Origin: a virus
Length of the DNA: 40,586 nucleotides
Strand: one strand, 5' to 3'
IMG/VR virus record: IMGVR_UViG_3300031753_000020
Location: 1 to 40,586 of that record
Every line of letters starts with the position of its first letter. Within the stretch, counting starts at the first letter, position 1. The notes under the pieces were generated by a model. The model was not told the DNA's origin. It did no database searches and saw only the letters and a program-made list of their open reading frames with translations. Position numbers and translations under genes: made by a program. Positions 1-40,586 of this stretch are shown in pieces.

Positions 1-66
1 CAGTGGCGCGGCATCGGCGACCGGCGTCAGTGGCGCGGCATCGGCGACCGGCGTCAGTGGCGCGGC
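1..66. repeat. Terminal direct repeat, left copy
   Basis: The first 66 bases are identical to bases 40521-40586. The match preserves the reading frame of the interrupted gene, which fits a circular or terminally redundant molecule. Because the match consists of minisatellite units, it could also be a simple assembly break in a repeat. Confidence 0.85.
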
Positions 67-229
67 ATCGGCGACCGGCGACAGGGGCGCGGCATCGGCG
101 ACCGGCTACAGTGGCGCGGCATCGGCGACCGGCGTCAGTGGCGCGGCATCGGCGACCGGCGTCAGTGGCGCGGCATCGGCGACCGGCTACAGTGGCGCGG
201 CATCGGCGACCGGCGTCAGTGGCGCGGCA
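1..229 (+). repeat. 27-bp coding minisatellite, left copy block
   Basis: Tandem 27-bp units (nine codons) with core GCGGCATCGGCGACCGGC and a variable codon pair. In order the variable positions read V, V, D(+R), Y, V, V, Y, V. The array is inside the repeat protein gene and keeps its frame throughout. Confidence 0.95.
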
Positions 230-406
230 ATGGCCAGCGGTCATAAGGGTCGCGCGCAAGGCGCTGATGGCTGCGCGCTCTTTCTCGTTCATCGCGACGA
301 CAACTACAAAATCACGCGCGCCTGGGCCGGAATTGTCGGACAGAACGGTATCAAGCCGCTTGTTTGGTACACGCTCAATGCGGACGGCCAGCCAATCGAA
401 TGTTGA
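2..406 (+). CDS. DUF7666-type repeat protein, C-terminal part (5' end cut by contig start)
   Basis: This is the continuation of the gene that begins at 39952 and runs off the right end. Reading from base 2, the frame shows about nine copies of a 9-residue unit A-A-S-A-T-G-x-S/R-G, where x is Val, Asp or Tyr, followed by a 58-residue non-repetitive tail that ends at TGA 404-406. The tail (MASGHKGRAQGADGC..., ...KPLVWYTLNADGQPIEC) looks like a folded cap. A competing reading starting at base 3 gives an Arg/His-rich repeat and is a shadow of the same DNA. Such Gly/Ala/Ser/Thr repeats follow a DUF7666 head in other phage proteins as I recall; no function is known to me. The true number of repeats cannot be read because the contig breaks inside them. 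Confidence 0.8.
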   Translation, partial: SGAASATGVSGAASATGVSGAASATGDRGAASATGYSGAASATGVSGAASATGVSGAASATGYSGAASATGVSGAAMASGHKGRAQGADGCALFLVHRDDNYKITRAWAGIVGQNGIKPLVWYTLNADGQPIEC

Positions 407-500
407 TGACAGATAAGCCGTGACCATGAGAAAAATCTGGCAAGGATCGGGGATGCCGCCGACACGATATCGGCCGTGGCCGCAAAATAGGCGAGCCAAG

Positions 501-644
501 ATGAGACGCACAATCGCCAGGCAACGAGCAGGCGGAGAATCTCTTGAGTTTGTCACCAAGCTATTTGCTGCAAAATACTTCCCAGATGATCCGCACGCAT
601 GGGAAATGGTTTTTGATGCCGTTATGGTGAAACGTAGCGACTGA
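501..644 (+). CDS. Small hypothetical protein
   Basis: A short frame ending at TGA 642-644 codes for a 47-residue protein from ATG 501, which has an AGGCGAG ribosome-site-like stretch six bases upstream. The same frame is open further upstream to GTG 420 and ATG 426, but those starts have no ribosome site and the added residues are Arg/Pro/Trp-rich, so I prefer 501. The C-terminal half (EFVTKLFAAKYFPDDPHAWE) looks like a compact helical domain. I do not recognise the family. It lies directly after the repeat protein in the plus-strand arm. Confidence 0.5.
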   Translation: MRRTIARQRAGGESLEFVTKLFAAKYFPDDPHAWEMVFDAVMVKRSD

Positions 645-663
645 CTTCTGCAATGTCGGGAAA

Positions 664-882
664 ATGAAAATGGCACTTTGGGCTACGATGGATCAGAAAG
701 CGGCTCTCAAAGTGCCGTGTCCATGGTGCGGTGCCACTCCGGGGGAGCGGTGCCACTCAATTTACCCGCCATCATCCATGCGCAAATGCAGCGCACATAG
801 AGAGCGGCTGCAAGATGGTCGCAGAGCCGCCGCCGAGATTTTTTGGCTGGGGCGCCCGCCAATAGAGGAAGCCAATGCCTGA
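664..882 (+). CDS. Phage zinc-finger protein
   Basis: This 72-residue protein contains CPWCGATPGERCH followed by CSAHRERL, the pattern of the short phage zinc-binding domain with C-x2-C, an A-x-P-G turn, then Cys/His and an R-E-R-L helix. Proteins of this kind are common in phage early regions and are presumed to bind nucleic acid; this assignment comes from the motif alone. ATG 664 and ATG 670 are both possible starts; GGGAAA lies just upstream. The stop overlaps the start region of the following membrane peptide, suggesting coupled translation. Confidence 0.65.
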   Translation: MKMALWATMDQKAALKVPCPWCGATPGERCHSIYPPSSMRKCSAHRERLQDGRRAAAEIFWLGRPPIEEANA

Positions 883-994
883 CAATTCAATCCATTGTCT
901 TTTACTAATAGCCGCCGTCTCATCGGTCACAATGTTGGCTTGGCATGGCGTGGGGCTGATGATTGCGGATTTTCTACAATGGGCGGCTAACTGA
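875..994 (+). CDS. 39-residue single-span membrane protein
   Basis: A 39-residue ORF starts at ATG 875 behind AGAGGAA and overlaps the end of the zinc-finger gene by eight bases. After a polar start (MPDNSIHC) it has a continuous hydrophobic stretch with LLLIAAVSSVTMLAW and a second part ending IADFLQWAAN, enough for one membrane span. Function unknown; small inner-membrane peptides in early phage arms often act on host processes or superinfection, but nothing here shows which. Confidence 0.55.
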   Translation: MPDNSIHCLLLIAAVSSVTMLAWHGVGLMIADFLQWAAN

Positions 995-1011
995 GGTTAT
1001 GTGCCCAAAAT

Positions 1012-1029
1012 AAGTGCCCTAGGGCACTT
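1012..1029. promoter_or_regulatory. Operator-like 18-bp perfect palindrome
   Basis: AAGTGCCCTAGGGCACTT is a perfect 18-bp palindrome whose right edge overlaps the -35 box at 1028-1033. It shares the core CCCTAGGG with a second palindrome 20 bp downstream, centre to centre. Confidence 0.7.
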
Positions 1030-1055
1030 GACAAGGCCCTAGGGCCGTGTATCTT
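1028..1055 (+). promoter_or_regulatory. Sigma-70-type promoter with embedded palindrome
   Basis: TTGACA (1028-1033) is followed after 16 bp by TATCTT (1050-1055). The spacer holds a perfect 12-bp palindrome GGCCCTAGGGCC (1035-1046). Together with the palindrome overlapping the -35 box this looks like a repressible promoter for the 1096-1353 and 1350-1547 gene pair, the second of which codes for an HTH protein. Confidence 0.65.
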
Positions 1056-1095
1056 AGGGTGGTCAAGGGCAATCAGGCCCGGATGGAGAGACCCA

Positions 1096-1353
1096 ATGTC
1101 CACAAAACGCACCGCTTATTGGCTGACGCGAGACCAAGTTCTGGCCGTCTGTGACGCCATGAACACTCAAACAGCAGCGCGAATGAAACTTGCGGAAACG
1201 ATGAAGGGTGATTGTAAGCTGCTTCTCGATAATCGCTCCAAAGCAGACGCCGCGCTGGTTCGGGCTTTCATCGATGGATTGAAGCGTGAAGATTACTGGC
1301 CGTTTGACCGGCACCACGCTTTCGCTTCCCAAGCTGAGATTGACGCCGAATGA
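1096..1353 (+). CDS. Hypothetical protein, first gene behind the operator-promoter
   Basis: This is an 85-residue protein starting at ATG 1096 behind GGAGAG. The sequence is mixed alpha-helical (TRDQVLAVCDAMNTQTAARM...; ALVRAFIDGLKREDYWPF) with no motif I recognise. The stop overlaps the ATG of the HTH gene as ATGA at 1350-1353, so the two are co-translated from the promoter at 1028-1055. The pairing with an HTH protein suggests a regulatory or auxiliary role, but that is inference from position only. Confidence 0.75.
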   Translation: MSTKRTAYWLTRDQVLAVCDAMNTQTAARMKLAETMKGDCKLLLDNRSKADAALVRAFIDGLKREDYWPFDRHHAFASQAEIDAE

Positions 1354-1547
1354 CCGCCACCAAATTCCGCGCCACGATAAGCCGCCTCAAGCTCTCGCAG
1401 CGAGGCGTGGCGCGACTTTTCAAGGTGAACGAGCGCACGTCCCGGCGCTGGGCGCTTGGCGAGCGGCCGGTGCCGCAGGATGTAGCCGATCAACTTGCCC
1501 AGCTTGTCGCCGGCAAGATCACATTCGACCAAATCAAGGTGCTGTAA
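1350..1547 (+). CDS. Small HTH DNA-binding protein
   Basis: A 65-residue protein with a helix-turn-helix reading LSQRGVARLFKVNERTSRRW, followed by ALGERPVPQDVADQL. This is a typical compact Cro/transcription-factor-like fold; residues 14-34 form the likely HTH. Its start overlaps the preceding stop (ATGA) and its stop TAA overlaps the next ATG (TAATG). The gene is in a short operon under the palindrome-rich promoter at 1012-1055, so autoregulation is plausible but untested. A degraded paralogue with TSRRWASGERSVPE lies at 3133-3303. Confidence 0.8.
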   Translation: MTATKFRATISRLKLSQRGVARLFKVNERTSRRWALGERPVPQDVADQLAQLVAGKITFDQIKVL

Positions 1548-1816
1548 TGCGTTTGAACGAACTCATGTCCACCTACCGCACCGACTCGGTGTCGAACTTC
1601 GCCAAGCTCGAATACTGCACGCGGCGATACTACGTCCGGCTTATGGCGCAGATCGAACGCGACCACGGCGAGCAACATTACATTGAAGCGCGGCCTGACG
1701 GGTGCAAAACCACGCGAGTTTTGCCGGTGGCTATTCAGGCTCCTAAATATCGGCCGCGGCGACGTTTTTGTGGACATCTATCCAGGTACGGGAGCCGTCC
1801 GCCAAGCGTGGCTTGA
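1547..1816 (+). CDS. Integrase-N-terminus-like fragment with out-of-frame tail
   Basis: ATG 1547 overlaps the HTH stop. The first ~50 residues (YRTDSVSNFAKLEYCTRRYY, then VRLMAQIERDHGE) resemble the SAM-like core-binding N-terminus of tyrosine recombinases in rhizobial phages, from memory of that pattern. From about base 1683 this frame degenerates into basic, low-complexity sequence (PKYRPRRRFCGHLSRYGSRPP) while the overlapping frame 3 (1683-1865) becomes methylase-like. No catalytic integrase domain follows anywhere. I read it as a truncated gene whose 3' end now reads through another gene's remnant; it could still be expressed as an 89-residue protein. Confidence 0.45.
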   Translation: MRLNELMSTYRTDSVSNFAKLEYCTRRYYVRLMAQIERDHGEQHYIEARPDGCKTTRVLPVAIQAPKYRPRRRFCGHLSRYGSRPPSVA

Positions 1817-1865
1817 GTGGATCGGGGAAGTTCCTGAGCAACTAACACTGACAGAAACCAGTTAA
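1683..1865 (+). pseudogene. C-terminal remnant of a DNA methylase-like protein
   Basis: In frame 3, from a TTG at 1683, the translation reads LKRGLTGAKPREFCRWLFRL, then GRGDVFVDIYPGTGAVRQAW. This matches the end of short phage DNA methylases, where a K-P-x-x-F-C-x-W motif is followed by a D-x-F/Y-P-G-T/S-G motif that binds S-adenosylmethionine. Only about 60 residues remain, without a catalytic DPPY/NPPY motif and without an ATG or ribosome site, so it is most likely non-functional. It overlaps the 1547-1816 frame for 134 bases. Confidence 0.5.
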
Positions 1866-1890
1866 CCGTCGAAACAAACGGAGAAATCAG

Positions 1891-2115
1891 ATGGGACTTC
1901 GCACCAAGTACGAAAACGATCCGCAGGATGCCACAACGCTGGTTGACGGCATGGACATAACTGAAATGCTCCGAAATCCCAACTACACGACCTTCGACTT
2001 GTGTAAGGAAGCGGCAGACGAAATCGACTTTCTGAGGTCGCAGCTTGCGGATCAAAAAGATGCCGATGACACGGCAATGGACCTTCATCGCTCAGCGCGT
2101 CGAAGCGCCGATTAA
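1891..2115 (+). CDS. Small hypothetical protein with short coiled coil
   Basis: A 74-residue acidic protein starting at ATG 1891 behind CGGAGA. Residues ~38-58 (CKEAADEIDFLRSQLADQKD) have a heptad-like pattern of the kind seen in many small phage early proteins. Function unknown. It stands alone between the gene remnants at 1547-1865 and the DHH phosphoesterase. Confidence 0.7.
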   Translation: MGLRTKYENDPQDATTLVDGMDITEMLRNPNYTTFDLCKEAADEIDFLRSQLADQKDADDTAMDLHRSARRSAD

Positions 2116-2139
2116 CACGGGGTTAACATGGAGAATTTT

Positions 2140-3036
2140 ATGAAGCCACTTTGCATCTATCACGGCGGTTGTGATGACGGCTTTGCTGCCGCTTGGTGCG
2201 TCCGCGCCGGCATTGGCGAGGAAGTCGAGTTTTACCCCGGCGTCTATCAGAAGGAACCGCCGCCGCACGAAGGCCGCGACGTTTTGTTCGTTGATTTTAG
2301 CTACAAGCGCCCGGTGCTTGACGCCATGGCACAACGGGCTAAGTCAATCTTGATCCTCGATCACCACAAAACCGCGCAGGAGGATTTGGCGGACGTGGCT
2401 AAGGTCCCGCGTCGAATTGACTGGCGCAGCGCGGCAGAGATCGACGGCAGCGGCAATCGCATGTTCGCGCTATTCGATATGGAGCGCAGTGGTGCCGCCT
2501 TGGCGTGGGATTACTTCATCGGCGATGGCAGCTCGGCAGGCTGGTCGCCAGCCACGGCGCGACATCACCGTGAGTTCATCGATTACATTCAAGACAGAGA
2601 CCTGTGGCGCAAACAGCTTCCGTGCGGTGACGAGTTTACGATTGCGCTGCGTTCCTATCCGCAGGACTTTTCCACATGGGATGAGCTTGTTCGACGCGGA
2701 CCTAAATACCTGATCGTTGAAGGCCGCTCGCTGCAGCGCTATTACCGCCTCCGCGTTGAGGAATTGAAGCGCACAGCTTACCCGTGCCAGATCGGCGGCG
2801 CCGACTGCTGGCTCAGCAATGCTCCCTACTTCGCGGCAAGCGAGGTCGCGGGCGAGCTATCAGAACACACCGGATTCGGCGCCTGCTATTTCGAGGTTGA
2901 AGCCGGCCGCTTCCAATACTCACTGCGGTCGCGTGGCGATTTCGACGTGAGCGCCATTGCCCGGCAGTTCGGCGGCGGCGGCCACAAGGCCGCAGCGGGC
3001 TTCACAAGCAACGGCACCGTTCATTCTTTCGGTTAA
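2140..3036 (+). CDS. DHH-family phosphoesterase (NrnB/cyclic-nucleotide phosphodiesterase-like)
   Basis: The 298-residue protein has the full DHH-DHHA1 layout. Near the N-terminus YHGGCDDGFAAAW (residues 7-19) supplies the first metal ligands, VDFSYK (51-56) the next Asp, and DHHK (74-77) the signature motif. The C-terminal DHHA1 part ends with the glycine loop GGGGHKAAAGF that binds substrate phosphate. Relatives (COG2404-like, NrnA/NrnB) hydrolyse short RNAs or cyclic (di)nucleotides using Mn2+. ATG 2140 is preferred because GGAGA lies seven bases upstream; ATG 2128, four codons earlier, lacks a clear ribosome site. In a phage early arm the protein could recycle nanoRNA or remove cyclic-nucleotide alarm signals; the sequence does not decide between these. 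Confidence 0.85.
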   Translation: MKPLCIYHGGCDDGFAAAWCVRAGIGEEVEFYPGVYQKEPPPHEGRDVLFVDFSYKRPVLDAMAQRAKSILILDHHKTAQEDLADVAKVPRRIDWRSAAEIDGSGNRMFALFDMERSGAALAWDYFIGDGSSAGWSPATARHHREFIDYIQDRDLWRKQLPCGDEFTIALRSYPQDFSTWDELVRRGPKYLIVEGRSLQRYYRLRVEELKRTAYPCQIGGADCWLSNAPYFAASEVAGELSEHTGFGACYFEVEAGRFQYSLRSRGDFDVSAIARQFGGGGHKAAAGFTSNGTVHSFG

Positions 3037-3054
3037 CAGGACGTATGTCGGGAG
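3034..3054 (+). repeat. 21-bp direct repeat, copy 1
   Basis: TAACAGGACGTATGTCGGGAG occurs here and again at 3304-3324, exactly 270 bp later. The two copies flank the degraded HTH segment, and each supplies a GGGAG-type ribosome site to the sequence after it. Confidence 0.9.
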
Positions 3055-3132
3055 GATTACGATGAGCCGAATTGGACAGCCTAGAAAGGGCTTTAACGTC
3101 ATCGCCTATAACGACCAAAAAAGAAAACGTGA

Positions 3133-3303
3133 ACAAAAGAAGGTCGACAAACCGAGGGGAAATTTCTGTGCAGACTCGCCGATGGTCGCACGTCGCGGCG
3201 CTGGGCATCGGGTGAGCGGTCAGTGCCAGAGACGGTCGCGATCTTGTTGCGGCTCATGCTCGCCGGGAAGATCACGACCGCCGACATCGAAGCAAACAGG
3301 CGA
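3133..3303 (+). pseudogene. Degraded HTH-protein remnant
   Basis: Frame 1 after a TGA at 3130-3132 reads ...LCRLADGRTSRRWASGERSV then PETVAILLRLMLAGKITTAD and stops at TAA 3301-3303. It aligns by eye with the second half of the 1350-1547 HTH protein (TSRRWALGERPVPQDV..., LVAGKITFDQI). No in-frame start codon precedes it. The ATG at 3062 with good ribosome site opens frame 2 (MSRIGQPRKGFNVIAY...), which leaves the HTH frame and ends at 3331 in implausible Arg/Ser/Cys-rich sequence. The likely explanation is a frameshifted or truncated paralogue; a 5' peptide from 3062 may still be translated. Confidence 0.6.
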
Positions 3304-3324
3304 TAACAGGACGTATGTCGGGAG
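3304..3324 (+). repeat. 21-bp direct repeat, copy 2
   Basis: Second exact copy of the 21-bp repeat at 3034-3054; it lies directly before the start at 3328 and provides its GGGAGAGG ribosome site. Confidence 0.9.
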
Positions 3325-3327
3325 AGG

Positions 3328-3663
3328 ATGATGGCGAACGATAAGGCTTTTGATTTAAGCGCCGACATTGAAGAAACGCACGCTTTCATTCAATGGAAAG
3401 GCACCAATGTCTGCATGGATTTTTGGTGCGACTGCGGCGCGCAATGCCATTTCGATGGCTACTTTGCCTACGCGGCGGCGTGTCCACACTGCAAAACGAT
3501 TTGGCAAATGCCGAGCCGCCTGTTCCCGCGTAAGGCTGATGAGCGGACCTACCATCGTGATATGGCGAAAGAATTGGAACCCGACGAAGATCACTCTGAC
3601 GAAGTAACCGGGTCGGACGGTATTACGCGCTTGGTTCCACATCACTTACCGGCCGCCGATTAA
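3328..3663 (+). CDS. Conserved phage zinc-binding hypothetical protein
   Basis: This is a 111-residue protein with a likely zinc ribbon: CDCGAQC (residues 34-40) and CPHC (residues 52-55), in a context VCMDFWCDCGAQCHFDGYFA that is typical of small phage proteins. The C-terminal third is acidic and probably flexible. ATG 3328 and ATG 3331 are adjacent; the ribosome site GGGAGAGG lies directly upstream in the 21-bp repeat. Function unknown. Confidence 0.8.
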   Translation: MMANDKAFDLSADIEETHAFIQWKGTNVCMDFWCDCGAQCHFDGYFAYAAACPHCKTIWQMPSRLFPRKADERTYHRDMAKELEPDEDHSDEVTGSDGITRLVPHHLPAAD

Positions 3664-3716
3664 CCGCCGACAAGCATGAAGTTGCCGGTCAACCCGTCCA
3701 ATGCAGGGATGTTGAA

Positions 3717-3923
3717 ATGCAACTCTCCGAGGAAATTGCCCGCGATCTTCGATCTGGCGCTATCTTCGATGTGTCGGGCGAGCGCATCGGCATCTTGAAG
3801 GTGCGCCGCTTATGGTTCAACCCGGCGTCTGGTCACTATGTTGCCGACTGCGGATGCCGCAAGATGTGGACCGACGAGCCGGGCAATCCGTGGCGATGCG
3901 TACCGTCGCCGACATATCAGTAG
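3717..3923 (+). CDS. Small hypothetical protein, Cys-containing
   Basis: A 68-residue protein from ATG 3717 (AGGGA nine bases upstream). It holds CGCRKMWTDEPGNPWRC, a C-x-C...C arrangement that may bind metal, after a beta-rich segment (ERIGILKVRRLWFNPASGHY). Not recognised. It is one of a run of short plus-strand genes with no overlaps, each with its own ribosome site. Confidence 0.6.
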   Translation: MQLSEEIARDLRSGAIFDVSGERIGILKVRRLWFNPASGHYVADCGCRKMWTDEPGNPWRCVPSPTYQ

Positions 3924-3938
3924 CTAATAAGAGATTCC

Positions 3939-4178
3939 ATGAGCTATCGCCGACCAGAGGGTTACAAAAAACTACCACCCGATCTTACTTGCCGGGGATG
4001 CTTTAACGTATGGCAGGAGGACGACGGCTCTTATTGGTGCTGCGGCAAATCGAGGTCCTTGGCAGGAATCGAAGAAATTGCGACCGACCCGACGGGCATC
4101 AGTTCCTATCAGGCCGACCTTGCTAAGCAAATTCTCGACGGCACGTATAAGCCATGGGTTTCCGAAACGGAAGCTTGA
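3939..4178 (+). CDS. Small hypothetical protein, Cys-containing
   Basis: A 79-residue protein with CRGCFNVWQEDDGSYWCCG (residues ~18-36), which has two Cys pairs that could form a small zinc knuckle, and a helical C-terminus (SSYQADLAKQILDGTYKPWV). The start at ATG 3939 has only a weak upstream site (AAGAG). Function unknown. Confidence 0.6.
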   Translation: MSYRRPEGYKKLPPDLTCRGCFNVWQEDDGSYWCCGKSRSLAGIEEIATDPTGISSYQADLAKQILDGTYKPWVSETEA

Positions 4179-4209
4179 ACGACAAACATCACAATAACCG
4201 GAGACTGAA

Positions 4210-4452
4210 ATGGCAACGGTATCTTATGACGGACGGCCAGCCAAAACTTTGCGGGCTTGGGCGAAGGCTTATCAAGAAGCACCGATTCGCTATCGGTTTC
4301 CATCCGATCCCAACGCCGAGTTTTTCCCGCGCGATATGGAGGATGCCGCCGGCCGAATTGATCGGCTAGAAAATGCTATTAAACAATATCTCTCACACCA
4401 GCTTAGTCGCCAGGAAAGTTTTGCTGTACTCCGCGCTGCGCTTTCCGACTGA
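4210..4452 (+). CDS. Small hypothetical protein
   Basis: An 80-residue, mostly helical protein from ATG 4210 behind CGGAGA. It has the pattern RDMEDAAGRIDRLENAIKQY, a short coiled-coil-like helix similar in style to that in the 1891-2115 product. No domain recognised. Confidence 0.65.
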   Translation: MATVSYDGRPAKTLRAWAKAYQEAPIRYRFPSDPNAEFFPRDMEDAAGRIDRLENAIKQYLSHQLSRQESFAVLRAALSD

Positions 4453-4475
4453 ACCCCCATGAGCGCGTGACTGAC

Positions 4476-4709
4476 ATGGCTGAGGATTACTTTTTGGGCT
4501 TTTGGGCGCAAGAGACCGATGGCGATGAGTGGCACCACTATCATGTGTGCGGCAAGCTATACTTTATTGACGGCATGAGACGTCAAAAATTTGACGTCAA
4601 GGCAATTTACGAGGAATCGTTTGCTATCTCGACTGTCACTATGGATGCTCAGATTATAACCAGCTACAAACCGCGCGCACCATTGTCAGAGATCACAAAC
4701 GGATGTTGA
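4476..4709 (+). CDS. Small hypothetical protein
   Basis: From ATG 4476 this frame gives 77 residues (MAEDYFLGFWAQETDGDEWH...) with alternating beta-like segments and a hydrophobic centre. GTG 4467 in the same frame is a possible earlier start; neither has a strong ribosome site. The family is not recognised. Confidence 0.55.
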   Translation: MAEDYFLGFWAQETDGDEWHHYHVCGKLYFIDGMRRQKFDVKAIYEESFAISTVTMDAQIITSYKPRAPLSEITNGC

Positions 4710-4711
4710 CG

Positions 4712-4834
4712 ATGACAAAGCCGGCGCTATGGATGTGGGAGGAAACCGTGCAGCCGATCGTACTGTTCTTCCGCGAACTGCAATGCGGCCTAAATGTAGC
4801 GTTCTATCGGGATGGCGGATGGAGCCGGCTGTAG
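4712..4834 (+). CDS. 40-residue hypothetical protein
   Basis: A 40-codon ORF begins three bases after the previous stop (ATG 4712) and ends at TAG 4832-4834. The product (MTKPALWMWEETVQPIVLFF...) is Trp- and Phe-rich. Its tight spacing between two genes in the same direction supports it, but there is no strong ribosome site. Confidence 0.4.
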   Translation: MTKPALWMWEETVQPIVLFFRELQCGLNVAFYRDGGWSRL

Positions 4835-4856
4835 CCGAGACAGCAGGGAGCAGCAA

Positions 4857-5042
4857 ATGAAAAAAAGTAAACCGTGGGAGCCGTTGACCGATGAGGAAAT
4901 TACGGAGCTTCCTACCGAGTTGCAGGAGGCGTTGCGCCCGCGACAACGCGCGAATGCCGATCCGATCTATTTTGAAACGCCCATTCAATCGCTCACTATG
5001 ACGCCCTCGAAATTTCGCAAACTTTGGCCAGTTAATCCCTGA
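4857..5042 (+). CDS. Small hypothetical protein
   Basis: 61 residues from ATG 4857, which has AGGGAG seven bases upstream; an in-frame upstream extension to 4812 lies within the previous gene and is rejected. The sequence is acidic at the N-terminus (LTDEEITELPTELQEAL) and ends with TMTPSKFRKLWPVNP. Function unknown. Confidence 0.65.
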   Translation: MKKSKPWEPLTDEEITELPTELQEALRPRQRANADPIYFETPIQSLTMTPSKFRKLWPVNP

Positions 5043-5116
5043 GCAATATTGGACTAGGCGCACGGCTCACCTGATGAGTAATGGCCAAACTATCGGAACA
5101 ACCAAAGGAGCTGGGA

Positions 5117-5479
5117 ATGAGCGTTGAAGAAATCACTTCCGAAGAAACCGCCAAGATTGCCGGTATCCTGGAAGCCAAATGGACGCAAACCGATGCCGAC
5201 AAAACCCGGTTCAAGGCCGAAGCCGAATCGTTGCGGACAGCGTTGGACATCATGACCGGCGACCGTGATTACTGGCGGGCGCGAGCCGAGGCTGGTGAGC
5301 GTGGACGCGACGAAGCGCGGGCGTCCGAGGAATACATGTTGCAGCAATGGCTGAAAGTAAACGCCATCGCGGCAGAGACTAAGATTCATGTCCTGGGTGG
5401 GCGCAATCAGCCTATCATAGCCGACGAAGAAACCAGACTGATTGGCGCAAAGTTTGGGGCTGATAGTCGGCAGAACTAA
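5117..5479 (+). CDS. Coiled-coil early protein, last gene of the plus arm
   Basis: The 120-residue product is strongly helical and charged, with a long coiled-coil-like middle (DKTRFKAEAESLRTALDIM, DYWRARAEAGERGRDEARAS). ATG 5117 is preferred because AAAGGAG lies eight bases upstream; ATG 5081 in the same frame has none. The stop TAA (5477-5479) overlaps the stop of the convergent minus-strand gene, so this is the end of the plus transcription unit, with no room for an intergenic terminator. Confidence 0.75.
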   Translation: MSVEEITSEETAKIAGILEAKWTQTDADKTRFKAEAESLRTALDIMTGDRDYWRARAEAGERGRDEARASEEYMLQQWLKVNAIAAETKIHVLGGRNQPIIADEETRLIGAKFGADSRQN

Positions 5480-5799
5480 TCAACGCGCTCGTGGCGTTGA
5501 TATATCGGGCTATCGGCGTATAGATTTAGACGCTTTTCAGCTTCATCCAGACGCTTGCCCTGCGACATCTGGCGTTCCTCGATGTAATCCATTCTCTTGG
5601 ATTGCAGCGCCTGTTGCGTAACAACCTCAGCCAGCTTTTTTATTTCTAGTTTGAAATCGTCGATGCTGGCAACAATCATGGTATATTTCATATCGGTGAT
5701 TTTGGTGTCGCTTTTTATGGAATACGCGAAGCCAATAGTTCCGCCGAGAAAAGCGACGATGGTTAAGAGATTGCCAAGGCTGATCGTAAGATCAAACAT
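5476..5799 (-). CDS. Membrane-anchored coiled-coil protein (holin/spanin-region)
   Basis: The 107-residue protein has one N-terminal membrane span (LGNLLTIVAFLGGTIGFAYS, residues ~8-27) and a long cytoplasmic or periplasmic coiled coil (DDFKLEIKKLAEVVTQQALQ...QGKRLDEAEKRLN). This shape is common for small proteins next to phage lysis genes and is sometimes annotated as a holin-like or DUF2746-like protein; the exact role is inference. AAGGAA precedes the ATG. It is the last gene of the minus arm and overlaps the convergent plus gene by four bases. Confidence 0.65.
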   Translation of the reverse strand: MFDLTISLGNLLTIVAFLGGTIGFAYSIKSDTKITDMKYTMIVASIDDFKLEIKKLAEVVTQQALQSKRMDYIEERQMSQGKRLDEAEKRLNLYADSPIYQRHERVD

Positions 5800-5818
5800 T
5801 GCATTCCTTTAAGTCAAA

Positions 5819-5854
5819 AGTACCGCCGTGAGAATGATACACCACAGCGGTACT
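5819..5854. promoter_or_regulatory. Inverted repeat AGTACCGC/GCGGTACT
   Basis: Perfect 8-bp arms at 5819-5826 and 5847-5854 are separated by 20 bases, in the 84-bp gap between the Omp-like gene and the membrane coiled-coil gene. It contains AAGTACCG, also present in the next inverted repeat. Role unclear: RNA hairpin or binding site. Confidence 0.45.
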
Positions 5855-5866
5855 TCTTATTCCAAG

Positions 5867-5888
5867 ACTAAAGTGCCGGTACTTTAGT
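5867..5888. terminator. 22-bp inverted repeat at the end of the Omp-like gene
   Basis: ACTAAAGT-GCCGGT-ACTTTAGT has perfect 8-bp arms (5867-5874, 5881-5888) and an inner CCGG, and it overlaps the stop codon of the Omp-like gene. No clear U-run follows on the minus strand, so intrinsic termination is only a possibility. Confidence 0.4.
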
Positions 5889-6585
5889 ACTTGAACGACG
5901 TGCCAACTTTGAACCGGCCACCGAGCTTCGGACACATCCCCGAAGCTCCACCAAGGCACATCGAATTGCTTTGCATCTCGTAGCCGGCATAGGCGTCTGC
6001 GACGATGTGGGTGCCGCTCGACAGCGTGATCGGCACGAGCATCCCGGTTCCGATCTCAGGTGAGATCAGCCAATCATGCGCGGACGCGAGGCCGAACTGG
6101 CTGGAAATGTCGTCCTCGTTGACAGCACCATAGACGTAGTTTTGCGCTTGGCCGACAGTCGCGCCAGGTGGCAGGACCGGCAGACTAGGTGAAGGACCGG
6201 CAAACGAGAAGCCTAGACTCGGCAGGAGCTGCAAAAGCGGCGTCTGCATTCCTACCCGTTGTTCCAGATGAGCGGGGCCAGACAGTGAGAAACCCGAGTT
6301 GCCGGCATTGAGGTTTTGGAAGTCGAAGATCGCTTCCGCGAAGAACGGGATGGTGCCGACTGGGCAGGCGTAACCGATCAGCCCGCCGATGTCGCCGCCA
6401 ATGACCGTGGTGCCTGGTGCGGTGCCGGGAACAGTACCCGCACCACCTTCGGCATTGATGCCGTAGTACAAGCCGCATTTGGTCGTCGGATAAGGGCCGC
6501 CGAGCGGTGGCGCTTTGACCGGCACGTCCGCCGCATACGCGCCAGTGGTCGCCAGAAGGGCAAGGAAGGGAAGAAATCTGCGCAT
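5884..6585 (-). CDS. Omp25/31-like outer-membrane beta-barrel protein with signal peptide
   Basis: A 233-residue protein with a clear Sec signal (MRRFLPFLALLATTGAYA, cleavage probably after AYA) and a mature start ADVPVKAPPLGGPYP that is characteristic of Rhizobiales outer-membrane proteins of the Omp25/31 type. The rest is rich in alternating beta segments with GGDIGGLIGY and GTGMLVPITL, and it ends in a C-terminal aromatic (VGTSFKY), as outer-membrane barrels do. AGGAGA precedes the start. It sits at the distal end of the lysis block, behind a small gene whose stop lies in a stem-loop. It is probably a host-derived cargo gene altering the cell surface, for example to block superinfection; this is inference. 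Confidence 0.75.
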   Translation of the reverse strand: MRRFLPFLALLATTGAYAADVPVKAPPLGGPYPTTKCGLYYGINAEGGAGTVPGTAPGTTVIGGDIGGLIGYACPVGTIPFFAEAIFDFQNLNAGNSGFSLSGPAHLEQRVGMQTPLLQLLPSLGFSFAGPSPSLPVLPPGATVGQAQNYVYGAVNEDDISSQFGLASAHDWLISPEIGTGMLVPITLSSGTHIVADAYAGYEMQSNSMCLGGASGMCPKLGGRFKVGTSFKY

Positions 6586-6645
6586 GGTGTTCTCCTATGA
6601 TTTTGACGCCAACACCATACGCTTTCAGTTGTGTCTTTGGCGCAA

Positions 6646-6667
6646 CACGGCCGAAAAATCAGCCGTG
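6646..6667 (-). terminator. Stem-loop over the stop codon of the 6659-6886 gene
   Basis: CACGGC (6646-6651) and GCCGTG (6662-6667) form a 6-bp GC-rich stem with a 10-base A-rich loop spanning the stop codon. No U-tract follows in the minus direction, so its effect on transcription into the Omp-like gene is uncertain. Confidence 0.35.
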
Positions 6668-6886
6668 CTGAGCCGGTGCCTGAGACTTGGCCAGCAGCGG
6701 GCCAAGTTCCTCCACGAGTTTTAGAATGTCCTGCACTCCTGGGTCTTTTTCCAGACGCGCAATGGTTGGTCCGACTTGCATTGCCGCTTGAACCTCTGGG
6801 TCTTTTTCCAGGCGTTCGATTGTTTGGGCTGCCGCCGCCAGCCGCGAGGCATAAGGCAGGAATTGGAAGATGGTTGAGAGGTCCAT
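6659..6886 (-). CDS. Small lysis-region protein with internal repeat
   Basis: 75 residues, mostly helical. It contains two copies of I-x-RLEKDPxVQ, 20 residues apart (IERLEKDPEVQAAM and IARLEKDPGVQDIL), and the DNA copies are also nearly identical (CTGGGTCTTTTTCCAG), indicating a recent internal duplication. Its ATG (6886) overlaps the stop of the preceding holin-like gene, so the two are coupled. Not recognised as a known spanin: there is no lipobox and no clear membrane span. Confidence 0.65.
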   Translation of the reverse strand: MDLSTIFQFLPYASRLAAAAQTIERLEKDPEVQAAMQVGPTIARLEKDPGVQDILKLVEELGPLLAKSQAPAQHG

Positions 6887-7137
6887 TAGGGTTTGCTCGG
6901 TGTGTCCGTCTTGGGGCCAAGGTAGAAGCCGGGTGCGTTTGGTTTGCTCGGAATTGCAGCAAGCACCGCATTGATCGCGTTGCCAACCCCCATAAGCAAA
7001 GTGATGCCGGCCAATACTGCGCTCACTGTTTTTGTGTCAAGGCCAAGGGCTGCGAACTGCGCCGATGCCCCGCTAAGGAAGCCGCAAATTGCCAAAGACA
7101 GGCTCAAATAAAAACTCCATCGCGGGTCTATGGTCAC
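6886..7137 (-). CDS. Holin-like two-span membrane protein
   Basis: An 83-residue protein with two hydrophobic segments: FYLSLSLAICGFLSGASA (residues ~8-25) and TVSAVLAGITLLMGVGNAIN (residues ~37-56), followed by a Pro/Lys-rich tail. The topology and the position directly after the endolysin fit a class II holin that would let the endolysin out of the cytoplasm. The start overlaps the endolysin stop (7134-7137) and its stop overlaps the next start. Function is inferred from context and topology. Confidence 0.7.
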   Translation of the reverse strand: MTIDPRWSFYLSLSLAICGFLSGASAQFAALGLDTKTVSAVLAGITLLMGVGNAINAVLAAIPSKPNAPGFYLGPKTDTPSKP

Positions 7138-7628
7138 GACGTTGCTCCCTCAGTGACTGGCGTTAAATAAACCTTGGCTTCATCCTGGCGTCGCCCGAGC
7201 AGAATTGGCACCTCAATGCCGCGGACCTTGGCATAGCGCCACGCCTCAAACGCATTGGTAATGAGCTGAGGATTGGTCACGCCGCCATTGATCAGCTGCA
7301 ACAAGCCCGATCGGTCAAGCGCGCCCGTGTTGAAATCGAAGCTGACCAGCGCGTCGAACTGATTTTGGGTGAGTTGCACATTGACGTGATGGTTGACATC
7401 GTTCTCCACTGCCGACAGATCAGTGCCAAGGATCGCGTCGGCTTGCTCCAGTGTAATGGTCATGCCGGGATAGACGCGAGGCAACCCGGCCGATGACGTA
7501 TGACCAAAACCGATTGTCCAGGTGCCAGTCCCATCGTTGTAAGCGACCAATTTGGCCACACCGCCTTCTTCCTTCATTTCGATAAACTTGCGGCCAGCGG
7601 GCGAGGTTTTCATTGGCGTCGGGATCAT
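7134..7628 (-). CDS. Endolysin, T4-lysozyme-type (GH24) muramidase
   Basis: The 164-residue protein contains EGGVAKLVAYNDGTGTWTIG followed by FGHT (residues 21-44), the GH24 catalytic region, with Glu21, Asp32 and Thr38 in the expected E...D...T order. The later segments YPGMTITLEQADAIL and LTQNQFDALVSFDFNTGA are also standard for this family. It would cut the beta-1,4 bond between MurNAc and GlcNAc. No N-terminal signal or anchor is seen, so release should depend on the neighbouring holin. ATG 7628 is chosen because it forms an ATGA overlap with the previous stop and has GGGA upstream; GTG 7640 is an in-frame alternative. Confidence 0.93.
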   Translation of the reverse strand: MIPTPMKTSPAGRKFIEMKEEGGVAKLVAYNDGTGTWTIGFGHTSSAGLPRVYPGMTITLEQADAILGTDLSAVENDVNHHVNVQLTQNQFDALVSFDFNTGALDRSGLLQLINGGVTNPQLITNAFEAWRYAKVRGIEVPILLGRRQDEAKVYLTPVTEGATS

Positions 7629-8080
7629 GTGCTTTCCCACAAATCAGGATTTGCAGCCGATTGCATCCGCACCAAACTATAACCGGGCGGCGGCCAAGTC
7701 AAAAGTGCCGGCGTCAGATTGTCGAGCGTGATTGAGCCATTCGTGGTGCGGACAACGAGCACAAGATGGTATTCCTTGTCAGGTATTTGGACTTCCGCAA
7801 GCAGGAGACAAGACGATGGAATCCCTGTGTGCATGAGCACGCTGCGCTTTGTGCAGGCAAAGTCATGGCAACACCCTTCCGGTGGCCATATGCGCCACGG
7901 TTTATCGGCATCGGCCTCGTTGGGTGCAATGCCGTCGTTGACGTTATCGTTTGTTACGCCAAGTTGTCGCGCAAAGTCAGGCGTCCACGTTATCGGCGGC
8001 GTCTCGCTGTTCGTGCCGCGCTCAGCAGGATTGTCGCGTACAAAGTTCGTCCAGCCCATCGGAGCGAGTGCGCCGATCAT
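7625..8080 (-). CDS. Bacterial-transglutaminase-like cysteine peptidase (BTLCP family)
   Basis: This 151-residue protein has the catalytic triad pattern of BTLCP/transglutaminase-like peptidases: Cys71 in GCCHDFACTKRSVL, His105 in EYHLVLVV and Asp120 in ITLDNLTP. Family members are known in Proteobacteria, often near surface or secretion genes (LapG is a related group); the phage role is not established. It overlaps the endolysin start by four bases, which links it to lysis or to trimming of a surface or virion protein. There is no signal peptide, so it probably acts in the cytoplasm or inside the virion. Confidence 0.7.
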   Translation of the reverse strand: MIGALAPMGWTNFVRDNPAERGTNSETPPITWTPDFARQLGVTNDNVNDGIAPNEADADKPWRIWPPEGCCHDFACTKRSVLMHTGIPSSCLLLAEVQIPDKEYHLVLVVRTTNGSITLDNLTPALLTWPPPGYSLVRMQSAANPDLWEST

Positions 8081-8268
8081 GACGGCGTAACGCGGACCTC
8101 ACCCGACAGTGTGGCCCCAACCCCCTTGTTGGCACCCTCGGGGAATACAAAATCACCCTCGGTCGATGGATTGATCGCGGCCCATCGCATCGGGCAATCG
8201 GCACAGAAGATGTAATAATCCCCGGAGCCGAACCGCACTGTCGCATGTCTGCAATCTTCTTGTTTCAT
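8077..8268 (-). CDS. Small Cys-containing hypothetical protein
   Basis: 63 residues from ATG 8268 (GTG 8277 is an alternative three codons earlier). The N-terminal half has CRHATVRFGSGDYYIFCADC, a C-x-H...C-x2-C zinc-ribbon-like arrangement often seen in small phage proteins, followed by PMRWAAINP. Its stop forms an ATGA overlap with the BTLCP peptidase start, so it belongs to the lysis block. Function unknown. Confidence 0.65.
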   Translation of the reverse strand: MKQEDCRHATVRFGSGDYYIFCADCPMRWAAINPSTEGDFVFPEGANKGVGATLSGEVRVTPS

Positions 8269-8304
8269 TCTAGTCACTCGGGCTTGTGCTGGCGTTGGTG
8301 AGGG

Positions 8305-9153
8305 TCATGGTGAGCCAGCAGTAACAGGACCGGCAATGGTCGTTAGCGTCCCGGTCGTTGTGGTGGTAGGCCCGCCAGTCCCTTGATTGTCGGCGAATGA
8401 TGAGGCATCACCGCTGAACAAAACGGCTGCGGGCGGAAAACCGCTCGGATTAACCGGCTTGCCTGCCGCGCTTATGAACATGCGGCGATTAGCCGTTACC
8501 GACCAGTCCATGAATACGCCGGGAGCGAGCCACCAATCTGCTGCGCCACCGACATAGGCACCTCCCGGCAATTGATTGCCATCATTAAAAAACCAAAGTG
8601 GAAGCCCGTTCCACTGCATTATAAAAGCGGGGTCGGAGACATAAAACCCGGTCGGACCGACCGTAGGATTGAAAGCATCCACATCATCAATATAAATCTG
8701 CATGATCTTGGAAGTGGATGCAAAATCGGTCTGCACTGATGTGAGAATATGATGCCAGTTACCGTCATCTGTTGTAGTGAGCGACGTATCCTGGCAAAAT
8801 AAAACTGAGGGCGCGTCCCAAAACTGCGGCTGGGGCGTGGAACCCCCATCGGATCGCTGATCCCCATCCATCTGGGAGGTATAAGTGGCTTGCGGATCAA
8901 CAGCAAAGAATTGTCCGCTGCCATATTGCTGAACGCCACCAATCGGGGGTGCCCATTTGTACCAGAAGGAATGAGACGCATAGCCTGTATTGTCGCCCGT
9001 CGCCACCAAGTTGCCGACAGTGGCGACCGTTACATTTCCGTCAGCCTGCACTGCCTTGGCGACATAGGGTGGCGGGCCGCTGCCGCCTCCCGCGGTATCC
9101 CCAATGAACGAGCCAGTTGCAACGAAATTGCCACCGGCTTGGATGTAGCTCAT
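8305..9153 (-). CDS. Tail-fibre or receptor-binding protein with lectin-like (LamG) fold
   Basis: A 282-residue beta-rich protein. The centre (SHSFWYKWAPP, WHHILTSVQTDF, KIMQIYIDDVDAFNP) resembles a concanavalin/LamG-type jelly roll, where a W-H-H/x-I-x-x segment precedes a strand and an I-D/N-D turn. The N-terminus has repeated G-N-x-V-A-T-G strands and the C-terminus is Thr/Gly-rich. It starts behind GAGGGTG. As the first non-enzyme gene upstream of the lysis block it fits a host-binding tail fibre or tip; the exact assignment is by pattern only. Confidence 0.6.
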   Translation of the reverse strand: MSYIQAGGNFVATGSFIGDTAGGGSGPPPYVAKAVQADGNVTVATVGNLVATGDNTGYASHSFWYKWAPPIGGVQQYGSGQFFAVDPQATYTSQMDGDQRSDGGSTPQPQFWDAPSVLFCQDTSLTTTDDGNWHHILTSVQTDFASTSKIMQIYIDDVDAFNPTVGPTGFYVSDPAFIMQWNGLPLWFFNDGNQLPGGAYVGGAADWWLAPGVFMDWSVTANRRMFISAAGKPVNPSGFPPAAVLFSGDASSFADNQGTGGPTTTTTGTLTTIAGPVTAGSP

Positions 9154-9162
9154 GAGACACCC

Positions 9163-9501
9163 TCAATTTGCACCGGCCGTATAATAGACAGTGCCGCTCA
9201 CTTGAACGCTCCCTGAATTGAGAATGTTGAAAGCACTCCCGGCAGAGGTCTCCGCCCAAGCGTTACCGTTGTTGTCGAGTGTCAGCGAGCCATTGGCCAC
9301 GAACGGCATCGCGCCAGTCAATTCGGTGGAACCGTTCTGAAATGTCAAATTCGTTGTGCCGCCGACCACAAAGAATATCGCATACACCCTGATAATTTGA
9401 CCGCTGATTGCCGGCACGGCGGCGATAGTGGACGAGCTACTGTCAATTGGCAGATGTAAAAGCGGGTAGCCGTTCTGCGGACGAATCCACATCGATGACA
9501 T
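9163..9501 (-). CDS. Small beta-sandwich virion protein
   Basis: From ATG 9501 (GAGAGG upstream) this gives 112 residues, starting MSSMWIRPQNGYPLLHL. The remainder alternates strands and turns (SGQIIRVYAIFFVVGG, NLTFQNGSTELTGAMPF, SGSVQVSGTVYYTAG) as in small virion decoration or fibre-associated proteins. The frame is open further upstream to 9558 but that part overlaps the preceding gene and reads poorly. Resembles the 17652-17981 product in style. Confidence 0.6.
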   Translation of the reverse strand: MSSMWIRPQNGYPLLHLPIDSSSSTIAAVPAISGQIIRVYAIFFVVGGTTNLTFQNGSTELTGAMPFVANGSLTLDNNGNAWAETSAGSAFNILNSGSVQVSGTVYYTAGAN

Positions 9502-9505
9502 GACA

Positions 9506-9874
9506 TCAACCTCTCGTCCATGACAGCCAAACGCTAGGCACGAATACGCAGACGGCAAACCCTACCGCGAGCGCCAGTTTGGCATTGCCCGGATCAGTCA
9601 TCGCCATCATCGTCAATATGAAGGTTCCTAAGAGGGCCGCCATTGCCAGCGCCCGCGCCGATAGCAGCATGGCCAGCGCCTGCATCGTCGCCAATATCTG
9701 GTCTTGGTACTTTGGCGCGGATGGCGTCGAGGGCGCTGCCGCCGTCGCCGTCGGGGCGGTGGGCGAATCGGGCGTGCGAGGCTGCGAACTGGTTGCCCCC
9801 GGAGAGGGGCTTTCCGCGGGCCGTTCGGCCACCAGTCGTACCGTTGGCTTGGCCGAGCTTGCGTTTGAGCTCAT
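9506..9874 (-). CDS. Two-span membrane protein embedded in the previous gene
   Basis: 122 residues. The N-terminal half is a Pro/Ala/Ser/Thr linker; the C-terminal half has two hydrophobic spans (AMLLSARALAMAALLGTFIL and LALAVGFAVCVFVPSVWLSW). ATG 9874 has a very good ribosome site, GGGGGAGA, eight bases upstream, so it is probably translated on its own although its first 281 bases overlap the 9594-10166 gene in another frame. Position between fibre and internal virion genes suggests a virion-associated or lysis-related membrane protein. Confidence 0.6.
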   Translation of the reverse strand: MSSNASSAKPTVRLVAERPAESPSPGATSSQPRTPDSPTAPTATAAAPSTPSAPKYQDQILATMQALAMLLSARALAMAALLGTFILTMMAMTDPGNAKLALAVGFAVCVFVPSVWLSWTRG

Positions 9875-10061
9875 CTAGCGATTCTCCCCCGTCGGGCGGC
9901 GTCAACCCCTTCTTGATGGCCACCCAGCGGGCAACCTCCTTGAAGCAGTCGAGCCCCTCTTGCAATCCTACACCCTCGGCCGTCGCTTTGTCCAAAAGGC
10001 TGCTGGCAACGCTGTCAAGGCGTACCACGAGATCGTCGGGCTTTTTCTTGGGGGGTGCCAT
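9594..10061 (-). CDS. Hypothetical protein overlapping the next gene by 281 bp
   Basis: From ATG 10061 (GGGGA about ten bases upstream) the product is 155 residues; GTG 10166 in the same frame would add 35. The first half (KKKPDDLVVRLDSVASSLLD, GLDCFKEVARWVAIKKG) is a convincing helical domain ending with ESLDELKRKLGQ. The second half, after base 9874, shares DNA with the membrane protein in the +1 frame and is Gly/Ala/Asp low complexity ending in HIDDDGDD. Either the overlap is genuine, or only the first half matters. Confidence 0.55.
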   Translation of the reverse strand: MAPPKKKPDDLVVRLDSVASSLLDKATAEGVGLQEGLDCFKEVARWVAIKKGLTPPDGGESLDELKRKLGQANGTTGGRTARGKPLSGGNQFAASHARFAHRPDGDGGSALDAIRAKVPRPDIGDDAGAGHAAIGAGAGNGGPLRNLHIDDDGDD

Positions 10062-10173
10062 TACGGGTGCGTCCCCGCGCCCGCGCCCCACGAGCGCCGC
10101 CTGTACGGCTTGCGCGGCGGCCGGTGGAATATGCGCCACAGCCACGAAAGGTTGATTTGGGACCACTTGGCGG

Positions 10174-12108
10174 TCATTGGCGAGTGTCCAGAATGGATTG
10201 GGCGTCCTGGTCGGTCATCGCCCCAACTGCGCCGCCGCGGAGGATGGCCGCCGGGATAACGCCCCGTTGCGGTCGAACCCCCGCCAACGCTGCGGGCAGC
10301 TTTTGCGCCCCGCCAGGCGTTACCAGAATATCGGCCAGCAAGGCATCCGATCGCGACCGCAGCGTGTCGCGTACCCGATTCGGCAGGCTCATCAGCACGT
10401 TTTTGAGCAGTCCGAGGGTCGAACCGTGGACAAGTGCACCCATGACCAGATCGCCCGCGATGCCGTCGGCGGCGTCCCGCTCGGCCAAGCGGCGGGCCGT
10501 CGCACTGTTGCCGAGCGATCGGCCGGTCAATTCGGACTTGCTGATCTCATAATCGAGCCGCTGGGCGAAACTCTCGGCCGCTTCCGGCGTCGGCATGATG
10601 GCTGCAATCTTGTCGCGCGTTTCCGGCGAGCGCAGGTACTTGGTCAGGTCCGGCATTTTCCCGGTATCGCTGCGCAGTTTGCTGAGAACAGCCGAGACGG
10701 CTCCAATGCGATAGCCTTCCTGCTGCGCCTCGGTCATTTGCGAAAGGGTGGCCCGCAATTCCTCGGCACCCATTTTATTCGACAGGATATTGCGGCCTTC
10801 CTCGATTGCGTCGAGGTATTGGCTTGGCCCGCCCCATGCATTGCGCGCCTCGCGGAACGAAGGAACATGCTGGTCTAGCTCGTTGCGCAGCGATTGTGCC
10901 AGCACAGTGAGCGTGCGGACTTTCTGATTTTGGCCCGCGCGGATAGCGGCGCTGATCTTATCGTCCAATAGACGTTTGGTATAATCCCAGAACTGCAGAT
11001 TTGGGAACACGGGCACCTTGCCGGACAGAAACGACAGTTGCCCGCCACCCTCGACCAGCGCGCCGGGATTCATCGCGCCGTAGCCGTCGGCAATCGCGTT
11101 GTCTCTCCAGATTCGGACGGCCCCTTGCATCGCCGATTTGACTGTCGGGCTTGATGACAGCCGCTCTAATTCCGGGGACCAAATGGCAAAATCACCGTCG
11201 CTGTAAGCCTGATTGTATAGTGGCGACGCACCGTGAGCGCGCGACGCCATGACGCTTTGCGTGGCATCAAATGCCGTGCGCCGCGTTCCGGTAAGTGCCG
11301 AGAGATCGCCAGCCAGCCGATCCATCTGGCCCTTTTGCTGCGCCGTCAGTTCCGGCACGACAATCGATCGGCCAACGCCGGGACTTTGCGCGATACGCTC
11401 GACAAGCCCGCGCACGTTTTCTTTTGCAACATCGGCTAGTGTCGCGTTTGGACGCTCTGACCGTGTTTGCATAAGGCGCGCGGAAATATCGTCGGCCGTT
11501 TCTTGATCGCGCTCCAACGCTCGCGACAAATCAGCGGCAACATTGCTGCGGGGCGAAGCTGCGGCGCGGACTGCCGCCGTGGTGCCGGCCACCGCGCCAC
11601 CTCCTAGGGCACCGCCAATTATCCGACCAGGGAGTCCTAGACCCAACTCCCCTGCCGTTTCGGAGCCGACGGCCGACGCAATCGCACCGCCGACTTTAAC
11701 GGCGGCGCCGCCCGGACCCATGTAGCTTGCCGGATTGGCAACTGCGCTGCCTATTGCCTCGCCGAATCGGCCCGCGGTCCCTTCCGGCCTATGCAATCCA
11801 AATGTCGCTGCGGCCTTATCCCCCGTCGGCACTTCCGGCCCAGCGTTCGGCTTGTCCGTAAACGCCATGGCCCGTTGTTCGGACTCGATCTGCTCGCCTC
11901 GGGCGATGCCGAGCGGCACTTGCGCCATGCCTGTGGGGATGGATTTGATAAAATCGCCGATGCCGGACGACGGTTGTTGCTGCGGTTGCGGTGACGCCGA
12001 GCCGACAATGCCGCGCTTCTTGGCTTCCTCAAACGCAGCTTTCATGTCGGGCGGCAGCAAACCGCGCTCGTCGGCCTCCTGCAGCAATTGCATCCGATCT
12101 TCGGCCAT
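10174..12108 (-). CDS. Large internal virion / DNA-ejection protein
   Basis: A 644-residue protein with an acidic, helical start (MAEDRMQLLQEADERGLLPP), a Gly/Ala-rich central segment with hydrophobic glycine-zipper-like stretches (GSAVANPASYMGPGGAAVKV, GGALGGGAVAGTTAAVRAAA, residues ~118-190) and a long helical remainder. This composition and its place after two further Ala/Gln-rich proteins match podovirus internal virion proteins that are ejected into the cell envelope with the DNA. Its ATG overlaps the stop of the upstream gene (TAATG). I cannot assign it to a named family. Confidence 0.6.
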   Translation of the reverse strand: MAEDRMQLLQEADERGLLPPDMKAAFEEAKKRGIVGSASPQPQQQPSSGIGDFIKSIPTGMAQVPLGIARGEQIESEQRAMAFTDKPNAGPEVPTGDKAAATFGLHRPEGTAGRFGEAIGSAVANPASYMGPGGAAVKVGGAIASAVGSETAGELGLGLPGRIIGGALGGGAVAGTTAAVRAAASPRSNVAADLSRALERDQETADDISARLMQTRSERPNATLADVAKENVRGLVERIAQSPGVGRSIVVPELTAQQKGQMDRLAGDLSALTGTRRTAFDATQSVMASRAHGASPLYNQAYSDGDFAIWSPELERLSSSPTVKSAMQGAVRIWRDNAIADGYGAMNPGALVEGGGQLSFLSGKVPVFPNLQFWDYTKRLLDDKISAAIRAGQNQKVRTLTVLAQSLRNELDQHVPSFREARNAWGGPSQYLDAIEEGRNILSNKMGAEELRATLSQMTEAQQEGYRIGAVSAVLSKLRSDTGKMPDLTKYLRSPETRDKIAAIMPTPEAAESFAQRLDYEISKSELTGRSLGNSATARRLAERDAADGIAGDLVMGALVHGSTLGLLKNVLMSLPNRVRDTLRSRSDALLADILVTPGGAQKLPAALAGVRPQRGVIPAAILRGGAVGAMTDQDAQSILDTRQ

Positions 12109-13514
12109 TACGGGATGCCCAACTTTTTCTTGAGATCGTCGTCCGACAGATTTGCGGTATGGTTCTCATCGAAGAACGCCCGCGTTTGAGGTTCCAGCAT
12201 GTCGTCGAACGCACTCTCCGGCAATCCAGTGGATGCAACAAACTGCCGTCGCAACCCGCCTAGTTGCCCGATGAGCAACTTGCGCGCCACTTCGATCGCC
12301 TGATTGAGCTGCTCGGGGCTGCGGGCGCGGTTAAAGGCGTCTGCTGCCTCTTGCCGTTCCGACTGCGTGCCAGCGCCGGCAACGCCAAGGGCCTTGATAA
12401 CTTCGGCACCGACGATCTGTTTTGCCGTGTCGAAATTTGTGGGCGCCGCTTTACCTGTTTGTTCGGCCACGGTCTGCGCCACGCGGTTGAACGCAACAAA
12501 ATCGCCGTTCTTGAGCGCTTGCCCCAAGTCCTGCATCGTCTGCAGATGCGACACCACGACGTTGAGCGACCGAACGGTGTTGCCCTGCGGGCCGGACAGA
12601 AAGCGGTTTTGCGCCGTGGTTTGCGTCGTGAACTTCTGCACGGCAGTTTTTACTTCGTCCGATGTGGCCTCGGGATGCTCCTGCAGGTACTTGTTCATAT
12701 ACATCGTTATTGCCGACCGGCCAGCGCGTCCACTCTGGATAAATGCTTGCAATTGTTCCGGCGTTGCATTTGGATTTGCGGCGATAAACTGCTGTAGTGC
12801 GTAGGCTTGCGGATTCATCGCCTTGTGCTGCGCCTCGTACAACTTTAGGCCAGCGTTATAGCGGTCATTATGCAACTTATAGGCAAAATCCAGATTGCCC
12901 TCGCGTAGCGCATTGATAGTCTGCTCGTCGCCGATTGACGACGCGATGGCATTGATCTGCGCCATGCGATCGGTCTGCGTGAGCTTGGCGTTGTTCCAGG
13001 CCACGTCGTAACGAGATTTTTGGACATCGTTCTCCTTGATGACCGCGTTTACGTTGTCGTCCCATTTCTGTCGCTCACGGTCCATCCGCTCCTGGTCGCC
13101 CTTTTGCCAGCCTTCGAGGAATCCGGTCGCCGCCGCCATCGCGCCCATGCCGGACTTTCTCGCCATAACCGCGCCCATGACGGTCGAGAAAATCAGCGCC
13201 GGCTGTGCGTCCTTGAACACGTTGAGCGGCTGCGTATCTGGCGGCTTGGGGACATCCTGAAACTGCGGCATTGGCGGGCGTGGCGTCGGCTGGGACGCGA
13301 GCGCGGTGCGCTGGGCGTCCAATCCCTGAATGCGCTTGACGCTCTGATCGGTGATGGCCGAGTGTTCCTTGATAAAGCCCTGCGCGTCCTTGTCGCTCAT
13401 TGGCTGCGGCGGCGGCGTAGGCGGCGCTTGCGGTTGACCGCCCGGCATCTGCACAGCATCCGGCACAGGGCCGATCTGCCGCGGGTCGATATAGTCTGTT
13501 GCGGTATCGGGCAT
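12108..13514 (-). CDS. Internal virion protein (helical, Gln/Ala-rich)
   Basis: 468 residues. After a Pro-rich N-terminus (residues ~18-95) there is a short hydrophobic piece (ALIFSTVMGAVMARKSGMGAM) and then a long coiled-coil and helical-repeat body with many Gln, Asn and Ala residues (KWDDNVNAVIKENDVQKSRY, TPEQLQAFIQSG, ASTGLPESAFDDML). It resembles injected virion proteins of podoviruses in composition and in its place between two similar genes; no catalytic motif is visible. The preceding gene ends six bases upstream. Confidence 0.6.
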   Translation of the reverse strand: MPDTATDYIDPRQIGPVPDAVQMPGGQPQAPPTPPPQPMSDKDAQGFIKEHSAITDQSVKRIQGLDAQRTALASQPTPRPPMPQFQDVPKPPDTQPLNVFKDAQPALIFSTVMGAVMARKSGMGAMAAATGFLEGWQKGDQERMDRERQKWDDNVNAVIKENDVQKSRYDVAWNNAKLTQTDRMAQINAIASSIGDEQTINALREGNLDFAYKLHNDRYNAGLKLYEAQHKAMNPQAYALQQFIAANPNATPEQLQAFIQSGRAGRSAITMYMNKYLQEHPEATSDEVKTAVQKFTTQTTAQNRFLSGPQGNTVRSLNVVVSHLQTMQDLGQALKNGDFVAFNRVAQTVAEQTGKAAPTNFDTAKQIVGAEVIKALGVAGAGTQSERQEAADAFNRARSPEQLNQAIEVARKLLIGQLGGLRRQFVASTGLPESAFDDMLEPQTRAFFDENHTANLSDDDLKKKLGIP

Positions 13515-13520
13515 GATTTT

Positions 13521-14156
13521 CTACACGATACTGGGCAACGCCTTGGCAAAGGCGCTGGTAAAGCTGCCAATCGACGACATGAGGCTGCTATTGTTCGTCA
13601 TCTGCGCTTTCATCAAATTCTCGTAGATCGACGCTTGCGCGCTATCGACATTGGCCCCGATGTTGAGCGCCTGCAGCGATTGCGACGTGGCCTGCAAACC
13701 TTCCTGTGCCATCTGCTGCGCAATTTGGAATGTCAGCGCACCCTTGCTGGTCTGAATATCGTTGAGCGCGGATTGCTCCATGGTCGAGCCGGTCTGGCCG
13801 AGCGACGCATATTTAGCCTTGGTGTCGGCGGTCTGCTTCTGGACGATCTGATTGACCACATCGTTCGCACCGCCGGGCAACTGGCCGGTGAGCAACGGCT
13901 GGATAAGCGACCCGCCAAGGCTGCTTAGATTTGACGCCTCTCCGGTCGCGGACGCGCCGACTTGGCCGAGTGCGTTAACTTGACCCTGCAGGTTCGATGC
14001 GTAGGGCACGTTGTTGCTATTGCCGAGTAGGAGCCCCGCAATACCGCCGCCGATGCCAGCGAGCGCGCCAAGCGACGAACTACTGCCCAACTGACTGAGG
14101 ATGCCGCCAGCCCCGCCCGACTTGTCGCCACTGCCGCCAGAATCAAGGAACGCCAT
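13521..14156 (-). CDS. Internal virion protein with glycine-zipper segment
   Basis: 211 residues. Residues ~15-47 contain GGILSQLGSSSSLGALAGIG and GGIAGLLLGNS, a glycine-zipper membrane-active segment, followed by an Ala/Gln/Ser-rich helical body (NDVVNQIVQKQTADTKAKYA, GALTFQIAQQMAQEGLQATS). Such proteins are typical of P22-like ejection proteins (gp7 style), which may build part of the channel for DNA entry. Function inferred from composition and neighbours. Confidence 0.6.
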   Translation of the reverse strand: MAFLDSGGSGDKSGGAGGILSQLGSSSSLGALAGIGGGIAGLLLGNSNNVPYASNLQGQVNALGQVGASATGEASNLSSLGGSLIQPLLTGQLPGGANDVVNQIVQKQTADTKAKYASLGQTGSTMEQSALNDIQTSKGALTFQIAQQMAQEGLQATSQSLQALNIGANVDSAQASIYENLMKAQMTNNSSLMSSIGSFTSAFAKALPSIV

Positions 14157-14159
14157 TGC

Positions 14160-14471
14160 TCAAATCCCCAACTTGGCCCGCGCCGCCTGATGCTCGCGGT
14201 AGTTCTGATCGTGCCACACGTTGTCGATCTCGCCCTGCAGGTTCTGGCCGTTATTGCCCAGCGCCGCATTCATTTCCGTGTGCATGGCTTGGTGCATCTG
14301 CTTCCACGTCTGGCCCTGGCCCGGCGCCGGGAATATAGGCCGGACTGCCAGATTTGTCGCCTGCTGTTTATTGATCGCCTGCGCTATCTCGACATGATCC
14401 TGAAAATGCGAATAGTCGAACGCCGATTGTGTCTGTTCGGTAGGTGCGGCAGCGATGTTGGCGAGCGTCAT
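14160..14471 (-). CDS. Small virion-region hypothetical protein
   Basis: 103 residues, helical, with a conserved-looking aromatic/His-rich middle (SAFDYSHFQDHVEIAQAINK, TWKQMHQAMHTEMN) and a C-terminal basic helix. The stop is three bases from the next start. It opens the block of three internal virion genes and may be a chaperone or minor component of the same assembly; unknown. Confidence 0.6.
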   Translation of the reverse strand: MTLANIAAAPTEQTQSAFDYSHFQDHVEIAQAINKQQATNLAVRPIFPAPGQGQTWKQMHQAMHTEMNAALGNNGQNLQGEIDNVWHDQNYREHQAARAKLGI

Positions 14472-14490
14472 TTTTGGGGCTCGTATTGCG

Positions 14491-15474
14491 TTAACTGGTA
14501 GGAGTAATTATTAGACAACCCGGCGCACCCGCACCACCTGTACTACCAGTAAAAGTACTAAACGCGACACCGCCACCGCCCCCACCACCACAAAGGCCGC
14601 CCGCGCCTGGAGCTGGCTCAGTAGTGATGCCAACGCCAGGCCCGCCACCACCGCCACCAGCACCGACAGTTGTCCACTCAGTACCTGCGCCACCATTGCC
14701 GCCACTAAAGCCAACACCACCGTTGGCGCCACTGAAACCGCCGCCGCCGCCACCACCGTTTGTTCCAGGCGACCCACTCTGACCGCTTCCGCCGCCAGCG
14801 CCGCCAGCGCCACCAGGGCCGCTGTTGCCGCCAGCCGCGCCAGAGGTTGTAGTGGCTCTGGTACCAGCAGAGCCGTTATCAGCACCGCCACCACCAGAGC
14901 CCCCGGTGGGGCCTGCTGATGCAACTGGCCCTGCGCCACCAGGGCCGCTAGGCCCCGCGGCGGCTCCCCCGCCTGCGCCGCCTTCACTGCCGCCTCCACC
15001 AGCTCCACCATCATAAAGTTGCGCGGAACCAGTACCGCCAGTTCCTCCAGCACCTCCGGTTCCTGACGTAGTGCCGCCACCACCGCCGACCGCAACAACT
15101 GTAGTAGTGGCAAATGTCGTGTTTCCCCCAGCAGTACCATTGGCATTAGCTGCGCCACCAGGGCCACCAGTACCAATTACAACGGTGATTCCTGTATTTG
15201 CAGTAACGACAACTCCTGTGGCTTTTGCATATTCTCCACCACCGCCGCCACCAGCAGAGTTTGATGCGGTCTTACCGCCGCCGCCGCCGCCGCCGCCTCC
15301 AATGGCTTCGATAGTGAAGTGTGTACAGCCGGTGGTATTTGTCCACGTTCCAGATGTAGTGAGAACGATTGGGTTCTTATCGCATCCGGTAGCTACAGAC
15401 ATCAGTCTGTCAGCTAATGACGTAAAGCCTGTCAGCAGAAATAACGAAAGGAGAACTAAAGGGACTTTTCTCAT
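14491..15474 (-). CDS. Glycine-rich fibre protein with signal peptide
   Basis: The 327-residue protein begins with a Sec-type signal (MRKVPLVLLSLFLLTGFTSL), then a short beta domain (IVLTTSGTWTNTTGCTHFTI) and about 230 residues of Gly/Ala/Ser/Thr runs (GGGG, GGAGG, PGGAGG) that match the glycine-rich domain found in phage fibres and adhesins, which can fold as packed polyglycine-II helices. Cysteines at both ends of the Gly region may cross-link. No ribosome site is obvious. The secretion signal is unusual for a virion component and is shared by the next gene. Confidence 0.7.
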   Translation of the reverse strand: MRKVPLVLLSLFLLTGFTSLADRLMSVATGCDKNPIVLTTSGTWTNTTGCTHFTIEAIGGGGGGGGGKTASNSAGGGGGGEYAKATGVVVTANTGITVVIGTGGPGGAANANGTAGGNTTFATTTVVAVGGGGGTTSGTGGAGGTGGTGSAQLYDGGAGGGGSEGGAGGGAAAGPSGPGGAGPVASAGPTGGSGGGGADNGSAGTRATTTSGAAGGNSGPGGAGGAGGGSGQSGSPGTNGGGGGGGFSGANGGVGFSGGNGGAGTEWTTVGAGGGGGGPGVGITTEPAPGAGGLCGGGGGGGVAFSTFTGSTGGAGAPGCLIITPTS

Positions 15475-15483
15475 GGTGTGTGG

Positions 15484-17655
15484 TTAGTGGCTGTTCAGCT
15501 CCGATGCGACGCAGCGCCAAGTCGTAGCGCCATCGCGTGTGCTGCATACCAATAGATCAACACCGCTTGTCGTAAGGGTCGGTGCGACGCCTCCTGGCCA
15601 TTTTGTGCCAGTCATCCAGTTGACGGTCTGGCTTCCGCCGTTCGTCAACTCCAAGGTAAATGAACTAACCAAACCGCTTGCGGCCGGGTTGCTCACGGCG
15701 AGCGTTACGGTTCCGGTGGACACAGTGCAATAGAAGTAAGACCCGGTGGTAAGATTTATCGTTGCGGTGGAACCATTGCAGCCGGTTAGCGCAGTCGCTG
15801 TTTCCTCTGGCTGCAAAAACTTCAAAGTATTGATAGTTTGCAGCGCCGTAAAAGTCTGTGCAGTGCCAAGACCGGCTACTGTATCAGTTCCGGCCATTAG
15901 CGTGACTGTGCCGCCCCCGGTCGCTGGGGCTTGGAGGACAGAACTGCCAGACGACGATCCGCTCAAAATGAGATCGCCATTAGCGAATGTCATCGCGGTG
16001 CCGTTCGAAGTAACACCGGATACGCAGCCGAATGAGCCAGCGGCGTCGTACTGAATACTGCTCGCCGTCGTCGTGCATGGCGTGCCGCCAAAAGTGGTTG
16101 GATTTGTCCAACTCATCACGCCAGCGGTAGTCGCCGTTAGCGCATAGCCGTTCCCGACGGGAGGCGCGACGGGCCAGGTGTAGGTCGCCGCTGCGCTCGC
16201 GCTATTGGACGACTTGATCGTGGTGGCGAATGCGCCAGCCGCCGTGTTGGCGAAAGTCAAAGTGCCCTGCGTCGTCTGCTGAATGCCAAGATACAAGGGC
16301 AGAGCGGTTACGAAAGTATTGGCCCCCGGAGTTGCGTTGATGCCAACGCCTCCCCCGGTGGAGTTGATGATAATATCATCCCCTGTGGTTGCATTTATGA
16401 TGAACTGGCTGGAGCCAGCATTTCGCGAAATGTGATCTGCGCCGTCGAGCCAGTAGCCGCCTTGGGAACCAGCGTAGTCCACGGCGGGCATATTGACTGT
16501 GCCGACGCCTTGATCTTGCACGCAGCCAGTCGGAGAAGCTCCAAGTGGCACAGCGCAGCCCACATTCGCGAAAATGCCTTGGCCGAAGTATGTACCGCCG
16601 TTGAGTGCTCCAGCAGTATTTGGCGTCTGAAGTAGCCAAGCAGAATGCTCAGAGTTGAACGTGGAGTTACCAATATACATTACTAAGGCGCCCCAGTTAC
16701 GGCAAATACTCGTCGGACAGAGGCTATCTGCGCCGACAGAGAATAACTCCGCCATTGCGCTACCGGGCTGCGGGGCAATTCCGGCTTGGTGGATGAACTG
16801 GATGTTCGGATTGTTGTCGAAGGGGTAGGAGCATCTTGTGCTGCAATTAGAATTGGCGATGGTGACTGTCTCAGTCGCTGAACCACTCACAGAGGACGTT
16901 ACCTTGAGCGAAATGAGAGAATTGAAGTCAAAGACCAACCCACTGGGAATAAAGACTACATAGCCAATGGGATTACCTAGAGCATAGCCGCCAAAAGTAT
17001 TTGTCCCGTTCGGCCCGCTTGGGACGCCCCCAGCGCAACTTCCTCCATTCAGATTGAATAACAGAGTGTTCTGCGCAATGGCGCAGGCCAGTTTGCCAGC
17101 GAGTGTGGTGAGCGTGTCGCCGCCCGTAGCTGGCCCAGTCGTCACGGTGCAACCGGCGCCGTTGCAGTTTCCGCTGCCCATAGTGATCGTTAGCGAAATG
17201 ATGTCGCCGGTCGTAACGCTCCCACCGAGCGTTAGAGTGAAGCCCGCACTGGGATCATTTGACGTGAACTTAATAGCATCCGCGTTGAACTGCACATTGG
17301 TATCGCTCCATATCAGTTGATGTGCGGTAGGATTGCCGGAACCTTGAAAATTTCCAGAGGATGGATGTATGACGGGCCAAAATGGAGCGCCACCGCCGCC
17401 GTCTGAGGTGAGCGTTCCTATAGTGTTGGCCCACAAAACAATATCGCCAATGACCGACGTGGCCGGGCCGCTAACGGGATTGGCACCGGGGCCGCCGATG
17501 GCCTGTTGCACAAACGCAGTGGACGCCGCCTGATTATTATCAGTGCCACTCGGCGCCGTCGGCACGATGCAGTTCGGGTTCTGCGAACCGCAGCCCTGCG
17601 CTGCGGCTACCCCACATGATGCAAACAGAATGAACAACGCGATAACAATTCTCAT
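15484..17655 (-). CDS. Large tail-fibre-like protein with signal peptide
   Basis: 723 residues. The first 20 (MRIVIALFILFASCGVAAAQ) form a textbook Sec signal peptide with AAA-Q cleavage, followed by CGSQNPNCIVPTAPSGTDNN and a QAASTAFVQQAI segment of the type found at the start of many phage fibre repeats. The body is Gly/Ser/Thr-rich beta structure with several Cys pairs, and the end (VTLAVSNPAASGLVSSFTLE, GSQTVNWMTGTKWPGGVAPT) resembles a receptor-binding tip. The ATG overlaps the stop of the 17652-17981 gene. Best guess: tail fibre or an exported adhesin-like phage protein. Confidence 0.7.
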   Translation of the reverse strand: MRIVIALFILFASCGVAAAQGCGSQNPNCIVPTAPSGTDNNQAASTAFVQQAIGGPGANPVSGPATSVIGDIVLWANTIGTLTSDGGGGAPFWPVIHPSSGNFQGSGNPTAHQLIWSDTNVQFNADAIKFTSNDPSAGFTLTLGGSVTTGDIISLTITMGSGNCNGAGCTVTTGPATGGDTLTTLAGKLACAIAQNTLLFNLNGGSCAGGVPSGPNGTNTFGGYALGNPIGYVVFIPSGLVFDFNSLISLKVTSSVSGSATETVTIANSNCSTRCSYPFDNNPNIQFIHQAGIAPQPGSAMAELFSVGADSLCPTSICRNWGALVMYIGNSTFNSEHSAWLLQTPNTAGALNGGTYFGQGIFANVGCAVPLGASPTGCVQDQGVGTVNMPAVDYAGSQGGYWLDGADHISRNAGSSQFIINATTGDDIIINSTGGGVGINATPGANTFVTALPLYLGIQQTTQGTLTFANTAAGAFATTIKSSNSASAAATYTWPVAPPVGNGYALTATTAGVMSWTNPTTFGGTPCTTTASSIQYDAAGSFGCVSGVTSNGTAMTFANGDLILSGSSSGSSVLQAPATGGGTVTLMAGTDTVAGLGTAQTFTALQTINTLKFLQPEETATALTGCNGSTATINLTTGSYFYCTVSTGTVTLAVSNPAASGLVSSFTLELTNGGSQTVNWMTGTKWPGGVAPTLTTSGVDLLVCSTRDGATTWRCVASELNSH

Positions 17656-17981
17656 GGCCCATCCTGTACGGCAATGACCGTGATCGGCGTGGTGCTAGTC
17701 GAAGTCGCGGCAAACCACGCGCTTTGCGCCCCCGGCCCGACAATCACCCACGCGGCACCGGGAAAGATCGGGATATTGCCCGGATTGGCACCGGCAGTGA
17801 GCGTGGCCCCGTTTGCATCCTTCTGCTGGCAGACGTAGAGCGTGTTCGTCCCACCGACATTTATGAAAATGAGTCGGTTGTTCTGGATGTTTGGGGTAAC
17901 AACCTGCTGTGGCGTCACGGTGGCCGTGAAGCCAAGCATTCCACCGCTAGACGCACCTACCGGAATAAAATATTCGCTCAT
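17652..17981 (-). CDS. Small beta-sandwich virion protein
   Basis: 109 residues of alternating strands (SGGMLGFTATVTPQQVV, RLIFINVGGTNTLYVCQQKD, FPGAAWVIVGPGAQSAWFAA, TPITVIAVQDG). Proteins of this style are small decoration or fibre-base components. It starts directly after the stop of the preceding gene and overlaps the fibre gene by four bases. Confidence 0.65.
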   Translation of the reverse strand: MSEYFIPVGASSGGMLGFTATVTPQQVVTPNIQNNRLIFINVGGTNTLYVCQQKDANGATLTAGANPGNIPIFPGAAWVIVGPGAQSAWFAATSTSTTPITVIAVQDGP

Positions 17982-18194
17982 CTACTCACCGCTACGGTTC
18001 CCGTTTTTCCAGAGTTCGGCAGGCGGAATAATCGCGTTTTCCGCGCCGATGATCGAGCCCATGCGAGGCGTTTCCGGTCGCGGCCCGTCGTAGGCGCACC
18101 CGTTCGGCGTCACCTGATCGGCAGTGCCCTTGACGATGTTCGAGAAGAACGGCGGACGGCGTTCGCTGCGATTGATCCTGACATTGTGTGGCAT
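17982..18194 (-). CDS. Small hypothetical virion-region protein
   Basis: 70 residues, Pro/Arg/Asn-rich and probably extended (MPHNVRINRSERRPPFFSNI, CAYDGPRPETPRMGSIIGAE). GGAGA lies eight bases before the ATG. Conserved placement between tail genes suggests a minor structural protein. Confidence 0.6.
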   Translation of the reverse strand: MPHNVRINRSERRPPFFSNIVKGTADQVTPNGCAYDGPRPETPRMGSIIGAENAIIPPAELWKNGNRSGE

Positions 18195-18207
18195 TTCATT
18201 TCTCCAA

Positions 18208-19380
18208 CTAAATGTTGTCGTCCCATCCTAGCACCGAGACTATACCGGCATCCACAGTCGCCCAATAGAGACTGGACGATTCCAAGATAAACGAAAACGG
18301 CGTAACGAGACGTTGAGTGGTATTAGCAAACCATGTTATCGACACAACGCATGGCGGCGGGTTTGTTTGCGAATCAGCCGCCCCATACTGATTGTTTGGT
18401 GCCAACATGGCGCTAATGGCGCTGTTCGCATTAGAGCCGCCGCTAGTCCATAACGCCCCGTAAATCGCCCCGGCCGTGGGCGGCACATAACTCGATACGG
18501 AAAAGGAAACCCAAGTTGGCACCGTGAGACTGCCAACCGGGGTCAGTGTCGTTGCGGCAATTGGTAGATTCGGCGTCTGTGTTGCCGAGGTCACAACATA
18601 TTGAGCGCGGCGGCCATATTGCAGAATGCGTGTTAGATTGGTTGACGCCGCTCCTGTCGATATGGCTCCGACGCGGGCAAAATAGGTGTAACCCGCCGGC
18701 AGCGTCGGCGCCGTGGCCGATAGCGACATCAGGCCCGAGATCGTCGATCCGTTATAGATGACGAAAATGTAGTACCACGTCGCCTGCGCAATGCTGCCGG
18801 CGTCGAGACCGTTGGCCCCGCTGGTTCCAGTCGAGATCGTAACGCTGACTGACGCCACCCGCGCCGTGCCGCCGCCCGACGTGCCGAGCATGACCTGATC
18901 GGCCGTTACCGCGATCTGACTGTCCGGCGTGCCGCCGTTGGTAATCTTGAGATTCTTGAAACCCCCGACGACGGGTTGAATCACCGATGGAGTCGAGGCG
19001 TTGAACACCTGAAAGCCGCCCGAGCCGGAATTGAGCGCGCCGTTATAGGCGGCGATGTAGAAATCGTTGGCGATGATGTCGCCGGAATTGGCCTGCAGGC
19101 CTGAGGGCATGAACAATTCGACAAACCCCAGCGCTCCTAACTGAATGGTGACGGCACCAGTTGCACTGTGGGCCGCAACAAAGGCCACCGCCTGAAAATT
19201 TGCGTAAGATGCCGGCAGATAATAATTCGTGACCGGCGTCAGCGTGATCGCGTTGGTGCCGGTCGCGGTGCAGGGTATTGCGCCCATGCCGCCCACAATC
19301 TGGAACATTGTGTCGATGAGCGACGCCGGGTTTGTGGCTGGCGAGCCGGGCAGATTGGCGAAGGTTGTGGGAAAGGTCAT
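18208..19380 (-). CDS. Tail fibre / tail structural protein
   Basis: A 390-residue beta-rich protein starting MTFPTTFANLPGSPATNPAS LID..., with segments DSQIAVTADQVMLGTSGG and QATWYYIFVIYNGSTISGLM, the latter typical of phage fibre domains that read a value list along the fibre, and a C-terminal beta domain ending GIVSVLGWDDNI. It follows the 551-residue tail protein with a three-base gap. Likely part of the tail fibre or its attachment; family not certain. Confidence 0.65.
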   Translation of the reverse strand: MTFPTTFANLPGSPATNPASLIDTMFQIVGGMGAIPCTATGTNAITLTPVTNYYLPASYANFQAVAFVAAHSATGAVTIQLGALGFVELFMPSGLQANSGDIIANDFYIAAYNGALNSGSGGFQVFNASTPSVIQPVVGGFKNLKITNGGTPDSQIAVTADQVMLGTSGGGTARVASVSVTISTGTSGANGLDAGSIAQATWYYIFVIYNGSTISGLMSLSATAPTLPAGYTYFARVGAISTGAASTNLTRILQYGRRAQYVVTSATQTPNLPIAATTLTPVGSLTVPTWVSFSVSSYVPPTAGAIYGALWTSGGSNANSAISAMLAPNNQYGAADSQTNPPPCVVSITWFANTTQRLVTPFSFILESSSLYWATVDAGIVSVLGWDDNI

Positions 19381-19383
19381 GTT

Positions 19384-21039
19384 CTACCCTGCCAGTGGAG
19401 CATCGTTGGCATATAGCATCGTAATCGCAATAATCGAAAAGTCGCTGTTGGTCGAGGACAGCGTTAAACCGAGCAGCAAATCGTAACCCGTCGCGTTGGC
19501 GCCGAATATCAAGATATTCGACAGCGAAAAGATAATGATGACCGCCGAGTTGTTGACGAAGTTAATCACCTGATTGGAGTTATTGACAAAGATCAATTGG
19601 CCCAATCCGCTCGCGCTCGGCGTGATCGCGGTGCTTGAGCTGGCGCCATCGATCGTGCCAGAGAACGCGGCGCCTGACCCGGAATTGTCTTTGACGATGT
19701 AATAGAGCCGGTACATCTTCTTAAAAATTATATATTCCGCCGGCCCCTTGCCGGGGAAAAACTTGGTCTGGTAAATTTTTGGCAATGTCAGCGACGGCGT
19801 AGAAAAGCACTGGAACAGATGCGTGCTGTCGGTGCCGTAAATCGTCATCAGAGAATCGAGCTCGCCGGACGCGATCTGCGTCAGGGTTGCATCCTGCGTC
19901 GCCGACCACCACCGGAAGCCGTCGCCGCGCGCATTGGTGCGGCCGTCGGTCATGCACATGATGGTGAGAGCGTTGCCCTTGTAATCCAGCGTCTTGAGCA
20001 ACACCGCATAGACCGAAATGCCGTACACGATGGCGGTGCCGCCAGAGGGGGTGACGGTATTGAAGTCACCGTTGGCAAAAATTCCGTCGAGATCGCCGGA
20101 CACTTTCTGCACCACGCCGCCGACCAGCAAGAATACGCCCTGCGGGTTGGCAAACATGATGCCCGGCCCGAGGCTGGTATTGAATTGCCGCACCGTGCCG
20201 GGCCAGATCGTGCCTTTCTGCGGATCGACGTTGGTGTTGTTGTAGGTGGTGATGCCGCCCGAGGTCTGCGGATTGGAGATCACGCCGACCGAAGAATCGC
20301 CCCAATAATACAGAAAGCCGTTGGTCTGCCGTAGCGCCGTAAAGGTAAAACGCAATGACGAATCCTGTTGCGGCGTCGAACCGCCGCCATCGTCGGTATC
20401 GAAGTCCGCGCCATTGCCGGGCGCCGATTGCGAAATGATCGACGGAATGCCGCCCGACTCGTTCGGAGTCGTCACCCACGCGCGATTTTGGTAGGTCTCG
20501 ATGGCGTTGCCGTGGATGCCCGACGGCATAACGGTTGGCGTGATGTCGGTGAGCCAGTTCGGCGCGTTCTGACCGGGCCGGTACAGCGTCGTACCGTCCC
20601 AGGCAAAATAGCCGTTCGGATTGGTGGCCTCGGTGACGATGATGATGCCGGCGGCGTTCCACTGCGCCGCGGCGGGCGGATATGTGCCGGAATAAAAATC
20701 GCCGGTGTTGGCCGAGATCGTGACCGTGGCCGACGTGTTCGGGTTGACCTGCACCGCCGTCCCGTCGGACAGGAATATCGCAATCTGCTGTACGCCCGCG
20801 ATATTGAACGGATAGTAATAAACGATGGTTTTGCCGCCCGGCGCGGTATAGAAATTTGCCCCATTGGACGCGAGCGTTCGCATGTTGCCGGCGCCGATCG
20901 GCATGTAGTTCTGCAGCCAGGAAAACTCGTTGTCATCGATGGCCGGACGCTGCGCCTGCGTGTTGATGCCGAAGAACTGCTGAATATGCCAAACCAGCGG
21001 CGCTTGCTCGCCGGCATCGGGGAAGGGCGGATTGGGCAT
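19384..21039 (-). CDS. Tail/neck structural protein (P22 gp10- or T7 gp12-like role)
   Basis: 551 residues with repeated beta blades (GIIIVTEATNPNGYFAWDGT, IETYQNRAWVTTPN, GIMFANPQGVFLLVGGVVQK, IYGISVYAVLLKTLDYKGNA), suggesting a beta-propeller-like neck or tail-tube component. The N-terminus contains WHIQQFFGINTQAQRPAIDD, a peptide style common to the stabilisation and tubular proteins of short-tailed phages. GGAGG precedes the ATG and the stop of the adaptor gene abuts it (TAAATG). The role is inferred from size, order and fold impression. Confidence 0.65.
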   Translation of the reverse strand: MPNPPFPDAGEQAPLVWHIQQFFGINTQAQRPAIDDNEFSWLQNYMPIGAGNMRTLASNGANFYTAPGGKTIVYYYPFNIAGVQQIAIFLSDGTAVQVNPNTSATVTISANTGDFYSGTYPPAAAQWNAAGIIIVTEATNPNGYFAWDGTTLYRPGQNAPNWLTDITPTVMPSGIHGNAIETYQNRAWVTTPNESGGIPSIISQSAPGNGADFDTDDGGGSTPQQDSSLRFTFTALRQTNGFLYYWGDSSVGVISNPQTSGGITTYNNTNVDPQKGTIWPGTVRQFNTSLGPGIMFANPQGVFLLVGGVVQKVSGDLDGIFANGDFNTVTPSGGTAIVYGISVYAVLLKTLDYKGNALTIMCMTDGRTNARGDGFRWWSATQDATLTQIASGELDSLMTIYGTDSTHLFQCFSTPSLTLPKIYQTKFFPGKGPAEYIIFKKMYRLYYIVKDNSGSGAAFSGTIDGASSSTAITPSASGLGQLIFVNNSNQVINFVNNSAVIIIFSLSNILIFGANATGYDLLLGLTLSSTNSDFSIIAITMLYANDAPLAG

Positions 21040-21984
21040 TTATCCTCCCTCGTACTGGTCGGGCACGCGAGACGAGCCGTCCGACATCTTGCGCGCCCGC
21101 GCCATGAATATCTGATACTGCCCGAGCGCCGACGGGTTGGTGTTGAACATGCGCGCGGCGTCGGCGGCGCGCGACGAGTTCATGTAGCACTGATACGCGG
21201 CGAAGTACGGCACCGCGTCGCTCCACGGATAGGGGATGGCGTCGGGTGTTGCGTCGCTCGCCAGCGGCACCGGCAGGCAGGTCGCATCGATGTCGAGCGA
21301 CAATATTTGGCCGGGGATCGGAAACAGGTAGAACGAACCATTGACGCCCTGGCCGAATTGCGACCAGTACGCCGGAAAGTTCATGGCCGAGATCGAATAG
21401 ACGCGGCAATTGGCCTGGAACCAAGCCCACGGCCGCCAGCGCAGCATCGGCTTATAGACCGATCCCGAGCCCCATTGGCAGGCAATCGAACCAACGCCGA
21501 TCACACTCTGCACGCCTGAGATCGTGGCGGCCAGCGTGTTGAGCGTCGAGAATTGCACGGCCTCCTGCGTTGCGATGGCGGATGCGCTGTTGTCCACCGT
21601 CGCAGTCACCACGGCACCGCCATTGAAGCCGGTCGAATCGGTCACGGTAATAGCCGGTGCGGTGAGCCATCCCCAGCCGCCGCCCGTCAGCGTCACCGAT
21701 TGCACGATTCCGCCAGAGATTACCGCCGTGCCGAACGCCTGGTTGCCGGTGCCGGTAAAATTGAGTGTGCCGGTCGTGCCTGTATAGCCCGAGCCTCCCG
21801 AGCTCAGCGTCAGCGTGGTAATGACGCCGCCCGACAGCAGCGTGCGGACACACTCGCCCTCGCCAGCGACTTGGCTCCGCGCGATATTGACCGCGCTCTG
21901 CACCGAGGCGAGCGGGTAGGCTTGCGCGTTCGGATCGTGCAACAGAAATTGCGTCTGTTGGACGTATTGGGATTGCGTCGGCAT
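21040..21984 (-). CDS. Head-to-tail adaptor / tail tubular A-like protein with inserted beta module
   Basis: 314 residues from ATG 21984, which overlaps the preceding stop as TAATG; the open frame to 22227 lies over another gene and is rejected. The first 45 residues (QTQFLLHDPNAQAYPLASVQ, VNIARSQVAGEGECVRTLL) and the C-terminal ~140 (YSISAMNFPAYWSQFGQGVN, PYPWSDAVPYFAAYQCYMN) look like a short-tail adaptor. Between them sits an inserted Gly/Thr-rich module (GGSGYTGTTGTLNFTGTGNQ, GGGWGWLTAPAITVTD) with the same repeat type as the 23929-25116 protein. Confidence 0.65.
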   Translation of the reverse strand: MPTQSQYVQQTQFLLHDPNAQAYPLASVQSAVNIARSQVAGEGECVRTLLSGGVITTLTLSSGGSGYTGTTGTLNFTGTGNQAFGTAVISGGIVQSVTLTGGGWGWLTAPAITVTDSTGFNGGAVVTATVDNSASAIATQEAVQFSTLNTLAATISGVQSVIGVGSIACQWGSGSVYKPMLRWRPWAWFQANCRVYSISAMNFPAYWSQFGQGVNGSFYLFPIPGQILSLDIDATCLPVPLASDATPDAIPYPWSDAVPYFAAYQCYMNSSRAADAARMFNTNPSALGQYQIFMARARKMSDGSSRVPDQYEGG

Positions 21985-22208
21985 TATTGGTTGCCTTTTG
22001 TTTTCTGCAACCAATCGTCGCGACGGAACACCGATGGCCAAAACTTTCCAAGTTCGTGGCTGGGCGGCATAACCTCCGTCCATCTCTGAAACCAGATCGG
22101 CCACGGCCACTTGCCCACCCACAGAAATGCGCCAATGCGAGAAATAGCCAACATACACAACGGCGGCTCTTTGTCGGTGCCCGGATATATTTTGTGGAAA
22201 TGAATCAT
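21984..22208 (-). CDS. Small Trp-rich hypothetical protein
   Basis: 74 residues with a hydrophobic, Trp-rich middle (MLAISRIGAFLWVGKWPWPI). It overlaps the upstream gene by ATGA at 22205-22208 and the downstream adaptor gene by TAATG, so it is embedded in the operon with coupled translation, which is the main evidence that it is real. A loose membrane association is possible. Function unknown. Confidence 0.6.
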   Translation of the reverse strand: MIHFHKIYPGTDKEPPLCMLAISRIGAFLWVGKWPWPIWFQRWTEVMPPSHELGKFWPSVFRRDDWLQKTKGNQ

Positions 22209-23107
22209 GCGGCCTCCTGCAAATCACGACGCCGCCTCGCCATCACGCGGTCGGCCATGAGGTCGCAATAGGTCTCGGTCGAGCCGCGCAGCACAATGCG
22301 GTGCTTAAAAAAATGCCAGTGCATGGCGCTGGCGTGGTTGCAGCCCCACCAATACAGATAATCCTCGCTCATGGCGTCGGCCCGCAGCGCAAAATGCCGC
22401 GTGCGTGGGGAGATTTCCGCCTGCGCCAGCTCGTGCTTGCTGGTGACGACGTGAATCTCCTGCGGCGTAAAATTGTCCGGCAGGTCGCGGTCCACCGTAC
22501 CGTCGAATGTCAGGATGCGATCCTTGAGCACGGCAAACGGGTGCAGATGCCAAGCGCGCAATATCGTGTTCTCACCGTCGTCGAAATAAAGCGTGCTCGA
22601 CACCGCCGACAGACCGTGCGGATAGGTCGATTGCTGGGTGATGCTATGGGCGTGATGCCAAGCCCATTGCAGAAGATCGGCGGATTTCAGGACCGGCGGC
22701 GGGTTGCCGAACAACGGCCCCACCGTGCGGGTGCCGCCGCACATGATGAGCTTGGCGCCCATGCGGATACGCCGCTCGGCCGCCGCAAATGCCTCCACCG
22801 ATAGGATGTGGTCGCCGTTCTGGATAGCGACGATCTCGCCGATTCGGGCATCGTGCAGTGCCTCGCGGTGGGCGTTCGAGAATGCGCCATGGTAATTGTT
22901 CCGGTCTCTGACCGGCGGCGACCGAACCTCGACCTTGAGACCGTCGAACAGCGCGGCAAAACTCGGATCATCGGTGTGCAGCAACAATCGCGCCGGCAGT
23001 GAGCGACGCGATAGCGCCTCGCGCCACGACGGCCAGCAAAATTCCGCAAACCGCTTGCGGTATTGCTCGCCCCAACACGGCAGCGCGATCAGCCAGCCAT
23101 CAGGCAT
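22205..23107 (-). CDS. Glycosyltransferase-like protein
   Basis: 300 residues. The opening WLIALPCWGEQYRKRFAEFC, then PARLLLHTDDPSFAALF, follows the layout of GT-A-like transferases: a first strand ending in a Cys-Trp turn, a helix, then a strand with T-D-D. Residues in EIVAIQNGDHILSVEAFAAA occupy the place of the usual DxD metal motif as N-G-D. The C-terminal part is aromatic and basic. Similar phage and proteobacterial proteins are annotated as glycosyltransferases as I recall. It overlaps the DUF115 gene by eight bases; the two are probably partners. Donor and acceptor are unknown. Confidence 0.5.
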   Translation of the reverse strand: MPDGWLIALPCWGEQYRKRFAEFCWPSWREALSRRSLPARLLLHTDDPSFAALFDGLKVEVRSPPVRDRNNYHGAFSNAHREALHDARIGEIVAIQNGDHILSVEAFAAAERRIRMGAKLIMCGGTRTVGPLFGNPPPVLKSADLLQWAWHHAHSITQQSTYPHGLSAVSSTLYFDDGENTILRAWHLHPFAVLKDRILTFDGTVDRDLPDNFTPQEIHVVTSKHELAQAEISPRTRHFALRADAMSEDYLYWWGCNHASAMHWHFFKHRIVLRGSTETYCDLMADRVMARRRRDLQEAA

Positions 23108-23882
23108 CCAGCGGCTCCAAATTGACGAGGCTCGATTCTCGCAGCATGTGCGCGATCAAACCGTCGCCATAGACCTTGACCGACAGTTCGTGTTGGTGAT
23201 CGTGGTACATCGCCATAAACTCGCGAGCTTGGTGCAACAACTGCGGCGTCGTGGTGAACGTCGCGCCCATGTAATTGACCTGAATCGGCGATGGCCGATC
23301 CTGCATGTACGGATAGGCGTGCTCGAAGCCTCCCGCATAGGACGAATCGAAGCCGAACATATGCAGTTCGCGATAGCCCATGATGTGCGAGATCGCGATG
23401 GCGCGGAGTGTCACCGACGAGCCGCCACCCACCATCGGCTCGCCGTCGTGGAGTTGCGGCAGATCGTCGAACGGATGCCAGATATAGGCCTTGCAGCCGT
23501 CGAGCGCGTCGAACACCGACGGGTCGCAGGTCGAAGCCACCAGAAAGAACGTGCCGGGGTGAGGGCCCTTGTAAAACCGCGCTTGATCGGCGCCGGGGTC
23601 GAAAATAACGCAGTATTCCGGCACGACGTCGTGATCGATAAGCCAGCCATAGGCCGAGCCGCAGGCAATGACGATCTCGAATTTGCGGATGGTCTCGACC
23701 TGATCGGCGGCACTTGGGCCGCCGGACACCAGCGCGGCTCGGCCGAACCGCCCGAGCTGGCATTCCGGCAGGTCGATAAACCGCGGCAGACCTCGTGCCT
23801 TCGACGATTCCGCGTTGAGAATGCGTTGCTCGGCCGGCACCGCAATCGGCAACTCAAACCGCGCAATCGGGATTTCCTGCAT
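23100..23882 (-). CDS. DUF115 / MptE-like (motility accessory factor-type) protein
   Basis: 260 residues from ATG 23882. The motif order AALVSGGPSAADQVETIRKF, EIVIACGSAYGWLIDHDVVP, EYCVIFDPGADQARFY matches DUF115, a family (6-hydroxymethylpterin pyrophosphokinase MptE-like) that also includes Maf/FlaG10 proteins which transfer nonulosonic acids to flagellins. Later, MVGGGSSVTLRAIAISHIMG and LHMFGFDSSYAGG are typical. It lies inside the virion operon just downstream of a structural gene. A role in sugar transfer to a protein or glycan is supported by family and by the glycosyltransferase-like neighbour, not by substrate evidence. Confidence 0.75.
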   Translation of the reverse strand: MQEIPIARFELPIAVPAEQRILNAESSKARGLPRFIDLPECQLGRFGRAALVSGGPSAADQVETIRKFEIVIACGSAYGWLIDHDVVPEYCVIFDPGADQARFYKGPHPGTFFLVASTCDPSVFDALDGCKAYIWHPFDDLPQLHDGEPMVGGGSSVTLRAIAISHIMGYRELHMFGFDSSYAGGFEHAYPYMQDRPSPIQVNYMGATFTTTPQLLHQAREFMAMYHDHQHELSVKVYGDGLIAHMLRESSLVNLEPLDA

Positions 23883-23928
23883 GGCTCTATCACGGCCACG
23901 CAAGCCCCGCGGGCCGCTCCCTATCTGA

Positions 23929-25116
23929 TCAAATGGGTTGCACCCACGACGTGTCGGTGATGCCACCGACGGTGATAGTGACGACTGCGGTAGTGGTCCC
24001 CAATCCCGTACCGCCGGCGACGACAAAGCCGTTCGGCACCGCCTGCAGTCCAAACCCGGCATCGGCCACCACCGCATTGACGGACGTGATCTTGCCGCCG
24101 GACGTGGTAACGCCAGTGATCCACCCCGCCTGCGGCGCGGTCAGTGCCGTATCGGCGATCGGACCGGCCACGTTGGACGCGCGCGTGCCGCCGACGATGG
24201 TGGGCGCGACAATGATCAGGAACGGCTGCGCATTGCCGTAGCCCGCTCCCGACAACCCGGAATTCGGCGAGAAGCCCGTCACCACGAAATTCATGACCGC
24301 AGTGGCCGCCAGACCGGAGCCGGGGAAGCCAGACGCCACCGATGGGGTGAGCGTCGGAACCGCCGTAACCGCGGTGCCGACGTTGGTGGGGTAGAGCGCG
24401 GTCACAGTACCGGAACCGGCCAGCGTAGCGTTGACCGTAAGCACACCGCCGGTGCCGACTGCATCGCGGGGGTCATTGACCAGTGTGATAGCCGGCGCCG
24501 TGACATAACCCGCACCCTGGTTGGTGACCGTGACGGCGTTGATCGCACCGGCCGAGATCGTGCAATAGCCGGTGGCTTGCACGCCGCCGGTCGGCGGGGC
24601 GTCGAACACGAGGTTCGGTGGATAGAGATAACCAGAGCCGCCTGCCGTAATAGCGACGGTCGAATTGATCGCACCGCCGGTCACGGCCTGCCAAGTCGAG
24701 GCGCCGGCCGATGCCGCCACGGTGATGCCGTTGGCCGCGGCGCCGATGCCGTTGGTGTAGAGTGAGCCGGCGTTGGTGATCAGCGCGCCGATGGCACAAC
24801 CGGTGAGGTTGGCAAGGCGATAGTTACCGCCGTCGGAATTGATCGGCACCGGCAACAGCGCCGTATCGGCGCCGATGGTGCGGTAAATTCCGGTCACCGG
24901 GTCGTACCATTGGATCGACGTGTATGGCCCTGGCGTGATCAGCCAAGTGTTGGCCGGCAATTGCCAGAATTCGCCGGCCTGCAGCGTCACCGCGTTGGAC
25001 CCGCGCGACGGATTGAATTGCTGCCACGGCACGACTGATTCGTTCGGCAGCGGGCCGCCGAGCGCGCCGGTCAGATTGAACGGGATACCTCCGCCGCCGA
25101 TGCGAGGGATGGCCAT
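23929..25116 (-). CDS. Virion protein with GSGY-type beta repeats
   Basis: 395 residues from ATG 25116, with GGAGGGG upstream; the earlier in-frame start at 25143 overlaps the capsid gene. After an N-terminal domain (VTLQAGEFWQLPANTWLITP, YTSIQWYDPVTGIYRTI) come repeats of about 45 residues, each with G-x-G-Y-x-x-x-P-x-[ILV] and a following G-x-[ILV]-x-x-V strand (AGGSGYLYPPNLVF, NQGAGYVTAPAITLV, GAGYGNAQPFLIIV, ADAGFGLQAVP). Its place directly downstream of the capsid gene suggests a head decoration or head-fibre protein. Confidence 0.65.
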   Translation of the reverse strand: MAIPRIGGGGIPFNLTGALGGPLPNESVVPWQQFNPSRGSNAVTLQAGEFWQLPANTWLITPGPYTSIQWYDPVTGIYRTIGADTALLPVPINSDGGNYRLANLTGCAIGALITNAGSLYTNGIGAAANGITVAASAGASTWQAVTGGAINSTVAITAGGSGYLYPPNLVFDAPPTGGVQATGYCTISAGAINAVTVTNQGAGYVTAPAITLVNDPRDAVGTGGVLTVNATLAGSGTVTALYPTNVGTAVTAVPTLTPSVASGFPGSGLAATAVMNFVVTGFSPNSGLSGAGYGNAQPFLIIVAPTIVGGTRASNVAGPIADTALTAPQAGWITGVTTSGGKITSVNAVVADAGFGLQAVPNGFVVAGGTGLGTTTAVVTITVGGITDTSWVQPI

Positions 25117-25117
25117 G

Positions 25118-26200
25118 TTAGAACGCCCCTCCGGTAATGCCACTCAAACGCATCTGAGCGGCTGGTTTTGAGCAGATCACGTTGAACGCTACAATTAAGA
25201 CTCCGATGTTGGCGATCTGCAGGTTTGGAATCGCGCTGTAGAAGCCCGAGAACGCAAACGGCGCGTCCTCGCTCATGTAGAGCGCCAGATAGCGCGAGTT
25301 GAGCAGGTACGCCGTGCCCTTGGGGCAAAACGGGTCCATGAAGATCGGCGTGGTGCCGAGCATCAGACCACGGAAGCCCGCATTGATCAGGTCATCGCGA
25401 CCGTATTTGGAGCCGGGCGTGGTGTAGAACGTCTCCGCGTTCATGAAATCCTGCATCAGCGTGGTCCAATCGCCGGGATTCATGACCGCAAAATCGGGTG
25501 CCTCGCCGCCGCCGCCGAGCGTGGCCTTGTAGGTCGGATTCGACGCGCCAGCGGTCGCCGTGCCGGCCGACGCCTGGATCAGGTAGCGCAGGAACGCCTG
25601 CCGGGTCAGGATAGCGCCGGCCGTGCCGAGCGTGACGAGCTGGCCCTGCCAGAACGATTGCCCGGCTGCGGTGCGCGACAGGCCGCCGTAAGTCGTAACG
25701 TTGGTGCCGTCGTCGGTGGCCTCGTAGAGATTGTCCAATTGCTGCTGGCCTGGAATGAGCTGGTTGTTCTGGCTGGCGAGCAATGAGGCCGAGATCGATT
25801 GCACGGCAACAGTCTTGGCGTCGGCCATGCGGGCTTTCAGGATCGGCACCACGACTTCCGACGACTGGATCAGCGCCTCCATTCCCATGAACGGGATCGG
25901 GGTCACGCCGAGCTTGAGGTTGAATTCGGCGTTCTGCGCTGCGGTCAGAACCTGCGGCTGCGGAAACACGCCGGAATAATCCGACCACGAGAATTGGACG
26001 TAGCTCGCGCCCTGCACCGGGATGGTGACCTGAGAGACACCGCCGCGGGCACGCTGCGCATTGCGCAGCAGCAGCGACAATAGCGGGGTCGCCTTGTATA
26101 TCTGGACTACGAGCCTGGGAATGAAAGCACGTCGTGTCAGGGCTGAAAGTTCAGACCCGACAGCGCCTGCCGGAACTATGCCGACCCCTAATTGCGTAAT
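25118..26200 (-). CDS. Major capsid protein, probable ATT start
   Basis: 360 residues if read from ATT 26200. The core MGMEALIQSSEVVVPILKAR, PDFAVMNPGDWTTLMQDFMN, FRGLMLGTTPIFMDPFCPKG and LNSRYLALYMSEDAP is typical of HK97-fold capsids in this type of phage, and the gene follows a scaffold-like gene. The first standard start, TTG 26080, would remove ELSALTRRAFIPRLVVQIYK and ATPLLSLLL, a segment that belongs to the conserved N-terminus. No ATG, GTG or TTG occurs between the in-frame TAG at 26210-26212 and 26080. AGGAGG (26206-26211) lies five bases from ATT. Confidence 0.85.
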   Translation of the reverse strand: MTQLGVGIVPAGAVGSELSALTRRAFIPRLVVQIYKATPLLSLLLRNAQRARGGVSQVTIPVQGASYVQFSWSDYSGVFPQPQVLTAAQNAEFNLKLGVTPIPFMGMEALIQSSEVVVPILKARMADAKTVAVQSISASLLASQNNQLIPGQQQLDNLYEATDDGTNVTTYGGLSRTAAGQSFWQGQLVTLGTAGAILTRQAFLRYLIQASAGTATAGASNPTYKATLGGGGEAPDFAVMNPGDWTTLMQDFMNAETFYTTPGSKYGRDDLINAGFRGLMLGTTPIFMDPFCPKGTAYLLNSRYLALYMSEDAPFAFSGFYSAIPNLQIANIGVLIVAFNVICSKPAAQMRLSGITGGAF

Positions 26201-26205
26201 TTCTG

Positions 26206-26211
26206 CCTCCT
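26206..26211 (-). promoter_or_regulatory. Perfect ribosome binding site AGGAGG before ATT start
   Basis: On the minus strand AGGAGG is followed by five bases (CAGAA) and ATT at 26200-26198, the apparent first codon of the capsid gene. This is the strongest Shine-Dalgarno sequence in the late operon, fitting the most abundant virion protein. Confidence 0.75.
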
Positions 26212-26231
26212 ATGGCCCCACGTTGGCGAAG

Positions 26232-26765
26232 TCACTTCGCCGCCGCTTGCTCCTGAAAAAACTTCAATGCCTCCTGCTCCGCGAACGCATCCTCGTCCTC
26301 GAACAGGAGTTTGGTGTTGGCTTCCTCGGTCTTGTGGCCGAATCCCCACGACGTGCCGGCAAACGACGACGGCTGCTGCGGCTTGGGCGGCGGATTGAGT
26401 TTTTCATAATAGGCGGCGGCGGCGTGCGGATCGGCGATCGAGCGATCGACCATCAGCTTTTTGATCTTGTCGATGCCGTCGTCGGAATAGCCGCCGTTTG
26501 AGCGCAGGTCGTCGAAGGCGGCGGCGAGCTTGCCATCTTCGGAGGCCGTTTTCTGAGCCGTGAGGAAAGTATCAAGCTTGTCGCCGATGGCCTTGATCTC
26601 GTCGTGAATTGGCGCCTCAAGATCATCGGTGATCACCACTTCGGGGTGGAGCTTCTTGATCTCGCGCTCGACCGCCCGTTTGGTTTTCGGGCTTGTGGTC
26701 AAGCTGTTCAAAAGCTGCTGGCTCTTGCGCAGCGTGTCGAGTTCGGCGTCGTCGATCTCGGCCAT
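26232..26765 (-). CDS. Scaffolding-protein-like
   Basis: 177 residues from ATG 26765, which overlaps the previous stop as TGATG. The protein is highly charged and helical (DDAELDTLRKSQQLLNSLTT, EIKAIGDKLDTFLTAQKTAS, GIDKIKKLMVDRSI), with a flexible Pro-rich stretch (NPPPKPQQPSSFAG) and an acidic/Gln-rich C-terminus. Size, composition and position directly before the major capsid gene fit an internal scaffolding protein that would template capsid assembly and then leave; no sequence family assigned. Confidence 0.65.
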   Translation of the reverse strand: MAEIDDAELDTLRKSQQLLNSLTTSPKTKRAVEREIKKLHPEVVITDDLEAPIHDEIKAIGDKLDTFLTAQKTASEDGKLAAAFDDLRSNGGYSDDGIDKIKKLMVDRSIADPHAAAAYYEKLNPPPKPQQPSSFAGTSWGFGHKTEEANTKLLFEDEDAFAEQEALKFFQEQAAAK

Positions 26766-26944
26766 CACTTCGACCCTACGCTCTCAACGTGTTTGATCGT
26801 CATTTCCGGCGCCGACGGCGACGCCTCGCCCTTGGGCAGCGCGGTGGCGCGGGCGCCGAAGCCCATGTGGTCCATCGGCACTTTGACGATCTGCGGGTCG
26901 GACTCGATGATTCGGTTGTAGGTCGGGCCGGGAAACTGAGCCAT
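26765..26944 (-). CDS. 59-residue hypothetical head-region protein
   Basis: An ORF too short for ordinary calling: ATG 26944 behind AGGAGATCACC, stop TGA 26767-26765 overlapping the scaffold start. The product begins MAQFPGPTYNRIIESDPQIV and ends MTIKHVESVGSK. The strong ribosome site and coupling make it a likely real gene; role unknown. Confidence 0.7.
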   Translation of the reverse strand: MAQFPGPTYNRIIESDPQIVKVPMDHMGFGARATALPKGEASPSAPEMTIKHVESVGSK

Positions 26945-26956
26945 GGTGATCTCCTG

Positions 26957-27349
26957 TTAAGCTGCCGCGGGCTGTTGCTGCGGGGGCGCCGGTGGCTGGC
27001 CGCCGCCTGAGCGCATGACCGCCTGCATCATGCCGGATTGCTGAGCTTGGGATTGCAGGCCGCGAAGTGCCTGCTGCTGAATGCCCGGCACTTCGGCCGA
27101 GGGCGGCACGACCTTGCTGATCTTGCCGATGGCGTCATAGACGCCCTTGTATTCGTCGGAGCCTGGATTGAGGTTTGGCAGTTCGGCGATTAGAAGTTTC
27201 AACGCCTCCCGCACCCGCGCGAGCGCGTTGGCGTTTGTCCCCGGTGAGCCGGTTGGAACACCAACCGGCGAGGCCCCCATCGGGGGCTGTCCGGCAGAAG
27301 CGGAAGGCGTTGGTTCAGGCAACGGATTGCTCCGCTGCCGGGAGGGCAA
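26957..27349 (-). CDS. Small head-region protein with uncertain start
   Basis: 130 residues if started at TTG 27349; ATG 27280 would give a shorter form. The N-terminal third is Pro/Ser-rich, the middle (LARVREALKLLIAELPNLNP, EYKGVYDAIGKISKVV) is helical, and the end is Gln/Pro-rich (PPAPPQQQPAAA). The same frame runs upstream through a TAA (27361-27359) into the 13-codon ORF at 27400, so the real N-terminus is unclear. It lies between portal and scaffold and is probably a minor head protein. Confidence 0.6.
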   Translation of the reverse strand: MPSRQRSNPLPEPTPSASAGQPPMGASPVGVPTGSPGTNANALARVREALKLLIAELPNLNPGSDEYKGVYDAIGKISKVVPPSAEVPGIQQQALRGLQSQAQQSGMMQAVMRSGGGQPPAPPQQQPAAA

Positions 27350-27358
27350 CGGTGTCGG

Positions 27359-27400
27359 TTACTTCCGACGACCGCGCTTGTGCTTCCGGCGTCTTGCCAT
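27359..27400 (-). CDS. 13-residue Arg/Lys-rich leader ORF
   Basis: ATG 27400 has AAGGAGAG six bases upstream and encodes MARRRKHKRGRRK then TAA. It is in the same frame as the following 27349-26957 ORF, with only three codons between the TAA and the TTG. It could be a translated leader peptide, or the 5' end of the next gene broken by a nonsense codon. Confidence 0.5.
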   Translation of the reverse strand: MARRRKHKRGRRK

Positions 27401-27501
27401 TTCGTTCTCTCCTTGTTGAAGGGCTGCGCCGCTGGGATCGAAATTACCGCAGCGCAGGAGTTCACGCGACGCGCGAAATTACGCCTGCATCGTTTTGAAA
27501 G

Positions 27502-29160
27502 TCAAGGCTTCTTCTTGCCCTTGCCACCGCCGAGCAACAGTTCGGGATGCTGCGCCACGAGTTTGGCCTGCATTTCGGCCTTGGCCTTGGCCTTCAAAAT
27601 CAGCATGTCCTCATGCGGCGGGTGCGTCAGCATGATCGTGTCCTCGTCGTCGATAACGCCCAGTCTTTTCAAGGCGACGGCGAGGTTTCGGGTGTCCTCT
27701 TGGAAGGCCGGCGACGAGGTATGGCTGTCGATGGTCAGGCGGTTGTCGTCGGGCAGTTGCGCGAGAATAAACTGCTGTTTTTTCTCGGTCTCCATCACTT
27801 CGGCTTCCTTGGCCTGCAACAACTTGAGCGCAAATTCGCCGAGCTCCACCGCCTGCCGCTCGACCAATAGCGCGCGATCGCGCATTCGCGGCGAGGAATT
27901 GCGCGCCAAGGTCTGCGCCTGCGCCTGCGAGCGCACGCCCTGCTCGCCCTGACCCATCAGCACGGGCGTAAACCCGGCAACGTCGTCAAAGTATTGGATG
28001 GTGGCGTTAATGCGTTCGACGAGGATTTCCTGCGGCACGTCGGGCGATAGGTTTTCAATCTTGGCGTTGGGATTGTCCTCGGTGATCTTGCCGCCTGGCC
28101 GGCGCAGTGCATTGTATTTTTCCTCGGTGACGCCGGTAAATCCGATCAGAGCGCGGGGCGGATCGGCTTTAAGCGCAGTGACTTCCTGCAGTTTCCTCAG
28201 TTGCGAGTTTAACAAGTCCTGCAGCTTATAGACCTGCGCCACCTCGCTCATGCCCCAGAAATAGCCGTCCACTTCGTTGGGAGAAACTTTGGTATAGGGG
28301 TGCTCTCCTTTGACGCCGGACAGGTTGCGACGCTTGATGTCGCCCTCGATCACGATGTCCTCGACCATCCGGATGGTCGTGTAGTCCTGCCGCTCGTCGT
28401 CCACGACCCACAATTCATCGAGGCGCACGAGGCGCCGCGCCACATCGGGCGACAGCATCGGCTTTGGCACCGACGAAAAATTGACCATGGCCTGGCCGCC
28501 GGATTGCGTGGTCGAGACCGGCCCGGTGCCGCCGACCACGATCTGCATTAGGTAATCGTCCTGCTGCGGTGGGTTTTCGTCGGCGCGGCTTTTGAGGGTC
28601 TTTTCGACCTCGGCCATGATCTGCCGGCGCTCAGGGTGATCGGCAATGGTGCGGCGGAACGCCGCTGGCGTCATGTAGGTGGTCTCGACAAAGGCATCCT
28701 GACGGTCGAGATCGGCGATGTCCTCACGCAACACGCCAAACTGCTCGGGCTGCACGATCCACGGTTCTAGCCCGTCGTGGCCCCACAATTGCTTGACCAG
28801 CGCGGCACCCTTGACCAGCCCCCAAGTGACGGCCGTGGACAGCGCCATATCGACGTTGCAGCGGTGAAATTCGCGGTTGAGGTAGCGGGCACCGGCCGCA
28901 AGCAAATCGTGATCTTCGGCCTTTAGCGACAGGTCGCCTTCGAGCGCGTAGCGGACATCGGTGGGAGAGAACAGGAACGAGGATAGCCGGTCAATATGGC
29001 TATACGTCCGGTTATAAACTGCTTGGGCGCCGTCCGACGTACCGGCGTAGAAATACGCCATCCACAAGCGGTTGAGATCGGTGCGGGCTTCGCGGCTGGC
29101 GAAGCATTCGCCGATCAGGTCTTTCGCCCAGCCGCCGATATTCCGGCGTGGTAAGCGCAT
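27502..29160 (-). CDS. Portal protein
   Basis: A 552-residue protein with the typical features of podovirus portals: an N-terminal helical region (WMAYFYAGTSDGAQAVYNRT, YSHIDRLSSFLFSPTDVRY), a beta clip region (FVETTYMTPAAFRRTIADHP), a conserved stem (EVAQVYKLQDLLNSQLRKLQ) and a late segment with FDDVAGFTPVLMGQGEQGVR that is common to this portal group, then a coiled C-terminus (ILKAKAKAEMQAKLVAQHPE). It forms the dodecameric channel at one capsid vertex and docks the terminase. GAGGC lies before the ATG. A candidate -10 box TATGAT lies 20 bp upstream but without a good -35. Confidence 0.88.
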   Translation of the reverse strand: MRLPRRNIGGWAKDLIGECFASREARTDLNRLWMAYFYAGTSDGAQAVYNRTYSHIDRLSSFLFSPTDVRYALEGDLSLKAEDHDLLAAGARYLNREFHRCNVDMALSTAVTWGLVKGAALVKQLWGHDGLEPWIVQPEQFGVLREDIADLDRQDAFVETTYMTPAAFRRTIADHPERRQIMAEVEKTLKSRADENPPQQDDYLMQIVVGGTGPVSTTQSGGQAMVNFSSVPKPMLSPDVARRLVRLDELWVVDDERQDYTTIRMVEDIVIEGDIKRRNLSGVKGEHPYTKVSPNEVDGYFWGMSEVAQVYKLQDLLNSQLRKLQEVTALKADPPRALIGFTGVTEEKYNALRRPGGKITEDNPNAKIENLSPDVPQEILVERINATIQYFDDVAGFTPVLMGQGEQGVRSQAQAQTLARNSSPRMRDRALLVERQAVELGEFALKLLQAKEAEVMETEKKQQFILAQLPDDNRLTIDSHTSSPAFQEDTRNLAVALKRLGVIDDEDTIMLTHPPHEDMLILKAKAKAEMQAKLVAQHPELLLGGGKGKKKP

Positions 29161-29219
29161 GGTGCCTCAAAAGGCAAATCATACTGCATCGCGTGACACA
29201 GCAATGGGTTGCTTAAATC

Positions 29220-29240
29220 AGTTGAGGTAAAATATCAACT
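29220..29240 (-). promoter_or_regulatory. Stem-loop before the portal gene
   Basis: AGTTGA (29220-29225) and TCAACT (29235-29240) form a perfect 6-bp stem with a 9-base AT-rich loop, overlapping the stop of the 29239-29781 gene. The 78-bp gap 29161-29238 holds nothing else definite. Confidence 0.35.
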
Positions 29241-29781
29241 ATCCGCGAGCGATGACGTGGATCGGCGTTTTAAGCTGCCCGCGCTTCCCCGCGTCGTGCA
29301 GTAGCTTCATGGGGTTTAGATTTTCCGCGTTGGCGGTCGCGGTCGAAGCCTTGGCGGCGGACAGCAACTCCGCGGCCGGAATATTCGCCAACGGCGTCTG
29401 GCCGCCGCTCCAAAACGATTTGGCCATTTCGGCCTGCACGGGTGTCAGCGGCGGCGCGCCCGTTGTCTGTTGGGCGTGTTCGGACACCTGGCGGATTTCC
29501 GCGTCGATCTGCGCTCCGGTCGCGGGCGCAGACGGCATCGCGGCAATATCCCCCTCGCGCTGATGGTCGTTGATGTTGGACAGCCCAAAATCCTTCTCAA
29601 GAATCTGCTGCGTCACGTCCATGGCGCGGGATTTGTTGCCGATGATCGAAAAAGACTGTGGACGCCACTCTAAAACAGTGCAGCACCGAGGACATTCCGG
29701 CGCCGGATCATTCATGCCTTGGGTGACCTCAAATTCGAGGCCGCAATCGTCGCAGGCAAACGTGCGAATCACCGGCATCAT
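29239..29781 (-). CDS. Zinc-ribbon protein before the portal gene
   Basis: 180 residues from ATG 29781, which forms an ATGA overlap with the preceding stop; the frame upstream to 29895 overlaps that gene. The N-terminus is an FmdB-type zinc ribbon: FACDDCGLEFEV followed by PECPRCCTVLEW (Cys pairs ~10/13 and ~30/33). The remainder is helical and contains MDVTQQILEKDFGLSNIND and LTPVQAEMAKSFWSGGQTPL. Proteins with this arrangement sit near the portal in other phages as I recall; role unknown, perhaps small-terminase-like or head assembly. Confidence 0.65.
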   Translation of the reverse strand: MMPVIRTFACDDCGLEFEVTQGMNDPAPECPRCCTVLEWRPQSFSIIGNKSRAMDVTQQILEKDFGLSNINDHQREGDIAAMPSAPATGAQIDAEIRQVSEHAQQTTGAPPLTPVQAEMAKSFWSGGQTPLANIPAAELLSAAKASTATANAENLNPMKLLHDAGKRGQLKTPIHVIARG

Positions 29782-30023
29782 CCAACTCCGTGTTGCTGCT
29801 CGAACGAGATTTGCAGCCGCGACCCGATGGCCTCTCTGATAGCGGCCGCTATTACTTCGGCTTCCTTGCGCGACGGAATAGGCCAGAATTGGCATGTGAT
29901 GATATGCTGACCGGCACCGGGATAACCTGCCGGCACGATCCTGATGTCGAGCGACACCGAGACTTGGCTATCCTTCGGGGTGTCCCATTGTGGAACTATT
30001 AGTTCGCGGTTGGTGTTGTTCAT
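29778..30023 (-). CDS. Small hypothetical protein
   Basis: 81 residues, alpha/beta (DSQVSVSLDIRIVPAGYPGA, HIITCQFWPIPSRKEAEVIA). The start at 30023 is only 15 bp from the divergent membrane gene start at 30039, leaving no independent promoter between them. Its stop overlaps the zinc-ribbon gene (ATGA). Not recognised. Confidence 0.6.
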   Translation of the reverse strand: MNNTNRELIVPQWDTPKDSQVSVSLDIRIVPAGYPGAGQHIITCQFWPIPSRKEAEVIAAAIREAIGSRLQISFEQQHGVG

Positions 30024-30038
30024 AGCGGAGGATTGCCC

Positions 30039-30281
30039 ATGTGTTTTTCGTTAGCGTGGATTGAACAGCTCTTGGTGTGGCTGGTCATTGTTTGCGCCAT
30101 CATCGCCATTCTGCGGCTATTGCTGCCGTGGGTCGCCGCACAGATCGGCGGCATCATCCCTGCGGTTATCAACATCGTGCTGTGGGCGGTGATCGCCATT
30201 TTTGTGATCTATTTCTGCTTTGCGCTCATGTCGTGCTTGGCGGGACCGGGCCTGCCATTGTTTCCGCATCGCGGTTTCTAG
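30039..30281 (+). CDS. Two-span membrane protein on the opposite strand
   Basis: 80 residues from ATG 30039 with GCGGAGG seven bases upstream. Two long hydrophobic spans: LVWLVIVCAIIAILRLLLPW (residues ~12-31) and AVINIVLWAVIAIFVIYFCF (residues ~42-61). It is the only plus-strand gene inside the long minus-strand virion operon. Its 3' end overlaps the neighbouring minus gene antisense by 56 bases (30226-30281). Similar small membrane proteins occur in Rhizobiales genomes and phages as I recall. Likely an autonomously expressed cargo gene; function unknown. Confidence 0.7.
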   Translation: MCFSLAWIEQLLVWLVIVCAIIAILRLLLPWVAAQIGGIIPAVINIVLWAVIAIFVIYFCFALMSCLAGPGLPLFPHRGF

Positions 30282-30585
30282 GAATCCCTGGCGGGATATG
30301 GCCGCTGCGGTCGTTGGCATCGTCGTAGTATCCGGCACGCTCCAGGCAATCGGCATAGTCGGCCAGCAAATCAGATAGCGCGCCGCGGCCGCGATCGGTG
30401 ATCTGCGTCGCTTTCGGCGGAAACACGTTGCCCACGGAACGCAGATAGCCGCCGGTCACCAATATGCCGAGTGTTCTGCGGCGCGTGGTATGCGGGAGCG
30501 CGTCGAACGGCACGATCTTGCCGTCCATGTGTTCGATCAGCACCTCGCGCAACCCGACAACAAACGGCTCGTATTTTGACAGCAT
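30226..30585 (-). CDS. Hypothetical protein with winged-helix-like middle
   Basis: 119 residues with GAGGAA before the ATG. The segment PHTTRRRTLGILVTGGYLRS and ATQITDRGRGALSDLLADYA looks like a small winged-helix fold (helix, wing, T-D-x-G-R-x-A-L helix). The C-terminus is Pro-rich and overlaps the divergent membrane gene antisense. It may bind DNA and act as a late regulator, but this is a fold impression only. Confidence 0.55.
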   Translation of the reverse strand: MLSKYEPFVVGLREVLIEHMDGKIVPFDALPHTTRRRTLGILVTGGYLRSVGNVFPPKATQITDRGRGALSDLLADYADCLERAGYYDDANDRSGHIPPGIPRNRDAETMAGPVPPSTT

Positions 30586-30594
30586 CGTTATTCC

Positions 30595-31452
30595 TCACGA
30601 GTACGGCACGTCGCATTTTGCACAGAGCGGCAGATGCGCGATGTTCTTGGCGTTGAACGCCGCGACGGTTGACTGGTACGCTTCGCCGCCGCGCATTTCG
30701 GCGAGCGATTGCGTCATGATGTTGCCGATTGCCATGACGCCTTCGGAATCGCGGCACGCGCACGCCGACACCTTGCCGTCGTCATAGACCACGACGTAAT
30801 CGGTGAGCCACGGGCACATGTGCAGCGTCATGGTCTCAAAGCCCGGCCGCAGCGATTTGCCGTCGTTGACGAGGCCGGCGAAGTTGTCGGGGTAGGTGAG
30901 GCTGATGCGCTCACGGCAGATGCCTAACGATTGGATAAATTGCATAGTCCGGGCCTCGTCAGCTTGCGAATAGACGACGCCGCGCACGGTAATATCGCGC
31001 TCGCGGTCGAACGCCGCAAAGGTCCAATTGAGCTCACGCAGCTTGGCGGCGGTTTTCTCGAAGTCGGCGCCGACATAGATGCGCTCGTAGCTTTCCTTGT
31101 CGTACCCCGAAAACGAGCATTGGATCGTCAGTTGCCCGGTCGTCGCCGCCGTCGCCAATTCTCGGATGATGCGCGGCGATAGCGGCGTGCAGTTGGTGTT
31201 GATATGGGCATCGAGAGACGCCGAGATCGCGCGGTTGATGAAGGGAATGGCCTTCGGCGCCAGCAGTGGCTCGCCCTGTGCGGCGGTGAGTGCCAGCCGC
31301 CCGATGCCATGCTCGCGCATTTGCTCGATCACGCGGTCAAACACTTCGTCGCTCATGAATCCGGTATTGCGCGACCACGCTTCGTATCCGCACATGACGC
31401 ATTGCAGATTGCAGCGCCGGGAGATTTGCGCGAATACGGTGGTGGGCATCAT
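30595..31452 (-). CDS. Radical SAM protein with SPASM-like C-terminus
   Basis: 285 residues from ATG 31452, which forms an ATGA overlap with the preceding gene's stop. The radical SAM motif C-x3-C-x2-C is present as CNLQCVMC (Cys14, Cys18, Cys21) and would hold the [4Fe-4S] cluster that cleaves S-adenosylmethionine. The AQGEPLL segment supplies the GxE-like SAM-binding turn. Near the end, CPWLTDYVVVYDDGKVSACA, then CRD and a final LPLCAKC, give extra cysteines as in SPASM/twitch domains with auxiliary clusters. Such enzymes modify peptides or carbohydrates. Its neighbour two genes up is a nucleotide-sugar dehydratase, suggesting sugar chemistry; the substrate is unknown. Confidence 0.85.
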   Translation of the reverse strand: MMPTTVFAQISRRCNLQCVMCGYEAWSRNTGFMSDEVFDRVIEQMREHGIGRLALTAAQGEPLLAPKAIPFINRAISASLDAHINTNCTPLSPRIIRELATAATTGQLTIQCSFSGYDKESYERIYVGADFEKTAAKLRELNWTFAAFDRERDITVRGVVYSQADEARTMQFIQSLGICRERISLTYPDNFAGLVNDGKSLRPGFETMTLHMCPWLTDYVVVYDDGKVSACACRDSEGVMAIGNIMTQSLAEMRGGEAYQSTVAAFNAKNIAHLPLCAKCDVPYS

Positions 31453-31697
31453 CGCTTTCGCTCGTCCTCTAAGTCGAGCAGATCGTTTAGCGCGTTGTGG
31501 AATGCGTTGCGCGCGTCGATATTTTTTCTCCACATTGGCGCGTTCTCTTGCCGACGTTGGTTATTCTCTGCCATCCATACAAGAACGTCCTCGAAACTTA
31601 ACCGCATCTCTATTGCTAGACGACCGATCCGTTGCTCGTCGTCAGGCGTGACCACGGCAACAAATTCCTCAATGTCCACCGTTGCCGGTCTGGCCAT
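31449..31697 (-). CDS. Small helical hypothetical protein
   Basis: 82 residues, charged and helical (RIGRLAIEMRLSFEDVLVWM, NAFHNALNDLLDLEDERKR). It lies between the dehydratase (one base upstream) and the radical SAM gene (ATGA overlap), so it may assist one of them, but no motif is recognised. Confidence 0.6.
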   Translation of the reverse strand: MARPATVDIEEFVAVVTPDDEQRIGRLAIEMRLSFEDVLVWMAENNQRRQENAPMWRKNIDARNAFHNALNDLLDLEDERKR

Positions 31698-31698
31698 G

Positions 31699-32709
31699 TC
31701 ACACTCCGATCGGCTGCGGCACCGGCTGGCGTTTGATGTCCTCGACCAGTTGCGCCCTCAGAAACTCCAAGTGCGCGCGGTGCCATGCGATCATGTGGGG
31801 GATGCCGGTGTCGAAGGACACGCGCGGCGTCCAACCGAGATCGCGTTCTGCGGCTTGGCTGTCGAGCCAGTAGCGGGCGTCGGTGCCGCGGCGTCCGCTT
31901 TCGTCGTGGAACAGTTGCGTCTCATGGATGCCTAACGCCTTGGCGATCATGCAGACGACCTCGCGCGTTTTGACCGGCACGCGCGGGGAGAGATTATAGA
32001 TGCGGCCGAGCGGCGCCTGCGACGCGACCGACGCGATACCGGCCGCCATATCGGACACGTGCATATACGATTTCTCGCCTTGGCCGCAGCCGTACAGCGG
32101 CATTTGCTTGCCGATAAGGCCGTACATGATTGCCTTGGGCACGATGCGAAACAATTGCTGCCCCTCGCCGTAGGTGTTTGACGGTCGCACGATGTTCATG
32201 GGGAACATCGTCCGGGCGTGATAGGCGATGAGGAAGTGATCAAACGCGGCTTTGGACGCGGCGTAGGGCGATGTCGGCCGCAGCAGGTCGGATTCGCGGG
32301 CCGGCGTATCGACCGAGCCGTAAACCTCGCCGGACGAAATCTGCACGAATCGTCGCAGCCACGGCGCGTTGCCGTGAAGCTGCTCGACCAGCCGGACCAG
32401 CGCCGTGCAATTGGTGTCGAAGTATTTGCTTGGGTTTTGAAACGACGCGCCGGACTCGCCTTCGGCGGCGAAGTTGATAAGGACCGTTGGCTTTTCGGAG
32501 CGCAGCAGCGCCATGAGTTCGTCGGTCTTGCGGATGTCCTGCACCGCAAAAATGCACTGATCGCGCCTGCCGATATTGAGCCGCCAGTTCCAGGCGGGAC
32601 CGTGGCGGCCGACGCCGACGACGCGGGTGGCGATGTTGCGGTCGAGTAGATGCAACGCGGTGTGTTGCGCAAAGCAGCAGCCGGTGCCGAGAATAGCAAA
32701 GGTGGTCAT
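31699..32709 (-). CDS. NAD-dependent epimerase/dehydratase (extended SDR, nucleotide-sugar type)
   Basis: 336 residues, the normal length for nucleotide-sugar 4,6-dehydratases and epimerases. The Rossmann glycine motif is G8-T-G10-C-C-F13-A-Q-H, a variant of GxxGFxGxH. The active site is SSGEVYG (Ser125-Gly131) with the catalytic Y149-A-A-S-K153 pair, followed by NIVRPSNTYG and a C-terminal sugar-binding region. In RmlB-type dehydratases the first motif reads T-D-E; here Asp is replaced by Gly127 while Glu128 is kept, so the reaction may be nearer to GDP-mannose dehydratase or an epimerase. Its start overlaps the preceding stop (ATGA). It presumably supplies a modified sugar for the glycosyl-transfer genes further down the operon. 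Confidence 0.85.
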   Translation of the reverse strand: MTTFAILGTGCCFAQHTALHLLDRNIATRVVGVGRHGPAWNWRLNIGRRDQCIFAVQDIRKTDELMALLRSEKPTVLINFAAEGESGASFQNPSKYFDTNCTALVRLVEQLHGNAPWLRRFVQISSGEVYGSVDTPARESDLLRPTSPYAASKAAFDHFLIAYHARTMFPMNIVRPSNTYGEGQQLFRIVPKAIMYGLIGKQMPLYGCGQGEKSYMHVSDMAAGIASVASQAPLGRIYNLSPRVPVKTREVVCMIAKALGIHETQLFHDESGRRGTDARYWLDSQAAERDLGWTPRVSFDTGIPHMIAWHRAHLEFLRAQLVEDIKRQPVPQPIGV

Positions 32710-32996
32710 GACTTTTGCACCACCGCTAAGTCAACATCTTGGCTGATGATCCCCACTTCATTATTTTTGCCCGATCTGTCCATCGCGCCTAGCACATTGC
32801 TATGCAACATATAGCGTTGTTCCTCAGTCCAATCGGGCGGGCAACGCAGCACGAGTATATCGCCGGGACCAAAAAACAATTTTACTTGATGCAAAGCGGT
32901 ATCTCGATTGAAAGCCAAGCGCCAATCCGTAAAATTGATATGCAGCATGTAACTCGTTCGTACGATGGTGATTATCAAGCATATATCCAAAATCAT
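32706..32996 (-). CDS. Small hypothetical protein after the terminase
   Basis: 96 residues from ATG 32996, which overlaps the terminase stop as ATGA. The N-terminus is hydrophobic (MILDICLIITIVRTSYML); a second ATG just after it begins MLHINFTDWRLAF. The core KLFFGPGDILVLRCPPDWTE is a compact alpha/beta pattern. Its stop overlaps the dehydratase start. Not recognised. Confidence 0.6.
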   Translation of the reverse strand: MILDICLIITIVRTSYMLHINFTDWRLAFNRDTALHQVKLFFGPGDILVLRCPPDWTEEQRYMLHSNVLGAMDRSGKNNEVGIISQDVDLAVVQKS

Positions 32997-34906
32997 ATGA
33001 CCAACCCCGCATCCTTCCACGCCGCATCGACCTGCCGCGACTCGCGCTCGCCGTTCTTGCGATTGAAAAAACTGCCGATGATGTTGGCGACCAGCGTGGC
33101 CTGCGGGTTCTTGTCGCCCTCGGTCTCGACCTTGTTGCAAATCTCGTAGGTCAGGCCCTCAAGCATCATGCGCGAGCGCACCCAATCGACGTATGCCTTG
33201 TTGGCGAGGCCGAGCGCAAAGGTGCGGTCGTCGCGGTTCTTGCCGGACGCGCCGATCTCAAAACCTTCCTGCACCACCTTTTCCATTTCCCAAAGGAGCT
33301 GCAGCGAATTGACCCGCAGGATGCCGAGCGCATAGTTGTCGCGCAACTGGTTCATCATCGGCGGCTTGGTGTTCTGGTTGGTCTGAAAATTATAAACGTA
33401 ATTCCCGGCCATCGAATCCGGCCGCTTATAGAGATACCAGCGCACCGACTCGAATATCTCCTGCATTCCGGCCGAGGTCGCCTGCGCCTGCAGGTAGCCG
33501 AAGTCCATGAGCTGCTTGAGATGCCGCAGCGCCGGCATCAGGGCTGCCCCCGGCCCCTGCAGCTCGGCGTTGATGATGACGTTCTTGTAGGCGCCAGCCA
33601 GGTGCGCCATGACCCAGGCGAGCTGATAGGTCTCGGGGATCGACGTGGCGTACTCGGCGACCTGCACGATACGATCGCCGTAGCAGCGCACGATCTCGAT
33701 GGCGTGGTTATCGTTGTCGGAGCGCCCGTAGGCCGGATCGACGCCCATGGCGTACTGGCCGAGCGGATGCGGCTGTTCCCAGATGCGCAGCTCGGCCTCG
33801 TGCGGCCGGGACACCTGCTCGATCTCGGTGGCCAGAAAATTCTCGCCCATATGGTAGCGGTAGCCGAGGAAGCCGCGTTTTTCGTCCTTGATTTTCTTGA
33901 TGTCGTCGGCGACGCGGCGCAGCGGAAAGAACGAGTGGCCGGACAGAATGAACGCCTGCTCGGGCGTCCACGGAAAATTCTGATTCATCAAATCTTCGTT
34001 GGACAGTTGCGTGGTGCGATACCAGCGGTGCCACGCGATCTGGCCGGGCTTGATCTTGTAGTGAAACCGCGTCTCGACTTCCTGGCACAGCCGGATTTCC
34101 TCATCATCCATCTGGCCGTCCCAATAGTGCGCGTATTCGGCGCTGTCGGACGCAAACGAATAATCCTCCTTCATGTACCAGCCGATGAAAAACGCTTTCT
34201 GCGTCATCGGGTCGTCGATGGCTTCCTTCCACAGATCGTACCAGTGGTTATAGCCGTGGGCGGTGCTTTCCCAGATGTAGAGTCTGTGAGGATGCTTTTG
34301 AGCAAGTGACGCCTTAAGTGACGCAATTCCCTCATCCGACGCCCAGCTTCCGACTTCGGTTGCGTGGAGGAAATTAATTGCGCGCGATTGGCCGAGCGTT
34401 GTATTGCCCCGCTTCGTACCGGCGACCAAGTAATCGAGACAAGAGCCGTTATTGAGTTCCAGCAAATTTCTATTGTGTCTACGTATGCCGACGCGGAGAC
34501 CTTTGGGAAGGCTTTCGATGTATTGCTCGATGAGGACACGAAACTTCTCCCTGTTCGGTTCGGTGTCGGTGACCAGCGCGCCCTGAATCTTGTCGTGCAC
34601 CGACAGCCAGAACACGTCGATCGCCAGCGAGATCGTCGAAATCCCGAGCTGCCGCGCCTTCAAGTTCTTGAAGTCGTGGATGCCGTTGTCGAGCCCGGTG
34701 CAGATTTCCTCAAGAAAGCGCCGCTGCCCGCCGTACAAAATCTGCGACAGCGCCGTCCGCTGATTGCCGACCAACTCCTTGGAACTGATCGACATGTAGG
34801 TGATGAATTCCAGAAACACGGGAAGCCAACGCTGATTGGTCTCGCCGTCGATCTTCGGCAGCGACGGGTCGCGCCGCAGCGGAATTCGCTTAATAGGCAA
34901 GCGCAT
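32993..34906 (-). CDS. terL: Terminase large subunit
   Basis: 637 residues from ATG 34906 (GGAGG nine bases upstream). The ATPase motif is the TerL variant of Walker A, KARQLGIST (residues ~83-91), with a Walker B-like INFLHATEVGSW (~177-188) carrying the catalytic Glu184. The nuclease domain starts with MGVDPAYGRSDNDNHAIEIV, where the Asp residues bind metal. The protein packages DNA through the portal and cuts concatemers. Its first 17 bases overlap the small zinc-protein gene in front. No separate small terminase subunit is obvious; the zinc-binding or replication-side genes are candidates. Confidence 0.93.
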   Translation of the reverse strand: MRLPIKRIPLRRDPSLPKIDGETNQRWLPVFLEFITYMSISSKELVGNQRTALSQILYGGQRRFLEEICTGLDNGIHDFKNLKARQLGISTISLAIDVFWLSVHDKIQGALVTDTEPNREKFRVLIEQYIESLPKGLRVGIRRHNRNLLELNNGSCLDYLVAGTKRGNTTLGQSRAINFLHATEVGSWASDEGIASLKASLAQKHPHRLYIWESTAHGYNHWYDLWKEAIDDPMTQKAFFIGWYMKEDYSFASDSAEYAHYWDGQMDDEEIRLCQEVETRFHYKIKPGQIAWHRWYRTTQLSNEDLMNQNFPWTPEQAFILSGHSFFPLRRVADDIKKIKDEKRGFLGYRYHMGENFLATEIEQVSRPHEAELRIWEQPHPLGQYAMGVDPAYGRSDNDNHAIEIVRCYGDRIVQVAEYATSIPETYQLAWVMAHLAGAYKNVIINAELQGPGAALMPALRHLKQLMDFGYLQAQATSAGMQEIFESVRWYLYKRPDSMAGNYVYNFQTNQNTKPPMMNQLRDNYALGILRVNSLQLLWEMEKVVQEGFEIGASGKNRDDRTFALGLANKAYVDWVRSRMMLEGLTYEICNKVETEGDKNPQATLVANIIGSFFNRKNGERESRQVDAAWKDAGLVI

Positions 34907-35135
34907 CGGGAACCGCCTCCACCTCGCCGGCCCATTTGTGGCCCGCAGTTCCGCATGACTTGACCTGCCCACCGAGCAGATAATCGGCCCGCTTCCACCC
35001 CTCGGCGCCACAGTTGCACCGCGTCATCCAGACGATCCGCCCACGGTTGTCGCGGCGCTTGAGTTCCAGCACCGTCAGGTTGCCAAAAATCCTGCCAGCA
35101 AGGTTTCCGCGGCGACCTCGCACTGTGTCCTCCAT
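34890..35135 (-). CDS. Small zinc-binding DNA-binding-type protein before terminase
   Basis: 81 residues. The pattern GRIFGNLTVLELKRRDNRGR, then W-M-T-R-CNCGAEGWKRADYLL and G-Q-V-K-SCG, matches the short Cys-rich domain found alone or fused to AP2/HNH domains in phages. The ATG at 35135 has no upstream ribosome site, and the promoter at 35151-35179 would start transcription about nine bases before it, so it may be translated from a nearly leaderless mRNA. It overlaps the terminase start by 17 bases and may be the small terminase or a late regulator. Confidence 0.7.
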   Translation of the reverse strand: MEDTVRGRRGNLAGRIFGNLTVLELKRRDNRGRIVWMTRCNCGAEGWKRADYLLGGQVKSCGTAGHKWAGEVEAVPDALAY

Positions 35136-35150
35136 GCAACACTACGCTAG

Positions 35151-35179
35151 TTTGTAGGCAACATGTAGGTAACTGTCAA
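35151..35179 (-). promoter_or_regulatory. Promoter for the terminase/virion operon
   Basis: On the minus strand, TTGACA (35179-35174) is followed after exactly 17 bp by TACAAA (35156-35151). The spacer contains GTTACCTAC and GTTGCCTAC as 9-bp near-identical direct repeats 11 bp apart, one helix turn, a likely site for an activator or repressor. Confidence 0.65.
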
Positions 35180-35214
35180 GCCCTTTGGGGCGGGGGCGAG
35201 GGGTGGCGCCGACT

Positions 35215-35415
35215 CTATCGATCGTCCGTCCCATCGGTTTCCGTGGATCGAGGCCAGGCGCGGTCTAGCTCACCCACCACATGAGCAGACGATGCCAATC
35301 CGTTGATATGACTCCATAACCACTCAGATGTTCCATAATGGGTGTTATGCGAACGGATGCGTAAGTGATTGATATTGCGATACAATCCACAACTCCGCAG
35401 CTCGGCCGTCTGCAT
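35215..35415 (-). CDS. Possible small hypothetical protein
   Basis: An open frame of 66 residues from ATG 35415 (MQTAELRSCGLYRNINHLRI..., ending STETDGTDDR). Composition is plausible (mixed His/Asn/Trp, acidic tail), but the ribosome site (GGGTG) is weak and the flanks are non-coding control sequence. It may instead be untranslated leader. Confidence 0.35.
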   Translation of the reverse strand: MQTAELRSCGLYRNINHLRIRSHNTHYGTSEWLWSHINGLASSAHVVGELDRAWPRSTETDGTDDR

Positions 35416-35491
35416 CAAACACCCGCGTTCCCGGTCTGATCAGGGGTCATAACGGCCGGTGATGGGCTATAACCACTGACGATGCGGGGGT

Positions 35492-35528
35492 GGACTAGCG
35501 TTCGGGCCATCTGTTGTCCGGCTAGTCC
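35492..35528 (-). promoter_or_regulatory. Stem-loop GGACTAGC/GCTAGTCC in a leader
   Basis: Perfect 8-bp arms at 35492-35499 and 35521-35528 enclose a 21-base loop that contains a further CGG/CCG pair. It lies about 45 bases after the -10 box of the promoter at 35574-35602 and could be an attenuator or terminator. Confidence 0.45.
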
Positions 35529-35573
35529 TGACGCTGGTGGCTTCGAATCACATGGAGTGCTGAGCCGCGCGCG

Positions 35574-35602
35574 AGTAGAGGTATGCGTTGCTGCCGTGTC
35601 AA
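35574..35602 (-). promoter_or_regulatory. Sigma-70-type promoter
   Basis: On the minus strand TTGACA (35602-35597), 17-bp spacer, TCTACT (35579-35574). It points toward the stem-loop at 35492-35528 and the possible small gene at 35415. Confidence 0.5.
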
Positions 35603-35643
35603 TAGCGCCGCTAAGCATTTGATATTGTGTGTGTTTAAAGAAC

Positions 35644-35676
35644 TGAATCCGAGTTCAAGGAATGAATCTCGGTTCA
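35644..35676. repeat. Tandem 14-bp operator-like repeats
   Basis: TGAATCCGAGTTCA (35644-35657) and TGAATCTCGGTTCA (35663-35676) are imperfect copies 19 bp apart, each with TGAA/TTCA inverted ends. They lie about 45 bp upstream of the -35 box at 35597-35602. Confidence 0.5.
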
Positions 35677-36147
35677 CTCTGGCGCTTGCTCCGCTGGCTT
35701 ATCGAACAATCCGTGCATCAGCTTCGATAACCGCTGCAGCATGGTTTGGCGGTGCGCGTCGGTGAAAACAGCTTCCTCGCGCTGGTCGTCGGCTTGCTTC
35801 CTGCCCCAAATAATCGCGCCCTGGTGCTGCTTTACGCGGGTATCGCACCACTCCACGATGCTCGCCACTGTCGGCGGGAACTCACGAGCTCGAGCAAGGC
35901 CGATTCGTGGGTCGCAGCATTCCTGCACCACGCCGAGCGGATAGTCCGACAGCGCCGCGGCGAGCGATGCTGCCCAGCCGTCGGGATCGGGCGGGCGCGC
36001 GTGCGGCCACGAACCGGCGAGCCGCTTGGCGGCTTTAAGAGCCTCTTGGGGTGATGTCGCGCATTGGAGGGCCAGCGCCGCGTTCTTCGCTCTCTGCTCG
36101 ATCAATAAGTCGGTCGAAGGCCGCCATGGTTGAATTTTCTGCGCCAT
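35674..36147 (-). CDS. Replication-associated protein (helicase-loader-side)
   Basis: 157 residues from ATG 36147 behind GGGAGC. Helical body: LIEQRAKNAALALQCATSPQ, GWAASLAAALSDYPLGVVQE, REFPPTVASIVEWCDTRVKQ. The D-P-R-x-G-L and F-P-P-T turns resemble proteins found next to replication initiators in rhizobial phages and prophages, as I recall. It overlaps the upstream replication gene by 113 bases. With no phage polymerase or helicase in the window, this pair probably recruits the host replisome. Confidence 0.55.
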   Translation of the reverse strand: MAQKIQPWRPSTDLLIEQRAKNAALALQCATSPQEALKAAKRLAGSWPHARPPDPDGWAASLAAALSDYPLGVVQECCDPRIGLARAREFPPTVASIVEWCDTRVKQHQGAIIWGRKQADDQREEAVFTDAHRQTMLQRLSKLMHGLFDKPAEQAPE

Positions 36148-36616
36148 GTCCGTTGCTCCCTGATGAGGTCTCGCGTGGCCGTAAAAATCCGTGGAATGTC
36201 GCATCCCAATCGACGCGCATGATGCCCTTCGACTTGGCCCAATTGCGCATGTCCTCGGCTTTGCGCTCGACGAATGATCGTGTTCCCTTAGCGTAATGCG
36301 CCTCGTTGGGAATCCAATCCTCAGAAAGTTTGGTTTTTCGAGCTGGTGTGGCTCTTTCTTTCTTACTATCCTTATTTTTCTTAATGTTATCAGACTCTAA
36401 GGAAGTAGTAAGAGAGAGAGCCGCCGCGTCCGCGTGACTCCGCGTGACATCATGTGACTCCGCGTGACGGCGGCGACGCTGCCTCGCGGCATCCTTTGCC
36501 CGACGCGCCTGCACTCGCTCGATCTCGACCGCTTGTTCGGCCTCGATCGCAGCAAGAATAGCGTCCACCGAAGCCCCGGCGGCCGCTAACGCGCGTAAGA
36601 CGGAAATGTCGATCAT
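36035..36616 (-). CDS. Replication initiator/primosome-like protein
   Basis: 193 residues behind GAAGGGG. The N-terminus ISVLRALAAAGASVDAILAA followed by a basic, Arg-rich linker (RRAKDAARQRRRRHAESHDV) is typical of short phage replication proteins. The C-terminal domain has LSEDWIPNEAHYAKGTRSFV, KAEDMRNWAKSKGIMRVDWD and ATFHGFLR, the D-W-x-P...W...D-W-x-A-T-x-x-x-F/W-L-R pattern of DnaT/DUF1376-associated replication proteins. It likely acts in origin recognition or helicase loading. Its 3' end overlaps the next gene by 113 bases. Confidence 0.65.
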   Translation of the reverse strand: MIDISVLRALAAAGASVDAILAAIEAEQAVEIERVQARRAKDAARQRRRRHAESHDVTRSHADAAALSLTTSLESDNIKKNKDSKKERATPARKTKLSEDWIPNEAHYAKGTRSFVERKAEDMRNWAKSKGIMRVDWDATFHGFLRPRETSSGSNGHGAENSTMAAFDRLIDRAESEERGAGPPMRDITPRGS

Positions 36617-36710
36617 GTGCCCCCTTCACGGGCAAAAAAGTGGCCGGGTGCCTGGTGAGGCAGGCAGGCGGGGATCAGTCCGCTCGCCCGGCTTGTGTGC
36701 CTTTTATCAC

Positions 36711-36738
36711 ACTATACGCGACGTTCAAGTGACCGCAA
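36711..36738 (-). promoter_or_regulatory. Weak promoter candidate before the replication genes
   Basis: On the minus strand TTGCGG (36738-36733), 16-bp spacer, TATAGT (36716-36711). It lies in the 203-bp gap 36617-36819, in which I see no gene. The -10 box is good, the -35 poor. Confidence 0.35.
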
Positions 36739-36819
36739 GCCATACCCGTGGTGCACCGTCCTCCCAAAACCACAACGGGTTGGGCGGGCACGCAAACGGC
36801 AGGTCGCGCCAGCACGGGT

Positions 36820-37275
36820 TCATGCCGCCGGCGCGTTAAAGCAAATCGCGCAATGCGCGGGGCAATACGGCCGGCCGATCTCGGTGACCGCGCCGCAGTA
36901 GAGCGTCTCGGCAGCGATCGCGTCGCCCGCGATGTAGCGGCAGGTGTTGTCGGCGAGGTCGAAGATCGTGATGCCGGGGCCGGACGGCACCGCAGCGGCC
37001 ATGCGGAGCGCGTAGCGGCGCCCGAGCGTCGGCTGGGCCGATAGTGCAGCCGCGCGCTTGCGGCGCATCCACGCCACGCGGCGGGCCGTTGCGGCACCAG
37101 GGTCCGCGGCCTTGCGCTCCCAGCTTGTCGTCATGCCCATGCGGTGCAGTTTTCCGATGATCGAGCTGCGGGTGCGGCCGAGACTTAAACCAATTTGTGA
37201 GGCCGAACTACCGTCCAGTGCCATTTGCTTCAAAGTCGATAATTCTGTGGTTTGCCAAGGTGTTACGTCTGACAT
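36820..37275 (-). CDS. gcrA: GcrA-family cell-cycle regulator
   Basis: 151 residues. The N-terminal part, W-x-x-x-E-L-S-T-L-K-Q-M-A-L-D-G-S-S-A-S-Q-I-G followed by RTRSSIIGKLHRMGM, matches the GcrA DNA-binding domain, whose family signature is L-K-x-L-W...G-x-S-A-x-x-I-A...R-N-A-V-I-G-K-x-H-R-L. The C-terminal part (NTCRYIAGDAIAAETLYCGA, RPYCPAHCAICF) fits its Cys-rich sigma-factor-contacting end. In Caulobacter, GcrA recognises methylated GAnTC and works with sigma-70. A phage copy could retime host S-phase genes or steer phage promoters. It lies between the repressor-like gene and the replication genes. Confidence 0.82.
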   Translation of the reverse strand: MSDVTPWQTTELSTLKQMALDGSSASQIGLSLGRTRSSIIGKLHRMGMTTSWERKAADPGAATARRVAWMRRKRAAALSAQPTLGRRYALRMAAAVPSGPGITIFDLADNTCRYIAGDAIAAETLYCGAVTEIGRPYCPAHCAICFNAPAA

Positions 37276-37301
37276 TTAAGAACCCATGTTAACAGTGTGA
37301 T

Positions 37302-37514
37302 CTAACGCACTGATTCGCGCTCGAAAGGTTCGAGTTCGGCCATGACCGCCTCGACATGCGGCCGGCCAGCGCCGGTCTGCGGCGGCCCTTTCTTCTCCCA
37401 ATGCAAGATGGTGGTGCGCGCGACGCCGAAGCGTTTGCCAAACTGCTCCGGGCTTTCGCCGAGGCTCATGCGAAGATTGTGGATGCGCTGGGCGGTGATC
37501 GGTTCGGCCGACAT
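37302..37514 (-). CDS. HTH repressor-like protein (Cro/CI type)
   Basis: 70 residues from ATG 37514; upstream frame extension to 37583 crosses the operators and is rejected. Residues ~8-35 (QRIHNLRMSLGESPEQFGKR, FGVARTTILHWEKKGPP) form a clear XRE-type helix-turn-helix. No dimerisation or RecA-cleavage domain is present, so it is Cro-sized. No ribosome site precedes the ATG, and the -10 box ends seven bases upstream, so the mRNA may be leaderless. It probably binds the paired TGTCAA-N3-TTGACA sites between the two arms. Confidence 0.8.
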   Translation of the reverse strand: MSAEPITAQRIHNLRMSLGESPEQFGKRFGVARTTILHWEKKGPPQTGAGRPHVEAVMAELEPFERESVR

Positions 37515-37520
37515 GGCGTA

Positions 37521-37549
37521 ACAATGCCCACAAAAATCTTGCTTGTCAA
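37521..37549 (-). promoter_or_regulatory. Promoter of the repressor-like gene
   Basis: On the minus strand TTGACA (37549-37544), 17-bp spacer, CATTGT (37526-37521). Start of transcription would fall at or next to ATG 37514. The -35 box is half of the operator at 37544-37558. Confidence 0.5.
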
Positions 37550-37558
37550 CTATTGACA
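37544..37558. promoter_or_regulatory. Operator TGTCAA-CTA-TTGACA
   Basis: Perfect 6-bp inverted repeat with 3-bp centre. One arm is the -35 box of the minus-strand promoter; the other arm is a possible -35 box on the plus strand. A related site lies 31 bp away. Confidence 0.65.
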
Positions 37559-37574
37559 GGCCGCCGCTCCTGTG

Positions 37575-37589
37575 AGACAACAATTGACA
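37575..37589. promoter_or_regulatory. Second operator-like site AGACAA-CAA-TTGACA
   Basis: Same 6-3-6 layout as 37544-37558 with two mismatches in one arm; centres are 31 bp apart, about three helix turns, on the same face of the DNA. It ends at the start codon of the first plus-arm gene. Confidence 0.5.
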
Positions 37590-37693
37590 TGACGCACGAC
37601 ATCAACGGCGACTGGCGCTTGGCGGTGATTGTCCTGATGATCTTCGCCGTCACGATCGGGATTCTTGCGTGGAGGCATTACCATGGGAAATAA
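37589..37693 (+). CDS. 34-residue single-span membrane peptide
   Basis: ATG 37589 to TAA 37693. Product: a polar N-terminus (MTHDINGDWR), a membrane span (LAVIVLMIFAVTIGILAW) and RHYHGK. It opens the plus arm and overlaps the next small gene by 11 bases. No ribosome site is obvious. Unknown role. Confidence 0.5.
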   Translation: MTHDINGDWRLAVIVLMIFAVTIGILAWRHYHGK

Positions 37694-37799
37694 ACCTATT
37701 ACTCCGACGGATGTGATGTTCTTTTGTTATTTTTTCCTACTGTGTATGGCCGTCGGCCTCCTCGGTGGCTGGATCGCTCACTTAACGGGGTGGCTATGA
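37683..37799 (+). CDS. 38-residue single-span membrane peptide
   Basis: ATG 37683 has GGAGG ten bases upstream. Product MGNKPITPTDVMF followed by a long hydrophobic span (FCYFFLLCMAVGLLGGWIAH) and LTGWL. Its stop overlaps the next start as ATGA at 37796-37799. Role unknown. Confidence 0.6.
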   Translation: MGNKPITPTDVMFFCYFFLLCMAVGLLGGWIAHLTGWL

Positions 37800-37984
37800 C
37801 ACCGTTCGCTGAGGGGTATTCCAGCGGCTACCGCGACGAGCCGCTATCGAGCAACCCTTACCTCAAGGGGCTGAACGGCGACGCCGCGCTGCCATGGGCC
37901 ATGGAGTGGATCAGGGGCTATTTGGAAGGCGCGCGGGTGGGCCGCGACGATGTGGTGGAAAAGCGCAGGAGTGCCTGCCGATGA
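37796..37984 (+). CDS. Ribosome-modulation-factor-like (RMF/CrpP-type) small protein
   Basis: 62 residues. FAEGYSSGYRDEPLSSNPYL, then W-A-M-E-W-I-R-G-Y-L-E-G, follows the RMF pattern: G/Y-x-x-G, N-P-Y/F, then W-x-x-G-[WY]-x-x-G. RMF itself binds and hibernates ribosomes; phage and plasmid relatives of this fold (CrpP-like) have been given other roles. ATGA overlaps link it to both neighbours, the membrane peptide and the exonuclease gene. The match is by eye on a short protein. Confidence 0.6.
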   Translation: MTPFAEGYSSGYRDEPLSSNPYLKGLNGDAALPWAMEWIRGYLEGARVGRDDVVEKRRSACR

Positions 37985-38769
37985 CGCTGACTGCATCCCA
38001 ACTGAAAGCCCGCGAGGGCAAGCTGACCGCTTCCCGCGTCGCCTGCCTGATGGTCGGAGATGCCGAGAAAATCATGCGGCTGTACCGCGAGCTGATCGGT
38101 GACGAAGTCCCCGAGGACTTGTCGCACGTTTGGCCGGTGCGACTCGGCGAAGCCACGGAACAACTCAATCTCGACTGGTACGAGCAAAACGGCTCCTGCG
38201 TCAGTCGGCGCGGTGAATTTGCGATCCACCCGCAATATCCATGGGCTGGCGCGACTCTCGACGGCTGGGATGATGTTCTAAAATGCCCGATCGAGTGCAA
38301 GCATGTCGGCGGTCGCGAGCCATTAGAGGTCGTCATTGACCGCTATCAGCCGCAGATGCAGTGGCAGATGGAAGTTACCGGCGCCACGCAATGCGCGCTA
38401 TCGGTCATCATGGGCGCCAACGCTCCGCTCGTCGAATATATCGAACGCGACGAGCTTTACGCCGCCGAAATGCTCCGTCGCGGCCAGCAATTCATGAACT
38501 GCGTTGCCGAGCGCCGCGAGCCTGTCGCGCTTGATGCCGTGCCGTCACCCGTCGTGGCCGACGCCACCTATGACATGGGCGGCAACAACAGTTGGGGCCA
38601 CGCCTCGGGCGTTTGGCTTGAGACTTTCCGCGCCAAGAACACCAACATCGAAGCCGAAAAAATCCTCAAATCGCTTGTGCCGCCCGACGCCAAAAAATGT
38701 TTCGGCTACGGTACACAAATTACTCGCAACCGCGCTGGTGCGCTTTCTCTAAGGGAGTTTCAACCATGA
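37981..38769 (+). CDS. YqaJ-type phage recombination exonuclease
   Basis: 262 residues. The opening KLTASRVACLMVGDAEKIMR, the motif VRLGEATEQLNLDWYEQNG, then HPQYPWAGATLDGWDD and PIECKHVGG give the YqaJ/lambda-Exo core with catalytic G-x-x-x-E, D and E-x-K; a conserved Gln/Tyr region (YQPQMQWQMEVTGA) follows. It would resect double-stranded DNA 5' to 3' for single-strand annealing. The start overlaps the RMF-like stop, and its stop overlaps the annealing-protein start, the standard pairing in phages. Confidence 0.88.
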   Translation: MTLTASQLKAREGKLTASRVACLMVGDAEKIMRLYRELIGDEVPEDLSHVWPVRLGEATEQLNLDWYEQNGSCVSRRGEFAIHPQYPWAGATLDGWDDVLKCPIECKHVGGREPLEVVIDRYQPQMQWQMEVTGATQCALSVIMGANAPLVEYIERDELYAAEMLRRGQQFMNCVAERREPVALDAVPSPVVADATYDMGGNNSWGHASGVWLETFRAKNTNIEAEKILKSLVPPDAKKCFGYGTQITRNRAGALSLREFQP

Positions 38770-39611
38770 GCGTTCCGGCCAGGACCACCGCCGCGCCAAG
38801 CGGCGACATCATGGAAAAATTGCTAATCGGCGGCGATCTGTCCAAACTCGCGCCCTCCGATCGCCTCAAGTATTACAACGCGGTTTGCGATAGCCTTGGG
38901 CTCAATCCGCTGACGCAGCCGTTTGCCTACATCACGCTTAACGGCAAGCTGCAGCTCTACGCGCTCCGCGCTTGTACCGATCAGCTACGCAAGATCAACG
39001 CAGTGTCACTTGCCATTCTGTCGCGCGACGTGGCCGATGGCATTCTGACCATGCATGTTCGCGCCACACTGCCCGATGGCCGCAGCGACGAGGACTTGGG
39101 CGCCGTGGCATTCCCCGAAACGCTCAAGGGCGAAGCCCGCGCCAATGCCGAACTCAAGGCCATCACCAAGGCGAAGCGGCGCGCCACGCTGTCGATCTGC
39201 GGGCTCGGCTGGCTTGACGAAACGGAGATTGCCGACATCCCGGCGAGCGCCAAGCGCCCCGCGCCGCCCGCGCCCAACGTCATGATCCCACACAATTCCG
39301 AAACTGGCGAGATCATTGAATCCGAATCTGCAGCCGAGCCGGTATCGCGTCCGGCCGCAGACGCCGCCCCCGCCGATCACTCAGCCCTCCCAAACGCCCC
39401 GGCGGGGGCGGTGACTACCGAGCCGACAATTGAGGAAGTCGCCACATACGATCGCGAATTGGCCGAGGCGGCAAAACTCGGCAGCGATCAACTGAAATCC
39501 ACCTGGGACAACGTGCCGCGTCGTGTTCGGCCGACACTCAAATCGGCACTCGATCGGCGCCACAAGCCCGCGGCGGCTGAGGCTGACAAGCAGGCGGTCA
39601 CGACAGGTTAG
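38766..39611 (+). CDS. Single-strand annealing recombinase (RecT/Red-beta-like)
   Basis: 281 residues. The core DSLGLNPLTQPFAYITLNGK, LQLYALRACTDQLRKIN, GILTMHVRATLPDGRSDEDL and ANAELKAITKAKRRATLSIC, ending in GLGWLDETEI, is a well-conserved phage annealing-protein pattern (RecT-like fold). The C-terminal ~110 residues are acidic and Pro/Ala-rich and probably unstructured, possibly contacting host SSB. It is translationally coupled to the YqaJ exonuclease by ATGA at 38766-38769. Confidence 0.82.
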   Translation: MSVPARTTAAPSGDIMEKLLIGGDLSKLAPSDRLKYYNAVCDSLGLNPLTQPFAYITLNGKLQLYALRACTDQLRKINAVSLAILSRDVADGILTMHVRATLPDGRSDEDLGAVAFPETLKGEARANAELKAITKAKRRATLSICGLGWLDETEIADIPASAKRPAPPAPNVMIPHNSETGEIIESESAAEPVSRPAADAAPADHSALPNAPAGAVTTEPTIEEVATYDRELAEAAKLGSDQLKSTWDNVPRRVRPTLKSALDRRHKPAAAEADKQAVTTG

Positions 39612-39624
39612 CAGGGAGAATCCG

Positions 39625-39897
39625 ATGGTCGAATTTACTCAATACGTTCTGCCACACGGCAGGCGCCGCGAGGAATCAATCGAGCGCCCGGCAGAGATCG
39701 AGGCCGTCGCCGACCGCTTCATCAAGGCAGGCGGCCGTTATGAATGCGAAGTGCTGACAACCGGGCACGTCAGCCTTACCGCCGTCAAGGAAGTCGATGG
39801 CGAGCAGCAGGACGTTGAAATCATCGTCTGCGATAACGATCCGCACATTCCCGAAAGGGTTGATGAACTCGTGCGCCGTTCTGCGGCTCACTGCTGA
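39625..39897 (+). CDS. Small hypothetical protein after the recombination genes
   Basis: 90 residues with AGGGAG before ATG 39625. Alpha/beta pattern: EIEAVADRFIKAGGRYECEV, LTTGHVSLTAVKEVDGEQQD, VEIIVCDNDPHIPERVDELV. Resembles small conserved proteins of rhizobial phages with the G-G-R-[YF]-[EQ]-x-E motif; function unknown. Confidence 0.7.
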   Translation: MVEFTQYVLPHGRRREESIERPAEIEAVADRFIKAGGRYECEVLTTGHVSLTAVKEVDGEQQDVEIIVCDNDPHIPERVDELVRRSAAHC

Positions 39898-39951
39898 CAA
39901 CAAGTTAACCGCCAATCGCGCGCCTCGGCAATCAGGGGCAGGACAACGAAA

Positions 39952-40586
39952 ATGATAAATCATCCACATCGTAGCAAAAAAGCGAAGGCCAAAGCGAAGC
40001 CAAAAAAGGCGGTGGCAAAACCTGAGCCGGTCGCGACCGCCGAGACGGTGACTTGCGTCAAGGGCTTTGATCAAAACCTGCGCTGCCGCGATTTTCAGTT
40101 CGAGGTTGGCAAGACCTACGAACATTCCGGCGCAGTCAAAATCTGTGCCAGCGGCTTCCATGCGTGCGAGTACCCGCTTGACGTGCTCGGCTATTATCCA
40201 CCGGCAACGAGCCGATATGCAGTTGTCGAGCAGTCCGGCCAACTAGCCCGCCATGACGACGATACGAAGGTCGTTTCCGCGCGGATCGAGATTAAGGCTG
40301 AGATTGCCCTAACATCCTTGATCGAGCGCGCCGTCAAATGGGTCTTTGATCGCGCGAAACCTGAGGGCGAGCACGCGACCGGCGTCAGTGGCGCGGCATC
40401 GGCGACCGGCGTCAGTGGCGCGGCATCGGCGACCGGCGACAGGGGCGCGGCATCGGCGACCGGCTACAGTGGCGCGGCATCGGCGACCGGCGACAGTGGC
40501 GCGGCATCGGCGACCGGCGACAGTGGCGCGGCATCGGCGACCGGCGTCAGTGGCGCGGCATCGGCGACCGGCGTCAGTGGCGCGGC
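39952..40586 (+). CDS. DUF7666-type repeat protein, N-terminal part (3' end cut by contig end)
   Basis: From ATG 39952 the frame stays open to the last base. It starts with a basic tail (HPHRSKKAKAKAKPKKAVAK), then the DUF7666 head domain: CVKGFDQNLRCRDFQFEVGK, KICASGFHACEYPLDVLGYY and TKVVSARIEIKAEIALTSLI. After GEHATG it enters the 9-residue A-A-S-A-T-G-x-S/R-G repeats, eight in view, and continues at 2..406. If joined through the 66-bp overlap, about 14 repeats remain, with the order V-V-DR-Y occurring twice. Role unknown; the domain is widespread in phages and the repeats look like an elongated beta structure. Confidence 0.85.
   Translation, partial: MINHPHRSKKAKAKAKPKKAVAKPEPVATAETVTCVKGFDQNLRCRDFQFEVGKTYEHSGAVKICASGFHACEYPLDVLGYYPPATSRYAVVEQSGQLARHDDDTKVVSARIEIKAEIALTSLIERAVKWVFDRAKPEGEHATGVSGAASATGVSGAASATGDRGAASATGYSGAASATGDSGAASATGDSGAASATGVSGAASATGVSGA
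40375..40586 (+). repeat. 27-bp coding minisatellite, right copy block
   Basis: Tandem 27-bp units whose variable positions read V, V, D(+R), Y, D, D, V, V, cut by the contig end. Same core as the array at 1-229. Confidence 0.95.
40521..40586. repeat. Terminal direct repeat, right copy
   Basis: Identical to bases 1-66; see the left copy. Confidence 0.85.

Follow-up and report, generated by a model that had tools for sequence, protein, structure and literature searches.

Do four genes for apparent sugar chemistry, dispersed through the late operon of a small phage, serve one pathway? The window, by which we mean the whole 40,586-nt stretch of viral DNA analysed here, derives from a phage whose host is probably an alphaproteobacterium. 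The initial annotation had placed an SDR nucleotide-sugar enzyme, a radical SAM-SPASM protein, a DUF115/MptE-like protein, and a glycosyltransferase-like (GT-like) protein in the late minus-strand operon, and proposed that together they could make and attach an unusual sugar. Their placement is as described: all four are minus-strand reading frames sited among virion genes, and no membrane-like segment was seen in any of them. The features discussed below are as follows.

21040–22227, minus strand: virion structural protein downstream of the GT-like gene (phrog_19630 6.9e-7, phrog_460 1.8e-5)
22205–23107, minus strand: GT-like protein, 300 aa, partner gene of the MptE-like gene, without detectable family
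23100–23882, minus strand: MptE-like/DUF115 protein, 260 aa, with a Maf-type glycosyltransferase domain (PF01973 1.8e-19)
23929–25143, minus strand: virion structural protein upstream of the MptE-like gene (phrog_701 1.2e-10, phrog_5342 7.4e-9)
25118–26080, minus strand: major capsid protein (phrog_9953 major head protein, 1.3e-18)
27502–29160, minus strand: portal protein, homologous to annotated portal genes in contigs L005 and L006; downstream border of an exchangeable slot
30595–31452, minus strand: radical SAM/SPASM (twitch-like) protein, 285 aa (PF04055 1.5e-11, PF13186 6.6e-9)
31449–31697, minus strand: 82-aa ORF between the SDR and radical SAM genes, without convincing family
31699–32709, minus strand: extended SDR, 336 aa, divergent and nucleotide-sugar 4,6-dehydratase/epimerase-like (PF16363 2.5e-40, PF01370 1.5e-37)
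32706–32948, minus strand: small ORF (~80 aa) before the SDR gene, without NCBIfam family; its stop and the SDR ATG share an ATGA (32706–32709)
32993–34900, minus strand: terminase large subunit, aligning with annotated terminases and relatives at 38–70%, its start picked from the alignment; upstream border of the exchangeable slot

Other products of the phage include a BTLCP protease and, by our reading of the sequence, an outer-membrane-like protein.

A Maf-Type Domain and Its Partner Gene

The DUF115/MptE assignment proved sound, and the protein is truly of the Maf type. It scores 70.6 bits against PF01973, above the curated threshold of 34.6, and its profile matches the Maf structure 5mu5 at 1.7e-5. 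Its predicted model (pLDDT 67.5) returns 5mu5 as the top Foldseek match (1.1e-7) and superimposes on the central domain of that protein with a VIA Z score of 17.5 (rmsd 3.2 over 210 aligned residues), compared with 13.3 for the next family and 9–10 for CMP-sialyltransferases. Over these 210 residues the fold and motifs of the central catalytic domain are common to the phage protein and the Maf flagellin glycosyltransferases, of which 5mu5 is the Magnetospirillum example. The match spans residues 244–508 of 5mu5 only, whereas a full-length Maf is a three-domain protein of ~600 aa; the N- and C-terminal domains are absent from the 260-aa phage protein, which is thus, as judged from the predicted fold, a stand-alone Maf-type glycosyltransferase domain. 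Nor is there a flagellin near the gene, which sits instead in a phage virion operon. The start is most likely at 23882, 46 bases past the upstream gene. A resemblance to Cst-II has been noted for the Maf domain (pfam01973), and Maf without its native donor accepts CMP-Neu5Ac and Kdo donors (PMC11339370). MptE-like proteins of uncultured Caudovirales phages in BFVD have the same fold at no more than 30% identity, but many of them are larger (400–714 aa).

The GT-like gene overlaps the MptE-like gene by 8 bases. Its description as glycosyltransferase-like had come from reading sequence patterns, and we could not confirm that label because the protein has no match in Pfam, PHROG, NCBIfam, or PDB, and its AlphaFold model, built from two sequences, is poor (pLDDT 45); fold matches of that model were discarded for this reason. 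Comparison by hhalign with DUF5672 and with proteins of contigs L095 and L094 also gave nothing. A homolog that is 40% identical does, however, lie after the MptE-like gene of L004, a close relative discussed below.

A Divergent SDR and a Twitch-Like Radical SAM Protein

The annotated SDR is indeed of the nucleotide-sugar type. It exceeds the Pfam cut-offs (129.7 bits for PF01370 and 139.4 bits for PF16363), and its closest solved structures are dTDP-glucose 4,6-dehydratases; against the equivalog for that activity, TIGR01181, it reaches 183.9 bits where the cut-off is 365.1. RmlB and its phage copies (in Justusliebigvirus and cyanophages) share with it the extended SDR fold, the active-site Tyr and Lys (Y149 and K153 of a YxxxK motif), and the active-site Glu. 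Identity to these proteins is 28–31%, and the window protein differs in having an altered NAD motif, LGTGCCFA, and SSGE in place of STDE, with loss of the Asp. Because it has neither the canonical TGxxGxxG nor the STDE Asp, its activity is uncertain. We class it as a divergent, RmlB-related SDR of nucleotide sugars. Contigs L102–L104 hold fuller sugar loci, whereas the window SDR lacks rml partner genes.

The radical SAM-SPASM protein is likewise as annotated. Its core exceeds the PF04055 cut-off (45.2 versus 29.5 bits) and carries a CxxxCxxC motif (C14-x3-C18-x2-C21), and its C-terminal auxiliary-cluster domain exceeds that of PF13186 (36.4 versus 21.5 bits). The auxiliary cysteines are arranged as C213-x17-C231-x45-C277-x2-C280, which is the BtrN spacing; the length and the pattern C-x17-C-x44/45-C-x2-C are shared with BtrN/twitch radical SAM enzymes that act on sugar-like substrates. 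Distant bacterial proteins contribute to the profile behind the BtrN match, sequence similarity to BtrN is low, and the aminoglycoside pathway is absent here. Searched alone, the protein matches BlsE in its N-terminal part only. NCBIfam matches all fell far under cut-off, lay for the most part within the radical SAM core, and included no peptide-maturase equivalog that reached it. Weak bacterial relatives lie in glycan loci of Brachyspira, Streptomyces, and one Azospirillum plasmid; other plasmid relatives lie outside glycan loci. The most likely start is the ATG at 31452, which overlaps the 82-aa ORF (31449–31697) as ATGA, and a GTG at 31533 was set aside in its favor.

Separate Occurrence of the Two Gene Pairs

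Three close relatives are known, with terminases 70–74% identical to that of the window, and all except L004 are short fragments. The MptE-like gene lies between the same virion genes in both of the closest-relative contigs that reach there, L004 (43% identity) and L011 (55%), and the GT-like gene does so in the one contig that reaches it, L004. The structural gene at 23929–25143 is kept as the upstream neighbor in both; the one at 21040–22227 is kept in L004, with one additional gene in between, and in L011 the arrangement is maintained as far as the contig extends. Chance does not account for the observation, since the MptE-like and GT-like homologs, at 43 and 40% identity, hold the same place in a relative. 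IMG/VR scans for these two genes returned L004 and L011 only, and none was found in plasmids.

The SDR and radical SAM genes behave differently: neither was found in any of the 19 other relatives searched. Between terminase and portal, L004, L011, and L003 carry a class I methyltransferase, L006 also carries a methyltransferase, 12 distant relatives carry a DUF5672 gene, and most relatives have no large cargo. The slot measures ~3.8 kb in the window and 0.7–2.3 kb elsewhere. In codon use and G+C, the SDR and radical SAM genes resemble the core genes, which gives no hint that they were gained recently. Exact-pattern searches of IMG/VR recovered no SDR relatives, pattern scans of genome_contigs recovered none for the radical SAM or GT-like proteins, and the GenBank phage collection held no match to the MptE-like, GT-like, or radical SAM proteins. 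Because the MptE-like and GT-like genes occur in relatives that lack the SDR and radical SAM genes, the two pairs are carried independently, as swappable modules, a pattern that the initial annotation had itself said would count against its proposal.

Proposed Roles and Alternatives

This separate occurrence led us to reject, as the leading view, the single pathway proposed at the outset, in which all four products make an unusual sugar and attach it to the capsid or tail. The genes do share one late operon and one strand, and two of the four are nucleotide-sugar or sugar-transfer enzymes, but the modules lie ~7 kb apart, L004 (and L011 for the MptE-like gene) does without the second of them, and family searches of the window recognised no nonulosonate pathway gene and no synthase, cytidylyltransferase, or aminotransferase; we regard this reading as unlikely. 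Many SPASM enzymes act on peptides, and the 82-aa ORF directly upstream of the radical SAM gene, to which it is ATGA-coupled, could be the precursor of a ribosomal peptide that the enzyme matures. The ORF contains no Cys, however, and matched no known precursor family in our searches, and a 285-aa protein with a single four-Cys auxiliary site leaves no room for a leader-binding domain, which makes peptide maturation very improbable. Radical SAM enzymes and glycosyltransferases also serve phages in modifying their DNA, a role that the SDR and radical SAM, with the GT-like protein, might fill here; the window proteins that we scanned included no recognisable thymidylate-synthase-like, TET/JBP, or hydroxymethyl-pyrimidine kinase product, and we consider such a role extremely unlikely. 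Remodelling of the host surface (LPS or capsule) rather than the virion, which would block superinfection or re-adsorption, is conceivable though rather unlikely. A host-surface role has been proposed for pelagimyophage glycosyltransferases (PMC7029224), and the protease and outer-membrane-like protein of this phage suggest other surface effects, but those Maf-type enzymes whose function is known act on protein (PMC11339370), the MptE-like and GT-like genes are flanked by virion genes, and late expression would presumably leave scant time for a surface change.

We favor two separate phage-borne glycan-chemistry modules within one late operon, an explanation that we hold to be about an even bet. 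The analysis shows the gene identities (GT-like excepted), the Maf fold as a predicted model, the radical SAM cysteine layout, and the separate occurrence; from these we infer the substrates, the donor, the acceptor, and whatever cooperation the modules may have. The first module, the MptE-like and GT-like genes, is stably kept in this phage group. Its MptE-like enzyme most likely acts in the cytoplasm, and most likely delivers to a virion protein a sugar from a host-made CMP-activated donor (a nonulosonic acid or Kdo); the GT-like partner probably serves to add or position one more residue. The second module, comprising the SDR, the 82-aa ORF, and the radical SAM gene, is cargo of the exchangeable slot that separates terminase from portal. 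Oxidation, dehydration, or epimerisation of a nucleotide sugar is the probable task of the SDR, and on that sugar the radical SAM enzyme probably performs a radical oxidation or rearrangement. In a bolder version, the stand-alone Maf-type enzyme O-glycosylates the capsid or tail with host Kdo or nonulosonic acid while the terminase-side slot supplies phage-specific sugar variants, here via the SDR and twitch radical SAM, giving a sugar new to virions; this we see as a long shot.

Relation to Known Phage Systems

The initial annotation had thought a radical SAM enzyme in such a phage pathway new, yet radical SAM genes beside glycan genes are already known in phages. Radical SAM cassettes with glycosyltransferases have been reported in pelagimyophage host-recognition regions (PMC7029224), and in contig L095 two radical SAM genes adjoin GT9 and GT2 genes. 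As in the window, the pelagimyophage cassettes place variable glycan and radical SAM genes amid phage structural genes (PMC7029224); pelagimyophages are large myoviruses, however, whereas the window is a 40-kb genome with its cargo beside the terminase. Virion glycosylation has been reported in mycobacteriophages (Freeman 2023, cited in PMC11256854), with phage-encoded glycosyltransferases and glycosylated virion proteins, two features that are putative in the window.

In its present state, the finding adds chiefly to kinds that are already known. If the MptE-like and GT-like module glycosylates virions, small phages would have a simple way, needing one or two genes, to decorate their particles with the help of host CMP-sugars. 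The exchangeable slot next to the terminase is a practical site in which to search for more phage sugar-modifying enzymes.

Setting of the Late Operon

Between about 35,000 and 5,900 the minus strand reads as a late operon, and all four genes under study lie within it. The main features of the window are as follows:

7625-8080 (-), BTLCP protease, PF06035 2.1e-30
22205-23107 (-), GT-like protein, partner of the MptE-like gene
23100-23882 (-), MptE-like protein, PF01973, 260 aa, start ATG 23882
27502-29160 (-), portal, late operon
31699-32709 (-), SDR, nearest kin dTDP-glucose 4,6-dehydratases
32993-34900 (-), terminase, late operon
36820-37275 (-), GcrA-like cell cycle regulator, PF07750 3.8e-21 in the scanned protein set, ORF assigned by sequence reading
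late operon (-), major capsid protein, phrog_9953
late operon (-), tail or fibre genes

The GcrA regulator among the window's other proteins suggests an alphaproteobacterial host. The window is the entire 40586-base IMG/VR record, and both of its ends (1-230 and 40380-40586) carry one and the same 27-base tandem repeat, and 66 terminal bases are identical; this may be either genuine terminal redundancy or an artefact of assembling the repeat. The early region encodes a DHH/DHHA1-type phosphoesterase-like protein (2128-3036 (+), PF02272 9.3e-8).

A Maf-Type Protein and Its Partner

The MptE-like protein scores 70.6 bits against PF01973 (cut-off 34.6), and a profile built from it and two relatives gave a single PDB match, Magnetospirillum Maf 5mu5 (1.7e-5). 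A model predicted from three sequences (pLDDT 67.5, pTM 0.72) returned 5mu5 as top match in both Foldseek (1.1e-7) and VIA-align (Z 17.5 over 210 residues, Maf 244-508). The next VIA-align scores were 13 for archaeal HPPK and 9-10 for CMP-dependent sialyltransferases. The Maf domain is similar to the sialyltransferase Cst-II, and Maf enzymes lacking their own donor accept CMP-Neu5Ac and Kdo donors (PMC11339370). BFVD viral entries already contain MptE-like proteins: 15 matches have an E-value of 0.001 or lower, and most of them come from uncultured phages. No family in Pfam, PHROGs, NCBIfam or PDB matches the GT-like protein, and its predicted model is unusable (pLDDT 45). Read by eye, residues 1-125 carry an AHRE motif, an NGD preceding a helix and a conserved GTRT, which would be compatible with a GT-A arrangement.

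The SDR and Radical SAM Proteins

The best solved match of the SDR is 6bi4 (9.2e-39), and its score reaches only about half of the NCBIfam dTDP-glucose 4,6-dehydratase equivalog cut-off. Alignment with phage relatives shows the active-site Ser, Glu, Tyr149 and Lys153 to be retained, with SSGE in place of STDE and LGTGCCFA in place of TGGAGFIG. The radical SAM protein likeliest starts at ATG 31452, in an ATGA overlap with the stop of the 82-aa ORF, and carries CxxxCxxC plus C213-x17-C231-x45-C277-x2-C280. Every NCBIfam name falls far below cut-off. A profile including four distant relatives places BtrN first (1.4e-25) and BlsE next; searched on its own, the window protein matches BlsE, and this match is confined to the N-terminal part. 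The twitch enzyme BtrN, which oxidises an amino-cyclitol, has four cysteine ligands in its auxiliary cluster (PMC9012708); in the profile alignment its auxiliary site appears as C-x17-C-x44-C-x2-C. Among weak plasmid relatives of the radical SAM protein (22-28%), three lie in a Brachyspira rhamnose locus, a Streptomyces UDP-galactopyranose mutase locus and an Azospirillum nucleotide-sugar locus; others lie outside such glycan loci.

Occurrence in Related Phages

The initial annotation had proposed a single four-gene pathway that makes and attaches a sugar, and the related phages argue against such a unit. A terminase search recovered the phage loci L011 (74%), L003 and L004 (both 70%), L012-L014 (51-55%) and a large set near 40%. 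L004, the closest long relative, has the MptE-like (43%) and GT-like (40%) genes in the same place as the window; an additional PhyH-like gene (PF05721 0.0005, slightly below cut-off) separates the two, and an additional unclassified gene follows the GT-like gene. L011 has the MptE-like gene (55%) and its contig ends soon after. PF01973 was not found in the other 26 records searched, many of them fragments. Among 19 other relatives, the GT-like gene occurs in L004 only and neither the SDR (PF01370) nor SPASM (PF13186) in any; since many of these records are incomplete, failing to find a gene does not prove it absent in each single case, and L004, at 42 kb, is the strongest case for separate occurrence. 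It also contains, far from the terminase-portal slot, a second radical SAM-like, non-SPASM stretch (G001 4065-4142; 20.7 bits, below cut-off).

The slot holding the SDR and radical SAM genes spans about 3.8 kb in the window vs 0.7-2.3 kb in the relatives measured. Most relatives have just two small genes there; a class I methyltransferase, related among the three, occupies the slot in L011, L003 and (in the opposite orientation) L004, L006 has another methyltransferase, and 12 relatives near 40%, several mutually 85-91% identical, have a DUF5672 gene. A small hydrophobic ORF at 30033-30281 (+) runs against the window's operon, and the matching segment of L011 (4742-4906) has the other orientation relative to the terminase. 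Since this segment and the L004/L011 methyltransferases differ in orientation, slot cargo seems to flip.

Nor are radical SAM genes close to glycan genes new in phages: pelagimyophage host-recognition regions contain glycosyltransferases and radical SAM cassettes (PMC7029224), and L095 (G003), a phage contig unrelated to the window, has a block at 52-8152, ahead of tail genes, with GT9, GT2 and SGNH-like genes, two radical SAM genes and several that are methyltransferase-like.

Possible Surface-Related Genes

The BTLCP protease gene lies next to a lysozyme gene of phage type (7134-7640). In Caulobacter, the BTLCP HvyA keeps a capsule from forming and thereby lets phage infect the cell (PMC4241560), and in river viruses BTLCP was the most frequent auxiliary gene (PMC11283719). 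The protein at 5884-6585 (-) has a signal-peptide-like start and outer-membrane-like sequence, with no match in Pfam or NCBIfam, and is possibly a phage-borne outer membrane protein.

Implications

The four genes are most simply explained as two modules within one late operon, a transferase module that is resident and a cargo module that can be swapped. None of the four proteins has a membrane-like segment. Given its Maf fold and its position among virion genes, the MptE-like enzyme would most likely glycosylate a virion protein in the cytoplasm, using a host donor; virion glycosylation by phage enzymes has been reported for mycobacteriophages (Freeman 2023, as cited in PMC11256854). The substrate, the acceptor and any cooperation between the modules are what we infer. 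Taken as a whole, these genes extend known kinds, and one plausible reading of them might lead to something more surprising.
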